Positions 1-64,000 of a DNA stretch of 64,000 bases are shown piece by piece. Numbering within the stretch: position 1 is the stretch's first letter; each line of letters begins with the position of its first letter. This DNA comes from Dactylorhiza incarnata (lineage: Eukaryota; Streptophyta; Magnoliopsida; Asparagales; Orchidaceae), in contig JAWHQI010000028.1 of NCBI GenBank assembly GCA_033032865.1, positions 10,745,001-10,809,000 of the forward strand. Direction: 5' to 3'. The translations under genes were made by a program, and so were the position numbers. A model generated the notes under the pieces. It did no database searches, had not been told where the DNA came from, and saw only the letters and a list, made by a program, of their open reading frames with translations.

Positions 1-614
1 CTCTGTAGAAAATGGGTGGAGATTTCTAGAGTGGAAATGATGAGCTATGCACAATGGGTGGAGCTTATTGGATTTAAACCACAAAGCATTTTTATGTTAG
101 ACACAATATTCTTGATTGAAATCGCATAACTTTCTACACACTGAGAAGTTCTCTGGTTCAAACGAGTGGAGCTTTTTGAAGTTAGTGCACTGTTTTCACT
201 CAAGCTTGTGATAAATGAGAGGTAGAATGTTTGTAACGTCCCAATTTTCAAACTTAGTCACTAGAGCCTCTAGGCATGCTAGAATATTTTGTCTTTAGCA
301 ACACTTCATTTACAACATTTATAAAATATTGTCTAAACATATAATAGAAAATAGTTTATAAATGTTGCAATTGAGTAGCAATTTTAGACAACATTTGTGA
401 CGCAATATTTAGTAAATATTATCTTATCTATTATTGATAACATGAGTTACAAAATGTTGTATTTTCAAATGCACTTTAAACAATAATTTTAATGTGGTTC
501 CCTTTAAAGTAATATTTCCTAACACTTACAAAATGTTCGAACATCAGTCAAATTGACTATTCGCACGCCCAAAATTACTATATGGTGAATACACACCCAA
601 AATTTTAATCGTAT
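1..614. other. AT-rich intergenic flank
   Basis: No coding region can be supported here. Between about 280 and 540 the short words CAACATTT and AAATGTTG recur in both orientations, as in subterminal regions of plant class II elements or MITEs, and a similar stretch lies near 32040-32260. No terminal inverted repeat or target duplication could be placed, so no element is called. Confidence 0.4.
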
Positions 615-895
615 CTAATTAGAGTTGTCACGGTTCCGGTTCGGTTCTAGTTCTACTAAAACTGTGAACCGAACTGCTAAGGTAACTGTTCTTCAAACTA
701 GAACCAAAACTGTATTTGGTTTGACCGGTTCCGATTCTGGTTCCGGTTCCAGCATAATTTTTGGAACCACCGTGTGAACGGTTCCGGTTTCGGTTCAACA
801 AAACCAAAACCAAACCGGACACTAACGGTTTGGTTTGGTTCTATGCGGTTCGGTCCGGTTCCAATCGGTTCCAACTAAAACCAAAACCAAACTTG
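615..895. repeat. GGTTCC/GGTTCGG degenerate simple repeat
   Basis: The stretch is made of repeated GGTTCCGGTTCGG-like words and their complements (AACCAAAACC). The first half is mainly in one orientation and the centre in the other, so it can fold back on itself. Open frames on the minus strand here come from the simple repeat and are not called as genes. Confidence 0.75.
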
Positions 896-923
896 GCGGA
901 ATGAATGGAGGTCAAAAAAAAAC

Positions 924-2179
924 TGAAGGGGAAAAGTATACCCTCAATATTCCCTTTATTTAAAGAAGCCTTACTCTTAGTGCTAAGTACAAATTGTATT
1001 TGATAAACCCCATTTCCTCTCATAGTTATGCAGGGATAAGATCATACCAGGGTATGAAGAAAGTTCAGTTGGTGTACTGACAAAATCGCTGAGACAAGCT
1101 CTCTATCTCAGCTGAACTGCTGAGATAAGGCCAGGAGCCGCTGAGAAGGAGTCTGTGCCAGCTGAGCTGCTGATCGACAAAATCAGCTGAGACAACTGTC
1201 TGTCTCAGCGGATCCGCTGAGACGGAACACATGCAGCCGCTAAGACAGGAAGCTGTCTCAGCCCATCCGCTGAGACCGATTCAAATACATAGTCGGGCTT
1301 TACTTTTGGGGCAAAGAGCTGTAAAGTGAAAGGGATGTTCCAATCACTCCCATGATGTGTCAGGAGGACATCTGATAGCCGTTGAAAGTCGAAGGGAGTA
1401 TACAAGAAACAATTAGGGCTTTGTGAAGCCTCTCCCTTCACTCACACAAAAAGAACATTACTGTTCCATTGCCGGCAGCCAAGAAAACCTTCATCCCTAT
1501 TACCTGAAGCTGCAAGGAAAGATAAGATTGCTCATCTTGATCAACTCAAGATAGGGCAAGTTGATCCTCACTCTTTCTCTGAAGACCAGGATCAGTAGAA
1601 TCAAAGTTGAAGCCTTCAAGCTCATCCCAGATTCAAGACTGTTATTGCAGTCATTCAGCAATAGATGATTAAAAAGTGTATTTCATCTTCTTTTGTTAAT
1701 CAAACATTTATATTGCTATAGGAGCTTAATAGTTCTGAGTTATAGGGCATAGTTGCCTGCGTGTAGGTCTGTCTAGCCTGAGAAGTAGATCTGGGTGTGT
1801 AGCTTGAGTGTAGGATCATTGGTTGATCTGAGGTAGGGTTGTTGAGCCTGAGGTAGGGCTGTTTAGCCTGAGGTAAGGTTTGAGAAAACCTGAGAGATCC
1901 TGAGGGATTTTAGTTGTAAGCTCTTGAAGCTGAGTTTGGTGGTGTTGGCCTTATCTAACTCAGTGTTAGAAAGGTGTAGGGGGAAAGAGGACTACTCAAG
2001 ACACCCTGTCTTGAGGAACCTCTATAAATCTTGGTGTGTTTTTTGGATGCTTGATACTTAACCAACTAGAAATCAGAAAATAGCTAACTTATAGCCTAAA
2101 GTTAAAGAAACCTATTCACCCCCCCCCCCCCCCCCCCCCCCCTCTAGGTGACTAAGACTACATCCTTAACAAACTATCA
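924..2179 (+). repeat. Element A 5' LTR
   Basis: It matches 16637-17875 over nearly its whole length and ends in ACTATCA just before the primer-binding site. The first 20 bases have diverged from the 3' copy, so the left edge (TGAAGG) is approximate. In order it holds a dyad-motif array (1080-1277), a TATA-like TATACAAG at 1399-1406 that is TATATAAG in the 3' LTR, tandem GCCTGAGGTAGGGTTGTT-like repeats (about 1735-1890), a 24-base C run (2119-2142) and CTCTAGGTGAC near the end. Confidence 0.9.
1080..1277. promoter_or_regulatory. Dyad-motif array in element A LTR (U3)
   Basis: The half-sites GTCTCAGC and GCTGAGAC recur about ten times here. At 1202-1223 two half-sites separated by GGATCC form a perfect 22-bp palindrome. 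The array ends about 120 bp upstream of the TATA-like box. The same motif recurs inside the element at 12966-13130. A role as binding site for a dimeric factor, or as an integration or packaging signal, is inference. Confidence 0.7.
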
Positions 2180-2181
2180 AG

Positions 2182-2199
2182 TGGTATCAAAGCCAGGTT
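2182..2199 (+). other. Element A primer-binding site (initiator Met tRNA type)
   Basis: TGGTATCAAAGC starts two bases after the LTR end. It differs at one position from TGGTATCAGAGC, the complement of the plant initiator methionine tRNA 3' end used by most Ty1/copia elements. Confidence 0.88.
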
Positions 2200-2260
2200 G
2201 GTCAAGAAAGACATAACTTTCTGACCAGATCCTATAAAGGAATAGTCTTATCTGAATTGA

Positions 2261-4810
2261 ATGGCCTCTAGTGGATTGCAGAAGGAGATGGGCTCCATGA
2301 AGTTACCCTATATGCAACAAAGAAAACTTTGGCATATGGAAGCAAAGGGTTAGACTGTTTATGGAAGCATCTGACCCAAGAATCTACATCTCTGTTAAGC
2401 AAGGCCCCTTTACTTTTCAAACTGCCTCCACCATAGATCCAACTAGGAGAGTGGCCAAGGCATTTAATGACTTAACCAGGGATGAACTTGCATTGTTCAC
2501 AATGGACAAAAGAGCTCAAAATATCATTGTTAATGCAATTGATGATTCCACCTTTCAAAACTTGGTGCACTGCACAACTGCCAAAGAAATGTGGGATACA
2601 GTAGTGGTGTACATGGAAGGGACAGTTGGGGTAAGGGATGATAGAAAATCCCTTCTAAATCAAGAATATGAAGTTTTTAGGCAGCTGGGCCAAGAAAGCA
2701 TCTCAGGCTGTTATGAAAGGTTCTTTAAGATAGTCAATGAGCTAAGAACCTATGAGAGGGTTTTCAGTGATTATGAGCTGAATGACAAGTTCCTTAGATC
2801 TCTAACTAGAGATTGGGACACAAAGATTTGTGCCATTAGGGAGGTGGCCAAACTAGGTGAAACCCCTACTCACACACTATTTGGGAAGCTGCTCTCTTAT
2901 GAGATGCAGTTATCTGCTAGAAAGGAAGAGGACACCTCCTCAAGGGCTCATCCAAGGGAGAGAGTTTTTGCTCTCAAAGCTGACAGCTCCAAGAAGAGCA
3001 AATCCAGGATGCTGTCTCCTCCAAAGAGGACTGCTGAAAGTGAAAACTCTAAGGCAGCCTCCACAGATTGCTCCTTATCTGATGAGGAATTTGCTTCCTT
3101 CACAAGGCAGTTCAAGAAAATGATGAGGAGGAAGCAGTGGAAGAACAAACCCTCCTCCTCCTCACACTCCAAGAAGGACCACATCAGATCAGAAAGGTAG
3201 CACCCCAAGGGTGACAGGTATGAATCTAAATCTAGTAAACATGTTTCAAATAACATAATTTGTTATTACTGCAGCAAGCCTGGACATGTCATTACTGAGT
3301 GTACAGTCAAAAGAAAAGAAAAAGGTGATAAGAAGCCTCATTACTAGAAGGATAGGAAGGTGGAAAAATCCTTCCTAGCCAAGAAAGGAAGAAGCTGGAG
3401 TGAATCTGAATCCTTAACTTCAGATTCAGAGGATGAAGAAGAAGCCCTCATTGGGCTATTTGCAGCTGAACAAGATGATGACTTCCCTGCTGCCAGGGTA
3501 GGAATTAGGGCCCCTCTATCACATTCAGAAAGTGATATTGAGGAGGATGATGAGAACAATATCATATTTGGACTCATGGCTCTCACTGATGAAGAAGCAA
3601 GTCAGAATAACTCTGACTGTGAACAGTATTGATTCATCCCATCTCTTCTTCTGAGTGTGAGACAAGCCCAGAATCTGAAGCACATTCACCAGTTGGTAGA
3701 AGTGATTCAGAATCTGAGAAAGATGTCAATCAATTGATTGACAGGTATGGTGTTCTTTTGGAAGCTCTGAAGAAGAGCAAAAAGCTGGCAAAGGTGCAAG
3801 CCCAAGAAATTGCTTCCCTTAGGATGGATAAGGAAAGGTGCACTGAACCATCTACCCTGGTGGCTCAGATGAGTAGAGAAATAAGCCATCTAAAGGGGAT
3901 GACAATTATCCATCTGAGCACCATCTCTCAAAAGAACAAGGTCATCAAGGACCTTGAGGAGAAGCTTCTGAAGGAAAAGAGCCTAGTGGCTCAATTCTCC
4001 AAGCCCAAATCTGTGCTTCCTATTATTGACACATTCTCCTCTCAAACCAATAGGAGAGGATTAGGATTCAATAAAATGGAAGTAGGAGAAGGGAGTGGAG
4101 AAAAGAGCAAGGGTAAGGCTAAGCCTCAAACCACCTTTCAAAAGGTGTTACTTCCTTACAACAGCTATGACCATGAAAGCATGTATGGTCACTTGAAGAA
4201 TGGAAGTTCCTATGGGAAGGAAAATGCTCCTTCTCATAGTGGAAGAAAGGGCATGGGCTTGAGTTCAATGAAGGCTCCCCATGAGGAAATTCAAATGGCC
4301 CAACCTGGACCATTTGTTTTTGGTACTTCAGCCCCTTTATTCAAGAATAAGGAAGCAAGTTCTTCTAAGTTCATTTCAGCTAAGAACATGACTGCTGTCA
4401 AATCAGTAGACAAGTCTAGATGCTCAGTGTCTAATGCCATTAAATCTTGCCTTGCCCAAAAGCCAAAGCAAGATGATGCCATTAAGGCAAAGACTACTAA
4501 GACTGACCATAGATTGACTTTCAGCCAGATCCTTGCTGAAAGAAATAAGAAAAATGCTGCAGTCTCCCCTCCTGAACTTATGCACGGTGTTGTATTCCCT
4601 TTAAGAAATGTTCAGAAGAGGAGATACAATATTCATGAATGTTGGTGCTGTGGTAAAGTGGGACACTTTGCCATAGACTGTTGGCACGATCCCAATGTGT
4701 CATGTCCAAAGAAGAGTCTTCCTGCAAAGGGTGCAGCTAGTGCGAGGTCATTTCATCATGCTAACAAGGACCTAGGACCCAAAGTTGTTTGGGCTCCTAA
4801 GGATAACTAA
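2261..4810 (+). pseudogene. gag: Element A gag (nucleocapsid polyprotein), broken
   Basis: The reading starts at ATG 2261 and changes frame near 2311. From there it encodes a copia-type Gag (UBN2-like) domain with the usual KEMWDTV and LNDKFLRSL-type blocks. In-frame TAG codons at 3198 and 3345 flank a zinc knuckle at 3261-3302 (C-x2-C-x4-H-x4-C). The acidic, Ser-rich part then shifts frame near 3625 and stays open to the TAA at 4808. A second CCHC knuckle (CWCCGKVGHFAIDC) sits at about 4640-4681. Two knuckles and a long variable tail are typical of Sirevirus gag. The end, GPKVVWAPKDN, closely matches the gag end in element G (GPKVVWVKNN). Confidence 0.88.
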
Positions 4811-4818
4811 ACTCCTTC

Positions 4819-7046
4819 TTGCAGGATAGTTCAAGTACCAGCCTCAACCAAATATGGTACTTGGATAGTGGGTGCTCAAGGCACATGACTGGAACCATAA
4901 ATCTTCTACAGGACTACAAAGCTGTGAAGAATGGACCCAAAGTTATCTTTGGTGCATCTGAAAGGGGATTCACCAAAGGATATGGTATGATCTCCATTGG
5001 CATAGTTACAATCACAAGGGTAGCTTATGTTGAAGGGTTGCAACACAACCTAGTTAGCATAAGTCAACTATGTGACTTGGGCTATGTCATTGAATTCCAC
5101 AATGACAAGTGCTTGATCAAAAAGTCTAAAGACTTGGAGACCATTCTCTCAGGCACTAGGAGTGAGAATGTTTATTGCTTAGATTTTATATGCAGTAATC
5201 CTACTTCCTCTATCTGTCTTATGGCTAATGAAAATGAGTCTCTTTGTGTTCAATGGCACAATTGACTTGCTCACATTAACTATAAGATAATGTATAGACT
5301 ATTCTCTAAAAACCTTGATAGAAATAGTACAAATTTAAAATGTATTAAAAGTGGTCCATGTCATGCTTGCCAAATGGGCAAGCAAACAAGGACCACCTTT
5401 AAAAGTATTAGCTCCCAAGACACTGAAAGATGTCAATATCTATTGCATATGGATTTGTTTGGTCCTTTGCCAATTCAGAGCCTAGGTGGGAAGTTGTATA
5501 CTTTGGTGATTGTTGATGATCACCCAAAATATACATGGGTATTCTTCCTTAAGAAGAAATCTGATACCTTGAATGTCTTTATAAATCATGTCAAAGCAAT
5601 TCAGAATGATTTACAATGTGTTGTGGTCAGGACTAGGACTGACCATGGCACAGAATTTCAATCTGAAGCTATGACAAGATTTTGTCAAGAATTTGGTATC
5701 ACCCAAGAGTTTTCCTCCCCAAGGACTCCACAACACAATGGGGTGGCTGAAAGGAGGAATAGGACCTTGATAGAAGCTGGTAGAACATTGCTTAGTGACT
5801 CCTCACTCCCAGAATATTTCTGGGCTGAGGAAGTCAATACTGCATGTTATGTTCTAAATAGAGCTTCCATTAATAAGGTCCATGGAATAACTCCCTATGA
5901 GATTCTGAAAGGCAAACAACCTACAATTTCATATTTTAGGATCTTTGGCTCCAAATGCTACATTTTAAATAATGGAAAATCTCAACTAACCAAGTTTGCA
6001 GAGAAATGCAATGTGGGCATTCTTGTTGGTTATGGCTCACACAGTAGATCTTATAGAGTCTATAACAAGAAAACTCAGGTTGTTAAAGAGTCTATGCATG
6101 TAGTATTTGATGAGACCAGCCTAATCTATAAGGGCTGGTCTAGTTCTTCTATTTTGACAAGAAATGTGAAAGGAATGGAAGAAATGTCTGTACAAGACAC
6201 ACCCAGTTACAGCAAAGCATATGTAGATGCTGCAATTCCTGAAGAGGAAGAGATCCAGGGAGCTGATGTTACTACTGAACCAGTGGGAGCAGTACAGCAA
6301 GATCATGACAGATTGCCTCCAGTTGTAAGACATCTTAGGGATCATCCAAGAGAACAAATCATTGGAGATTAAAACCAAGGTGTATTGACCAGAAGCAGGG
6401 CTCATAATGAATCTCTATTCTTGAGCTTCCTATCACAAATGGAGCCCAAGAAATTTGAAGAAGCCAACTAAGACACCTTTTGGATTTAAGCAATGCAAGA
6501 ACAACTCCTTCAATTCAAAAGATGCAAGGTTTGGAAGTTGGTGCCAAATCCTTAAGGACACAATATATTAGGCACCAAATGCATTTACAGAAACAAACTG
6601 GATGAAAATGGAGTAATCATCAAGAACAATGCTAGATTGGTAGTCAAGGGTTATAGAAAAGAAGAGGGAATAGACTTTGATCAAACCTTTGCCCTGTTAT
6701 AAGGTTAGAATCAATGCCCATACAGGGTTCAAAGTGTATCAAATGGATGTCAAGTCAGCCTTTCTCAATGGCAACTTAAAGGAAGAGGTATATGTGGAAC
6801 AACCTTCAAGTTTTGTCCATCCTACCCTCTCTAATCATGTTTATTTACTTATGAAAGCTCTTTATGGTCTTAAGAAAGCCCCCAGGGCTTGGTATGAGAC
6901 TTTGTCTAGCTTTCTCATCAAGAACAAGTTCTTGAGGGGAATGATAGTTAGTACATTGTTTATTAGAGAAACAAGGGGCAAGTGTCTCCTAGTCCAAATA
7001 TATGTTGATGACAAAATATTTGAGTCTACTGATGACAACCTCTGCA
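4819..7046 (+). pseudogene. pol: Element A pol, first part: protease, integrase, start of reverse transcriptase
   Basis: The protease has the copia active-site block DSGCSRHMT (about 4870). The GAG-pre-integrase region is broken by TGA at 5263-5265, where related elements have arginine, consistent with CGA to TGA. The integrase (5290-6372) shows the CHAC half of its zinc-binding site and the acidic triad in the blocks HMDLFG, TDHGTEF and HNGVAERRNRT. The RT fingers (6440-6670) carry several stops and a frameshift. RT then reads on with [23 protein letters not shown] and the catalytic YVDD (about 7001), and is cut at about 7046 by the inserted LTR. A CT-rich stretch ending in GCAG (4812-4824) lies just upstream, as in element G. 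Confidence 0.93.
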
Positions 7047-7051
7047 AAAGG
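7047..7051. repeat. Target duplication AAAGG, left copy
   Basis: AAAGG at 7047-7051 is repeated exactly at 11904-11908 on the far side of the inserted element, as expected for a 5-bp integrase duplication. Confidence 0.9.
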
Positions 7052-8202
7052 TGTAACATCCCCCAAACAGCTAGACCCCTAGGATGGTGTTGTCATGAAT
7101 AGGGGATGACAAAACCATAGGAAGCACAAAAGGAGCATAAAAGCTTAAGAAAGAAGATGAAAACCACCTTGGACTACAAATAGCAATTTCCAGTTATCAA
7201 GCTTAGGGTTGGACTTTAGGGCCTCACCTTGACCCTTTGAACCCAACATAGCATACATAACCCTTTAGGGGTTCCCTTAGAGCACCAAGGACCCATTAGG
7301 GTCAACCAAAGATGCCAAATTGACCAAAATCAACCCTAACCCCAAATTGGTCAAAGTAGCCCAATTAGGGTCAATTGGCCTCCACCATGCCAAATTGACC
7401 TTTCCCCTACCCTTATAAGGATATTAGAGACCCAATGGAATAAAAAACCCCTTCATGGGGCCAACAATTTGGCCAATTTGACCCAAGTCAACTCTAGCCC
7501 TATTTTGGTCAAACCAACACCTTTTGGATAAATTGGCCCAATTGGGGCACCACCATGACTCAACCAACTTTGGGTGGTGTCAAGGGACTCAAGACACACC
7601 ACTTGGACCAGTCAACCCATCAGTTGACTAAGTTAACACCTCAAGTCAACACTTGGTCAACCTTGCCTAAAAAGAGGGAAAAAGGCTAACTCAAGCTCAA
7701 TCCACTTGGGCTAGGACCAATTGAAGTGACACACTAGCCTCATGAGGCTGAAATTACATGGAATGCCACTCAATTTCTAGAAGGGCGTGACTAGGAGAGA
7801 GAAAATTGGAGTTTTCCCCTTTAATGAAGAGAGAAAAAGAGGAAAAGAGAAGAGAGTTAATGGTGGGAGGCCATGGGCCACCCCATTCATCTCCCCACAG
7901 CCTCCATTCATCTCCTCATTGAATTCTAAGATGTTTTCCAGCCTTTCCCATGCCATCCGGTGGAGAATTCAAGAATTTTCAAGTGAAACCGAAATGGCCA
8001 TTAATGGCACTCCACCATTAAGCCTTCCCCTCCTCAAATTGACCCTTCCATCACCTTCAGAGGGGGATATCAGTTGGAATCGAGTCCTAGATCATTGTAT
8101 TTGGTGGAGAATTGAGAGATCGACAAGGAGCTCAAGGAGGGTGGTCGGCCATGGAAAATCTGTGAAACAACCACCATCAAGCCCGATTGGAGGTCTGGTT
8201 CT

Positions 8203-8289
<87 letters not shown>

Positions 8290-11200
8290 GATTTATCTTA
8301 GATCAAAATAGGTGAGAAATCATGCTCAATTGAGCCCGATCCAAGTGAGAAAAATCTGAAATTTCCATGGATTTTCTTCCCGTTGGGTTCGCTGGAATCG
8401 GCCCCTCCGGCGGCCGTGCCGCCGCTCGACGTTAGCCACCACCTCAACGGAGGTGGTGGTGGTGGCCAGCCAGGGAGGTGGCCGGATGGCCAAGAAAATG
8501 AGGGAGAAGAGGCTACAGTTCGGGGTTATCCTGACCGTCAGCTAGAGGAGGAGATGAAGGGATGCCCTCCAATATTGCTTTAAGATTCGTGCTGCATATT
8601 TTTATTATTCTGTTTTCTGTTTTATTACTGGCTGTAGATAGATTTAATTATTAAAAATACATAGGGTCCTCTAAAATTTGTTTCAGCCCAAAAAGAGCAC
8701 TGTAGCTCCCTGTAGAGACATTTTGGTGGGACTGGTCCCAAGGGTAGGACAGTCACAAATTCTTGAATATCTTTTTATTGGTAAATGGTATAGCCTTTAT
8801 TTTTAAAACCTAGGCTATTTACACCTACCCACACATCATACCAAAAGATGGGAATTTTAGGGGAACATTTTTCTAAGGTTTTTATAAGAATTTCATAATT
8901 CATATACTATTTAATTATTGGGACAAATGACCTCCAATGCCCTCCAAATTTTGGTGGGTGCTTCTTAGGGTCATTATATGACCCTGGTAAAAATCTCAGC
9001 CCAATGGGGACTGATTTGGTTGGGTAATTTGTCAACCCAAGTTAGGTCAAACTAGGTCAAAATAGGGTAAAAGTGCACAAGATGGAATTAGGTGGTCAAA
9101 TCACATCAACATGAGGTGACACCTTGGACACTAGTTTAGGATCACCTAAAACACCTCCATGAGTGATTTGGGGTGGTGTGGAGTTGGATATGCTCTAGGA
9201 CCCTAGCTTTATCCCTAGGGGTGCATATAGAGCCTTGTGAAGGACATGTGGTCAAAAGTCCTTGAATGGTCATGGGACTTAGTAGATATGATGATGGGCT
9301 GTAATAATGCCCTAGGGAATTTTGGGAGAATTTTAGGAGTATTTATTCCCCCTAAATTAGGTCATAATCCCTTTAGGGAAATTTCTTATAAGAGATATTT
9401 ACATGCTCAAATGGTCTTGGATGATGATGAAACCTTGGAAGTGCCTTTATAATCATATTATAGACCTCTGGTAATTTTATTGTAATTTATTAAATGATTT
9501 AACTACTACTTCATTCACCAGGCACTTATTTTGTCTTAGGCTTAAGAAAAATAATTGAGGCTCTAATACTCTCTGATAAATTTTGCAAATTGGTGATAGG
9601 ACATTTCAGGGCACTAGGACGCTCTACGATTTTATATATAAATTTTGGAGACTTTTATCAGTAGGCTACTTCACAACATGTCCTAATTTGGGTTTTATTA
9701 AAGAATTCATTTAAGTGAGAAAATGATTTCCATAAATTCTACAATTTAGTCAGTAGACTTTTCTGTTGAATACAAAGGTCTGATAATTTTTCCATAATTT
9801 TGGTGTAAGTATTTTTGGTGGTTACTTCATAAATCTACAAATTTGGATATAAGTTAAATATTAAAAATAGAGGACAATTTCTTATTGTAAAATTATGATG
9901 TTCTGTATTTACTGTTATTTTGTTATCATAGACATGCCATAACCTAGTGGAGGCCATATCCTAAGGAGATCTTACACTTCATGTTCAATTTCACACATGG
10001 CTAGTTTTGGAAAAGATTATAAATGATGCCAAATAATTAGGGAAGAATGTGATCCTCTGAAATTGGTCTCATAATATCATGATAGACTCCCAGTAATAAT
10101 CTTGAGTCATGTGGATGATTATTTGGAGTACCTCTACTTATGTAGTTCATAAAGCTCATTTGGTCTGCGTATAGTAAAACTGTAAAACTTGACTAACTTG
10201 TAGACCATTAGGTGGGAATCGGAGGTAGTTGGTGTACCCAGTTTGATTGAAGATATTTGAGGTCACCAATATGAGTCTATGTGTTGGGTGTGCCTGGTGA
10301 GTTAAGGGCATGTTGTGCTCGGGATGAACGATAGACTGTCTTTCCCATGGAGAGTCATAAACCATCTTAGGTTTAACTCAAGTGAAATGATAAGATGGGT
10401 GTTCTTATGGGTAGATACCAATAACATTAAGTGTCTTAAGAAAGGGAGCCTTGGGCTATCATCCCATCACAGTTCCTAGTACCGCTGCGAGCCCCTCACA
10501 GGGTTGACCTCGGGAAGTCCAAGATTAACCGTATGTCGTAGGAGTAAGATGTTATACAAGAATAATTTAATAACACACTCACCCACACCCCGTAGTTACC
10601 GGAGTTTTAGTTGGTTTGGTGCTCCGAGCTGTAGGCTCGGTAGTTGTAAGAACGGATTAATGATCTGGTGAGCTTGTGACTCAAAAGGATCCTTGGCCGG
10701 ACAAGTTAGTCCGGGTAGCTTATGAATTAGAGATCTTAGATAGATGGTAAACATGTTTGCATGTGCATAAAGGTGGTGGGTCTTTTGTATTGGACGGCCG
10801 CTCACACCTACGTCAATACGTAGACTCGGCAAGTGTGGAAATTGCACTTAGCCATAAAAGTCTGGTGGTCCAGCCAGTAAGAGTACGCAGATGCTCCGCG
10901 GTTTTGCATTGAGGCGTACGATAGGTCTAGGCAAGGTAGTGTGAATACCAACCTAGAGGTGGGTGAGGCCAAACCCACCGCTTCTGTTTGCCACTACGGG
11001 AGTATCCTGGGAGTCTTGCTAGCTCCAAAAAGCGGGAACTAAAGGTCTGTGCGCATTGAGTCGAAGTGTGTGTGTTCCACTTGTGTGATCATAGCATTAA
11101 CTGCATAACTCTGCATGTCATGGCATAAGCATTGCATTTCAACCCCTACCCCTATCGTATAAATTGGTTATGGGACTTTTTATACGATAGGTCTTGCTAA

Positions 11201-11903
11201 ATGACCCCTTGGTCTATAGGTTTGTATGGGCATTCCTATAAATCAATGGTTACATTTCTATTGTGTACTTATCTTTACTTACCGTTCTTTACTTGCTCTT
11301 TACCATTCTATTACTGCTTCAACTATTTGTATACACATGTGTAGTTGTAGACATTTCCTGTAAACAAGATCCGCCGTCATCTGCTTTGTTTTATACCCCT
11401 TACTGTCCTCTGCTTCATCCTCCCGCACGGTGCCTATGAGTCATTGGGGGTGGGGTGGGGAACATAAGGCTTAGTCTTTTTGACTAACGGTCGCTGGACC
11501 ATATCATTTTAGGGGATCGAGGAGACGCAGCAGCACCAGAGGCCGGTGTAGACGGAGGCGGGCCAGTCTAGTACAGGAGCACCAGATTCAGGATCAGTGA
11601 GTGATTAGTAGTTAGCTTCTGCGAGTGATCTTGTAGTGAGGACATGATGTACAAGGCATGAGCCCTTTATTATTGTAACTGTCGTTATTTCAGTTATATC
11701 ATGTGGACATTTATATATATAGCATGTGATTTGTGGACTTGAACTTCTATTTGTTCGTTTATTCTTTTCTTCTTCTGTGATCGAAATGGCCGGCAGGATC
11801 GACGCTTTGTAGTGGCGACCTTACCGTCTATTGGTGTCACCGCAAAGCGGCGGTTCTGGGCATAAGACCTAGTTTTGTGGCGGAATAAAAATGGGGTCTT
11901 ACA
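7052..11903. mobile_element. 4.85-kb insertion in element A reverse transcriptase, probable solo LTR (Ty3-type)
   Basis: The insertion starts TGTAACATCCCCC, ends GGGGTCTTACA, and has a perfect 5-bp duplication (AAAGG). TG/CA ends and 5-bp duplications mark LTR retrotransposons, and this pair of ends is usual for plant Ty3 LTRs of Del/Tekay or Tat type. I see no internal primer-binding site, polypurine tract, second copy of the ends or retroelement protein. The simplest reading is a very long solo LTR left by unequal recombination; the alternative is a large non-autonomous derivative. Features inside are a (CT)n run (8209-8286), a GC-rich patch (8380-8560) and otherwise unique-looking AT-rich DNA. 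Open frames in it show no recognisable domain. Confidence 0.75.
8209..8286. repeat. (CT)39 microsatellite
   Basis: An uninterrupted run of about 39 CT units lies within the inserted LTR. It accounts for the Ser/Leu run in the overlapping open frame, which is not a real gene. Confidence 0.95.
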
Positions 11904-11908
11904 AAAGG
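11904..11908. repeat. Target duplication AAAGG, right copy
   Basis: It matches 7047-7051 exactly. The interrupted RT reading resumes directly after it. Confidence 0.9.
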
Positions 11909-12802
11909 TTTGCCAACCTAATACAGGGGGAGTTTGAGATGAGCAGTATGGGAGAGCTAAAGTACTTTCTAGGCCTCCAAGTGAAACAGTCTGATGAGGG
12001 AATCTTCATCTCTCAGACCAAGTACACTAGGGAGCTTATACTGAAATTTGGGATGGAATCAGCCTCCACCATGAAAACTCCCATGGGGTCCAACATTTCC
12101 TTGGACAAGGATGAGAAGGGCAAGGCCTTTGATGAATCCATGTACAGGTGCATCATTGGATCCCTATTGTATTTAACAGCTAGTAGACCAGATATTATGT
12201 ATGCTACATGTGTATGTGCTAGCTACCAGGCTTGTCCTAAGGAATCTCACTACTCAGCTGCAAAGAGGATTTTGAGATACCTTAAAGGCAGCCTACATCT
12301 TGGCCTTTGGTACCCTAAGAACAATGATTTAGAACTAACTGGATTTTCAGATGCAGATTTTACAGGGTGCAAAGAAGACAGGAAAAGCACAAGTGGCACT
12401 TGTCAATTCCTAGGAAGAAGGTTGATATCATGGAGCAGCAAAAAGCAGACAAGTGTGGCTATATCCACTGCTGAGTCTGAATACATTGTTGCAGGAAGTT
12501 CTTGTGCACAGCTACTGTGAATTCAACACCAACTAGAGGACTACAACCTCAAGGTAAGTGATTCTCCACTCTATTGTGACTCATCCAGTGCTATCTCTAT
12601 TGCTTAGAATCCTGTCTCACATAGCAGGACCAAGCACATAGAGATAAGATATCACTTTTTAAGAGAACATGTTGAATGTAAAGACACCTGCCTTGAATTT
12701 GTCCCCACTGACAGTCAAGTTGCTGACATCTTTACAAAGCCATTGGATGAGGCAAAGTTTAATTCCTTCAAGATTGATCTAGGAATGTTGAATGTAGAAT
12801 AA
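11909..12802 (+). pseudogene. pol: Element A pol, second part: reverse transcriptase C-terminus and RNase H
   Basis: The reading continues the RT broken at 7046. It has the connection block [17 protein letters not shown], then [17 protein letters not shown] and RNase H with the acidic residues in FSDADFTG and STAESEY. Two in-frame stops follow: TGA at 12518 where the family has tryptophan, and TAG at about 12605 where it has glutamine. The reading ends with the usual DIFTKPLD block and a TAA at 12800. Splitting of one gene by the 4852-bp insertion is certain, because reading frame and homology rejoin across the AAAGG duplication. Confidence 0.93.
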
Positions 12803-12965
12803 ATGCCAAACATCTTCTTATTCCAATAATCTTTGATGCTATTCTATTGTCTCACTTATGCAATTAAAGTATTGTGTTTTTGACTCACAAATTTGTCTCA
12901 TCTACAACCTTAGTGACATGGTTAGGACTTCACTCAAGCAGATCGTAAAAGGTCAAACATTCAAG

Positions 12966-13130
12966 TAGTTAGATCAGCTGAAACAAAAAGCCTGTCTCAG
13001 CTGAACCGCTAAGACAGCAGGGAAACATCTCAGCTAAATCGCTGAGACTACTAAATCTGTCCCAGCGGTTGACTTCCACCTTGTCCCAGCAGTCATGGTA
13101 GTCGTCTCAGCAGTTCCGCTGAGACAGGCT
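12966..13130. promoter_or_regulatory. Internal dyad-motif array upstream of element A third ORF
   Basis: The GTCTCAGC / GCTGAGAC half-sites of the element A LTR recur here as spaced inverted pairs: 12992-13001 with 13008-13017 (6-base spacer) and 13104-13111 with 13118-13125 (6-base spacer), plus degenerate copies between. The array lies between the end of pol and the third ORF, about 110 bp upstream of a TATA box. Spacing and order copy the LTR promoter region. Function is inferred. Confidence 0.7.
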
Positions 13131-13238
13131 GGTCTCTTCAAAATTTGTCTAATTGCACCCCAATTAACCTAATTCCCCGCAAAATTATAAGTTCACTAAA
13201 CTTTAATTATAAGGGCTAATCTTGAAACTAAATTAGGT

Positions 13239-13248
13239 TATATAAATA
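13239..13248 (+). promoter_or_regulatory. TATA box upstream of element A third ORF
   Basis: TATATAAATA is a strong plant TATA match, 107 bp upstream of the ATG at 13346. A CT-rich stretch ending in CAG (about 13312-13325) lies between them and could serve as a splice acceptor. Element G has the same order of signals before its third ORF. Confidence 0.6.
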
Positions 13249-13345
13249 GGCAATCTAAATTAGTGAAAGGTACATTACCCATCTTTCCTATCCGCCGAGA
13301 CGAATCACCTACTCCTCTGTCCCAGCGCATCCTTCTACCACAACA

Positions 13346-16217
13346 ATGGCTCCCAAAAGCTCTAAAGATCTTCTTGAAGGATATGAGATTGTCAGGAATG
13401 GCTTTGCCCATGCTTCTGAAGAAATAAAGGGAGTGATTCAACTCCTTGAAGACCAAGGCCTTGAATTCCTCCTGTCTGAACCCTGTGTCATTCTCAGAAC
13501 TGAAGTTCTGGAATGGTTTGGCCATGCCAAGTTATCCACCTCCAAGTCTTCCCTCAAGTCAAAGATTGGAGAAGATAGAATAAAGATAACCCCAACAAAG
13601 TTACAAAAAGCCTTAATCCTTCCATCCTACAGTCATAGTGAGGAGGAAGACATCTCAGAGAAAGACAAGAAAAAGGCTCTGAAATGGATTGGGTACAATG
13701 ATGCCAAAACAGGATCATTGAAAAGGAAAATTTTCAACCAGAAAGGAAAACTCTTATCAGATATAGTGGGAAAGGCTATCCTTTGCAAGCCAGGGTCCCA
13801 TGACACAATTTCACAGTTCATGTTTGATCTCATGACTAGGATAATTCTCAAAAAGAAAACCTCTTGGGGAGTTGTCTTATTCCAAAGAATCAAGGAATGC
13901 CTGCTGGCACCAAACATGGGCAGAATTCTATCTCTATACCTACTCCAAACCAACCCTGATAAGTTCAGCAAATCCAAAGGAGGAAATCTTCATTATCTCA
14001 AGAGAATGGACATTAATACCCTGGATAGGTTCACCAGGGTGCTTCCAATGAGTCAGCCCACTATGGCAAAAGAAAAGGAGAAGATAGGATCCAAATCCAC
14101 AAAGAAAATTAGACTAATAATGTCAAGCTCTGAGTCTGACCACTCAGATGAAGATGAAGATGATGGTGCTGACTTTGGGTCACACAACATACTTGACAAG
14201 GATGCTACAAAGGATGACATGTCAACTGACATTGTCCCTTCATAGGTGCTGGTCTAAGAAATATCTCCAGGTAGCTAATACATTAACTACTCACTACTCA
14301 TTTAGTTCATTGACTATAGACAATCAATTAGGTACTCATTTTTGACACTTGTGCAATGTGGACAACAACTCCTCAAGGACTGATGAGTGATCCAAATGAG
14401 GGGGAGCAACAACCACAACAAGTCTCCCTAGATATAGTGGATATCAATGACAATGAGAAGAACAAGGAGCCTTCTCCTCAGGACTTGCAAGGTCAGATTG
14501 ATACCTTTATTTTCAATCTAGAAGAAAGACTTAAGCTAAATCCTGATAATGAACCAGCCCTCTGGGATTTACCCTCACCAGGACATCCTGATGCCCCTTT
14601 TGAGGGGGAGCTACAGCAAGAGCCACAAGTTCAAAGGGATGATGATGTTCTTGGTAAGCCCTATAAACTAACCTTTAGAATTTCTAAGTAAATTAACTCT
14701 TCTAACTAATTGACACAGCCTTTCTGGACTCATCTGACAAAGATGCTCTCTCTGAGGGGGAGGAGCAAGAAAATGAAGCTGATGAAATAGATGATTATGA
14801 TGCTGCTCAAGTCCAACTAATCACACTGAAGATATAGTGGCTGAGAAGGTGGATGCTCCACCTGCAGAATGGCATGATCCCCCAGTCCAAATTGCACTCA
14901 ATATTATCAACCCTCCAAGTCCACCGAGGCCCCCAGCCCCAATGATCAATGTTCAACAAGCCTCCACTTCCAACTCACCTAATGAGAATATTCTCAATGC
15001 TATCAACCAGCTGCTAAAGTCTCATCTCTCTTCCATGAAAGCATATGTGGATCAATCAGTTACAACAGTCAAGGACTATATTGATCATTCCATCGGGAAT
15101 GTGCATACTAAAGTCATGATTGAGGTCAAGGACATAAAGGAGAACACTGGAATGCTCAACAAATAGATGACCAAATGGTTTGACCTTGCTGAGGAGACAA
15201 CGATTACTCAGAATACAATTCTCAGATCCATGGACAAACAACTCAGACTGTCTGAACAAGACATGTCCTATGTAAAAAATTATGTCAGCAAGACAGATGA
15301 GGTGATAACACAGTCAACCAATCATCTCCAAGATTATCTCTACTCCACTTCCATGTAGTTGGATCAAGAAGCTGACAGGAACAAGGATGAGCTGAAAGCA
15401 TATATAGCTAATGTTTTCAACTCTATTGCTAGCTCAGTCACTTCTTCTCAATTGAATTCTGAGGTAGTCAAACTGTAAGAGGTGTTGCAAGCTGATATTG
15501 AGAATGCTTTCCAAACCCCGTCTGGCTCAATCTAAACAGCTAAACAAGATCTACATCAACAAGTATTTGAAGAAGCGAGAAAGGGGGAGGATACAAATAC
15601 TATAATCAATGTGAATTTAACTCTCAAAGTACTACAAGGTACTAGGCTTGCTCTGAATATTCCTATCTTAGATGTCAACAGGGCAGAAGATTGGGATTTT
15701 CCACATCAAGAAGCTATTTCCCAAGACGAGTCTGAAAAAGAGAAGGGAAAGGGAGAAAGTATTGCTGGCTGAGGAATTCATGGCCAAGCAAAGGGATGTA
15801 CAAAATAGAGACCCTGATTATGAATACTAGAGTGATGACTCCAAAGAGATAATACTAAATGTCTGGCTAAGCCATGGTCAAATTGGAAAAGACATTGATA
15901 AGCTCTATCCATCTGAAGAATGGATAAAGCATTTAGAAAGAAACACAGAGAGGTAGAGTTTTCAAAGCTAATCTTGTAAGAAAAGATAACCCAAGAAGAG
16001 TGCATTCCAAAATAAATCCCTAAGACATATCGGTATTTCAAAGGCAAGAGAACGAGAAGAGAATTGTTGAGATTGAGGCTGCAAATGCTGAAAAGACACA
16101 ACCACAAATCTTCCTGAGATCAAAGATGCTGCTGCAGACATATTGGCCTTAGATAAAGGAAAAGTTGTTGTTGACTCTCCTGAGGAATCTTCTTCTTCTA
16201 AGAAAAGAAAACTCTAG
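13346..16217 (+). pseudogene. Element A third ORF (env-like position), broken
   Basis: An ATG at 13346 opens a 299-codon reading frame. It contains the block LLSDIVGKAIL followed by KKKTSWGVVLFQRIKE, which is clearly related to FLSDIVGKVLL...KKKVNWGSIFFGLIKK in element G. The reading then continues in pieces (14356-14691, 14837-15358 and beyond) with stops at 14243 and 15164 and frame changes. The pieces include a Pro-rich linker and heptad-like helical stretches. The last piece ends in a basic SSSSKKRKL and stop at 16215. The position matches the env-like gene of Sireviruses, but I see no clear signal peptide or membrane segment. Basic ends and acidic/Ser stretches would also fit a nuclear or capsid-associated protein. 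Function unknown. Confidence 0.7.
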
Positions 16218-16626
16218 TTGAATGTATAAATGTCTTATGAAAGTCTGGTTGTAAATTGAACCATAATTTATCTAAATGCTTTAGAATTGAACTATGATTC
16301 ATTACATTTTCTGCATTGCTAATGAATGGATGGTTAAGTTTATTATCTTTTGTCATAAGCTAATCTGTGCTATAGTTTAAGTTTCACCAGTGAGTTAATG
16401 ATTAAGTTAATCTGTGATGCCCTGTCATTCTCATCTTATCAAAATTCTGAAATGTTAAACTTGGTTTGTAACATACCTGGCATGTATATCATATCTAATA
16501 TAATATTCCAAATGTCTTGTTAATGATTACATAAGTATGTTATAATGATTATCATGTTGTGAAATCCATGATAAGTATTTTTATGATATGTACTCTAGCA
16601 TTAAGGGTATTCTGTCTTCTTCAAAT
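16218..16626. other. Element A AT-rich 3' untranslated stretch
   Basis: Non-coding AT-rich sequence between the third ORF and the polypurine tract. No conserved signal was seen in it. Confidence 0.5.
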
Positions 16627-16636
16627 AGGGGGAGAT
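16623..16636 (+). other. Element A polypurine tract
   Basis: AAATAGGGGGAGAT directly precedes the 3' LTR. The same 14 bases precede the 3' LTR of element G (61446-61459). The core AGGGGGAG is also found four times upstream in the third-ORF region (14398, 14603, 14755, 15582), resembling the multiple polypurine tracts reported in Sireviruses. Confidence 0.88.
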
Positions 16637-17875
16637 TGTTGGGAATATTACACTCAAAATTCCCTTGATTTGAAGAAGCCTTACTCTTAGTGCTAAGTAC
16701 AAGTTGTATTTGATAAACCCCATTTCCTCCCATAGTTATGCAGGGTTAAGATCATACCAGGGTATGAAGAAAGTTCAGTTGGTGTACTGACAAAACCGTT
16801 GAGACGAGCTCTCTGTCTCAGCTGAATCGCTGAGACAAGGCCAGGAGCCGCTGAGAAGGAGTCTGGGCCAGCTGAGCTGCAGATAGACAAAATCAGCTGA
16901 GACAATTATCTGTCTCAGCGGATCTGCTGAGACAGAACACATGCATCCACTAAGACAGAAAGCTATCTCAGCCCATCCGCTAAGACAGATTCAAATATAC
17001 AGTCGGGCTTTACTTTTGGCGCAAAGAGCTGTAGAGTGAAAGGAATGATCCAATCACTCCCATTATATGTCAGGAGGACATCTGATAGCCGTTGAAATCG
17101 AAGGGAGTATATAAGAAACAATTAGGGCTTTGTAAAGCCTCTCCCTTCACTCACACAAAAAGAACATTACTGTTCCATTGCCGGCAGCCAAGAAAACCTT
17201 CAGCCCTGTTACCTGAAGCTGCAAGGAAAGAAAAGATTGCTCTTCTTGATCAACTCAAGATAGGGCAAGTTGATCCTCACTCTTTCTCTGATGACCAGGA
17301 TCAGTAGAATTAAAGTTGATGCCTTCAAGCTCATCCCAGATTCAAGACTGCTATTGCAGTCATTCTGTAACAGAAGATTAAAAAGTGTATTTCATCTTCT
17401 TCTATTAATCAAACATTTATATTGAAGTAGGAGCTTAATAGTTCTGAGTTGTAGGGCATAGTTGCCTGAGTGTAGGGTTGTCGAGCCTGAGAAGTAGAGC
17501 TGGGTGTGCAGCTTGAGTGTAGGATCATTGGTTGATCTGAGGTATGGTTGTTGAGCCTGAGGTAGGGTTGCTTAGCCTGAGGTAAGGTTTGAGAAAACCT
17601 GAGAGATCCTGAGGGATCTGAGTTGTAAGCTCTTGAAGCTGAGTTTGGTGGTGTTGGCTTTATCTAACTCAGTGTTAGAAAGGTGTAGGGGGAAAGAGGA
17701 CTACTCAAGACACCCTGTCTTGAGGAACCTCTATAAATCTTGGTGTGTTTTCTGGATGCTTGATACTTAACCAACTAGAAATCTTAAAACAGCTAACTTA
17801 TAGCCTAAAGTTAAAGAAACATATTCACCCCCCCACCCTCTAGGTGACTAAGACTACATCCATAACAAACTATCA
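16637..17875 (+). repeat. Element A 3' LTR
   Basis: It starts TGTTGGGAATATT after the polypurine tract and ends ACTATCA. It carries the same dyad array (about 16793-16985), a better TATA box (TATATAAG at 17108-17115), GCCTGAGGTAGGG-type tandem repeats (about 17455-17590) and a shorter, interrupted C run (17828-17838) compared with the 5' copy. Confidence 0.92.
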
Positions 17876-17960
17876 GTTATTATATAATAACCACTGTCTA
17901 TGGTCCTCTGGCGGTCACCATAGATAGCAGTTATTATAATAACCGTTGTCTATAGTCTTC
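17876..17960. repeat. Imperfect inverted repeat, class II subterminal type
   Basis: GGTTATTATAATAACC-like words and CTGTCTATGGT / ACCATAGATAG form nested hairpins here. AACCGTTGTC-type words in alternating orientation are common in CACTA subterminal regions of dicots, but no CACTA terminus can be placed. It abuts the 3' LTR of element A. Confidence 0.4.
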
Positions 17961-18581
17961 ATTTGTTTTTTTTAATAATTAATTGTCGTCTTGCATTTGC
18001 TCGTCTTATTGTCGCCTAGGCGTCCCCCTTGTAACTTAAGCGTGACAAGAATGGCCATGGGGCATTAGCGATCAACACCTCTGCATTAGCGATCAACACC
18101 TCTTCGTTCATTCAGTAGCGAGTTTATTAGTCACTGAGGTACTATTTTATGAGAGCTCTTTATTTGCCTTTCGTGCTCTGTATTTTTTTTTTCACCTTTC
18201 CGATCCGGGTATTTTAGACGAAGTATTTCATAATAGATCAGCTATTTCTTTCTTTCTCCCTTTTGTTGATTCTTTATGATCTTTTGTGGTGAAAAGGCTC
18301 TTCCATTACTTTGTAAAATAGGAAAATTTTCGGAATGGGATCCGCATTGGTATAACTTATAAGCTTTTCTGTTTATTTTCTGTTTCTGTGGGAATGAAAA
18401 TCCAAAACAAGTGTTTTTTCTTCTCCTCCATGCTCTTTAATAGCGTTTGTTTATTTGGGTATAATTTTTATTTTTTTGAATGATAAAGTATTTTAAAAAG
18501 AAATTAAAATCAGATGAGCAACCTAATTCTGTTATCCCAAGCAGAGAAGTTATTTGAAATTCTTATGTTGATGTTTCATAG
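17961..18581. other. Unassigned sequence upstream of the hAT pseudogene
   Basis: T-rich, non-coding; possibly promoter and 5' untranslated region of the hAT copy. A tandem duplication of GCATTAGCGATCAACACCTC sits at 18063-18105. A pyrimidine-rich stretch ending in CATAG at 18581 could be a splice acceptor for the coding block that starts at 18582. Confidence 0.35.
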
Positions 18582-20879
18582 GAGAAAGAGTATTCAATTG
18601 CTAGTAAATCAAGTCAATTCAAAAATCTTAAAAGAAATCGTGTACAGTTTAATTTGGATGAGTTAATTTCAGATCCTAGATTAAGACCAATGATTTTTGA
18701 TTATCATGTGAATATAAGAGATCAAGTTCGAAGGGCTTATTGGCTAAAAGGTCTGTGCTAACCAAGAAATCATAATTTTACATTTACTTATTTTGGTAAA
18801 GATCCTAGGCGTTTTGTTCCAGATTGGTTTAACTTACATAGCAATTTGTTATAGTACAATATAGCAAAAAATGCTACATTCTGTTTGTGCTGTTATTTGT
18901 TTAAATTTGAACATGGGGATCAAGGAGGTGGAAATACATTTGTAACTACGGGATGGTCTCACTGGAAGAAAAGTGAAAAATTACAAATGCATGTAGGCTC
19001 TCATGCTAGTACACATAACATAGCTTTGAAGAAATGTCAAGATCTTATAAGTCAAAATGCTCACATTCAAGTTGCATTATGTAAGCAAATAGATATTTCT
19101 AAAGCAGAGTATCATGCTCGCTTAACAGCAACAATTGATGTTATTAGATATTTGATGAACCAAGGTCTATCTTTTTGAGGTCATGATGAATCCGCGACAT
19201 CTAATAATCAGGAAAATTTTCATGAGCTTTTAAAATGGTTGGGAGAGCACAATGAAGATATTGCAAAAGTAACCTTACAAAATGCTACAGAAAATAATAA
19301 ATTAACATCACCTCAGATTCAGAAAGATATAGTAAGTGACATTGCTTGTGAGATTAGAGAGGTCATTGTTTCAGAAATTGGTGATGACCTATTTTCAATA
19401 TTAGTTTATGAAGCTCGTGACATATCAATTAAAGAACAAATGGCGGTTGTTTTTTGTTATATGGACAAGGCCGGAAGTATAATTGAGTGTTTATTTGTTA
19501 TCGTTCATGTCACTGATACAACAGCTTTATCCTTAAAAGTAGTGATAGATATGTTATTCTCTACTCATGGATTGACACTTTCAAGACTACGTGGGCAAGG
19601 ATATTATGGAGCAAGTAATATGTAGGGGGGATTCAGAGGCCTTAAAAGTTTGATACTAAGAGAAAATGAATCTGTCAATTATGTTCATTGCTTTGCTCAT
19701 CAATTACAACTAGCACTTGTAGCTGTAGCAAACAATGACTGTCAAATTTCTATGCTCTTTGCTCTGGTTAGCAGTATTTCTAATATTGTTGGAGCTTCAT
19801 GTCAAAGACAAGATAAACTTAGAGAGAAGGAGATTGCTAGAATTACTAGAGCGCTGGATAATGGAGAAATTCAGAGTGGCCAAGGTTTAAATTAAGAAAC
19901 AAGTATCAAAAGAGCCAGAGATACTCGTTGGGGATCACATTATACTTCTTTAGTGAGTTTGATACTTATGTTTTCTTCAGTTGTTGATGTACTAGATGAC
20001 ATAAGATTAGATGGGTTAGATTTCAAGAAAAGATCAGAGGCATCTGCTATTTTAAATTGTGTTCAAACATATGAATTTGCATTCAATCTACATCTAATGA
20101 AGCATATTTTAGGAATGACAAATGAATTATCACAGGCATTACAAAAGAGGGATCGGAATATAGTAAATGTTATGCACTTAGTCAATATTTCCAAACAATG
20201 ACTGCAAAAATTTAGGGATGATGGTTGGTTTGATTTGATAAAAGAAGTTACATTATTTTGTGAGATTCACAAGGTAGAAGTAATAAAAATGGAGGAAAAC
20301 TTTAAAGTTTTGGGAAGATCAAGACGAAAGGTTGAAGAAAGAACTAATCTGCATCATTATCGTGTTGAAGTCTTTTATGTAGTTATTGATTTGCAACTGA
20401 ATGAATTAAACCATCGGTTTAATGAAGTCAACACAGAGCTACTAATTTGTGTGGCTTGTTTAGATCCAAGTGAAAATTTTGCAGCGTTTGATATACATAA
20501 GTTGATGTGTCTTGCCAATTTCTATCCATCAGACTTCTCTCAAATGCAGCTTATAACTCTTCAAAGTCAGCTTGACACTTATAATGTAGATGCATCATCC
20601 CGAGCTGAATTTTTGAATCTTACGGGAGTTAGCAATCTAGCGAAACAATTTGTTAAATTCAAGTTGGATATGACATATACTCAAGTATTCAAGTTGATTA
20701 AATTGACATTATTATTGCCAGTTGCAACAGCTACAGTGGAAAGAGCATTCTCCAAAATGAAGATTATCAAGTCACGTTTACGCAACCGAATGGGTGATGA
20801 ATGGTTTAATGACAGCTTATTGACCTACATTGAGAGAGACAAATTCAAATTAGTTGAAAATGAGTCAATCATTCAATGA
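18582..20879 (+). pseudogene. hAT-superfamily transposase (TTF-type zinc finger, ZMYM1-like), six in-frame stops
   Basis: One reading frame runs about 2.3 kb without a frameshift. It begins with the family's LRPMIFDYHVNIRDQVRRAY block, then a TTF-type zinc-finger region (FCLCCYLF), the DUF4371 region (IVHVTDTTALSLK, RGQGYYGASNM, HCFAHQLQLALVAVA), the DTRWGSHY block and the C-terminal hAT dimerisation domain (LLPVATATVERAFSKMKIIKSRLRNR). Stops lie at 18759, 18852, 19176, 19623, 19893 and 20199. At five of these the family normally has Gln or Arg, so CAA, CAG or CGA became a stop through a C-to-T change. The 5' end is unresolved. TIRs and the 8-bp duplication were not found, though the sequence near 20990-21030 looks like a hAT 3' end. 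Confidence 0.88.
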
Positions 20880-22186
20880 TTTCAAGCAATGAAAACACGT
20901 TGAGGGCAATTATGATTGATTGTAAGTGAATGTTAATTATTATTATGCATTAATATATTGTTTTTTGTGATACATTTTTAAAATATTAATTTCCGCCCCT
21001 CCTGAGATAAAATCCTGGCTCCGCTAGAGACGACACTCTCTTGCAGTGCATCTTCTCTTTTGTGACTATCGAAGAAGGACGACGGTGGCTGCTCTTCCGC
21101 ATTTTCTCGCAGTCGCCACAGGTCTCTCTTCCTCCAGCGATCTCCCTTCTTCAATATCCAGCAGCGTCGAAGGCCTCTCTTCCGAAGAAGGACGACCGCT
21201 CCTCCGGTGATCTCGCCTCGGCAATATCGCAGAGAGAGAGAGAGAGCTTCAGTCTGAAACTTCACACCTTCATGACTACGCCATCAGGTATCAATTCGTG
21301 CCAACCCAAAGTCGGTTCTGCCCCATTTACACTTTACCTACAGCGCATCTACTTTCATGTTCTTTTCTTCCACGGCTGCTAGAATCGGTTTAGGGATAAA
21401 GTTTTCCTCGAGTTCTACCTCGAGGTGGTTTATCATTAATGTTGTTATCTTGAGAACAAAGTAATCATTCAATGAAACTCAATCCAAACATGTTCTCACA
21501 AATTAGGGAAGAAAGAGATACATTTTTTTAGTGTTTGCTTTTAAATTGTATTATAAGAGTTGGGCTTTACCTATATGATTAAAATCAATATTTCTATTGC
21601 ATCACAAGGTTTGCAGCCTAAATATTGCAGGGCAAGGATCAAATTTCATGAAGTTTTGTGTTGTGTCCTCTACAATTGTGAAAGTTTGAGGGCTTAATGT
21701 TATGCGCAACCATAATTTGCTAACCAATTGGCCACCACAGTTCCTTCCTTCCAAATTTATTTGACTTTATATTGGAAAGATTTCAATAATTCTGATTTTT
21801 TTGCTCCCATTTTGATGTAATCCAAATCATATACTTATAAAAGACATTCCTGTAAAGCAACTAAAAATAGACCTTGTAGAAATATGTTGAATTCGTTATG
21901 CTACTTTATATTCATGTTGGGTACTAATAGCTGTTACTTTATGTAGGCCCATTCCACACAGTAACAAAGTTAAAAGTTGCAGATCTTTCACTTAACTCTG
22001 GTGATTAATGAAGTTTAATATTTGTCATGGATACATACATTTGTGTTGCTTATTTTATGTTTCAAATGAATTAATCCACAAGTTCTACTGTATAATATTG
22101 TGTTTCCTTGCCTGAATGTGGAATAATGAGAGATATGAGAAAGAGATTTTCATATTTATATGTAAGAGTGACTGGCATGGGCTACC
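20880..22186. other. Unassigned sequence after the hAT pseudogene
   Basis: An AT-rich tail is followed at 21000-21280 by a GC- and CT-rich stretch with a short (GA)n run, like a 5' untranslated region, and then AT-rich DNA. No coding region with recognisable homology was seen; short open frames in the CT-rich part are not supported. Confidence 0.4.
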
Positions 22187-22510
22187 ACTATATGTAAGAG
22201 CTTTCTAAATTATTTGTACATTTTTTAAATGCCGCAGCATTTGTGGCATTTTTTTAAATGACGCTATATCTGCGACTTTTTTTTAAAACGCCGCAGATAT
22301 TGGCGGATTTTTTCAAAAAAAAAAGACACCGTGAATGCCTACATGTATTCGCGATGTTTTTTATAAAGTGTCGCAGAATTCTATGGCGGCAATTGCTTTC
22401 GCGGCGATTTAGCGGCGTTTCGTAAAGCGCCACGAAAGGCGCTTCAAAAGCGCCACGAAATGCGCTTGAAAAGCGCCGCGGGAAGCCCTAAAAGCATCGT
22501 CGTAGCCTCT
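22187..22510. repeat. CACTA-like subterminal repeat cluster
   Basis: It starts CACTATATGTAAGAGC and then carries many GCCGC / GCGGC words separated by T or A runs (AAAACGCCGCAG, TTTCGCGGCG, AAAAGCGCCGCG) in both orientations. Short GC words between A/T runs near a CACTA end are typical of plant CACTA (En/Spm) subterminal regions. No transposase or opposite terminus was identified. Confidence 0.55.
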
Positions 22511-24715
22511 TTTCGTTGTAATGCGCTCTGCCTCAAATCTTAGGTTAGCAACTCTTGAGTTTTTCAATGATAGAAAGTTTTATCTCTTTGCATATGTTCT
22601 CTAAAATTGCTCCATTCCAGCCTCAAATCTCAGCTCGGCGTGTCGTTGCTCCAAAATTTGGTTTTCGCCTTAATTGAGTACGAATTACACCCACTTTTTA
22701 TTTGTGTTTCCTATCTTATTGTGTAATTGACTGGAAAAATTGATGGTGTTCCTGGCTCGATTTGGATAAAGTGGAAATTTCTCATGTGAGAGAAATTGTA
22801 GAGATTCATATGAGAATGAAAAATTTGATCGATCTAAATCAAAATTATTGCGATTCATGTTTCATAGTTTTGATGATTGTTTCATTTGCAAATGCCCAAA
22901 AATCATATCTAATTATCGTGGTTCTATTAGAGTATCTTAGGTTTTTGATTTATCTTACGGTGATGTGATCTTTACTTCAGAACTGTTATTCTATTCAATC
23001 ATAATCACGGTCATTGCAAAGCCTCATTTTAACTAATAGAGAAGCAATAAAAAAACCTTGCTTTGTAACTAGTCTAACTTTCTAACTTATGTCACTTGAG
23101 TAGCTCTTCACCTTAAATTTCTCAACTTTTAAAGAAGATGTTCTCCTTTTGATCACTCTTTACATAGTTTTATTATTCTCTCTTTTCAGTATCTTATGTT
23201 CTCCGTGGTGGTGTTCTATCTAGTATCCCTCGATGTATACAGTATTTATTTGTTTGATATATCCAAAAAACTTACCAAATATTTTTATAACTCCTCTGTT
23301 ATTGTTGAAGATATCAGAAAAGTTATGAATTTAACCAACCTTAATCTGTGATGAGGGAAAATGAACTAAATTTCTACTTTCCTATTGTTATGAATTTCCG
23401 ATCATTACATTTATTACTGTAGATTTCATCAATTCATTAGTATTATTTTCTCAAACATCACTCTTTGGATAAAAAAACTATCCATGATTGACACAAGAAA
23501 ATTTGGTTGTTTAATATCTAATTTGTTAAGGAAAATACAGCTCTTACTGTGTTAATCTGTATGGTACAACACTAATTTATTTTCTTGCGGATTTGTATCT
23601 TAGCAAAGCAAATATTTGCAGCGCATGAGAATCCTCTCCATTTAGAACAAATGGATATAATCAATTTCATGGTCAAGATCAATCCTTAGGGGATCCAATG
23701 TGTTACATAATCTCGTTCACACAAAAGATAGTGGGTATCTTACATGCACAAAAGATAGTGGTTGTACCACATGCACATTATTCTACATTCACACATGTTC
23801 CAAATTTTGGGGATGTATAATGTTATGGACTTTCATATAATTATAATATAGCACTATTATATTTATTTATTTATTTTGTGTAGAAAGTTCTCAATATTTT
23901 GGTGACAAATGAGGAGGTGGATGATGGTCCATGAAGTTTTTTTGATGTTCAAATTGATTTGGATGTTATTTCTTTTGGGGACTTGATGTCTAGCTATTTT
24001 GGATATATTTTGGTTGACTTTGATTTCTTGATGTGTAGTTATTTTCGATGTATTTTGGTAGACTTTGTCTAGTTACTTTGATATCTAGAAATGTTGTGCA
24101 TAAGTTTTCTTTAAAGGAGGTATTGTGATGGTGTTTATGCTTCCATCAGATAGTGCAAGGAAATTACTTCAAATCATATTTTTTTATTTTTGTTTTGTTC
24201 ACATTGATTTTCGATTTCTTTGAGCTTTTGATAGGTGTTGATTCATTTGGAGACGGGTGTTGATTCATTGGGAAAATATCTCTTGTTAAGTGGAAAATGG
24301 AGACATGTTTTTTCTTGCTCCATTTCTTCAATTACATCTAACTAGATCATGTAGTGCTGTGTGAACTCTAAATTCATTTATGCAACCTAATTTAGTTGAA
24401 ACATATAGAAACATCTGCTCTTTATCTTTAAGATTTGGAAGCTATTTTTGCATGGATGTGTTCATGAATTGCTAGAAAGTAGATTCATTATATGGGTCTC
24501 TACATTAGAGAAAATGGAACAGCATTCTGACTACATATCTTTTAATATTTTGATTAGTAGACATCTATTTTATAATGTGATACAAACATTCCATTACATT
24601 GTAGTTGATGTGCATTAGGAATTATTTTGATTTTTTGTTTGAATAAATTCACTGTGTCATTTGTTTGGTAATTATACGACAATTGGTGTGCCAATTCAAT
24701 TTATTTAAATGCATT
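22511..24715. other. Unassigned AT-rich region, possibly element- or gene-derived
   Basis: No convincing gene. A short open stretch at about 23598-23690 encodes ILAKQIFAAHENPLHLEQMD and then NFMVKINP before a TAG. Another near 23880-23930 encodes KVLNILVTNEEVDDGP. Both look coding but are too short to assign. They may be remnants of a CACTA element whose end lies at 22187. Confidence 0.3.
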
Positions 24716-25335
24716 ATTGTTTTCATTACATTATTCTTGCTAAGTGACTACATCCGTTGATCTCTAGTATACTCGTGCTCAGCTTGATAGGCATGGAAAG
24801 CAATTTTCATAAATTACCTTATGCGACAAGATGGAAAGATCTATACGAGAATTATCGTCATAAGTTGCAACTGAATCAATGGTTTTTGTGAATCACAAAT
24901 TTTAAAATGTAATTCAGTTATTTTTCTTGCATTTTTTCATACATCTCTTTTTGCTTCTGCATTTTTAAACCTTGTATATACATATGTTTGCCAATCAACC
25001 TTTTTTATGTATTCACATGTTGCCATTGTTGTCATTACATTTATGCTTGCTAAGTGATTACACATGTTGATCTCTAGTATACTCGTGCTCAGTTTAATAG
25101 GCATGGAAAGGGATTTTCATAAATTATCTTATGCGACAGGATGGAAAGATCTATACGAGAAGGAACGTCATTAGTTGCAATTGAGTCTATGGTTTTTGTG
25201 AATCACAAATTTTAAAATGTAATTCAGTTATTTTTCTTGCATTTTTTCATACATCTCTTTTTGCTTCTGCATTTTTAAACCTTGTAGATACATATGTTTG
25301 CAAATCAACCTTTTTAATGTATTCTCTGGATGTTG
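24716..25335. repeat. 310-bp tandem direct duplication (two copies)
   Basis: Two adjacent copies have a constant 310-bp offset, for example TCTCTAGTAT at 24761 and 25071 and AATCACAAAT at 24891 and 25201. They differ by scattered substitutions, so the duplication is not very recent. Nothing inside is recognised. Confidence 0.88.
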
Positions 25336-25447
25336 CTATTTTCCCTGCATTTTTCCTATGTCTTCTCCGGATGTTTGCTACTCTTTCTATCCATTTGGTT
25401 TTGGATATTTTCGATTAATATACAAACTTCCCGCCTAATCATTGTAG

Positions 25448-25660
25448 GTAGTTGCCAAAGAGGAAATGCTCCGTCGGGATATTGATGAAATCCAAAAGTG
25501 CTATCAGGTTTGTTATAGGGTCCAATATGTTTACTTGTAATGTAATGTGCATATGTCTATACTTTTATTATTTATTTTTCCTATGGATGTTAATAGGAAA
25601 CAGTTTCTAGAAGAGAGGAGGCTTGACAGGGTGTGGAAAGAGCTCTAAATTATCCTGTTC
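25448..25660 (+). other. Candidate exon pair, unrecognised
   Basis: A stretch after an AG acceptor encodes VAKEEMLRRDIDEIQKCYQ and ends at a GTTTGTT donor (about 25449-25507). After a second AG near 25597, a stretch encodes KQFLEERRLDRVWKEL and stops. This is exon-like, but no family is recognised and the upstream exons are missing. Confidence 0.22.
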
Positions 25661-26192
25661 AAGTTATTAACTTCTCAAAAAATATCTGAGTCATCTTTCT
25701 TATAGTCAATTTGTGTATAGGTGACAACAACTAAAATGTTATGAAACTTTCTTGGAAGGGTAATTACTAGAACATATAAATACATTGACGTTGTTATAAC
25801 CTTTGGAAATAATTAGTATTGGTTGTAATTCCAAGATGATGTCCCTTTTACATTTTTTGGATGCAGTAATTATTTTCTTCATCTATGGATCAAGTGTGGA
25901 AACAGTAATGTATAATCAACAACAGATGGAGACAACATGTGTGGTTTGGCTGTTGCCGACATCCATGGATGGTCTCCGCGCCCAAGGTATGGTCGAACAG
26001 AATTGATTGAATGCGGACCAACTCTGTCCAAGCGGAATACGCGCAGATGTTTTTTCTTTTATCATCTCTCAATAATAGAATGTGAAAATATATGCATCAA
26101 TGCCTACTAATCTTCTTTGATCTATTTTCCATAGCTAGAGTATTGACCAATGAAGAAGAGGGAATGAAGTAGCAACATATGACAAGAAGAGA

Positions 26193-26322
26193 AGAAGAGG
26201 TCTACACCTCTAGATAACCTTGGGCGATATCCAATTGTGTGCTCTCAGGAAACTAATGCCAAACTCTGTGAAATTAATATTGTTTATCAAGAATAGAAGA
26301 GGTCTACACCTCTAGATAACCT
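26193..26322. repeat. 28-bp direct repeat, 102 bp apart
   Basis: AGAAGAGGTCTACACCTCTA plus eight more identical bases occur at 26193-26220 and again at 26295-26322. In one frame both copies read KRSTPLDNL, with an open stretch between them. Confidence 0.8.
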
Positions 26323-26401
26323 TTACTCAGACTTTCTTTTTGAACTTAACCAAACAATGTCTGACTAATAATCATTTTCTTTTTATCCTAATAATTGCAG
26401 C

Positions 26402-26694
26402 TCATCAAAAGAACTCTGCCTCAAAAGCGACACTTCATTTACATGTCCTGTTCTTGATGTGGATTCAGCCCCAGGTACTCATTAATTTCCTCTCCACCAC
26501 CCCTTTCCTCAAAAATGATGCTAATCTTTTATCAACTAAGAAGGTCTAGCCAATAAAGATTTGATGAATTCCTTTGTAGCAGCATCAATTAATCTCGAAG
26601 TTTCTACCCCCAAAGTTCAAATTACCCCCATTAAAAAAATAGTAGTTCCAATGGGTTCGAACAAGCAAACCGCAAAAAAACAGCTGGCTTGATT
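26402..26694 (+). pseudogene. Candidate 3' exons of an unrecognised host gene, disrupted by element P
   Basis: A stretch after GCAG at 26401 encodes SSKELCLKSDTSFTCPVL and on to SAP, ending at a GT donor (about 26477). After a TTTGTAG acceptor at 26578 the phase fits and the reading continues with ASINLEVSTPKVQITPIKK. It then meets an A run (26633-26639), after which the neighbouring frame stays open across the element P insertion site (26699/31407) and reads on to about 31460. The splice phases agree, which favours a real exon pair, but I recognise no family. Confidence 0.3.
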
Positions 26695-26699
26695 AATCA
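26695..26699. repeat. Target duplication AATCA, left copy of element P
   Basis: AATCA directly precedes TGTTGAAACC and recurs at 31402-31406 directly after GGTTTCAACA. Confidence 0.92.
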
Positions 26700-27661
26700 T
26701 GTTGAAACCGATTTCTCGGTCTCGAGTGGAGCTCGGGGCCCTCACCGAAATGAGGGGCAGCTAGCCCTTACCGGTCCCTCGGGAGAGGTAAGGTTGATGA
26801 CTCGAGCCAAGAACGAAGACCCTAGTCTCAGCGAGGAGGTCCCTCCACTAACCCGGAAGATCGTTAAGCGCTTCCCCTCCCAAGCCAAAGCTAAGACTCG
26901 GGCACCTTGGAGAGCTAGAGAGCCCAAACCAAAGCGACCTAGGGAGAGAAGAGCTCAGATAATGAACCGTCTTCTCCAAGGTGCCCTTTGAGGTCTATTT
27001 ATAGATTTTAGTTTGGTGGTCTGTCGATAACCAAATCCCGCTGTCCATTCTCACTATCCGCACACCGGATTGGTCTGTCAACAGCCAAACTCCACTGTTT
27101 GGAGAGGCTAAACGCAGACCACCAGGGGCTCCTTGGTAAAAATCCCTTCCTGGACTTTTACGGGGCGAGCCAGCCCGCTTCGCGACCTCCCTCGCGAGTG
27201 GAGCTCGCGAGCCTCAGGGTCGGCGAACCCCAGAGGTACTATCAGCACTCACTCTAGGCGGGCTCGCCTAGCGGACTCCTTCCTCGGACGGTTGGGCTCG
27301 CTGATAGCGACCTGGCCAAGCCGACTGCCCTCGCGATCGGAGCTCGCGAACCCCTGGGTCGGCGAACCCCAGGATGGCTATCCGCACCCCAAAATGGCTA
27401 ACTGTACCCCAAGAGTAGCTAACTGCACCCCAAGGTTCCGGGCTCGCCTGGCGAGCTCCCTTCTCAGCTGGTCGGGCTCGCATGTACTGCCCTCGCCGAG
27501 TTTCAAAAGAGCCGGTTACCCTCCCTTCGCTGGGCTCGCTCGCCTGCGCAGTCTCTTGCTCTTCCTTGGCCTGCCTCGCCGGAGATCAGGGTTCGCCCCT
27601 CTTGGCTCGCCTCCTTGAGCGCGAGCTTTGGTTGCTTCCTGGCGAATATCGGGGTTGTACA
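26700..27661 (-). repeat. Element P LTR, left copy (inverted)
   Basis: Read on the minus strand it starts TGTACAACCCC at 27661, carries TATAAATA (complement at about 26996-27003) and ends TTTCAACA at 26700. It is the mirror image of 30440-31401. It contains many CTCGCGAG and GGCTCGC words upstream of the TATA box. Confidence 0.9.
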
Positions 27662-27775
27662 CAATCCCCGCTCTTCGCGAGGACTAATGTCTTCGCGAAG
27701 AATCGTCCAACCCCTGATATTCGACCGCTCCTGGATGACCTGTCAGGAATCTTTTGTGGGACCCACCATGCAGGC

Positions 27776-27783
27776 TATAAATA
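27776..27783 (+). promoter_or_regulatory. TATA box of the antisense gene in element P
   Basis: TATAAATA lies 74 bp upstream of the ATG at 27850. A second ATG at 27799 is probably upstream of the transcription start, which favours 27850 as the start codon. The right arm carries the mirrored copy. Confidence 0.6.
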
Positions 27784-27849
27784 TCATCCCGAACCCCCAT
27801 GGGTGCGCGTCGCTTCTTTTCCTTCCTTTCCCGTTCTAGCTGCCGGGAG

Positions 27850-29018
27850 ATGCCGATTTCCGAAGAGGCAGAGGCTCGCCTGAGGGCGATGAGAGCCGGC
27901 GGGCTACCTCCCACGACCAGGGTACCCGCCTGGATGAACCGGCAGCCTCCCGCCCAGTCGCCAAAAACCAAGAAGGCGAAGGCGGTTCGCCTCTCTGGGG
28001 ACGACTCCGTGACGCTGGACTCCTCCCCGGATGATCGCCGCCCCGAGAAGGTATGAGTTGTTCGAATTCACGTCTACAAATTGTTCTTTATTCATTTTCG
28101 CTCGCAGGATACTTTGCCGAGCGAGATTTGTGAGGAACGTGCTGAGGGGTCTCGGAAAAGCCCGCAGGTGGACATGAATCTCGCTGGAAAAGACACCACT
28201 GGTACGATCTGGATCTCACATGCCGTAATATTTATGTCTAAACATATGATCTCTGTTTACTATTTTTCTGCAGTCCCACCACTGAAGTCCCCGATCCGCC
28301 CGTCGTCGCGACCTCCATCTCCGCCTCCTCCAGATAAAATCATAGGGAAGCCCGGGTTCCAGCTTCTCACGAGCGAGGAGACGGGTGGCTCCGCACCGCC
28401 AAAGATTCTCCCGACCAACAGTGCAGCCTATCCTGCCGGACTGGGCAAATCCCTCTACCCCCATTATGGAAACGTGTTTCAGGGTCGTCCTTTGGGTTCT
28501 CGCCCCCCTCTGGGTAAGTGTTATGACCTCGCCAACAACTTACGTGACCTTTCGCTCACTATCTGACCTTGGGAGATCTCGCAGATACTGCCGAGAACCC
28601 GCACACCGATTCCGAATTGGGCGACGACGAAATGTCCCCCCTTCCTGATCAGGTGGAGGACTTCTTAGGGGATCCGCGAGATCCTGAGATGATGAAACAG
28701 CGGGCCGCGGAGCTTTTGCGAAAGCATGGGCGAATGCTGATGGACCTCAACATGCAGGCGAGACGGGACAGGGAAGCTGCCGAGGATAGACATGCAGTCC
28801 TGATGGAGGAATGTGCGAGACTCCGGCAAGCGAGACAGCGCGATCAAGATGAGAGCGCTACGATGCCGGAAGTGCACATAGCGAGGATGAGAGATTACGC
28901 TTTTCTCACGGATCGAGAGGGTCGTTTGGCGGAAGAATACTATAATTCCAGGGTACCGCCGAGGTCCGGGTCGCGGGGTGGCGGCCGGTGGAAATGGCTC
29001 CCCCACGATTCTCGCTAA
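27850..29018 (+). CDS. Four-exon antisense gene of element P (unknown function)
   Basis: Exons at 27850-28050, 28108-28201, 28274-28513 and 28585-29018 join in phase (201+94+240+434 nt, 322 residues). All three introns have GT-AG ends (57, 72 and 71 nt) and are AT-richer than the exons. The protein starts MPISEEAEARLRAMRAGG, has a basic KTKKAKAVRL stretch, a Pro/Ser-rich middle (RPSSRPPSPPPP), an acidic part and a helical, coiled-coil-like C-terminal region rich in Arg, Glu and Ala (from about RAAELLRKHGR). It lies next to the 3' LTR and runs opposite to the retroelement's own sense, the position where extra antisense ORFs are known in Tat-lineage elements. No family domain is recognised. This is the only open spliced gene in the window without a visible lesion. 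Confidence 0.6.
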
Positions 29019-29417
29019 CTGTTTTGTTGTGGAATCATTATTAACGGGTGTGGCTTTTTTAGACAATCTCGCCATGGCTCGCAACTCGCATACTTGCCAT
29101 TCATATGTTGGCTTTATTTCTACTGGCAATCCCGCTTTTTATTATTTCTCGCGTGACGCTAGCAAGTCTTTGTTTTCGTATCATATTGTTCGCGTGCGGA
29201 CCTTCTGTTCTCGCCAAATATATCTCTCGAAAGTGTTGTTTATACTGACCCCGCAGGCTTTTCCCGCTTGCGGACATGATGTGATGTTTTTTGTTGATAC
29301 GCGCGCTCGCTGACGCTTGGACTTCTTCCCGCCTTTTTTATTTTGGCTATAAATAAGCGGTCTTTATCGGGCCAACCACCGCATTTATTCTCGATCCTCT
29401 TCTTTTTCTGTTGCAGA
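28684..29417. other. Loop of the element P palindrome
   Basis: This unpaired segment continues the left arm: the rest of exon 4 of the antisense gene, its stop at 29016, an AT-richer 3' part and another TATAAATA at 29348-29355 that could start a further antisense transcript. The right arm starts abruptly at 29418, right after TTGCAGA. Confidence 0.8.
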
Positions 29418-30251
29418 GATCTCGCGGATCCCCTAAGAAGTCCTCCACCTGATCAGGAAGGGGGGACATTTCATCGTCGCCCAATTCGGAATCGGTGTGC
29501 GGGTTCTCGGCAGTATCTGCGAGATCTCCCAAGGTCAGATAGTGAGCGAAAGGTCACGTAAGTTGTTGGCGAGGTCATAACACTTACCCAGAGGGGGGCG
29601 AGAACCCAAAGGACGACCCTGAAACACGTTTCCATAATGGGGGTAGAGGGATTTGCCCAGTCCGGCAGGATAGGCTGCACTGTTGGTCGGGAGAATCTTT
29701 GGCGGTGCGGAGCCACCCGTCTCCTCGCTCGTGAGAAGCTGGAACCCGGGCTTCCCTATGATTTTATCTGGAGGAGGCGGAGATGGAGGTCGCGACGACG
29801 GGCGGATCGGGGACTTCAGTGGCGGGACTGCAGAAAAATAGTAAACAGAGATCATATGTTTAGACATAAATATTACGGCATGTGAGATCCAGATCGTACC
29901 AGTGGTGTCTTTTCCAGCGAGATTCATGTCCACCTGCGGGCTTTTCCGAGACCCCTCAGCACGTTCCTCACAAATCTCGCTCGGCAAAGTATCCTGCGAG
30001 CGAAAATGAATAAAGAACAATTTGTAGACGTGAATTCGAACAACTCATACCTTCTCGGGGCGGCGATCATCCAGGGAGGAGTCCAGCGTCACGGAGTCGT
30101 CCCCAGAGAGGCGAACCGCCTTCGCCTTCTTGGTTTTTGGCGACTGGGCGGGAGGCTGCCGGTTCATCCAGGCGGGTACCCTGGTCGTGGGAGGTAGCCC
30201 GCCGGCTCTCATCGCCCTCAGGCGAGCCTCTGCCTCTTCGGAAATCGGCAT
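29347..30251 (-). pseudogene. Truncated mirror copy of the antisense gene
   Basis: The right arm holds the same gene on the minus strand from its ATG (30251) through exon 1-3 equivalents and the beginning of exon 4. At 29418 the gene is cut and fused to loop sequence, giving a chimeric tail (DLCNRKRRGSRINAVV) that stops at 29347. A few substitutions separate it from the left copy, for example Pro versus Leu in DSS(P/L)DDRR. Confidence 0.75.
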
Positions 30252-30424
30252 CTCCCGGCAGCTAGAACGGGAAAGGAAGGAAAAGAAGCGACGCGCACCC
30301 ATGGGGGTTCGGGATGATATTTATAGCCTGCATGGTGGGTCCCACAAAAGATTCCTGACAGGTCATCCAGGAGCGGTCGAATATCAGGGGTTGGACGATT
30401 CTTCGCGAAGACATTAGTCCTCGC

Positions 30425-30439
30425 GAAGAGCGGGGATTG
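30425..30439 (+). other. Polypurine-like tract of element P, right copy
   Basis: GAAGAGCGGGGATTG directly precedes the LTR start TGTACAACCCC. The mirror copy lies at 27662-27676. Its presence inside both LTRs shows that both are 3' LTRs. Confidence 0.65.
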
Positions 30440-31401
30440 TGTACAACCCCGATATTCGCCAGGAAGCAACCAAAGCTCGCGCTCAAGGAGGCGAGCCAAG
30501 AGGGGCGAACCCTGATCTCCGGCGAGGCAGGCCAAGGAAGAGCAAGAGACTGCGCAGGCGAGCGAGCCCAGCGAAGGGAGGGTAACCGGCTCTTTTGAAA
30601 CTCGGCGAGGGCAGTACATGCGAGCCCGACCAGCTGAGAAGGGAGCTCGCCAGGTGAGCCCGGAACCTTGGGGTGCAGTTAGCCACTCTTGGGGTACAGT
30701 TAGCCATTTTGGGGTGCGGATAGCCATCCTGGGGTTCGCCGACCCAGGGGTTCGCGAGCTCCGATCGCGAGGGCAGTCGGCTTGGCCAGGTCGCTATCAG
30801 CGAGCCCAACCGTCCGAGGAAGGAGTCCGCTAGGCGAGCCCGCCTAGAGTGAGTGCTGATAGTACCTCTGGGGTTCGCCGACCCTGAGGCTCGCGAGCTC
30901 CACTCGCGAGGGAGGTCGCGAAGCGGGCTGGCTCGCCCCGTAAAAGTCCAGGAAGGGATTTTTACCAAGGAGCCCCTGGTGGTCTGCGTTTAGCCTCTCC
31001 AAACAGCGGAGTTTGGCTGTTGACAGACCAATCCGGTGTGCGGATAGTGAGAATGGACAGCGGGATTTGGTTATCGACAGACCACCAAACTAAAATCTAT
31101 AAATAGACCTCAAAGGGCACCTTGGAGAAGACGGTTCATTACCTGAGCTCTTCTCTCCCTAGGTCGCTTTGGTTTGGGCTCTCTAGCTCTCCAAGGTGCC
31201 CGAGTCTTAGCTTTGGCTTGGGAGGGGAAGCGCTTAACGATCTTCCGGGTTAGTGGAGGGACCTCCTCGCTGAGACTAGGGTCTTCGTTCTTGGCTCGAG
31301 TCATCAACCTTACCTCTCCCGAGGGACCGGTAAGGGCTAGCTGCCCCTCATTTCGGTGAGGGCCCCGAGCTCCACTCGAGACCGAGAAATCGGTTTCAAC
31401 A
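30440..31401 (+). repeat. Element P LTR, right copy
   Basis: 962 bp, TGTACAACCCC to TTTCAACA, with TATAAATA at 31098-31105. It shares with the element E LTR the start, CTATAAATAGAC, GGGAGGGGAAGC, AGGACCTCCTC and the AACA end, so both belong to one Tat-like family. Confidence 0.9.
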
Positions 31402-31406
31402 AATCA
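31402..31406. repeat. Target duplication AATCA, right copy of element P
   Basis: It matches 26695-26699 exactly. Confidence 0.92.
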
Positions 31407-32514
31407 AACTTCGCGTTTGAAGCCTATGAACTGCACTCTTGCTCAACCTCCTAAGAAGAGTTTTAGATAGTTAGTGGCAATGCTTTATAGTTATTTCTTT
31501 TTTAAAATCTAGTTGCATTTTTGCCATCTATAATTTTGTCTTGATATTAACAGGTGTCATAGTAGTATCCATGCAAAAAATGTTATATCAATTGACATTT
31601 ATCAAGATAACGAAGCCATAAAGAGGCAGAAACTGCATGAGGAAATATCCAAAAAGGCAAGTTAGGCTTTGAAATATTGCCTCCTTTTTAGCTCGACCGC
31701 AGGCTAGATTTAGGGCTCTTATAATGTTGTGGGTGGGGATATTTGAAGTGATATATTCAAACTGCGTGAAATATATTTCGGGTAATTTTCACAAGTAGCT
31801 GACGGCTGAATATTTGTGTGGGTTGTAATCATTTCTTTCTTATAAAATAAAATATAGCATTTATTAAGAAAATTATACCTATAAATATCTTTATCTATCT
31901 ATCTCTCTATATATATATATATAACACATATTTTTAGGATAACATGAGCAAAGTTATATGTGTGGAGTTCCGAGTTAATTTTTGGGTATGTGTTTGTTCA
32001 ACTTTTAGTTTTTTTTGTAAATTAAATAGCTTTTACAATATTTCTAAATTTTAATGCTAAGAACTATTGCCTATTCTAAAGGCATAGACAACATTTTGGG
32101 TGTAGTGTTGCCTAAAAGTATGAAAAAATTATTGCCTTTGAGAATAGGTAACACGGGTATAGGAAACATTTATGACAACGGTTATTTATGTTTTCGCAAT
32201 AATTTGCAATTTTATGCAACATTTTTTAAGTGTTGTTAAAGGCCGAAAATATTGTCGCATCATCGGGCACGGGCGCCTAGACTTGTACTGACCCGGGTTG
32301 GTTGTTAGGGTTAGTGTCGCGATACCTTATTTGTCACATTAAGCAAACTTGCCAAGCAAGTTTAGGTTTTCGTGCGTGAATATGACACGGGTCAACCTTA
32401 GACGGCCAAGTTGACGAAAAATACCAAATAAATTACAAAAATTATGAAATTTGAAGGGTATGCTCAATTTAAAGTTTAGAATATTTTGGGTTGTTTTATT
32501 TTATATTTGAAATC
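31407..32514. other. Flank right of element P, mostly unassigned
   Basis: The first 55 bases continue the candidate exon broken by element P. A further exon-like stretch after an ACAG acceptor (31557) encodes ISIDIYQDNEAIKRQKLHEE and ends in TAG at about 31663. The rest is AT-rich. At 32040-32260 GACAACATTTT and GTGTTGCC words recur in both orientations, like class II subterminal repeats. Confidence 0.35.
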
Positions 32515-34090
32515 TATTAGGGTTCATTCGTTTGGACGGAATTGACTTTTTGGAATTGGCATTAACGATTAGAAATCCAATTCTAATGTTCGGCGCAACG
32601 GAATTTAGGCGGATATTGGCTTTTATATGAAAACCCACGACTTTGACTTTGAAAAAAAAAATCAATTCTTACCTCCGCCCATGTATTTTCCGCATAATCG
32701 AGTCTTTTCGCCAAACTTTTTCAGCCTACACGCGCATTTTTGTCCAGACGTGTATTTTCTGCCGGGCGTGTGTTTTTCGGTCAGGCGCGTGTTTGTCGTC
32801 CGGGAGTGTGTTTTTCGGCTGGGTTTTTATTTTTCGCCCAAGCGGGCGGTTTTTTTGCCCGGGAGCTCCATTTTTCGCTCGGGCGCTCGTTTTTTGCCCG
32901 GGCGGGCGTTTTTTGGCCTGTTGGGCATTTTTCGTCGGGGCGTGTGTTTTTTGCCCGAGAATGCGTTTTTCGGCCGAGCGAGCATTTTTTGACTTTGGCA
33001 CACGTATTTCAACCATCATGAACGTTTTTCAGTCGGGCGCACGTTTTTTCACCCGGGCACGCGTTTTTTCAGCTGGGCGCAGATTTTTCCGCCCGGGCGC
33101 GCATTTTTCGCCCAAGCGTGCATTTTTCGCCCGAACGCGCATTTTTCGCCAGGACACGCGTTTTTCTGCCAACCGGATGTTTTCGCCTGAGCGCACATTT
33201 TTTGCATGTGCGCCCGTTTTTAGCTCGGGCGCGCATTTTTCAGCCGGTCGCTCGTTTTTCGACCCGGGCGCGCCATTTTCGACCAAGCGCGCATTTTTCT
33301 CCTTGGCGCTTGTTTTTCGCCCGGGAGCGCATTTTTTGCCCGGGAGCGCGTTTTTCGCCCGGGCTCTCATTTTTCGGTCGGGCACGTATTTTTTCTCTTG
33401 GACGCACATTTTCCGCCCGAGCGCGTGTTTTTCGTCGAGCACGCGTTTTTCTCCCTGAAGCAAATTTTCTGCGCGGGAACACGTTTTTTGCCCAGCCGCG
33501 CGTTTTTAGACCGGGCACGAGGTTTTCTTCCGTGAGAGCGTTTCTCACGCGAGCGCACATTTTTTGCCAGACCACGTTTATTTCGGCTCGGACGCTCGTT
33601 TTTTGCTTGTGCGCGCATTTTTCTCCCCACCGCACTTTTTTGCCCGGGCCGCTAACGCGCGCATAGGCCAAAAAACAAGCACTCGGGCAAAAAATGCGCT
33701 CCAGTGAAAAAAATGTGCGCTCGGGAAAAAAATTCGCGTCCGGACAAAAAATGCGCTTCTGTGTCAAAAAATGCATCGAAGAACTCGCGATCGGGCAAAA
33801 AACACAGTCCTGGGCCAAACAAAAGCACACCTTGGCGAGAAACACACATTCTGGAGAAAAATGCGCGCCTGGGAAAAAATGCGACTTGGGAAAAAATCTG
33901 TGCTTGGGTGAAAAACGTGTATCTTAAAAAATATTATGCAATTTAATGCGTTCGACGCTGATGCCTATTTTGAGTTTTATAAAATTATTATATAATGTCG
34001 ATTCCAATACCAATTCCATCATTCAACCAAACAACATTTGTGCCTCAATTCCAATTCTGTTGACTGAATTCAATCTTACAGCCGAACAAC
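32515..34090. repeat. Foldback-like block with degenerate inverted ends
   Basis: Near the left edge GTTTGGACGGAATTG and GGAATTGGCATT occur. Near the right edge the complement of GGAATTGGTATTGGAATCGA and CCAAACAACAT occur. The ends are therefore roughly inverted and GGAATTGG-rich, as in some foldback or MITE-like elements. Between them lies the 19-bp minisatellite. No target duplication could be fixed. Confidence 0.4.
32690..33930. repeat. 19-bp minisatellite with an internal orientation switch
   Basis: The unit is about TTTTTCGCCCGGGCGCGCA. Between 32870 and 33000 successive T-runs are 19, 19, 19, 19, 19, 19 and 20 bases apart. About 50 degenerate units run in one orientation to about 33655. 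About 14 units then follow as the reverse complement (A-runs with TGCGC and CGGGC) to 33930. The period, not a multiple of three, and the near absence of stop words give long open frames on both strands; these have no coding meaning. Confidence 0.88.
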
Positions 34091-34091
34091 G

Positions 34092-35781
34092 TGTTGGGAA
34101 AAACCATTTGATTTAACTTAACAAATTACCTAAAAGTGATTTTATTCTCTAGGATTGAATTACCCAATATATAGTAAGGGTAATCTGGTTATTAGATGTT
34201 TTAGGATGTCACACTCAACCTAGAGTGTCCAGATCAAGGGAAGCAAAACTGGGAAAAGTTAACATTTGCGTCGAATAGAATTCGACGCAACATCGAGTCC
34301 ATATAAACGCTACTCTGACTAGAAGTCCAAATGGTTCAACCCTTCTGTCGAAGTAACTTAAGTCGACGTTATGTCGAATAGATATCGACATAGAGGTCAA
34401 GGACTTGTCGAAGTAATTTGAGAAGTCGACGAACCTTCTACTTCAACACGATGCAGAAGGGAATATCTGTCGAAGCCATCTAAAGTCGACGCAACGTCAA
34501 CTTAATCTCGACGCAGATAATGAAGTTCAGAGTCATGCCCTTCAACTCGAAGGTTACGTCGATAAGATATCAACGCAACATCAATTAGCAGAGTTCAGTC
34601 AGAGCAAGGAAGAAATCGAAGCTGCTCCTACAAGAACTCACAGTTGCGTCGATAAGAGAGGAAGAGAACTCGACGCTACGTCGAATACAGTCTGAAAAGG
34701 AAATCTTTTCAGCTGTCATTTTGGTCCTCTCATGGCCCACATCTCTCAAGACCATTCTCCAACGGCCTAATAATTGTCTGAAATAGAAGGAAGCATTAAA
34801 AGAGGAGACAAAAGATTTCTTGGAAAGATACTCAGTATTGGTGGACGGGTCGAGAATTAAAGAAGAAAAAAAAGATTGTCCAGTGCAGAATACCTTTTCA
34901 GGTCTTACTAGAAAGGGAAACAAATTCAAATTGAATAGAGACAATAAAAGGGGCAGAAAAGAAAGAGAATAAAAGAGCATTCATCACAATCGGCCGTCAT
35001 CTTCTCTCTAGGGCCTCCTCTTCTTCCTCCTCCCTCAAGAACCTTAACAGAGAACAAAAAGAGAAGAAAGAATTGCTCTCTCCTGAACAATAGAAAAACA
35101 GAAGGCTGCTTCTCATCACAACCATATAGCAGCAAGAGTTCTATAGAAAGAAAAGAAGAATGATCTGACAATCATAACTCCAGCAATCTTAGCAAGAGTT
35201 CATCATCAGCAGATCCTGCAGAAGAAATTAGAAGTTGTTCTTGAAACAAGCTTTAATAGAATTCTGAGAACAGAATTCTTCTCCCTCCTTCTTCCCCTTT
35301 CTCTCTTTCTCATTCCCATTCTGTAAAAGAGTTTTATTAATCCCTCTTCAAAGGATTCAGTGGTTCAAGATCTCCTTATCAAAAGATCTGGTGGTTCAAG
35401 ATCTCCTTATCAAAAGATCTGGTGGTTCATGATCTCCTTGTCAAAAGATAAGTGGTTCTAAGAGTCTCCTTATCAAAAGACTCAGGCATAGTTGGTGCAT
35501 TCCTACCAGGTGGTATAAGAGAGGAGTACCCACATTTTAGGGAACCTATATAAAAATCTGTGTGTCTTTTGGTTGTGTTCATTTTTTGAGTTGTCTCTCA
35601 TAGCTTAGATTACTTTACTGTTTTCTTGCTTTATATTTCAGCATTGTTTTATTCTGGATAACTATTTGTTGGAGCATAACACTTAGGTTTTTATTGTTCT
35701 TGCACAGTTGGGTTAGAAATAAATTTAAATCTCTATTCACCCCCCCCTAGAGAATTCTCAGAGGCACACTGTGCACTTTCA
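34092..35781 (+). repeat. Element B 5' LTR
   Basis: TGTTGGGAAAAACC to CACTTTCA, about 1690 bp. The U3 part has repeated GTCGA words; one pair with 10-bp arms (TTGCGTCGAA, 5-base spacer, TTCGACGCAA) spans 34266-34290. The later part has tandem CTCCTTATCAAAAGAT / GTGGTTC repeats (35360-35490), then TATTCACCCCCCCCTAGAG near the end. Only one copy is present, so the left edge rests on TG and on comparison with A and G. Confidence 0.82.
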
Positions 35782-35782
35782 A

Positions 35783-35800
35783 ATGGTATCAGAGGGAGGT
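35783..35800 (+). other. Element B primer-binding site
   Basis: TGGTATCAGAGGGAGG lies just after the LTR end; its first 11 bases match the initiator Met tRNA complement. Confidence 0.85.
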
Positions 35801-35881
35801 TGATCAATAAAAGGCTAACACTTTGATCAGAAAGACCTCCTACTCTTATTTCTTTTATATAAATATATTTTATAAAGAAAA

Positions 35882-36290
35882 ATGAGCTCTAAGGTATATG
35901 CTTCAACACAACCTCTAGTGTGTAACTTGAATAATTTCACACACTAGAAGGCCAGAATAAGACTCTACATGAATTCCATTGATGAAGACATCTATGATGT
36001 TCTTCTCACAGGTCCTCCAGCTCCAGTCAGACAAAAAAGGCAGGAGAATCCTCAACAACAGAGGTTGTCCCAAGAAAGGAATGGACAGAGGCTGAGAAGA
36101 AGGTCAAGGCATGTGATGCCAAGTCCATGAACATTCTGGTTTCAATAATGTCAGATGACATTTTCCAGAAGGTTGTTGAATGCCAATCAACAAAAGAAAT
36201 TTGGGATTCACTCACCACAATGGTAGAAGGAAGTGCTGATGAAAGGAAGGATAGAAAGTCCCTTCTCATATCCTAGTATGAGAAATTTGG
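35882..36290 (+). pseudogene. gag: Element B gag fragment
   Basis: ATG at 35882 starts MSSKVYASTQPLVCNL, then a TAG at 35945 in place of tryptophan, then KARIRLYMNSIDEDIYDV, close to element G gag (KARIRLYMNSIDEEIFNV). A frameshift near 36040 is followed by the SDDIFQKVVEC...IWDSL block and a second TAG (36274). The gene is cut at 36290 by the junction with element C. Confidence 0.88.
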
Positions 36291-37330
36291 CACAGAGCGC
36301 ATGATCACCAGCTTTCAGTGCGCACGATCAGTTGATCGTGTGCCACTGATCGTGCGCCCTGTTTTCTATAAATATCCAGCCCGTGAAATTAGGTCGGACG
36401 ACATTCCAGCTCCGCCGTTTTTGAGTCATGTTCGCCTCTTCCGCCCCCTGCATCATCTTCCACCACTAGGAGGTGCTCTGGGCTTGTTCTTCACGCCAAT
36501 CTTGAGTTGGAGTTTCCTCTCGGCCTCCTCCTTCATCCTAGAGCTTCAAAGGAAGATCTAGCCGCCACTACCTTCAAGAAAGAGGAAGTTTGCAACCTCT
36601 ACCGGGTCGTGAGATGAAGAAGACGGGTTCATAGGAGAGTCGTGACAGCTCTCTCTACCCCGGACGTAGTTGAAGACCGAGCTTGGACGCGGATTGACAA
36701 CCCAGCGATTCCAACCGTGAATCTACAACGAGCCTTCGGATTTGGTCGATTTCTTACCTTGTTCTTCTCTTATTGATGTGTATATGTTGTAGATCTCTAA
36801 ATATTATGATGAAGTGGCACATTAACTTGTTTGTATTTCTATATTTCATGTCTATGTGAAATGCTTTTGTGGTTTATGTGATTTGAGGAGCGCCCCATTC
36901 CATCCTCCATCCCACCATCGCGTTCATTTGCCGCACTAGCAATTGCTAGTGGCGTGCTTGTCGAAGAGGTGCTTGCGACCCTCATTCCGTTTGCCTACTC
37001 GTCCATCCGCGCTTACGAAGTAGCGTGCTCAAGGCCTACCTAGTCTCCATCCCGCCTCGCGAAGCATTGCATAACGGCATTGCATATGAGTAGTTGTAGT
37101 TGTTTTTCTTTATTTTCCACAATCCAAAACCCCCATTTCCGCATCCATCCGACTTAAAGGACTTCAATCTCAAGTCCTGCCTCAATAGTAAACTCCACCT
37201 TACTGTGTTCCTTTGAGATCGATACTTGGGGATTCATTCCCATTTTATATTACTTGAACGATCGGTACACTGCCGTTTCGTTCCGCAGTCTTACTACCGC
37301 CTATAGCGGTGTGCTAAGATTTGCGCATCA
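36291..37330 (+). repeat. Element C 5' LTR, truncated at its 5' end
   Basis: It corresponds to 40944-41984 with one 1-bp length difference and few substitutions. The missing first ~418 bp and the abrupt join to element B gag show a deletion. CACAGAG, present at the join in the LTR, is also part of the gag sequence in related element G (GACACAGAGAC), which suggests microhomology at the breakpoint. Confidence 0.9.
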
Positions 37331-37336
37331 AGTTTT

Positions 37337-37354
37337 TGGCGCCGTTGCCGGGGA
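37337..37354 (+). other. Element C primer-binding site (tRNA-Asp type)
   Basis: TGGCGCCGTTGCCGGGGA lies six bases after the LTR end. It is the standard site of Athila-lineage Ty3 elements. Confidence 0.9.
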
Positions 37355-37545
37355 CCACAGACGTGTGAGTTTTCTGGAGAGGGAGAATCTGAGATTAAAG
37401 CCCTTCCATTTGTGTATTGCATTCTTTTTGTTTTATTTCTTCTTATCCTGTTTTACTTTTTATATTAGGTTGTTTAGTAAATTTTTGTAGGGTGTATTAT
37501 TTTGCACAATAGTGTTTTCCATTTGAATCTTGTTATCTTCACATT

Positions 37546-38784
37546 ATGTGGGCTTCCTTTAATATTCGTTGCCGCTTTTGTGGAGATATATCGCATGCTA
37601 GTGATAGATGCCCATCGGGAGATAATAGCCCTAGGACTCAAGGCCCAGCATATGGAGCACCGACTTCGTCTGGTACTCCATATGGTGCGCGTAAGTCCTA
37701 TGGCTATTCTGCTGCGCCTTTACCGTCATACTTCTTTTCGGCTTCAGCACCTGCTGTGCCAAAGAAGCCCGCAAGGCAGTGCTTGTTTTGTCAGAGCACG
37801 GATCATTACTTGAAGGACTGTGCCGAGTATCTTCGCCAATTGGACGAGGATGACGAGCCGGATATCCGGATCGTCCTGACTCCTACTTCTGGCAGCATAC
37901 CTTCAACATCCGGTTTTGTGTCCATTTCATCTTCAAGTTTTGAAGGGTATGATGTGGACACAGTCACCAGATGTGTGGCTGATCCAGGCTCTGACATGAC
38001 TGAGCCCATCTCCCCTGTACATATATCACCATGCATAGATTCGATTCTTTGTGAGGAATCGGTGCTTGATTCTTTTCCAAGCCCTATCCCTCCCCCTATT
38101 GTGCATTCTATTACATTTATTTCTGATAACATTATTGAAGATGCGTTGCAAGAGGAGGCTGGCGATCTTTGTTTTGTGTCTATTCCTATGGAGGAGCACA
38201 ACCTTCTAGATGAAGAGGATTTTTCCTCAACACCGGTGGAGGAAGTGCAAATCCTAGAGAAGGCCACCATTGATCCCACCGAACCTTGCGGCATTGTCAA
38301 CAATGCCGACATTATTTTACTTCCCCAACCTGATGGGAGTGATACCGGGACCACTCCCCCGCTTGATTTTTATTTAAGTCATTCTTCTTGTTTATTTCTT
38401 GATTCCCTTTCTTCATCTGAGCCTGTGCAGGTTGAGTCTTCACAGGTACTTCAGGAGGACTTGGAGCATTATGCTCAAGTCAATGATGAGAGCATCCTCT
38501 TATGTGACGAGGTTGATCCCCCCTCCGTAGAGGAAGCCCCACTCATTGTCTTCTCCTCCTGCTGCCTCCCTGGAGATGATACCTTGCTGGGCAAGGATAG
38601 ATTTGGTGAGTTGAGTGAGGATTCCTCCTCTTCTTATTTTTTATTCCCTCTACCTGTGACGAGCAGGTATTATTTATATTCGGGTAGAGGCGTGACTGTT
38701 CTGTCGCCGTATCGGTACCCGCTACCGACACGCATATTAGAACAGTTACCTGTGCACTTTTCTTTTCATAGACCCATTAGCTAG
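37546..38784 (+). CDS. Element C gag-type protein with two zinc knuckles
   Basis: A 412-codon open frame starts at ATG 37546. Two CCHC knuckles fit C-x2-C-x4-H-x4-C exactly: Cys9, Cys12, His17, Cys22 and Cys79, Cys82, His87, Cys92. The remainder is acidic and rich in Ser, Pro and Asp/Glu, with no protease motif. Knuckles at the extreme N-terminus suggest that the upstream Gag capsid part has been lost or that the protein is a nucleocapsid-only product binding element RNA. The frame has no lesion. With the near-identical LTRs this suggests a fairly recent copy. It would need proteins of an autonomous Athila-like partner to move. Confidence 0.72.
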   Translation: MWASFNIRCRFCGDISHASDRCPSGDNSPRTQGPAYGAPTSSGTPYGARKSYGYSAAPLPSYFFSASAPAVPKKPARQCLFCQSTDHYLKDCAEYLRQLDEDDEPDIRIVLTPTSGSIPSTSGFVSISSSSFEGYDVDTVTRCVADPGSDMTEPISPVHISPCIDSILCEESVLDSFPSPIPPPIVHSITFISDNIIEDALQEEAGDLCFVSIPMEEHNLLDEEDFSSTPVEEVQILEKATIDPTEPCGIVNNADIILLPQPDGSDTGTTPPLDFYLSHSSCLFLDSLSSSEPVQVESSQVLQEDLEHYAQVNDESILLCDEVDPPSVEEAPLIVFSSCCLPGDDTLLGKDRFGELSEDSSSSYFLFPLPVTSRYYLYSGRGVTVLSPYRYPLPTRILEQLPVHFSFHRPIS

Positions 38785-40525
38785 AACTGTTTTCAATTTG
38801 AATAAGTCGTGCTGGGAGGACAATAACCCCAGTAGTTATCTTACTTTTCCTGCATTTTTATTTCTTCTAATCATGTTTAGTTAGCTGTAGTTTATTTTAG
38901 TTTGTCTTTTTATTTTGTTTTGTGGAGCTCACCCCTGCAGGACTCATTGCAAATTCTGAATGGCGGGTTTGCTTCAGATTTCCACGCACCTTCTGGTATG
39001 CTCACTTGCTGAGCATTGGGTAACTTCTTCCCTAGCTTTCGATTTTGATTTTCACTGTCATATCATTATGTTGTATTGTTTAGATTAAGTCTGGGGGAGA
39101 GCCGCTATATGTTACCCACTGCACGTGCACATCTCATTTGCATACTAGAAGTATTTTAATTTCAGTTATTTAGTATTGTTCATCTTCACTGTACACCACT
39201 GCACCCACTTTAGCGCGCACTCGCTTGTTTGTATGCTCCCGTATATTCAATTCTTGGACGTGATGTTGGAAGTGCTGTATTAGCCAAAATAATTGCAAGA
39301 TGGAGTGGAATGTTGACTCGTGTAGTGCTCTAGTTGAATACTCGTGTTTGCATAGGGATTTGAGTAGAATTAGTTTTTATTTATGCTTCTAATTTATAAT
39401 TTGTAGATTTGCGTAGATTTTAATTTATTTTACTCGAAATGGTGAATGTGGTTGAATCTTGTGGTAGTGTGGTATTGTGTGTAGGCGAATGTGAGGTTCG
39501 TGTTGCTCGAGTCGGGAGGAAGGATTACCTTTCTCGGGGGCTAAGAACTTGCCCCAAGCGACTCTCGAATCATGGGTGCGAATGACTTGCAAGTTGAGCG
39601 TGACATAGGCCATCTATTTGGCAAGCTTGAGCTTTGTTCTACCATTCCTATATGCTAACCGTTGATAGCCTATTTTGTGCCTACCCGATCTTTTGATTCA
39701 GCTCCACCATACTTCACCAAGGCCTAAAAGCTAATCCTATTATCGCAACCAAAAATTAAGCTAAAAGCATTTATGAATTGTAATTTTTCAATGCGGTGCG
39801 GTGATGCGAAACTTCAGTGTTGATGTGGAAGTTTTAAAAATGTCTATGTGCTGAGAATTGTGCTAATTAATTTGAGGATAAAAAGAAAAGAAAAATAAAA
39901 AGAAAAAAATATATATATTTATCCCTAGCGCTTTATTTGAAGCATATTTTGGTATTGATTATTGTAGGCCGTGTGCACACCCGGTTTCAAAGTCAAGTCT
40001 GGGGGTGTGTTACAAGTGTATTATTGGGGCTGCTATGATTTAGCACTTTTGTGTGCTCATTTGGGTTGCGATTAGCCTTCACGTTTATCTTTGCATTCCA
40101 AACTGTAACCCAAGCCTCATGTATACCTAAAGTCCTATCGATTCGTCTTGTGAGTTCACTAGCGCCGTGGAGAGAGTGTGACCGGGCGAGCATATGGTTC
40201 TCGACGTTGATGGATTTCAACGGAGATAATTCCGAGTTCCGGTCTTGGGTAACATTCACCTGCGCATCTAGCTTACTTTCGTACTACGCGAGACCACGAG
40301 ATTCACCAACATTCCATTTTTGAGTAAAAATAAATTCCTTTTTACGCATTTGCACTTTTATAAAGTAGCTAGCATATGTAAAAACTTCTTCTAATGAACT
40401 TCTATGCACACTAGTAGGAATCTTCGCATTCTATTCCGTGTTTGCAATTTTTTTAGTTAGCTATGCTTTTCCTACTCCGCCGGATATGTTTGCTCGGGAC
40501 GCGCAAACAGGTAAGTCTGGGGGTG
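38785..40525. other. Element C non-coding 3' region with three polypurine-like copies
   Basis: No ORF is supported. The word AAGTCTGGGGG occurs at about 39087, 39994 and 40513. The last lies directly before the 3' LTR and is the likely functional polypurine tract. Confidence 0.65.
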
Positions 40526-41984
40526 TGATGAGTCCCAATTATATACATATTTTCGAACTCATTTGGGCCGATTTTCTAGTCTTTGCACCACACTTTAGGC
40601 TTGTTTTCATTTATATTTAATAGCCGTCTATTATTCCACTCTTAGTGCACATGTATGCCCATTCTTGGTGCGATCCCTTGTTTTCCTATAGTCCTGGAGG
40701 TTTTCATGCAGGTTCATGGATCGTGCGATGCTCGGAGTCTGTTTGGGGGCAATTTCTGCCTGAAATGCCACTGATCGTGCGTTTCCTTCACGCACGATCA
40801 GTTGCTCATGCGCCTCTGATCGTGCGAGTTCATTTGCTGCCCAAAAAGAGCTTCGGATTTTGGTCGTGCGTTTTCTACGCACGATCGTGCGCACGGTATT
40901 GCGCTTTATATTTTTTCTACAGTTTTGTTTTGCAGGTTTCGGGCACAGAGCGCACGATCACCAGCTTTCAGTGCGCATGATCAGTTGATCGTGCGCCACT
41001 GATCGTGCGCCCTGTTTTCTATAAATATCCAGCCCGCGAAATTAGGTCGGACGACATTCCAGCTCCGCCGTTTTCGAGCTCTGTTCGCCTCTTCCGCCCC
41101 CTGCATCATCTTCCACCACCTGGAGGTGCTCTGGGCTTGTTCTTCACGCCAATCTTGAGCCGGAGTTTCCTCTCAACCTCCTGCTTCATCCTAGAGCTTC
41201 AAAGGAAGATCTAGCCGCCATTACCTTCAAGAAAGAGGAAGTTTTCAACCTCTACCGGGTCGTGAGATGAAGAAGACGGGTTCATTGAAGAGTCGTGACA
41301 GCTCTCTCTACCCCGGACGTAGTTGAAGACCGAGCTTGGACGCGGATTGACAACCCAGCGATTCCAACCGTGAATCTACGACGAGCCTTCGGATTCGGTC
41401 GATTTCTTGCCTTGTTCTTGTCTTATTGATGTGTATATGTTGTAGATCTCTAAATATTATGATGAAGTGGCACATAAACTTGTTTGTATTTCTATATTTC
41501 ATGTCTATGTGAAATGCTTTTGTGGTTTATGTGATTTGAGGAGCGCCCCATTCCATCCTCCATCCCACCATCGCGTTCGTTTTGCCGCACTAGCAATTGC
41601 TAGTGGCGTGCTTGTCGAAGAGGTGCTTGCGACCCTCATTCTGTTTGCCTACTCGTCCATCCTCCCTTACGAAGTAGCGCGCTCAAGGCCTACCTAGTCT
41701 CCATCCCGCCTCGCGAAGCATTGCATAGCGGCATTGCATAGGAGTAGTTGTAGTTGTTTTTCTTTATTTTCCACAATCCAAAACCCCCGTTTCCACATCC
41801 ATCCGACTTAAAGGACTTCAATCTCAAGTCCTGCCTCAATAATAAACTCCACCTTACTGTGTTCTTTTGAGATCGATACTTGGGGATTCATTCCCATTTT
41901 ATATTACTTGAACGATCGGTACACTGCCGTTTTGTGCCGCAGTCTTACTACCGCCTATAGCGGTGTGCTAAGATTTGCGCATCA
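40526..41984 (+). repeat. Element C 3' LTR
   Basis: About 1459 bp, from TGATGAGTCCC (start could be two bases earlier) to GCGCATCA. The U3 part has repeated TGATCGTGCG / CGCACGATCA, including a pair at 40773-40782 and 40792-40801, ending just before TATAAATA at 41020-41027. Confidence 0.9.
40773..41012. promoter_or_regulatory. Dyad array of element C LTR
   Basis: At least six TGATCGTGCG-type half-sites in both orientations lie here, immediately upstream of the TATA box at 41020. The 5' LTR holds the equivalent block at about 36315-36360, including CGCACGATCA, GT, TGATCGTG. Confidence 0.7.
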
Positions 41985-42689
41985 GCACCTCCGTCCATAT
42001 TCGGCACAAGGAGTAGCTTCGACCACCCGTGTCGTGGATTTAACTCCACCCCGACGCTTCTTTCCATTTCGAGAGATCTCTCGCTTGGGGTATCGTTTTC
42101 TCTACTCCCCTCTTGTGCGATTTGTCTACTTTTGTTGATCTTGTGGTGGTGAATCATTTGGTGTGTGATCGGACAACTACGGACAAGTCGTGGTTAAGGC
42201 TTTGCGTCGCTGCCTCCCAACCAATTGGTCGGGGAAGGGCAGTCATCCGATAGTGTGTTTTCTTGTTTGAATTGGCCCTCACTCGGTCGAATCTCCCCGT
42301 TAAAATATTGTTTCTGCTATGTATAACGCTAGTGGATTGGAGCATGTGTAATTGACATTTTCGTTCTCACAGTCGGAATCGGCTTCGTACTAATTGCATG
42401 CAAAGTGTTGAAGTATTGTGCCTAGGTAGCACGTGTGTTGGTTAATTGTGCCCCCCCCCCTAAGGGTTGCTTTGATTGAATCGTGTTTTCTACAGATTAT
42501 TTCGGCGTTATTTTTGCGCATTCGTCCGGATTGGGTAGGTCCTTTTCGCTTGATCGTACATGGGCACATAGCCCTTGTATGATCTCTAGAGGCTTGGCGA
42601 ACCTTTTTTTTTGTATTGGCGAGTGGATTTATAATCACAAATAGGTTTGACTGCATTTAATTGTGCGCAAACCGGTGTGTGCTACATCA
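41985..42689 (+). repeat. Element D LTR remnant (3' part)
   Basis: Sequence between the end of element C and a primer-binding site, ending GTGCTACATCA. Only the 3' part of this LTR is here. The start has been lost, probably in the same rearrangements that deleted the left part of element C. Confidence 0.6.
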
Positions 42690-42690
42690 A

Positions 42691-42702
42691 TTTGGTATCA
42701 GA
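42691..42702 (+). other. Element D primer-binding site
   Basis: TTTGGTATCAGA directly after the LTR end is the Met-tRNA-type site of plant chromovirus Ty3 elements. Confidence 0.7.
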
Positions 42703-42754
42703 ATTCAGCGCATAGGATTTCTTAATCCTTGTCGGTCCTCCCGTATACACTTTT

Positions 42755-43342
42755 ATGCACACACGCTCGGGGAACGAGTATCCCCCGCACTCATCCACAT
42801 CCAATAATATGGGCGACAATCCGGATAACCGTGAGGTTACGCAAGCGCAACTAGCGGCCGTTCAACGTGATCTCACAGATCAAATCACTCAACTCACTGC
42901 GGCCTTTACCAACTTAACCCATACGATCCAAAATGGTTTTCCACCGCAAAACCAACCTAATAACCCTCCACCACGTCATCCTCCGCAACGCCAACAACGT
43001 CAACACACTGACTGTGGCGACGAGGACCACAATGGCGCTCGGCAAAATGACCTCACTCGCAAAATAAAAATCGATGCCCCAACATTTGACGATTATGGTA
43101 ACCCCAAAATTTGTAAGGACTTGCTCATGAAAATTGAATGTTATTTTGAGTGGCATAGCTTGGATGACCACCAAAAAGTAATCGTCGCTCGTATGAAATT
43201 AGAAGGGCATGCTCAAGTATTTTGGCTCAATGAAGAGCGTCGTGTTGGTGGGATTCCACACACATGGCCACAAATGCGTAACATCCTCACTATTCACATA
43301 CATATACCTGTTTCTTTGGTTTTTGGACTCTTTAAGCTTTAA
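42755..43342 (+). CDS. gag: Element D gag, N-terminal fragment (chromovirus type)
   Basis: The protein starts MHTRSGNEYPP and has a Gln/Pro-rich linker, then KIKIDAPTFDDYGNPKICKD, ECYFEWHSLDDHQKV, MKLEGHAQVFWLN and TWPQMRNIL. This is the first half of a Retrotrans_gag domain as in Tekay/CRM-type chromoviruses. Homology ends near 43290, after which the frame runs into unrelated sequence and stops, so gag is truncated and the rest of the element is missing. Confidence 0.82.
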   Translation: MHTRSGNEYPPHSSTSNNMGDNPDNREVTQAQLAAVQRDLTDQITQLTAAFTNLTHTIQNGFPPQNQPNNPPPRHPPQRQQRQHTDCGDEDHNGARQNDLTRKIKIDAPTFDDYGNPKICKDLLMKIECYFEWHSLDDHQKVIVARMKLEGHAQVFWLNEERRVGGIPHTWPQMRNILTIHIHIPVSLVFGLFKL

Positions 43343-43744
43343 CTTGTGATTTATTAACATACATTTACCTGTTGAACTCATGTGGATATATATCAGTGTT
43401 AATTATGTTGTTATACTTCTCTAGCATGTTGATAGTTTTGCGTTTATGCGGATAGTTTTGCACATCTAACATTTTCTTAAAAGGGAACTCCATGTGCTCT
43501 GACCATTGGTTTCATTTTTAATGAAGTGTATAATGGAGAAAAATGATTTTATCGTTGGTGATGATAATTGGTAAGGCGAAGATAGTGAAGATAGTGCTTT
43601 GGATATTACATTTGAGGGTGAAGACTAGTTTGAGGATGATTTAGTATGTAGTATCAGTGAAAAGGTTGTGGGGGTACTTCTAGATAGCAATACAATTGAG
43701 AGAGGCAATAACGATGAGGAATATCAATCAGATTCTGTACGATC
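43343..43744. other. Acidic coding remnant, unrecognised
   Basis: AT-rich sequence; from about 43531 it reads as an acidic peptide (MEKNDFIVGDDNW, then EDSALDITFEGED, then DSNTIERGNNDEEYQSDSV) with two in-frame stops, cut by the element E LTR. Acidic stretches like this occur in MULE transposases, but the match is only general. Confidence 0.3.
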
Positions 43745-44478
43745 TGTACAACCCCATATTTGTCGAGTGAACTCATCAAACCATCAAGCAGTCAGGGCGA
43801 GACTGGGCTCAGACGAGTCGAAGGGGCGAGTGGGGCAAATCATCTTGCACCCTCCCCCGGTTCGAGGCGAGTGGCGAGTCTTAGCCTCAACGGGCACACG
43901 CTACCCCCATGTGAACAGACTTAGAACTACCTGGACTCACATATATGTGATGTGGCTTATTTTTTCAGGAAATCTCATTTTGGCCTGCAATTAGCAATTC
44001 CAAACAGCGAGATTACGCTGTTGGCAGACTAATTTGGGTTGAACCTAGTAATTTCAAAAGGCGGGATTCCGCTATCCGCAGATCTTTTTCAGAAAACTAT
44101 AAATAGACACCCCCTCCCCCCAAGGGCATGTTTGGAGAGGACTTTTTGGCTTCTTCTCTCCTTTGGATGGTTCTGGTTAGCGAGAGCTCCAGTACTCTGT
44201 TTGTCGTGATTTCCGGGTTGACAGACTGGTGCTCCCAAGTGCCCTCCAGAGTGCCCGACTCAGCTTTGGTTTGGGAGGGGAAGCTCTCTTTGATCTTTTG
44301 GGTTTGTGGCAGGACCTCCTCACTACAACTCGCGGGGGTCTGTTTCTACTTACCCACCCTTGTGAGTGAGGTTCTTTGTGCCGAGTGCTTAGCCAAGCGT
44401 TCCAACTCAGGAGAAGTAAAAGCAAGCTACACCCAATTAGTCTGAACTCCTCTTGAACAGTGGGCTATGGGTTTAACA
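43745..44478 (+). repeat. Element E 5' LTR
   Basis: TGTACAACCCCATATTTG to GGTTTAACA, 734 bp, with CTATAAATAGAC at about 44096. It is shorter than the 962-bp LTR of P, but shares ends, TATA region and the GGGAGGGGAAGC and AGGACCTCCTC blocks. Confidence 0.82.
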
Positions 44479-44479
44479 T

Positions 44480-44500
44480 TTTGGTGCTGTGAGTGTGGAG
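44480..44500 (+). other. Element E primer-binding site, degenerate
   Basis: TTTGGTGCTGTGAGTGTGGA resembles the TGGCGCCGTCTGTGGGGA site used by Tat-type elements, with several changes. A 19-base C run follows at 44576-44594. Confidence 0.5.
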
Positions 44501-44599
44501 CGTAGCTTGTTCCGAAAATTCTGAGTGAGTCCCATGGCCGGAAGTGAAGGGTAAGGGTTCGACCCAGGCGGCTCGCCCCCCCCCCCCCCCCCCCTGACG

Positions 44600-45651
44600 A
44601 GTACGTCAAGAAGTGCGATTTCGATGAATTTAGGAAGTCGATCCTGGAGACCCACTCCTCGCCCTCACGTCGTCAGGCGAGTGCTCAACTCCTGCAGTCC
44701 CGATACTCACCTCACATGCCTTGGTCGAGGAGGCGCCAGGTTGGAGAGCAGTGAAGGAAGTGTTGGTGGAGGAGGACGAGCGAGCCCTCCATGCACGAGT
44801 ATTGTTCCCCGGCCCGCCGAGTGCTCGCTTCCCAGGCGAGGAGACCGCGCGAGTCCTTTTAACTCACCAAGTAGGGTTAATGAGCCCTTTATGTGAGTTG
44901 ATCCTTTCAGACCAAGTGCCGGAGGGGTTCAGGGATCTAGTCATGTCCTACTACACCGGCAAGGATGATCCAGTTCAGCATCTCTAGTGGTTCGAAGACA
45001 CCGTCTCCATCAGGCAAGTGACCGATGCCTTCAAGTGCAGGCTGTTCGCCATCATGTTCAAAGGAAAGGCGAAAGGCTGGTTCCACCAGCTTCCCTCAGG
45101 GACTATATACAGCTTCGAAGACCTGCGTCGGAGTTTCCTGTTGCACTACTCCACATCTAAGAAGAGGAAGAAGGGTGTTTTGAGGCTCTCTTCCTAGTCA
45201 AGCAAGGGGCTGAGGAGTCACTGAGAAGCTACGCGGATAACTTCCAAGAGGAGGCTCTTTTGGTCCAGGAGGTGCCCGAGCACACCTTGCAGCTTGCCCT
45301 CACCATCAGGCTACAATAAGGGTTGTTCAGGATAGAGCTAGACAAGTATCCTCCTCTATCTTTCGAGTAGCCGATAGATCGAGCGGGGAGGCAGATCAAG
45401 AGCGAGGCCTCAAATCCCGGGTTTGTGACGAAGTTGGTCAGGTTGACAAGAAGCGAGGTGAAAAGAGCAGGAGGTTCTCAATAGCTGGAGGAGAGAAGGT
45501 ACGAAGAGTCGGAGAAGCAAGGGTTCCAAGGGACATCCCGGGGGAAGGATCCATGGTGGAGGTTTTAGCCGTCGGTCAATCGGCCAGTCTGGAGGCTGCC
45601 GGGAGGACCTCCTCAGGGCCAGGATGGCGGGCCCTTCTAGGGGGATGGAAC
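44600..45651 (+). pseudogene. gag: Element E gag, broken and truncated (Tat type)
   Basis: The reading contains LSDQVPEGFRDLVMSYYTGK, TAG at 44985, then WFEDTVSIRQVTDAFKCRLF, KGKAKGWFHQLPSGTIYSFED and LRRSFLLHY, the conserved core of plant Tat/Athila Retrotrans_gag domains. A frameshift near 45180 leads to VKQGAEESLRSYADNFQEEA, then further stops. Element F begins at 45652. Confidence 0.82.
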
Positions 45652-47109
45652 TATTGGAACATGCTTTCCGCATCTCTTGGTTTGACAATAACAAATCCTA
45701 TTGTATTTGATCATACTTGTTTAGTGTTTATAGTATGCAGGATTCTGTGCTTTCAAATCTCCATGGTGCTGTGTTTTGTTGCTACCGCGCCGCATTAACA
45801 TTACCGCTGGCGCTAGCACCAACGAACCGCTGAGACAAAACCGCTGAGAAGGGAATCCGCTAAGATGCAAGCTGGCGTTTGACGAAATGTATGCACTACC
45901 GCGGGGCATCAGCGTTACTGCGGCGCGCTAGTTCCGTTCGAAGAAATGAATGATGCGTTCGATGAATTGTGAGGACAGCTCGACGAAGATGCGCCCGACG
46001 AAATGACCTACCGCAGAGCGTTAGCACTGACGTTGGCGTTAACATATATGGAAACAATTGACAGAAAGGAAAGTGGAGAAAAAGGAATGTCGATGGGTCG
46101 CTATGTTTGGCAAGTACTATCGCGGCGCGCTAGGTCTAACGCCCGGCGGTAGCTTTTGGAAACATCCTGTCTGCAGTTGATTGAGGGGTAAATTTGGAAA
46201 GAGATATTGGCGGAAGGAAGGAAATCGCACTATCGCGGGGCGATAGTGTTACCGCGGCGCGCTAGGCTGTCACAACCGTTTGTGCTCAGAAGTTGCCTTA
46301 ACTGCCACGATCCATGTGCGCATCGTGTCACTATCGCGGGGCGGTAGTACTAGCGCAGGCGGTAGCTGTCGAATCTATTGAAAGAGCGGTGCCTCCTCCA
46401 TTAGAGTTGGCTATTGCTGAAAGTTTTGAAGCCATATTTTCAGAGCACTCGTGAGGGCCTTTCCAAGTAGCCCAAAGAACTCCGTCAATGTTCGTGAACG
46501 CAAAGAACTTGAAGACCAATACGATCGCATCTACATCGACATCAAGTTCTACATTTGAGGGAGTCATTAGTTTGTGTTTTGTTTTACTTTCAAATTGTAA
46601 CCTTTATATCTTTTGTTCGGTAGAGGACCTCGCCACACGGCGACTAGGGCCTTGCGGGGACTAGGGGAATTCACCACATGGAGACTAGGTCTAGGTAGGA
46701 CTTAGGGAGGAATTTGCCACACGGCGACTGGGTCTAGGGAGTAGATCTAGGGGGTGCTCGAGGCCTTTCTGGTGATAGATTGGCTAGAGCGGCTTGAGGC
46801 CGTATCTGGGGAGAGATCGGCTAAAGCCAACCGGTTCGTGGGGATACGAGTCGGTATAGAAAACAAAAAGGGTTTTCATATTATTCGCTTCGATTTCTAG
46901 CGTCATTGAAATTAAATTTTGTAATCAATTTTATAAATGATAATCATGTCTTTTCTTGTTTAATAAAATTGATTTCATTTCTAATTTCATTATCTCTTTA
47001 CTTTTGATTTAACTGTGACAAAAATATCAAAAGTTATCTATTAAAGCTTACAGTTTTTAAAACCCTTATTCACCCCCCCCCCCCTCTAAGGGCGCCTACA
47101 AATCCAACA
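45652..47109 (+). repeat. Element F 5' LTR
   Basis: 1458 bp, ending AATCCAACA. It holds CCGCTGAGA words like those of element A (45828-45870), TTCGACGAA words like those of element G (45878-46000), and its own dyad: CACTATCGC, GGG, GCGATAGTG at 46228-46248, plus variants. Further on, CACGGCGACTAGG-type short tandem repeats (46630-46745) and a 12-base C run (47073-47084) lie in the R/U5 part. Confidence 0.9.
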
Positions 47110-47110
47110 A

Positions 47111-47128
47111 GTGGTATCAAAGCTAGGT
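47111..47128 (+). other. Element F primer-binding site
   Basis: TGGTATCAAAGC starts two bases after the LTR end, the same variant as in element A. Confidence 0.87.
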
Positions 47129-47158
47129 TATTCCAATTCAGCTTAACAACCGGGAATA

Positions 47159-48604
47159 ATGGCGTCTCTTGATCATGATCTCGCTTCTACTAGTGGGGAA
47201 AATTTTAATATAACTGAAAAAGTATTAGCACCACCTTTATTTATGGGCATAAATTATAAAGGGTGGAAAACATTAATGAAAAATTTTCTTAAGGCCTTAG
47301 ATGAAAAAGTTTGGAATATTACTATAGAAAAGCTACCTAGCGTACTAACTAGAAATGAAATTATTTTAAATGCAAAATCTATGAATAGTATATTTTGTGT
47401 ATTATACCAAAATATTTTCAAACTTATTTATATTTTACCTACCGCATATGAGATTTGGAATTTTCTTGAAAGAACTTATGATTCTCCTTCTACAGGTATG
47501 GAACATTCACAAGAACAGGAAAATATGCAAGCCTGCACAAATGTTCAAGAAAGCTACTCAAATGATGGATCCATAGAATGCTCATCAAGCGGAAAGGATG
47601 ATGGAAACTCTTGTTTGGAAGAGGAAGATGAAGAAGACAAAGGAACAATATGTTCAAATCTTGCCTCATCCACAAGCGCTGTAAGGAAATCAAAATCTCC
47701 TATTTTTTGTACTTCTATTTCTACATTACAATTGCTACAAATTACTAAACGCAAGATTAAGAAACTAAAAATGGCTAATGCAAAACTACGTTTAGAAAAT
47801 AAAACTTTGAAAGCAAATGTGAATGTAGAATCCAAAAACGAAATGTCTCTATCTCCATCATGCTCTTCATTTGAAAACTCTATATCTTGTTTTTATTGTA
47901 ATAATATTAAAGAAAAATTCAAGGAACTTGAAAAAGAGTTTACTTTCGTAAAAGGACAAAATAAAAAATTATATTTAGAAAATTCTTCCTTGAAAAATGA
48001 TTGTGCTAAGTGTAAAGACTATAAAATTGAAATTAAAGAGATGGTTGAAACATTTGATGAATATAGAAATGACTATCAAAATCATATTGATTCAATTGTT
48101 TCCATTCTTAAAAATAGCTCAATCGCTTATAATAAAGCTAGACATAATCTTATAGTTAAGAATGATGAATTAAAATAAAAAATCAACTTGCTTATGAAAA
48201 TGGTAAATACAAACTCACAATATCAAACTATATCTAAAAGCATGTTGAATATGAATATGAATATTTTAACTAAGACAAATAATGGGAGTGAGAAACACAA
48301 AGTATTTGTAAATCAAAGTCAAAATCGCCATTATTTACAAAATCATGTTTCTCCCAATATAAAATTAAATGTTCACAAATTTCCTATAAACAATGTTTTA
48401 CAAAATCATCATGGAAATTTGACAAATAAAAACAATATTAAACCAAGGTTTGAATGGAGGCCCAAAGTTAAAAATGAAACACTAACTCCACTCAAATGGG
48501 CCCATTCATCACTATCTCCCCAAAAGCAAACACGATGTATTTGGGTACCCAAAGGAACCGTCACACCCGGTCCTCTTTGGATACCTAAATCTCTCATTCA
48601 TTAG
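47159..48604 (+). pseudogene. gag: Element F reduced gag
   Basis: ATG 47159 opens MASLDHDLAS followed by a short copia Gag start (FMGINYKGWKTLMKNFLKAL, AYEIWNFLERTYDS). The middle of the UBN2-like domain is missing: it jumps to an acidic Ser-rich and coiled-coil-rich part (KRKIKKLKMANAKLRLENK). TAA at 48176 interrupts the single frame, which continues to 48604 and ends with CIWVPKGTVTPGPLWIPK, the kind of end seen just before pol in Sireviruses. There is no CCHC knuckle. Confidence 0.75.
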
Positions 48605-49807
48605 TATCCAATCATTTGCATGAAGTAGAATTCAATTAAAAATAAAATATCATTTCTCTACTTCATGATATGCTTAATTTCCTTTTTGTTTTTGCTTTTA
48701 TTTCTTTGAGGCATCATGATAAGATCACTTTATATAACTTGTGATTTGATTTTCACATATTAAATCAAAATTCATTAATAAATCAAATTGAACAAAATTG
48801 AATAAAAAGTCATATCATTTTTCAAGTGATCTAATTATCTTTTATTTTATCCTTCTAAAATCCATTTCCTACAAGTCTTATAAAATTTGAAAAACTAAAG
48901 TTGTCATATGATATTTTTAAGACTAAATGAAATAAGTGTCAAAATGGATTTAAAAGGTATTTTTGGGGTATTAGGCTAAATTTATAAAATGCACAAGTTT
49001 TGCTTATTTACTTAATATTTTTGCGTCATTTGTTTGCCCCTATCATGCTTAACCAAAATCTGAAAAATTGGAAGTTAAAATTCATAATAACTATGTGCTT
49101 TAAAAACAAATATAATGAGAAATTAATCTTGCATAAAAGCCATAATTTATAAATTGTTTTTCCATAAGATTAAATGCTTAGTATGCCCATGATCATTCAA
49201 CCACATTATGTGTCTCACTATAGCAAGGGCGTAGGATTGTGTGCATTAGAAACCTAACCTCTAAGTCATGTCTTGTCCTTATCCGGGGAGGGTTCCAGTG
49301 GGGCCTTGCGAGGCACTGGGGGGAAAGAGTGCTAGGGTGAGCATTGTCTTTTGTATGCATGTGGGATTACACCACAACCTACGACATGCGTGCAGCTCCT
49401 AATGTTCATCCGTCACTTAGTACGGGGCTAGAGTGTAGACAGGTTGATAGAGTTTCTTGATCTTAGACATACTTATGTTGTATACATTGCATGAATATTA
49501 TTTCACTTATTTATGATCATTTCACTTATGCATATTTGTGCTCAAACATGTTATCTTATGTTTTTCTTATTATCTATTTCTGAACTCTCATGCATGTGAA
49601 AAACTCAAATATTTTGAAAGTGAATTGTGACACCTTAGACTAGAATTTGGGGTCTTGGACATTCATACTTAATCGTGCAAAATTCGTAATCTTATGACCT
49701 CACATATCTGATTTTTGTACTGAATCACATTGTCGCTAATCTGCATAACTATATTCATAAGAAAAATTCTAAAAAATTTCACGTCTTCCCAAAAATTCTA
49801 GTTCTGT

Positions 49808-49848
49808 CACTAACGCCCGACGATAGTTGGGTACCGCTGGCGTTAGTG
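49808..49848. promoter_or_regulatory. Internal dyad of element F
   Basis: CACTAACGCC (49808-49817) and GGCGTTAGTG (49839-49848) are perfect inverted arms. Between them are CGATAGTT and TACCGCT, words of the F LTR dyads. It sits in the internal region downstream of gag, comparable with the internal arrays of A and G. Confidence 0.6.
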
Positions 49849-50533
49849 GGTATTTCTGAATTTCCAGCTCCTTTTTCAGTTTTTATTTTTCAGTTCCTGT
49901 TATTTTTCCTTTAAAACTCTAAAAAAAACAAATCAAAATCCAACCAAAAACATGCTTTGTGTTTCTATATATCAAAACAAACTATAAAATAAATCAAAAA
50001 TATGTTTTCATTATTTATTATACTTTATCTCTTTACAAAATTTTAGTTTGACTATAATATTTCATAAGAGCATACATCTTAGTCATTTTGTTTCCAATGG
50101 TCAAAATTGAGTAGGCATACACATTAAGATTCTCTTCAATGTCTAATTTTAATTTCAAGTTTTCTAAACATTGTTTTTGTCATGCCTTGACCTTAATCTG
50201 ATTAGTTGCAATGAAATAGTCTATAGATAATTGTGTATGATTGCCTAGCATGCCTCTAAGTATGAGTAATGTTTTATGTTAATCAATGAATTATACACTC
50301 ACTATTTTGGTAATCTATATGTGCTCATAATCTTAGTCTTGCATGATTGTGTAGTGAAATAGTTTTAACATTTTAAGTTGTATGTCTAAATTACATACAC
50401 CGTCTTTCAAAATAAATTTAATGCACGATATAGAAGTGTTATTTCCATAATATTAATGTTTGCAACAACAAGTGAATTCAGAGACCTTCGGCCCAAAATA
50501 AAAATCTGAAATAAAAAGCCAAAGATAACTCCA

Positions 50534-50593
50534 CCAAGCACTACTCACCCTCCTGATAAGTCTTAATGAGCAATGTGAGGTTGAGCACCTTGG
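50534..50593 (+). ncRNA. Candidate structured RNA hairpin, copy 1
   Basis: An outer stem CCAAG / CTTGG encloses an inner stem CTCACCCTC / GAGGTTGAG (8 of 9 pairs) and a loop with CTGATAAGTCTTAATGAGCA. Copy 2 has the same loop but a different, still paired, inner stem. It may act in the element F RNA; no known family is recognised. Confidence 0.4.
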
Positions 50594-50698
50594 AAAGAAT
50601 TGTAATTTGTCTTGTGCAAACACATTCATCTTTTATCACTTCTATTTGTACACCGGATCACTAAAAATAAAAATCAATAAAATTGCTTATGTGATCCC

Positions 50699-50759
50699 CC
50701 AAGCAATACTTCGCTCCCTGATATGTCTTAATGAGCATTATGTGGGCGAAGCACCTTGG
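50699..50759 (+). ncRNA. Candidate structured RNA hairpin, copy 2
   Basis: The outer stem CCAAG / CTTGG is identical to copy 1. The inner stem is CTTCGC / GCGAAG, different from copy 1 on both sides, and the loop CTGATATGTCTTAATGAGCA differs by one base. Changes on both sides that keep pairing suggest selection on RNA structure. Confidence 0.4.
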
Positions 50760-51226
50760 TTGTTGTACCGATTATTTGTACCTTGAAACTTTATTCTAGA
50801 TGATGTGTGAAAGTAATTATAATATTGCATCCTTAATATTGTTGTCACTATTTCATTATATATGTCATGTGTTTTGATTATTTCACTTGTATACTTTTAT
50901 CAAAACACCTTATGCACACATCATTGTTTTTCATAAAGCTTCCACTCATGAGAATTGGATACTAATGCAAACATTACATAATTCTCTAGAAACTTAAGTA
51001 AAAGCACTAGATTGCAATGCATGATTTCTACAATGTTTTCTTTACTTAAAATACGAAGTGGTTAAATTGTAGTTATTATCTCTTTGGATATGTTCACTCA
51101 TGCTTGCCTATTTGTTATGAAAATTTTCAAAGTTAAATTGCTCAATTGTTGAAATGGTCAAACTATTACAAAATATTAATCTTTTTAACACAAATGAAAA
51201 TATTAATCTTTTAAAAAAAAGGGTTT

Positions 51227-51497
51227 TGTTGGAACATGCTTTCCGCATCTCTTGGTTTGACAATAACAAATCCTATTGTATTTGATCATACTTATTTTGT
51301 GTTCATAGTATGCAGGATTCTGTGCTTTCAAATCTCCATGGTGCTGTGTTTTGTTGCTACCGCGCCGCGTTAACATTATCGCTGGAGCTAGCACCAACGA
51401 ACCGCTGAGACGAAACCGCTGAGAAGGGAAGCCGCTGAGATGCAAGCTGGCGTTCGACGAAATGAATGCACTACCGCGGGGCGTCAGCGTTACCGCG
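51227..51497 (+). repeat. Element F 3' LTR, first part
   Basis: TGTTGGAACATGC onward matches 45652-45923. It is interrupted at 51497 by element G. The last five bases, CCGCG, are the target duplication. Confidence 0.93.
51493..51497. repeat. Target duplication CCGCG, left copy of element G
   Basis: Repeated exactly at 63031-63035 after the 3' LTR of element G. Confidence 0.93.
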
Positions 51498-52707
51498 TGT
51501 TGGAACAACCCTATTACTGTTTTGGGCTAGGTTCACTATGTTTTAACTAAGGATCTAGTTGACCCCATTGTATAGCTTAAGGGTCAAGTCTTTAGGCTGA
51601 TTGATTAGCTAGAACTTAAGGAATATTTAAGTTCCCAGCTTTTGACAAATGGCGAGTGGCGTTCAACAAATGTCTATTTTCATTCGACAAATTCTTCTCA
51701 GCAGACTGAAGAATTATAGCCAGTTCCAGCGCTCGACATTCTCTGAGCAGCGTTCGACAAATGACAAGCATCGTTCGACGAATTCCAGCCAAAGCTCGAC
51801 AAATTCTATATGAAAGCTCAGTTCGACAAATACAAGTCCAGATCATCTATATCAGTTATTTTGTCAACACTCTAAACACAAATCGACGACCTTAACGGAT
51901 CTATTCAAGTACTTTTGGACGTATTCAGTCAGTTTAGTAAGGATATCTTATTAATTTATTATATTCTTTTATTCCTTCTATTCCAAGACAAGAATAGTCG
52001 TTGACATTTAATGCTACAGCATCTTTCACGTCAAAGGAATCAAAAAGGACCTGCCAAAATCGTTTTGGTGGCTATTACAGTTCCAAGAAGGATTTAAGCC
52101 AGAATAATATATTCCTTAAAGACAGATGATTTGAATTTCAAAATTAGAAATCTATCACAGAAGAAAGTATATACAAAAACAGTCGTATACTCTTTTACGA
52201 CACAGATCTTACACAGTTATTTTTAAGTTTCTCAAAAATACAGTTCTGTAGAACAACAAGAATACAGAAGGATTAGAGGAAGGAGAGGAAGAAGAATAAA
52301 TACACAGAGAACATATACTTTCATTCTTCTTCTTCCTAAAAAGCAGCATCTTCATCTCTCTGAGAACAACATTCATTCTCTCAGATCTGCTGCAAGTTCA
52401 AGTCTTCTAAAGAGCAACAACAATCTGAAGATTTACTTCTTCCAGATTAATCTGCTACAGAAGATTTCTATTTTAGAGAAAGCTTCATCCTCAAGTTGTC
52501 AACAACTTCAAACAGACAGGGGGAGCTTTCATCCTCAACACCTTTTGTCTTCTCTTAGAAAATAACGCTACCTCCGTCATACGAAAGCTTTTCCCGGGAT
52601 TTCTCTTCCAGGTCCCTCTCAGTATTTTTTTAATACTCTATTCAGCCCCCCCCCCCACCCCCCCCCCCCCCCCTCTAGAGTAACTTAAGATCTAACCTCC
52701 ACTTTCA
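51498..52707 (+). repeat. Element G 5' LTR (internally deleted)
   Basis: 1210 bp, TGTTGGAACAACC to CACTTTCA. The first 1063 bases align with the 3' LTR without net length change. Then 52561-52624 (64 bp of unrelated sequence) replaces 62523-62963 (441 bp). TTCGACAAA / TTTGTCGAA-type words lie at 51640-51840. The C run near the end is 52647-52673 with one A. Confidence 0.93.
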
Positions 52708-52708
52708 A

Positions 52709-52726
52709 TTGGTATCAGAGGGTGTT
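52709..52726 (+). other. Element G primer-binding site
   Basis: TTGGTATCAGAGGG after the LTR end is the initiator Met tRNA-type site. Confidence 0.87.
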
Positions 52727-52818
52727 GATTCCTTACAGGCTAACACCTGAATCACAAAGATCAATTAGATCTTAAATTTATCTAGAGTTTTTGTTTATTT
52801 ATTTTTTGTTAAAAACTC

Positions 52819-54897
52819 ATGGCACAAAACAAGGAATACTCAAGCACAAGACCTCCAATGTGCAACCTTAGTAAGTTTGCACTTTGGAAAGCAAGGATTA
52901 GGCTTTATATGAACTCCATTGATGAAGAGATTTTTAATGTTATTTTGACAGGGCCTCCAGCACCTACAGCATCAACCAGCACTGAAGCTATAGGAGATAA
53001 TCATGCTGTCCCACCTCCTGAGTGGACAGAAACTCAAAAGAAGCAAAGAAATGCAGATACTAAGGCCATGAACATATTGGCTCAAACTATGTCTGATGAC
53101 ATATTTCAAAAAGTGGTTGAATGTACTTCAGCCAGAGAGATTTGGATCTCACTAAATAACATGGTTGCAGGTTCTGCAGATGAGAGAAAAGACAGAAGAT
53201 CACACTTGATCTCTCTGTATGAAAACTTCAAGAAAGGAGACACAGAGACAGTGGCTGACATGTACAACAGACTCAGTCTCATAATAAATGAGCTGAAGAC
53301 CTTGGACAAAGTGATTTCTATCACTGAAATAAATGACAAGATCTTAATGTGCTTCCCCAGCACATGTGACTCAAGAATCTGTCCAATCAAGGATGCTAGG
53401 AGTCTCAATGAGATTACCACAGAAGCACTGTTGGGCAAGCTCAAATCTTATGAGCAGCTCATCAAGTTCAGGGAAGCAGAATCATCCACTACATCTCCAG
53501 CAAAAAGGAAAGAAAAGAGCATAGCTTTCAAAGCAGCTGATGCAGAAGAAGGAAAAACTCCTGACAATGAGGAGATCATGAGTCTAATAGACAAAAGATT
53601 TTACAAGGTGACTAAGAAAGACATCAAGAAAAAGTTATCCAGAAGCTATGACAAGCCAAGGTAGGACAAAAATCATGCAAATGAAATTATATGTTTCGGT
53701 TGCAGGAAACCAGGACACATTGCACCTGATTGTCTAGAAAATCAAAACAAGAAGGACAAGAAGGAAAAGTGAAAAGAAAAGGAAGAAAAGAGAAACTCCA
53801 GCAAATCTTCCTCCCACAATCACAAAAAGAAGGGGAGAGGATTTGTAGCAAAATCCTGGAGTGAAACAGAATCTGAATCAGAATCTTCATCCTGCTCTTC
53901 TGATGATGAAGAAACAAAAGAAAATGACCAATGCTTAATGGCCATTTATGACTCAGACAGTGAGTCAGGATATGCTTCTTCATCCAGCTCCAATGATGAT
54001 GAAGAAGAGAAGAATTTCTGCATGATGACAATCAATGCCTCAGCCAACAATTCTGATGAAGAAAAATCAGAATCAGAAGCAAAAGATGATGCTGATCAGG
54101 TAATAGCTAACTTTGATTTTACTTCCATTGAATTCAAGGCTGAATTCAAAGTTCTTTGCGTAGACTTAATTAAATCTGAGAAGGAAATAAGCTCACTCAG
54201 AAATAAGCTAGCTGATATGAAAATTATAAGCGAAGAGAATATAAAACTTAAAAAGGATTTGGCTGCCTCCAGGGAACATATTGTTCTCATTGAGAGAAAG
54301 TTGTCTGAAGCAAAAGAGTGTGAAGAATCCTTAAATGGGAGAAGTATCAAACTGATGGACATAACAAGCACAGTTAATGCTAGACTTAATAGCAAATTGG
54401 GCTTGGGTGCCTCATCAAGTGAGTCACACCTAGTTAAGAAGAATATTTTATCTACACCCATAAAATTTATATCTGCTAAGGGCAAAGAGGCTACTGAAAC
54501 CAATAAAGATATTTCAAGCAAGAATATTAAGAATAAGAGAATTCAGAAGAATTCGTCGAACAAAGCTCGACAAAAAGATTCAAATTTGTCAAACGGGGAT
54601 CGACGAAAACTGAGAACAGACTTTCAGTATAGTTATAATATGGACAGCGCTCGACAAAAACATGCACATTCGTCGAACGACGGTCGACGAATTTACCCAA
54701 ATTTGTCGAACAGATATTATACAGAAAGTTCTAAGAATTCTAATTCTAAATATACTAGAAATCCTTTTACTGAGTGGGTAATACCTCCAAGGAGATTCCA
54801 CTCACAAGGCTATAAGGATCAGCCTGAAATGACCTTTATTTCTGAATATTATGGACAAACAAATGGACCCAAGGTAGTCTGGGTCAAAAACAACTAG
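52819..54897 (+). pseudogene. gag: Element G gag, one frame with two stops
   Basis: ATG 52819 starts a 693-codon frame broken only by TAG 53662 and TGA 53770. It contains the copia Gag domain (KARIRLYMNSIDEEIFNVIL, SDDIFQKVVECTSAREIW, ADMYNRLSLIINELKTL), a zinc knuckle CFGCRKPGHIAPDC (about 53692-53733), an acidic Ser-rich part, a coiled-coil-like part and a basic Asn/Ser/Lys tail. The tail is encoded by DNA carrying the element's TTCGTCGA / TCGACGAA dyads (54548-54710). The frame ends in TAG 54895, and pol follows in the same frame after that stop. Confidence 0.9.
54669..54691. promoter_or_regulatory. Element G dyad inside gag coding sequence
   Basis: TTCGTCGA (54669-54676), 7-base spacer, TCGACGAA (54684-54691) is a perfect 8-bp dyad. 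Weaker copies lie at about 54549-54572 and 54586-54608. The same motif is in the LTR and at 58140-58252. Confidence 0.65.
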
Positions 54898-54918
54898 TTT
54901 ATTTTTCTATCATTGCAG
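54898..54918 (+). other. Acceptor-like signal between gag and pol of element G
   Basis: A T-rich stretch ending in CATTGCAG lies directly after the gag stop. Element A has CTCCTTCTTGCAG at the same place (4812-4824). It could be a splice acceptor for a pol message, or simply conserved sequence. Confidence 0.35.
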
Positions 54919-57900
54919 GTACATAGCTATCCAAAAATAAATGAAAAGTGGTTTGGATAGTGGCTGCTCAAAGCATATGACAGGAAACAAGGCCAACCTG
55001 AACAACTATAAGGCAAAGCTTGGACCAAAGGTTGTATTTGGAGACTCCAACTGTGGACAGACCAAAGGCTATGGAAAAGTCAAGGTTGGAGAAGTCGCCT
55101 TCAAAGAGGTAGCTTATGTCAAGGGACTGAAGCACAACCTCATCAGCATAAGTCAATTATGTGATGAAGGGTATCAGGTAACCTTTAATAAGATGAATTG
55201 CCTTATTAAATCTACTGATAACATTACTGTTCTATCAGGTATTAGGCAAGGTAATATATATTTAGTGAATTTCAATTCATCTACTTCAGAAGTTTGTTTA
55301 TTTAGTGATGGAAGCAAATCTAGTGAACTTTGGCATAAGAGACTAGGACATGTAAACCTTAGGACCATTGCTAAACTATCTAAGGACAATCTTGTTAGAG
55401 GATTACCCTCAGGATCATACAATAAAGAAGGTCTTTGTAGGGCATGTCAACTAGGTAAGCAAACAAAAAATAGTTTTAAATCATTATCTAAAAGTGATTC
55501 ACCTAGAATCTTATATTTGCTACATATGGACCTTTTTGGACCTATAGCAACAAAGAGTTTAGGAGGGAAGCCTTACACTCTAATTATTGTAGATGACTTC
55601 TCTAGATTCACTTGGGTGTTCTTTTTGAGAGAAAAGTCAGATAACTTTAAAGTTCTTACAGACTTTCTTAAGAGCATACAGATTGAGTGCTCTACTGTTG
55701 TTGCATTGATCAGAAGTGATCATGGTACTGAGTTTGAGTCTCTTCTTATGCAAGAATTCTGTGAGATGGAAGGTATCAGGCATTGTTTCTCAGCTCCTAG
55801 AACTCCTCAACAAAATGGGGTAGTTGAAAGGAAAAATAGAACTCTAATTGAATCAGCAAGAACATTGCTTGCAGATGCTAAACTGTCCCTATCCTTTTGG
55901 GCAGAGGCTGTTAGCACAGCAAATTATATTCTGAATAGATGTTTGATACAGAAACTTAAGGGAAAACTCCTTATGAATTACTTAAAGTGAAGAAACCTAA
56001 AGTTAACTCTTTTAGAACTTTTGGCTGTAGATGTTATATTCACAATAATGATAAAAAATACCTTAGGAAATTTGAACCAAAATCAGATGAAGGAATTTTC
56101 TTAGGTTATTCTCAAATCAGTAAAGCATATAGGATTTATAATAAATCCACTCTTAAAATAGAAGAATCTATGCATGTCTCTTTTTATGAAACTAACATGT
56201 TTTACAAGGAGAAGATTCCTTCTACCATAGAAAATTTGCAGGAACCTATATTATGTGAGAAGCTAGAACGATTAGCTCTACATAAAGAAGGAATTCTAAA
56301 TCTTGAACAGCAGAATGATGAAGAGAGTGAAGAATAAAATTTCCCAGTTTTTGCTGAAAATTCAGAACAGACAACACCAGATCACTTTTCACAAGATATA
56401 GCAGCTGAACAAATTCCCCAAGTGGATACAATTGCTAAACCAACTCTTACTATTTACCCCATCACAGTTAGAGATCATCCAATTTCACAAGTGATTGGAG
56501 ATATTTCAGCAGGTGTTCAAACAAGGCATCAACTACACCAAAATTAGATGCATACTTGTTTCCTATCACAAGTTGAACCTCAAACCATAAAAGATGCAGA
56601 ACAAGTTCCAAATTGGATTATTGCAATGCAAGAGGAGCTCAACCAGTTTGAAAGGAACAAGGTTTGGGATTTGGTTCCAAGACCAAAGAATTATCCAGTG
56701 ATTGGAACCAAATGGGTCTACAGGAACAAGCTTGATGCAGAGGGAAATATTATGAGAAACAAAGCTAGGCTAGTAGCTCAGGGATACTCACAGGAAGAAG
56801 GGATAGACTATGATTAGACATTTTCCCCAGTTGCAAGGCTAGAAGCAATCAGGATCTTCCTTGCATTTGCTGCATACAAAAGATTCAAAGTCTATCAAAT
56901 GGATATAAAAAGTGCATTTCTAAATGGAGAAATCAAAGAAGAAGTCTATGTGGAACAACCACCAGGTTTCATCTTTCCAACTCAACCCTCTTTTGTATTT
57001 AATCTTAAGAAAGCTCTCTATGGTCTCAAACAAGCTCCTAGAGCATGGTATGAAACTTTAGCTAGTTTTCTTTTGGAAAACAATTTCTGTAGAGGCATAG
57101 TAGATAAAACCTTATTTTACAAAGTACATAAGAATCAAACTTTACTAGTTCAAATATATGTAGATGACATTATCTTTGGATCTACTGATTCAAATTTGTG
57201 CAAAAGATTTTCCAATCTAATGCAATCAAGATTTGAAATGAGTAGTATGGGTGAGTTATCATACTTCCTTGGTCTTCAAGTGAAGCTAACTTCAAATGGA
57301 ATCTTCATATCCCAATCTAAGTATGCTAAGGAATTAGTGAAAAGATTTGGTATGTCTGATACTTCCACCATGAAAACACCCATGCCCTCAAATGCTGTCA
57401 TTGTTAATGATGAATCAGGGAAACATGTTGATTCAAAAGTATACAGAGCAATTGTTGGCTCGCTGCTTTATTTAACAGCTAGTAGACCTGACATAATGTT
57501 TGCTACCTGTATTTGTGCTAGATTTCAAGTTAACCCCAAAGAATCTCACTTAATTTTATTAAAAAGGATTTTGAGATATATAAAGGGTTGCCCTAATCTA
57601 GGACTTTGGTATCCAACAGCATCTGAATTTGAATTAACTGGATTCTCAGATTCAGATTATGCTGGATGCAGAGTAGACATAAAAAGCACATCAGGAACTT
57701 GTCAGTTTCTTGGTGATAGGCTTATGTCTTGGTTTTGTAAAAAGCAGACATCTGTGTCTACATCAACAACTGAAGCTGAATACATGGCTGCTGGCAGTTT
57801 CTGCTCACAGATGTTGTGGATACAAAATCAACTTCTAGACTATGGTATCAACTTAAATAAATCAACTATATTTTGTGACAATATAAGTGAAATATCTATA

Positions 57901-58110
57901 GCACAAAATCCAGTTCTCCATAGTAGGACTAAACACATAGAGATTAGGCACCACTTCCTTAGGGATAATGTGGATAAAAATAAAATTTGCCTACAGTTCA
58001 TTTCTACTAATCTACAAAGAGATGACATTTTCACCAAGCCCTTGGATAAAAAGAAGCACATCTTATTTATAAATCAACTAGGAATGATAGATGGATATTC
58101 AATCTGTTAA
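54919..58110 (+). pseudogene. pol: Element G pol: protease, integrase, reverse transcriptase, RNase H
   Basis: The protease block is LDSGCSKHMTG (about 54953). The GAG-pre-integrase part (LWHKRLGHVNLRTIAKL, CRACQLGKQ) and integrase triad blocks HMDLFGP, SDHGTEFE and QQNGVVERKNRT follow. Reading is in one frame before about 54952, in another to about 55965, and back in the first after an A run, so two small indels break it. RT has [23 protein letters not shown] and YVDDIIFGS (about 57160); RNase H has [17 protein letters not shown] and FCDN. In-frame stops are TAA 56335, TAG 56545 and TAG 56815. The rest from 56899 to 58110 is one clean 403-codon frame ending with [12 protein letters not shown] and GMIDGYSIC sequence. 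Confidence 0.94.
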
Positions 58111-58139
58111 AAATTAAAATTTCTATTTATCACCCAAAA

Positions 58140-58285
58140 TTCGTCGAACGGAGGACGACGAATTTGAACCATTTGTCGAACGGCGGTCGACAAAATCTGT
58201 TAATTTCAGAATCAATAAAGAAATTTTCACTTGTCGAACGGTGGTCGACGAAAAGGATATTTTTGTTGAACGATGTCTGACGGAG
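58140..58285. promoter_or_regulatory. Internal dyad array upstream of element G third ORF
   Basis: Three dyads lie in 115 bp: 58140-58145 with 58157-58162, 58172-58179 with 58187-58194 (TTTGTCGA, 7, TCGACAAA) and 58231-58237 with 58245-58252 (TTGTCGA, 7, TCGACGAA). More diverged copies follow. Same half-sites as in the LTR and gag of G. Confidence 0.72.
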
Positions 58286-58364
58286 ACATAAAGTCTTTTC
58301 GACTTCTGTTTTTTATTAGGTTTTTGTCGAACCCCGCTCCCTAAATGCGCCCCCTTCTCCGGTC

Positions 58365-58372
58365 TATATAAT
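58365..58372 (+). promoter_or_regulatory. TATA box upstream of element G third ORF
   Basis: TATATAAT lies 99 bp upstream of the ATG at 58464, downstream of the dyad array. A CT-rich stretch ending TCTCTTGCAG (58440-58457), a good acceptor-like signal, lies just before the ATG. Element A has the same order. Confidence 0.6.
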
Positions 58373-58463
58373 ATCTTTTTCTATTTCGAAATAGATTGCG
58401 CCTACAGAAATCGTTTCCCTCCAGTTCCTCTCTACACTTGATCTTTCTCTCTTGCAGGTACAA

Positions 58464-61261
58464 ATGGCGATTTCTCAAGCCGTGCTATATTCGATAAAGT
58501 TCGATGCCGGGTTTGATATTGACATGGAATCTTTAACTCAATCTGATCAAATCTTCAAGGATATTCTTCAATTGTTTGAAGAGCAGCAGTTAAAGAAGTT
58601 AATGAGCATGAGGATAAAGCTGCACACATCAGAAATCAAGGAATGGTGTTTTACAGCTAAGCAGGAAGATGAAAGTCTGACAGGAACTATCTCAGGACAC
58701 CAGGTCTCTCTTACCCCTACCATTTTAACTGAAGTTTTTGGTTTTGTTAATGGTGATGATGAAATAGAGCTTAGCTCTGTTAAAACTGGTGAAGCACAGA
58801 TTAAAATGGGTCATTCCACTGGAAACCCTAATCATAGGTCTCTCTTAAGAAGAACTTATCTGTGGAATATAAGTTTCTTTCTGATATAGTTGGCAAAGTG
58901 TTGTTAGGGAAAACAACAGGACATGATTATATTAATAGGCACCAATTTATGTTGATGGTGGCCATAATGGAAAAGAAGAAAGTGAACTGGGGATCAATCT
59001 TTTTTGGATTGATTAAGAAGAAGATTTCAAAGGACAATGTTTGTTTTGGAAGAATTATTGGAATTGTACTGCAGGAAAGACACCAAGACCTTCTGGTCTC
59101 TCCCAAGGTGACCATTAATGCTAGCAAGAAGCTGACCTAAGCTCTCTTTGCTAAATGGGATAGGGTGTTTACCAAGAAGAACACAGGAGCAGCTACACAG
59201 AAGAAAACTTTTGAAGGCACAAGGATTGATCCAGTCACTCCCTCAACCCTTCTAGAAGCCACTTCTCCTCCTCCTCTTGTTTCTTCTCCTCATCTCCCAT
59301 CTCCACCTCAGAACATTTCCCCTGCACAATCTCCACCTCAAAATTCTCCCGCACTCATTGATGACATTCCATCCTCATCTACCCTTCTAACCCCTCATAC
59401 TTCTCCACCTCCATCTCCAATGCATGATGACTATCATTCACCCATCCATCACTCTTGCCCCATTCATTCTGACATCCCTCAACAACATGCAAATGTTGCA
59501 AACATTTTTGTACCAACTTCTATACCTTCCACTTCTCAACCATCTTCATCTCATCCACCTGAAATGCTATTTCTACATTTCCACACTGTTGCAGATCAAA
59601 TTCTTGACTATATTCTTCCCAAGATTGATCAAATCCTGGATGCAAAACTTGCTCCAGTCTATAACATTCTTTCTACTCTTGACTCCACATTGGATGCAAA
59701 AATTGCTCCAATTCTTCAAGCAATCTCTGAACTATCTTCTACTATATCTTCAATTCATTCCTCTATCTCTGTCCCTTCTTCTAGGGGCCTAGATTTAGGT
59801 CTCCCTGAAGCTAGGCAGGGGGAGATGCCTCATGAAGAAGTTCCAGAAGCTCAAATTTCAGAGGATACAATTTTTGATACAGATACAGTTTTTGCTGAAG
59901 AGGATACTGAAGAAACAGTTCAAACTTCTGATGTAGATATATTTGAAGAAGCTCCAGAAGTACCAATCATAGAAAAGTTAAATAATATCTATATCCATCC
60001 CTCCCTAGATATTATTTCCTTATTGTCTAAGTTCAATGTTGTTTCCTCGATTTTGCCAAAACATCATAATTATTCAAAAGCAATTGTTCCTTATACTGCT
60101 CCAATTGACAAAGTTTTGCTGAAAAAGAACATTAGTAGCTTTGCAGTTCAAAGAGCAATTCCAGCTCTTGTTCCAGTTCCAGTTCAAAGTCTTGCAGATG
60201 AATCAGTTAAAATTTCAGAAGAAATTATCAATAATTTTGAATTCCCAACTTTTGTCTTTGATGAATCACCAATTCCAGACTTTGATGAAATCTGGAGAGC
60301 AGAAGATGAAGCTTTTGAAGCTGAAGTGCAAAGGATCAAAGCTCTTAAATTGGTTAATGATTTATATGATAATCCAATTCCCTCTTCTAACTCTGATGAA
60401 GAAGATAATGATAGTGATTCTGATGACACATTTTCAAGTAAAAGAGAGAAAAGAAAAGCAAAGTCAAAGGTTGTCCCCAAGCCTCCTAACCCAGATAGTA
60501 ATATTCCCTACTACATCCTTCACAATATCACTCTTGACAAGGATACCCCTCACTGGATGAAGTTCTCCAGAAATGAAATGAAGAGGAGAAAGAAATTCAA
60601 GAAAACTGGTTATTATTCTGACAAACCTGTCAAATATAACCATCCTCCTCCTCCTCCAGCAGCAGGCTCAACAGCACCATCATCCTTCTCCCAGAAGCCC
60701 AGCTCTCAGCATTTAAGGAAATCTGGTAGTTCCAGTGGATCTCAAGTATCAGGATCATCCAGTAATCCTCCTTCTAAGAAATCCGCAGTTGCTTCACCAG
60801 AAAGTCCAGTCATTGTTTCACCTCAAATATCTTCAGAATACATGCTTCACATTTCTAATGGATCTTTTCACAAGATCAAAAATTCTCAAAGTGATCTTCA
60901 AGATCAAGTTGACATTTCAGAATATGTTCCCTATCTTCCAGATCCTGAAGAGGAAAGATTATCTCAAATGGCAAGACTCAAGGAAACAATTGCTTATGCC
61001 CAGATTAACAAAGCAAAATCAGAAGGTAAAGATTTCACAAACATTTCTACCATGTCTGATTACAGAAGGAAAGAGCTTGACAAGTACAATTCCAAAGAGT
61101 TATTCAATGCTGAAGAATATCTTGAAAAGCACCCAGGAGCTTTTGTCCCTCATGTCAAATCTCAGACTGTTATTGGTGCTCAAGATCTCTACATAAGCAA
61201 GAAGAAGTCTGAAGATCCAAACAGGATAATCATCTTCAAACCTCCATCAGCAAAGAAGTAA
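58464..61261 (+). pseudogene. Element G third ORF (env-like position), one frameshift and one stop
   Basis: ATG 58464 starts MAISQAVLYSIKFDAGFDID. A frame change near 58850 comes just before FLSDIVGKVLLGK, and TAA 59138 interrupts the second frame, which then runs open to 61259. About 930 residues in all. The N-terminal part is related to the third ORF of element A. The middle is Pro/Ser-rich (59240-59560), then helical and acidic parts, a KREKRKAKSK basic block and the end KPPSAKK. No signal peptide or clear membrane segment is seen, so an envelope role is not supported by sequence. Confidence 0.78.
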
Positions 61262-61445
61262 AAGAGGTTCAGACTTATTTATTTTTGTTGTTGTTAAACA
61301 TTTTGATTGTAATGAACTCAGAGCACTATCTTTATTCAATCTGCTGAAATGAATTTTCATTCGGTCAGATACATATATTTTATGCTCTGCCTTTTATGTT
61401 TTCTATTGTATTTATTTGATTAATTGTCAAATAATATCCTAACCC
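61262..61445. other. Element G short 3' untranslated stretch
   Basis: AT-rich, non-coding, between the third ORF and the polypurine tract. Confidence 0.6.
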
Positions 61446-61459
61446 AAATAGGGGGAGAT
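61446..61459 (+). other. Element G polypurine tract
   Basis: AAATAGGGGGAGAT, identical to element A, directly before the 3' LTR. The core AGGGGGAG also occurs inside the third ORF at 59817. Confidence 0.9.
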
Positions 61460-63030
61460 TGTTGGAACAACCCTATTACTGTTTTGGGCTAGGATCACTA
61501 TGTTTTAACTAAGGATCTAGTTGACCCCATTGTATAGCTTAAGTGTCAAGTCTTTAGGCTGATTGATTAGCTAGAACTTAAGGAATATTTAAGTTCCCAG
61601 CTTTCGACAAATGGCGAGTGGCGTTCGACAAACGTCTAGTTTTGTTCGACAAATTCTTCTCAGCAGACTGAAGAATTATAGCCAGTTCCAGAGCTCGACA
61701 TTCTCTGAGCAGCATTCGACAAATGGCAAGCAGCGTTCGACGAATTCCAGCCAAAGCTCGACAAATTCTATATGAAAGCTCAGTTCGACAAATACAAGTC
61801 CAGATCATCTATATCAGTTATTTTGTCAACACTCTAAACACAGATCGACGACCTTAATGGATCTATTCAAGTACTTTTGGACGTATTCAGTCAGTTTAGT
61901 AAGGATATCTTATTCATTTATTATATTATCTTATTCCTTCTATTCCAAGACAAGAATAGTCGTTGACATTTAATGCTACGACATCTTTCACGTCAAAGGA
62001 ATCAAAAAGGACCTGCCAAAATCGTTTTGGCGGCTGTTACAGTTCCAAGAAGGATTTAAGCCAGAATAATATATTCCTTAAAGACAGATGATTTGAATTT
62101 CAAAATTAGAAATCTATCACAGAAGAAAGTATATACAAAAATAGTCGTATACTCTTTTACGACACAGATCTTACACAGTTGTTTTTAAGATTCTCAAAAA
62201 TATAGCTCTGTAGAACAACAAGAATACAGAAGGATTAGAGAAAGGAGAGGAAGAAGAATAAACACACAGAGAACATATACTTTCAGTCTTCTTTTTCCTA
62301 AAAAGCAGCATCTTCATCTCTCTGAGAACAACATTCATTCTCTCAGATCTGCTGCAAGTTTAAGTCTTCTAAAGAGCAACAACAATATGAAGATTTACTT
62401 CTTCCAGATTAATCTGCTACAGAAGATTTCTGTTTTAGAGAAAGCTTCATCCTCAAGCTATCAACAACTTCAAACAGACAGGGGGAGCTTTCATCCTCAA
62501 CACCTTTTGTCTTCTCTCAGAAATATTGAAAGAGAAGAACACTTTAAACCTTCTTACCTTATCTTGTACAGGGTTAATTCTCCCTTCAAAAGTTTACACA
62601 GTGGTGGCAAGACACCTTATCAAAAAATCCTTGTGTGGTTTTTAAGCACCTTATCAAAAGCTTATAGGTGTGTGGACACCTTATCAAAAAACCCCTGGTC
62701 TTGAGCACCTTATCAAAAGCTCTGTGGTGTGTGGACACCTTATCAAAAACTCCTAGTGGATGTCCTACCAGCTGTGGTAGAAGAGTAGACGTACCCAGAT
62801 TTATTGGGGAACTACTATAATTCCTTGTGTCCCCTGTGCTTGTGATTTTCTGTATTGTTTCTGTGTTGTGTGCTATTTCCTTTATTCAAAATTATATAGC
62901 ACACTTTGCATTACACACATATATATACATCAGTATTTTAATTCCGCTTTAAAAACTAATAAATTTTTTTTAATACTCTATTCACCCCCTCCCCCCTCTA
63001 GAGTAACTTAATATCTAACCTCCACTTTCA
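61460..63030 (+). repeat. Element G 3' LTR
   Basis: 1571 bp, complete. It contains five CACCTTATCAAAA-type tandem repeats (62608-62760) that the 5' LTR has lost, the TTCGACAAA-type motif array (61600-61800) and a shorter C-rich tract near the end. Confidence 0.95.
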
Positions 63031-63035
63031 CCGCG
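63031..63035. repeat. Target duplication CCGCG, right copy of element G
   Basis: Matches 51493-51497. Confidence 0.93.
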
Positions 63036-64000
63036 GCGTGCTAGTTCCGTTCGACGAAATGAATGCTGCGCTCGACGAATTGTGAGGACAGCTCGACGAA
63101 GATGCGCCCGACGAAATGACCTACCGCGGAGCGTTAGCACTGACGCTGGCGTTTGCATATATGGAAACTATTGACAGAAAGGAACGTGGAGAAAAAGGAA
63201 TGTCGGTGGGTCGCTATGTTTGGCATGTACTATCGCGGCGCACTAGGTCTAACGCTCGGCGGTATCTTTTGGAAACATCCTGTCTACAGTTGATTGAGGG
63301 GTAAATTTGGAAAGAGATATTGGCGGAAGGAAGGAAATTGCACTATCGTGGGGCGATAGTGTTACCGCGACGCTAGGCTGTCACAACCGTTTGCGCTCAG
63401 AAGTTGCCTTAACTGCCACGATCCATGTGCGCGTCGTGTCACTATCGCGGGGCAGTAGTACTAGCGCAGGCGGTAGCTGTCGAATCTATTTAAAGAGCGG
63501 TGCTTCCTCCATTAGGGCTGGTTGTTGCAGAACGAATTGAAGCCTTATTTCAGAGCACTCGTGAGAGCCTTCAGAAGCAGCCAAGACAACTCTGTCAACA
63601 TTCGTGAACGCAAGGAACTCGAAGAAAGAACCAACACGCTTATTCTACGAGAAGGTCGCACGCATCAACTCAAAGGATTACTTCGGCGCACCTTCGACAA
63701 GATCATTGAGTTCAACCTAAGAGGGAGTTTGTCTTTAGTTGTTATTTTTTTATTTGTAATATTTTTATATCTTTTGTTCCGTAGAGAAATTTGCCACACG
63801 ACGACTAGGGCCTTGCGGGGACTAGGGGAAATTTGCCTCGTGTTGGCGACTAGGTCTGGGTAGGACTTAGGGAGTAATTCGCCTTGTCTTTGCGACTAGG
63901 TCTAGGGAGTAGATCTAGGGGGTGCTCGAGGCCTTTCTGGTGATAGATTGGCTAGAACGGCTTGAGGCCTTGTCTGGGGAGAGACAGGATAAAGCCAACT
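63031..64000 (+). repeat. Element F 3' LTR, second part (runs off the window)
   Basis: It matches about 45923-46848 of the 5' LTR, including the dyad CACTATCGTGGGGCGATAGT at 63341-63360 and a TATTTAAAG TATA-like box at about 63488. The window ends about 270 bp before the expected LTR end. Confidence 0.9.

Follow-up and report, generated by a model that had tools for sequence, protein, structure and literature searches.

Within the window analysed here, a continuous stretch of 64,000 nucleotides, self-comparison of the sequence showed that positions 26700–31401 form a 4702-bp inverted dimer, consisting of two inverted arms, both 1984 nt long, that are separated by 734 nt (Table 1). When the arms are aligned with each other, as the earlier note had advised, 7 of 1984 positions differ, with no gaps and with every difference a transition. 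Both outer edges carry a 962-bp LTR with U5 outermost, a size backed by the 5' LTR of the full-length relative L002 (query 1–962). The dimer has the outer ends TGTTGAAACC and GGTTTCAACA and is flanked on either side by AATCA. The anatomy described in that note, with equal 1984-bp arms, a 734-bp loop, opposed 962-bp LTRs and an AATCA duplication, is thus borne out, and the termini, together with the LTRs of relatives, confirm that both outer ends are U5. Rfam returned nothing at gathering score within the window.

Table 1. Features of the palindrome and its immediate flanks, in window coordinates
Feature	Position	Strand	Evidence
Left target-site duplication, AATCA	26695..26699	+	Single copy in paralogous empty sites
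Left arm: 3' end of the element with its sense on the minus strand; U5 on the outside	26700..28683	-	Colinear with 18/18 first-sampled relatives
Left LTR, 962 bp, U3 inward, U5 at outer edge	26700..27661	-	LTRs of relatives
TATA-like box of left LTR, CTATAAATAG	26995-27004	-	Sequence reading
Polypurine-like tract adjoining U3, left arm	27662..27676	-	
Start of putative antisense gene, running inward	27776..28683	+	Sequence reading; ORF list; antisense ORFs a Retand feature
Putative antisense gene: TATA-like box; ATG	27776-27783; 27799 or in-frame 27850	+	
Left-arm counterpart of the 3'-terminal 8 bases of the shorter minus strand, GCGAGATC (presumed primer end)	28676..28683	+	
Loop, 734 bp, unbroken with left arm and with relatives	28684..29417	-	
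Turn: palindrome GATCTCGC; relatives GCTCTCGC	29418..29425	+	
Right arm: 3' end of the element with its sense on the plus strand; cut short at the turn	29418..31401	+	
Polypurine-like tract, right arm	30425..30439	+	Mirror of left arm
Right LTR of 962 bp with U5 outermost; its TATA-like box at 31097-31106	30440..31401	+	
Right target-site duplication, AATCA	31402..31406	+	Single in paralogous empty sites

The left arm and loop together are the ordinary 3' end of a family that is abundant in the 3.27-Gb plant genome compared, where its U5 terminus has 8319 exact matches. All 2718 positions of this unit are colinear in 18 of the 18 relatives sampled first, in agreement with the earlier claim that the loop continues the left arm only. 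Judged by its sequence, the source family is Ty3/gypsy and Retand-like. For example, one relative has a frame (L028:883-3501, minus strand) with RVT_1, RNase H models, RVT_3, H2C2 and rve in sequence, which is the gypsy-type pol order of RT, RNase H and integrase; the frame of L027 has RVT_3, H2C2 and rve. In two relatives the LTR lies about 5.8 kb and 5.3 kb beyond the pol frame, whose end was taken as the end of pol. The pol-to-3' LTR region of Retand elements is given by Vicient (2025, PMC11963269) as 2,933–6,566 bp, and the same account describes antisense ORFs and a TRP28 domain, features that recur in the relatives of the palindrome. The long region typical of Retand is therefore present in the two relatives, while the palindrome holds only part of it. 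An antisense ORF (L007:3418-4764, plus strand) matches TRP28 (PF04195) at 26.2 bits against a cut-off of 26.2, a weak match in one relative; this frame lies past the palindrome's turn. Unlike Retand elements, the palindrome itself has neither gag nor pol and is missing the 5' half, and for this reason the copy cannot move on its own.

The sequence also bears on the suggestion that transcripts of the locus would form ~2-kb dsRNA. The TATA-like boxes of both LTRs, as read from the sequence, face outward, so transcription from the LTR promoters would not by itself yield a 2-kb dsRNA. What survives of the suggestion is a shorter product, in that transcription from the inward promoter of the putative antisense gene would lead to a stem about 0.9 kb long.

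Two sets of variants indicate where the arms came from. Four substitutions are common to both arms and absent from every relative in which the position has a base (37 or 38 of 38), and six of the seven differences between the arms are likewise absent from all relatives, the seventh, T at 28628, being found in 1 of 37. Private substitutions held in common, together with arm differences that are not those of relatives, argue that both arms derive from one source. No source-like copy with the shared variants was seen among 40 scored matches. Arm-to-arm gene conversion after insertion would be an alternative origin of the shared variants.

The host DNA on the two sides of the dimer offers a view of the site before insertion. 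All six of the flank paralogs fetched align straight across the insertion point. The empty site, GATTAATCAA, with one AATCA, is present in L021-L024, and L025 has one change (AATCG), these being the five paralogs, of the six fetched (L021-L026), with the site visible. Since the paralogs run unbroken through the site with one pentamer, a single integrase-type event by two U5 ends is indicated, rather than two insertions or a recombination. Exact LTR termini and a 5-bp target duplication, the signs of integration by integrase, are both found at the locus, and 5-bp duplications (ACGAC and CTTGT) flank the two full-length relatives examined. However, the usual combination of one U3 and one U5 end in LTR-retroelement integration is not seen, as both ends are U5.

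These observations bear on two other origins, both of which we regard as highly improbable. Two independent head-to-head insertions, or two copies that later underwent inversion or recombined with each other, would be favoured by the abundance of the family, but there is one common 5-bp duplication, the paralogous sites run through without other gain or loss at the point, and the private variants are common to both arms; the paralogous sites with a single pentamer contradict this origin. An assembly artefact from a fold-back read also has to be considered, as some libraries are known to produce artefactual palindromes. However, there are 7 differences between the arms, distinct host DNA lies on the two sides and forms one contiguous stretch in six paralogs, and the length of the duplication matches that of the family.

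The bases at the turn bear on how the arms were joined. At its 3' end the shorter strand reads GCGAGATC, and these 8 bases pair at 7 of 8 positions with the longer strand, whereas in the opposite direction a strand ending at 29418 pairs at only 2 of 8. For a random pair of sites, 7/8 pairing has a chance of about 0.0005; the controls behind this figure used one relative and random site pairs, with statistics picked after the turn was inspected. Position 29419 is A in the palindrome and C in 38 of 38 relatives; genome-wide, exact family-context 17-mers number 113 with C and 0 with A. A family variant with A at 29419, which would give 8 perfect bases, thus had no exact match. The A fits the short strand, with its 3' end at the position of 28683, as primer, and not the family sequence. 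The inferred primer would be mismatched at its penultimate base. The earlier note had seen only CAG-type microhomology at the turn; this description does not hold, as CAG-only homology requires one extra untemplated A and the 7/8 short-strand pairing fits better.

On balance, if only just, we consider it probable that the locus is a U5-to-U5 inverted cDNA dimer of a Retand-like Ty3/gypsy retrotransposon, formed from two joined minus-strand cDNAs and inserted in one integrase reaction. Two incomplete minus-strand cDNAs from the same source would meet, probably in one particle with two RNAs. The shorter, with the 3' end GCGAGATC, would anneal to the longer by 7 of its last 8 bases and be extended along it up to the latter's 5' (U5) end. 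The partner strand would then be extended or flap-trimmed to give a linear duplex with U5 at each end, and integrase would process and join both U5 ends; plus-strand priming at the polypurine tract and primer-binding-site transfer would not be required. Because the short strand was without the loop that it then copied, a second cDNA is favoured as template. Against this scheme stand the mismatch at the penultimate base of the primer and the need for the longer strand to have run to 29425 or beyond, which would call for processing of its 3' end or flap.

The mechanism proposed earlier was intramolecular: one minus-strand cDNA would fold back near 29417-29425, be primed at 28683 and copy itself to its 5' end, the hairpin later being opened to a duplex inverted dimer and integrated. 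This gives the same anatomy, with arms expected to be alike from the outset. If the strand ended at 29425, its six terminal bases, TCTCGC, would all be paired, so that snap-back through TCTCGC with repair of one mismatch yields the same sequence. However, snap-back from 29425 would leave C at 29419, where A is found, and mismatch repair toward the arm would be required. A strand ending at 29418 would have only 1 paired terminal base, which makes the six-base match in front of it a coincidence (chance about 0.002–0.004). The hairpin, moreover, carries a single U5 end and would become a two-ended duplex only through a further, unshown opening step. We therefore regard snap-back as an unlikely though serious contender. 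What stands of the proposal is a minus-strand-derived, U5-U5 inverted cDNA product integrated once, which the termini, the AATCA duplication and the paralogous empty sites support; intramolecular snap-back from 29417 is less favoured, since the turn bases fit priming by a short strand on a second molecule.

The dimer sequence is equally compatible with joining before or after integration. Two separate partial cDNAs could each have been attached by integrase, through the U5 end, to one of the two target strands, the broken chromosome then being healed by microhomology joining of the inner tails. Joining of two donor ends is known in vitro, and such a course would explain the U5-U5 ends, the 5-bp duplication, the unequal inner ends and the short-homology turn with no free dimer; but a double-strand break would have to be healed across kilobases of tail, and we think this course rather improbable.

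No second palindrome was seen in the limited samples searched. Among 40 scored matches (of 2857 candidates), the complete junction is present in one, the window itself, and an amplified palindromic family is rejected on this ground. An inverted-repeat DNA transposon (fold-back or MULE) was rejected on the same count and because the arms are the LTR and 3' internal region of an LTR element. The evidence for dimer formation comes from one locus, and no plant U5-U5 palindrome was seen among the titles and opening parts of abstracts listed from the open-licence literature.

The closest precedent is a Moloney murine leukemia provirus (Colicelli and Goff 1988, J Virol 62:633; cited in PMC2651531), which by its title has inverted LTRs and two like ends. 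That provirus is a retrovirus with two U3 ends, whereas the palindrome is a plant retrotransposon with two U5 ends. The complex LTR elements that Sabot and Schulman (2007, PMC1950507) trace to template switching in Triticeae, rice and maize are like the palindrome in being abnormal products of two-template reverse transcription with a 5-bp duplication and a single integration. However, their three LTRs and two internal regions all point the same way and their outer ends are ordinary, while the palindrome has two inverted LTRs and a switch onto DNA. The 734-bp loop contains no third LTR, and the LTRs are not in direct orientation.

We put at about even the broader reading that the locus is a natural record of sister minus-strand cDNAs priming each other, with no polypurine-tract priming or primer-binding-site transfer, in which the direction of the switch is legible from one retained mismatch and a plant Ty3/gypsy integrase paired two U5 ends in a living cell. 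The findings indicate that a plant integrase is not strictly bound to the rule of one U3 with one U5 end, and that integration-competent inverted dimers can arise from reverse transcription. With thousands of copies of the U5 terminus in a single genome, it should be possible to count how often other U5-U5 dimers occur and to tally the bases at their turns. Some of the long palindromes in assemblies are probably genuine products of retrotransposition.

When the two arms of the palindrome were aligned, they differed at 7 of 1984 sites, all of them transitions and none involving a gap, in agreement with the equal inverted arms described in the earlier note. Five of these differences lie at CpG positions (P for at least five ~0.001 if sites were random). 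The outer termini read TGTTGAAACC...GGTTTCAACA, with AATCA abutting each side, and the U5 terminus TGTTGAAACCGATTTCTCG is matched exactly at 8319 places in the genome containing the window (3.27 Gb, 3184 contigs), which was the one searched for relatives. Over all 2718 bp of left arm and loop, colinearity holds with each of the 18 3' pieces of relatives that were sampled first. Two full-length relatives have 5' LTRs of 962 and 963 bp, with TTTTGGTGCGG after the inner U5 end, at the position of a putative primer-binding site; the target duplications of the two examined are 5 bp (ACGAC and CTTGT). From the LTR, U5 end and duplications of the relatives, it follows that both outer ends of the palindrome are U5, as the earlier note had claimed, with the polypurine-like tract and 3' internal region inside.

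Coordinates of the palindrome and its TATA-like boxes (window positions)
Feature	Position	Length	Strand	Remark
Left arm	26700-28683	1984 nt		inverted repeat with right arm
Spacer between arms (loop)	28684-29417	734 nt		
Right arm	29418-31401	1984 nt		inverted repeat with left arm
LTR TATA-like box, left	26995-27004		-	points outward
LTR TATA-like box, right	31097-31106		+	points outward
Antisense-gene TATA-like box	27776-27783		+ (mirror on -)	points inward

All six host-flank paralogs fetched from the genome align across the insertion point, with 84-92% identity over aligned stretches. Four of them (L021-L024) have GATTAATCAA there, with AATCA once, and L025 has the same site with one change; the alignment of L026 is visible only short of the site's end. 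Given single AATCA at the paralogous sites, the inserted DNA amounts to 4702 bp, and AATCA is its 5-bp target duplication. Such an outcome is not what one would expect from two insertions, from a later inversion or from a fold-back artefact. It is very probable that 26700-31401 is a real U5-U5 inverted dimer inserted in a single event.

The pol frame of one relative has RT, RNase H, RVT_3 and integrase domains (Pfam), and in a second the pol frame has RVT_3 and integrase. One relative has an antisense frame matching PF04195 (TRP28) at 26.2 bits, exactly at the cut-off; three further antisense frames from it, and two frames of the palindrome, matched no Pfam family. According to PMC11963269, 97% of Retand clusters carry antisense TRP28 ORFs, and the region between pol and the 3' LTR measures 2,933-6,566 bp; by coordinates, this region spans ~5.8 and ~5.3 kb in two relatives here. 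Judged on sequence features, Retand would be the best filing for the family.

Four substitutions (26866, 27501, 28493 and 28534) are common to both arms and occur in none of the 38 relatives with a base there, one relative being gapped at three of the four sites. Six of the seven arm differences are likewise found in none of the 38, three being derived in the left arm and three in the right; the seventh, 28628 T (right), occurs in 1 of 37. Family copies over the same stretch are a median of 31 sites apart (closest pair 1; 18-copy set), and against this spread the shared and arm-specific private substitutions indicate that the two arms probably started out alike and diverged later. Assuming 1.3e-8 substitutions per site per year, the seven differences give an insertion age of ~0.14 million years, which would be a minimum if the arms underwent gene conversion. 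The nearest sampled relatives are 14 sites from the left arm. Arms aside, none of the 40 matches scored outscores them, so no surviving source copy was found.

At the turn, relatives read TTGCAGAGCTCTCGCTG and the palindrome TTGCAGAGATCTCGCGG, while the other arm continues on the same strand as CTCAGGATCTCGCGG; comparison of the three thus places the crossover between 29418 and 29419, adjoining a shared TCTCGC. A short minus strand ending GCGAGATC pairs with a long one reaching past the loop at 7 of 8 positions, the mismatch being its penultimate base. By statistics chosen after the turn was seen, such pairing with a paired end has a chance of ~0.0005 among random site pairs (400,000 draws), and a match run of at least six has a chance of ~0.0018 of starting within ~3 nt of a random crossover and ~0.0036 anywhere in 18 nt (200,000 draws, on one relative). 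Position 29419 is A in the palindrome, as the short strand dictates, and C in 38 of 38 relatives; genome-wide, exact 17-mer matches to this context number 113 with C and 0 with A. Separately, 29405, 13 bases ahead of the turn, is T against C in 38 of 38 relatives; no sampled copy other than the palindrome has this T.

Minus strands start at U5 in reverse transcription. The short strand could have primed on the long minus strand at the turn; such a primer had not copied the loop, so its template would be another minus strand. It is the one mismatch that suggests these roles. The earlier note had instead proposed snap-back of one minus strand. In that opposite direction, a strand with its end at 29418 is paired at 2 of 8 positions, and an end at 29425 would have six terminal bases paired; folding back through TCTCGC would then give the same turn sequence, but only with later mismatch repair, since 29419 is A and not the family C. 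With two strands, each would run from one minus-strand start to a copy of another, giving U5 at both ends, and the mutually primed pair would be a two-ended duplex directly, which a self-folded hairpin is not. We consider the chance roughly even that two strands were joined in this way before integration.

Because the LTR TATA-like boxes face outward, transcription from the LTRs would run out of the element and would not by itself give the ~2-kb dsRNA foreseen in the earlier note. On the sequence, inward antisense-gene promoters could still yield hairpin RNA with a stem of ~0.9 kb or more.

Several other repeats occupy the window. A Ty1/copia-like element (51498-62523) has ~1064-bp LTRs of 96.6% identity; its reverse transcriptase frame (PF07727) spans 56818-58107. 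In an older copia-like element (939-17875; repeats 92.9% identical), 5266-6369 is an integrase frame and 11873-12517 a piece of RT. An LTR pair of ~5.7 kb (36289-41984; 96.4% identical) has TGGCGCCGTTGCC within the sequence following its left LTR; the one internal frame tested (37513-38781) matched a zinc knuckle below threshold and matched neither RT nor integrase, and the element is possibly non-autonomous. A G+C-rich tandem array of ~19-bp units (TTTTTCGCCCGGGCGCGC) lies at 32717-33649, ~1.3 kb right of the insertion. The segment 44241-44324 matches the U5 part of the palindrome LTR at 79% over 86 positions, and may be left over from a related family.

The search for other inverted pairs of the LTR family, suggested by the earlier note, turned up no pair on opposite strands within 20 kb of each other among two sets of 38 other listed places, the window aside, or among the first 100 of the 113 17-mer places. 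Among the first 100 of the 8319 U5 ends, the closest such pair was 15 kb apart, and of the 38 3' pieces sampled (~5 kb apiece) not one matched left arm and loop in both orientations; these samples are small, overlapping and biased to close relatives.

A Moloney murine leukemia provirus with inverted LTRs is reported to have integrated by two U3 sequences (Colicelli and Goff 1988), against two U5 ends here. Template-switch complexes described in PMC1950507 share the 5-bp duplication, but are in direct orientation, whereas the arms here are inverted. No plant U5-U5 insertion was found in the open-licence literature searched. Aberrant reverse-transcription products are known, and the U5-U5 inverted dimer adds a variant.
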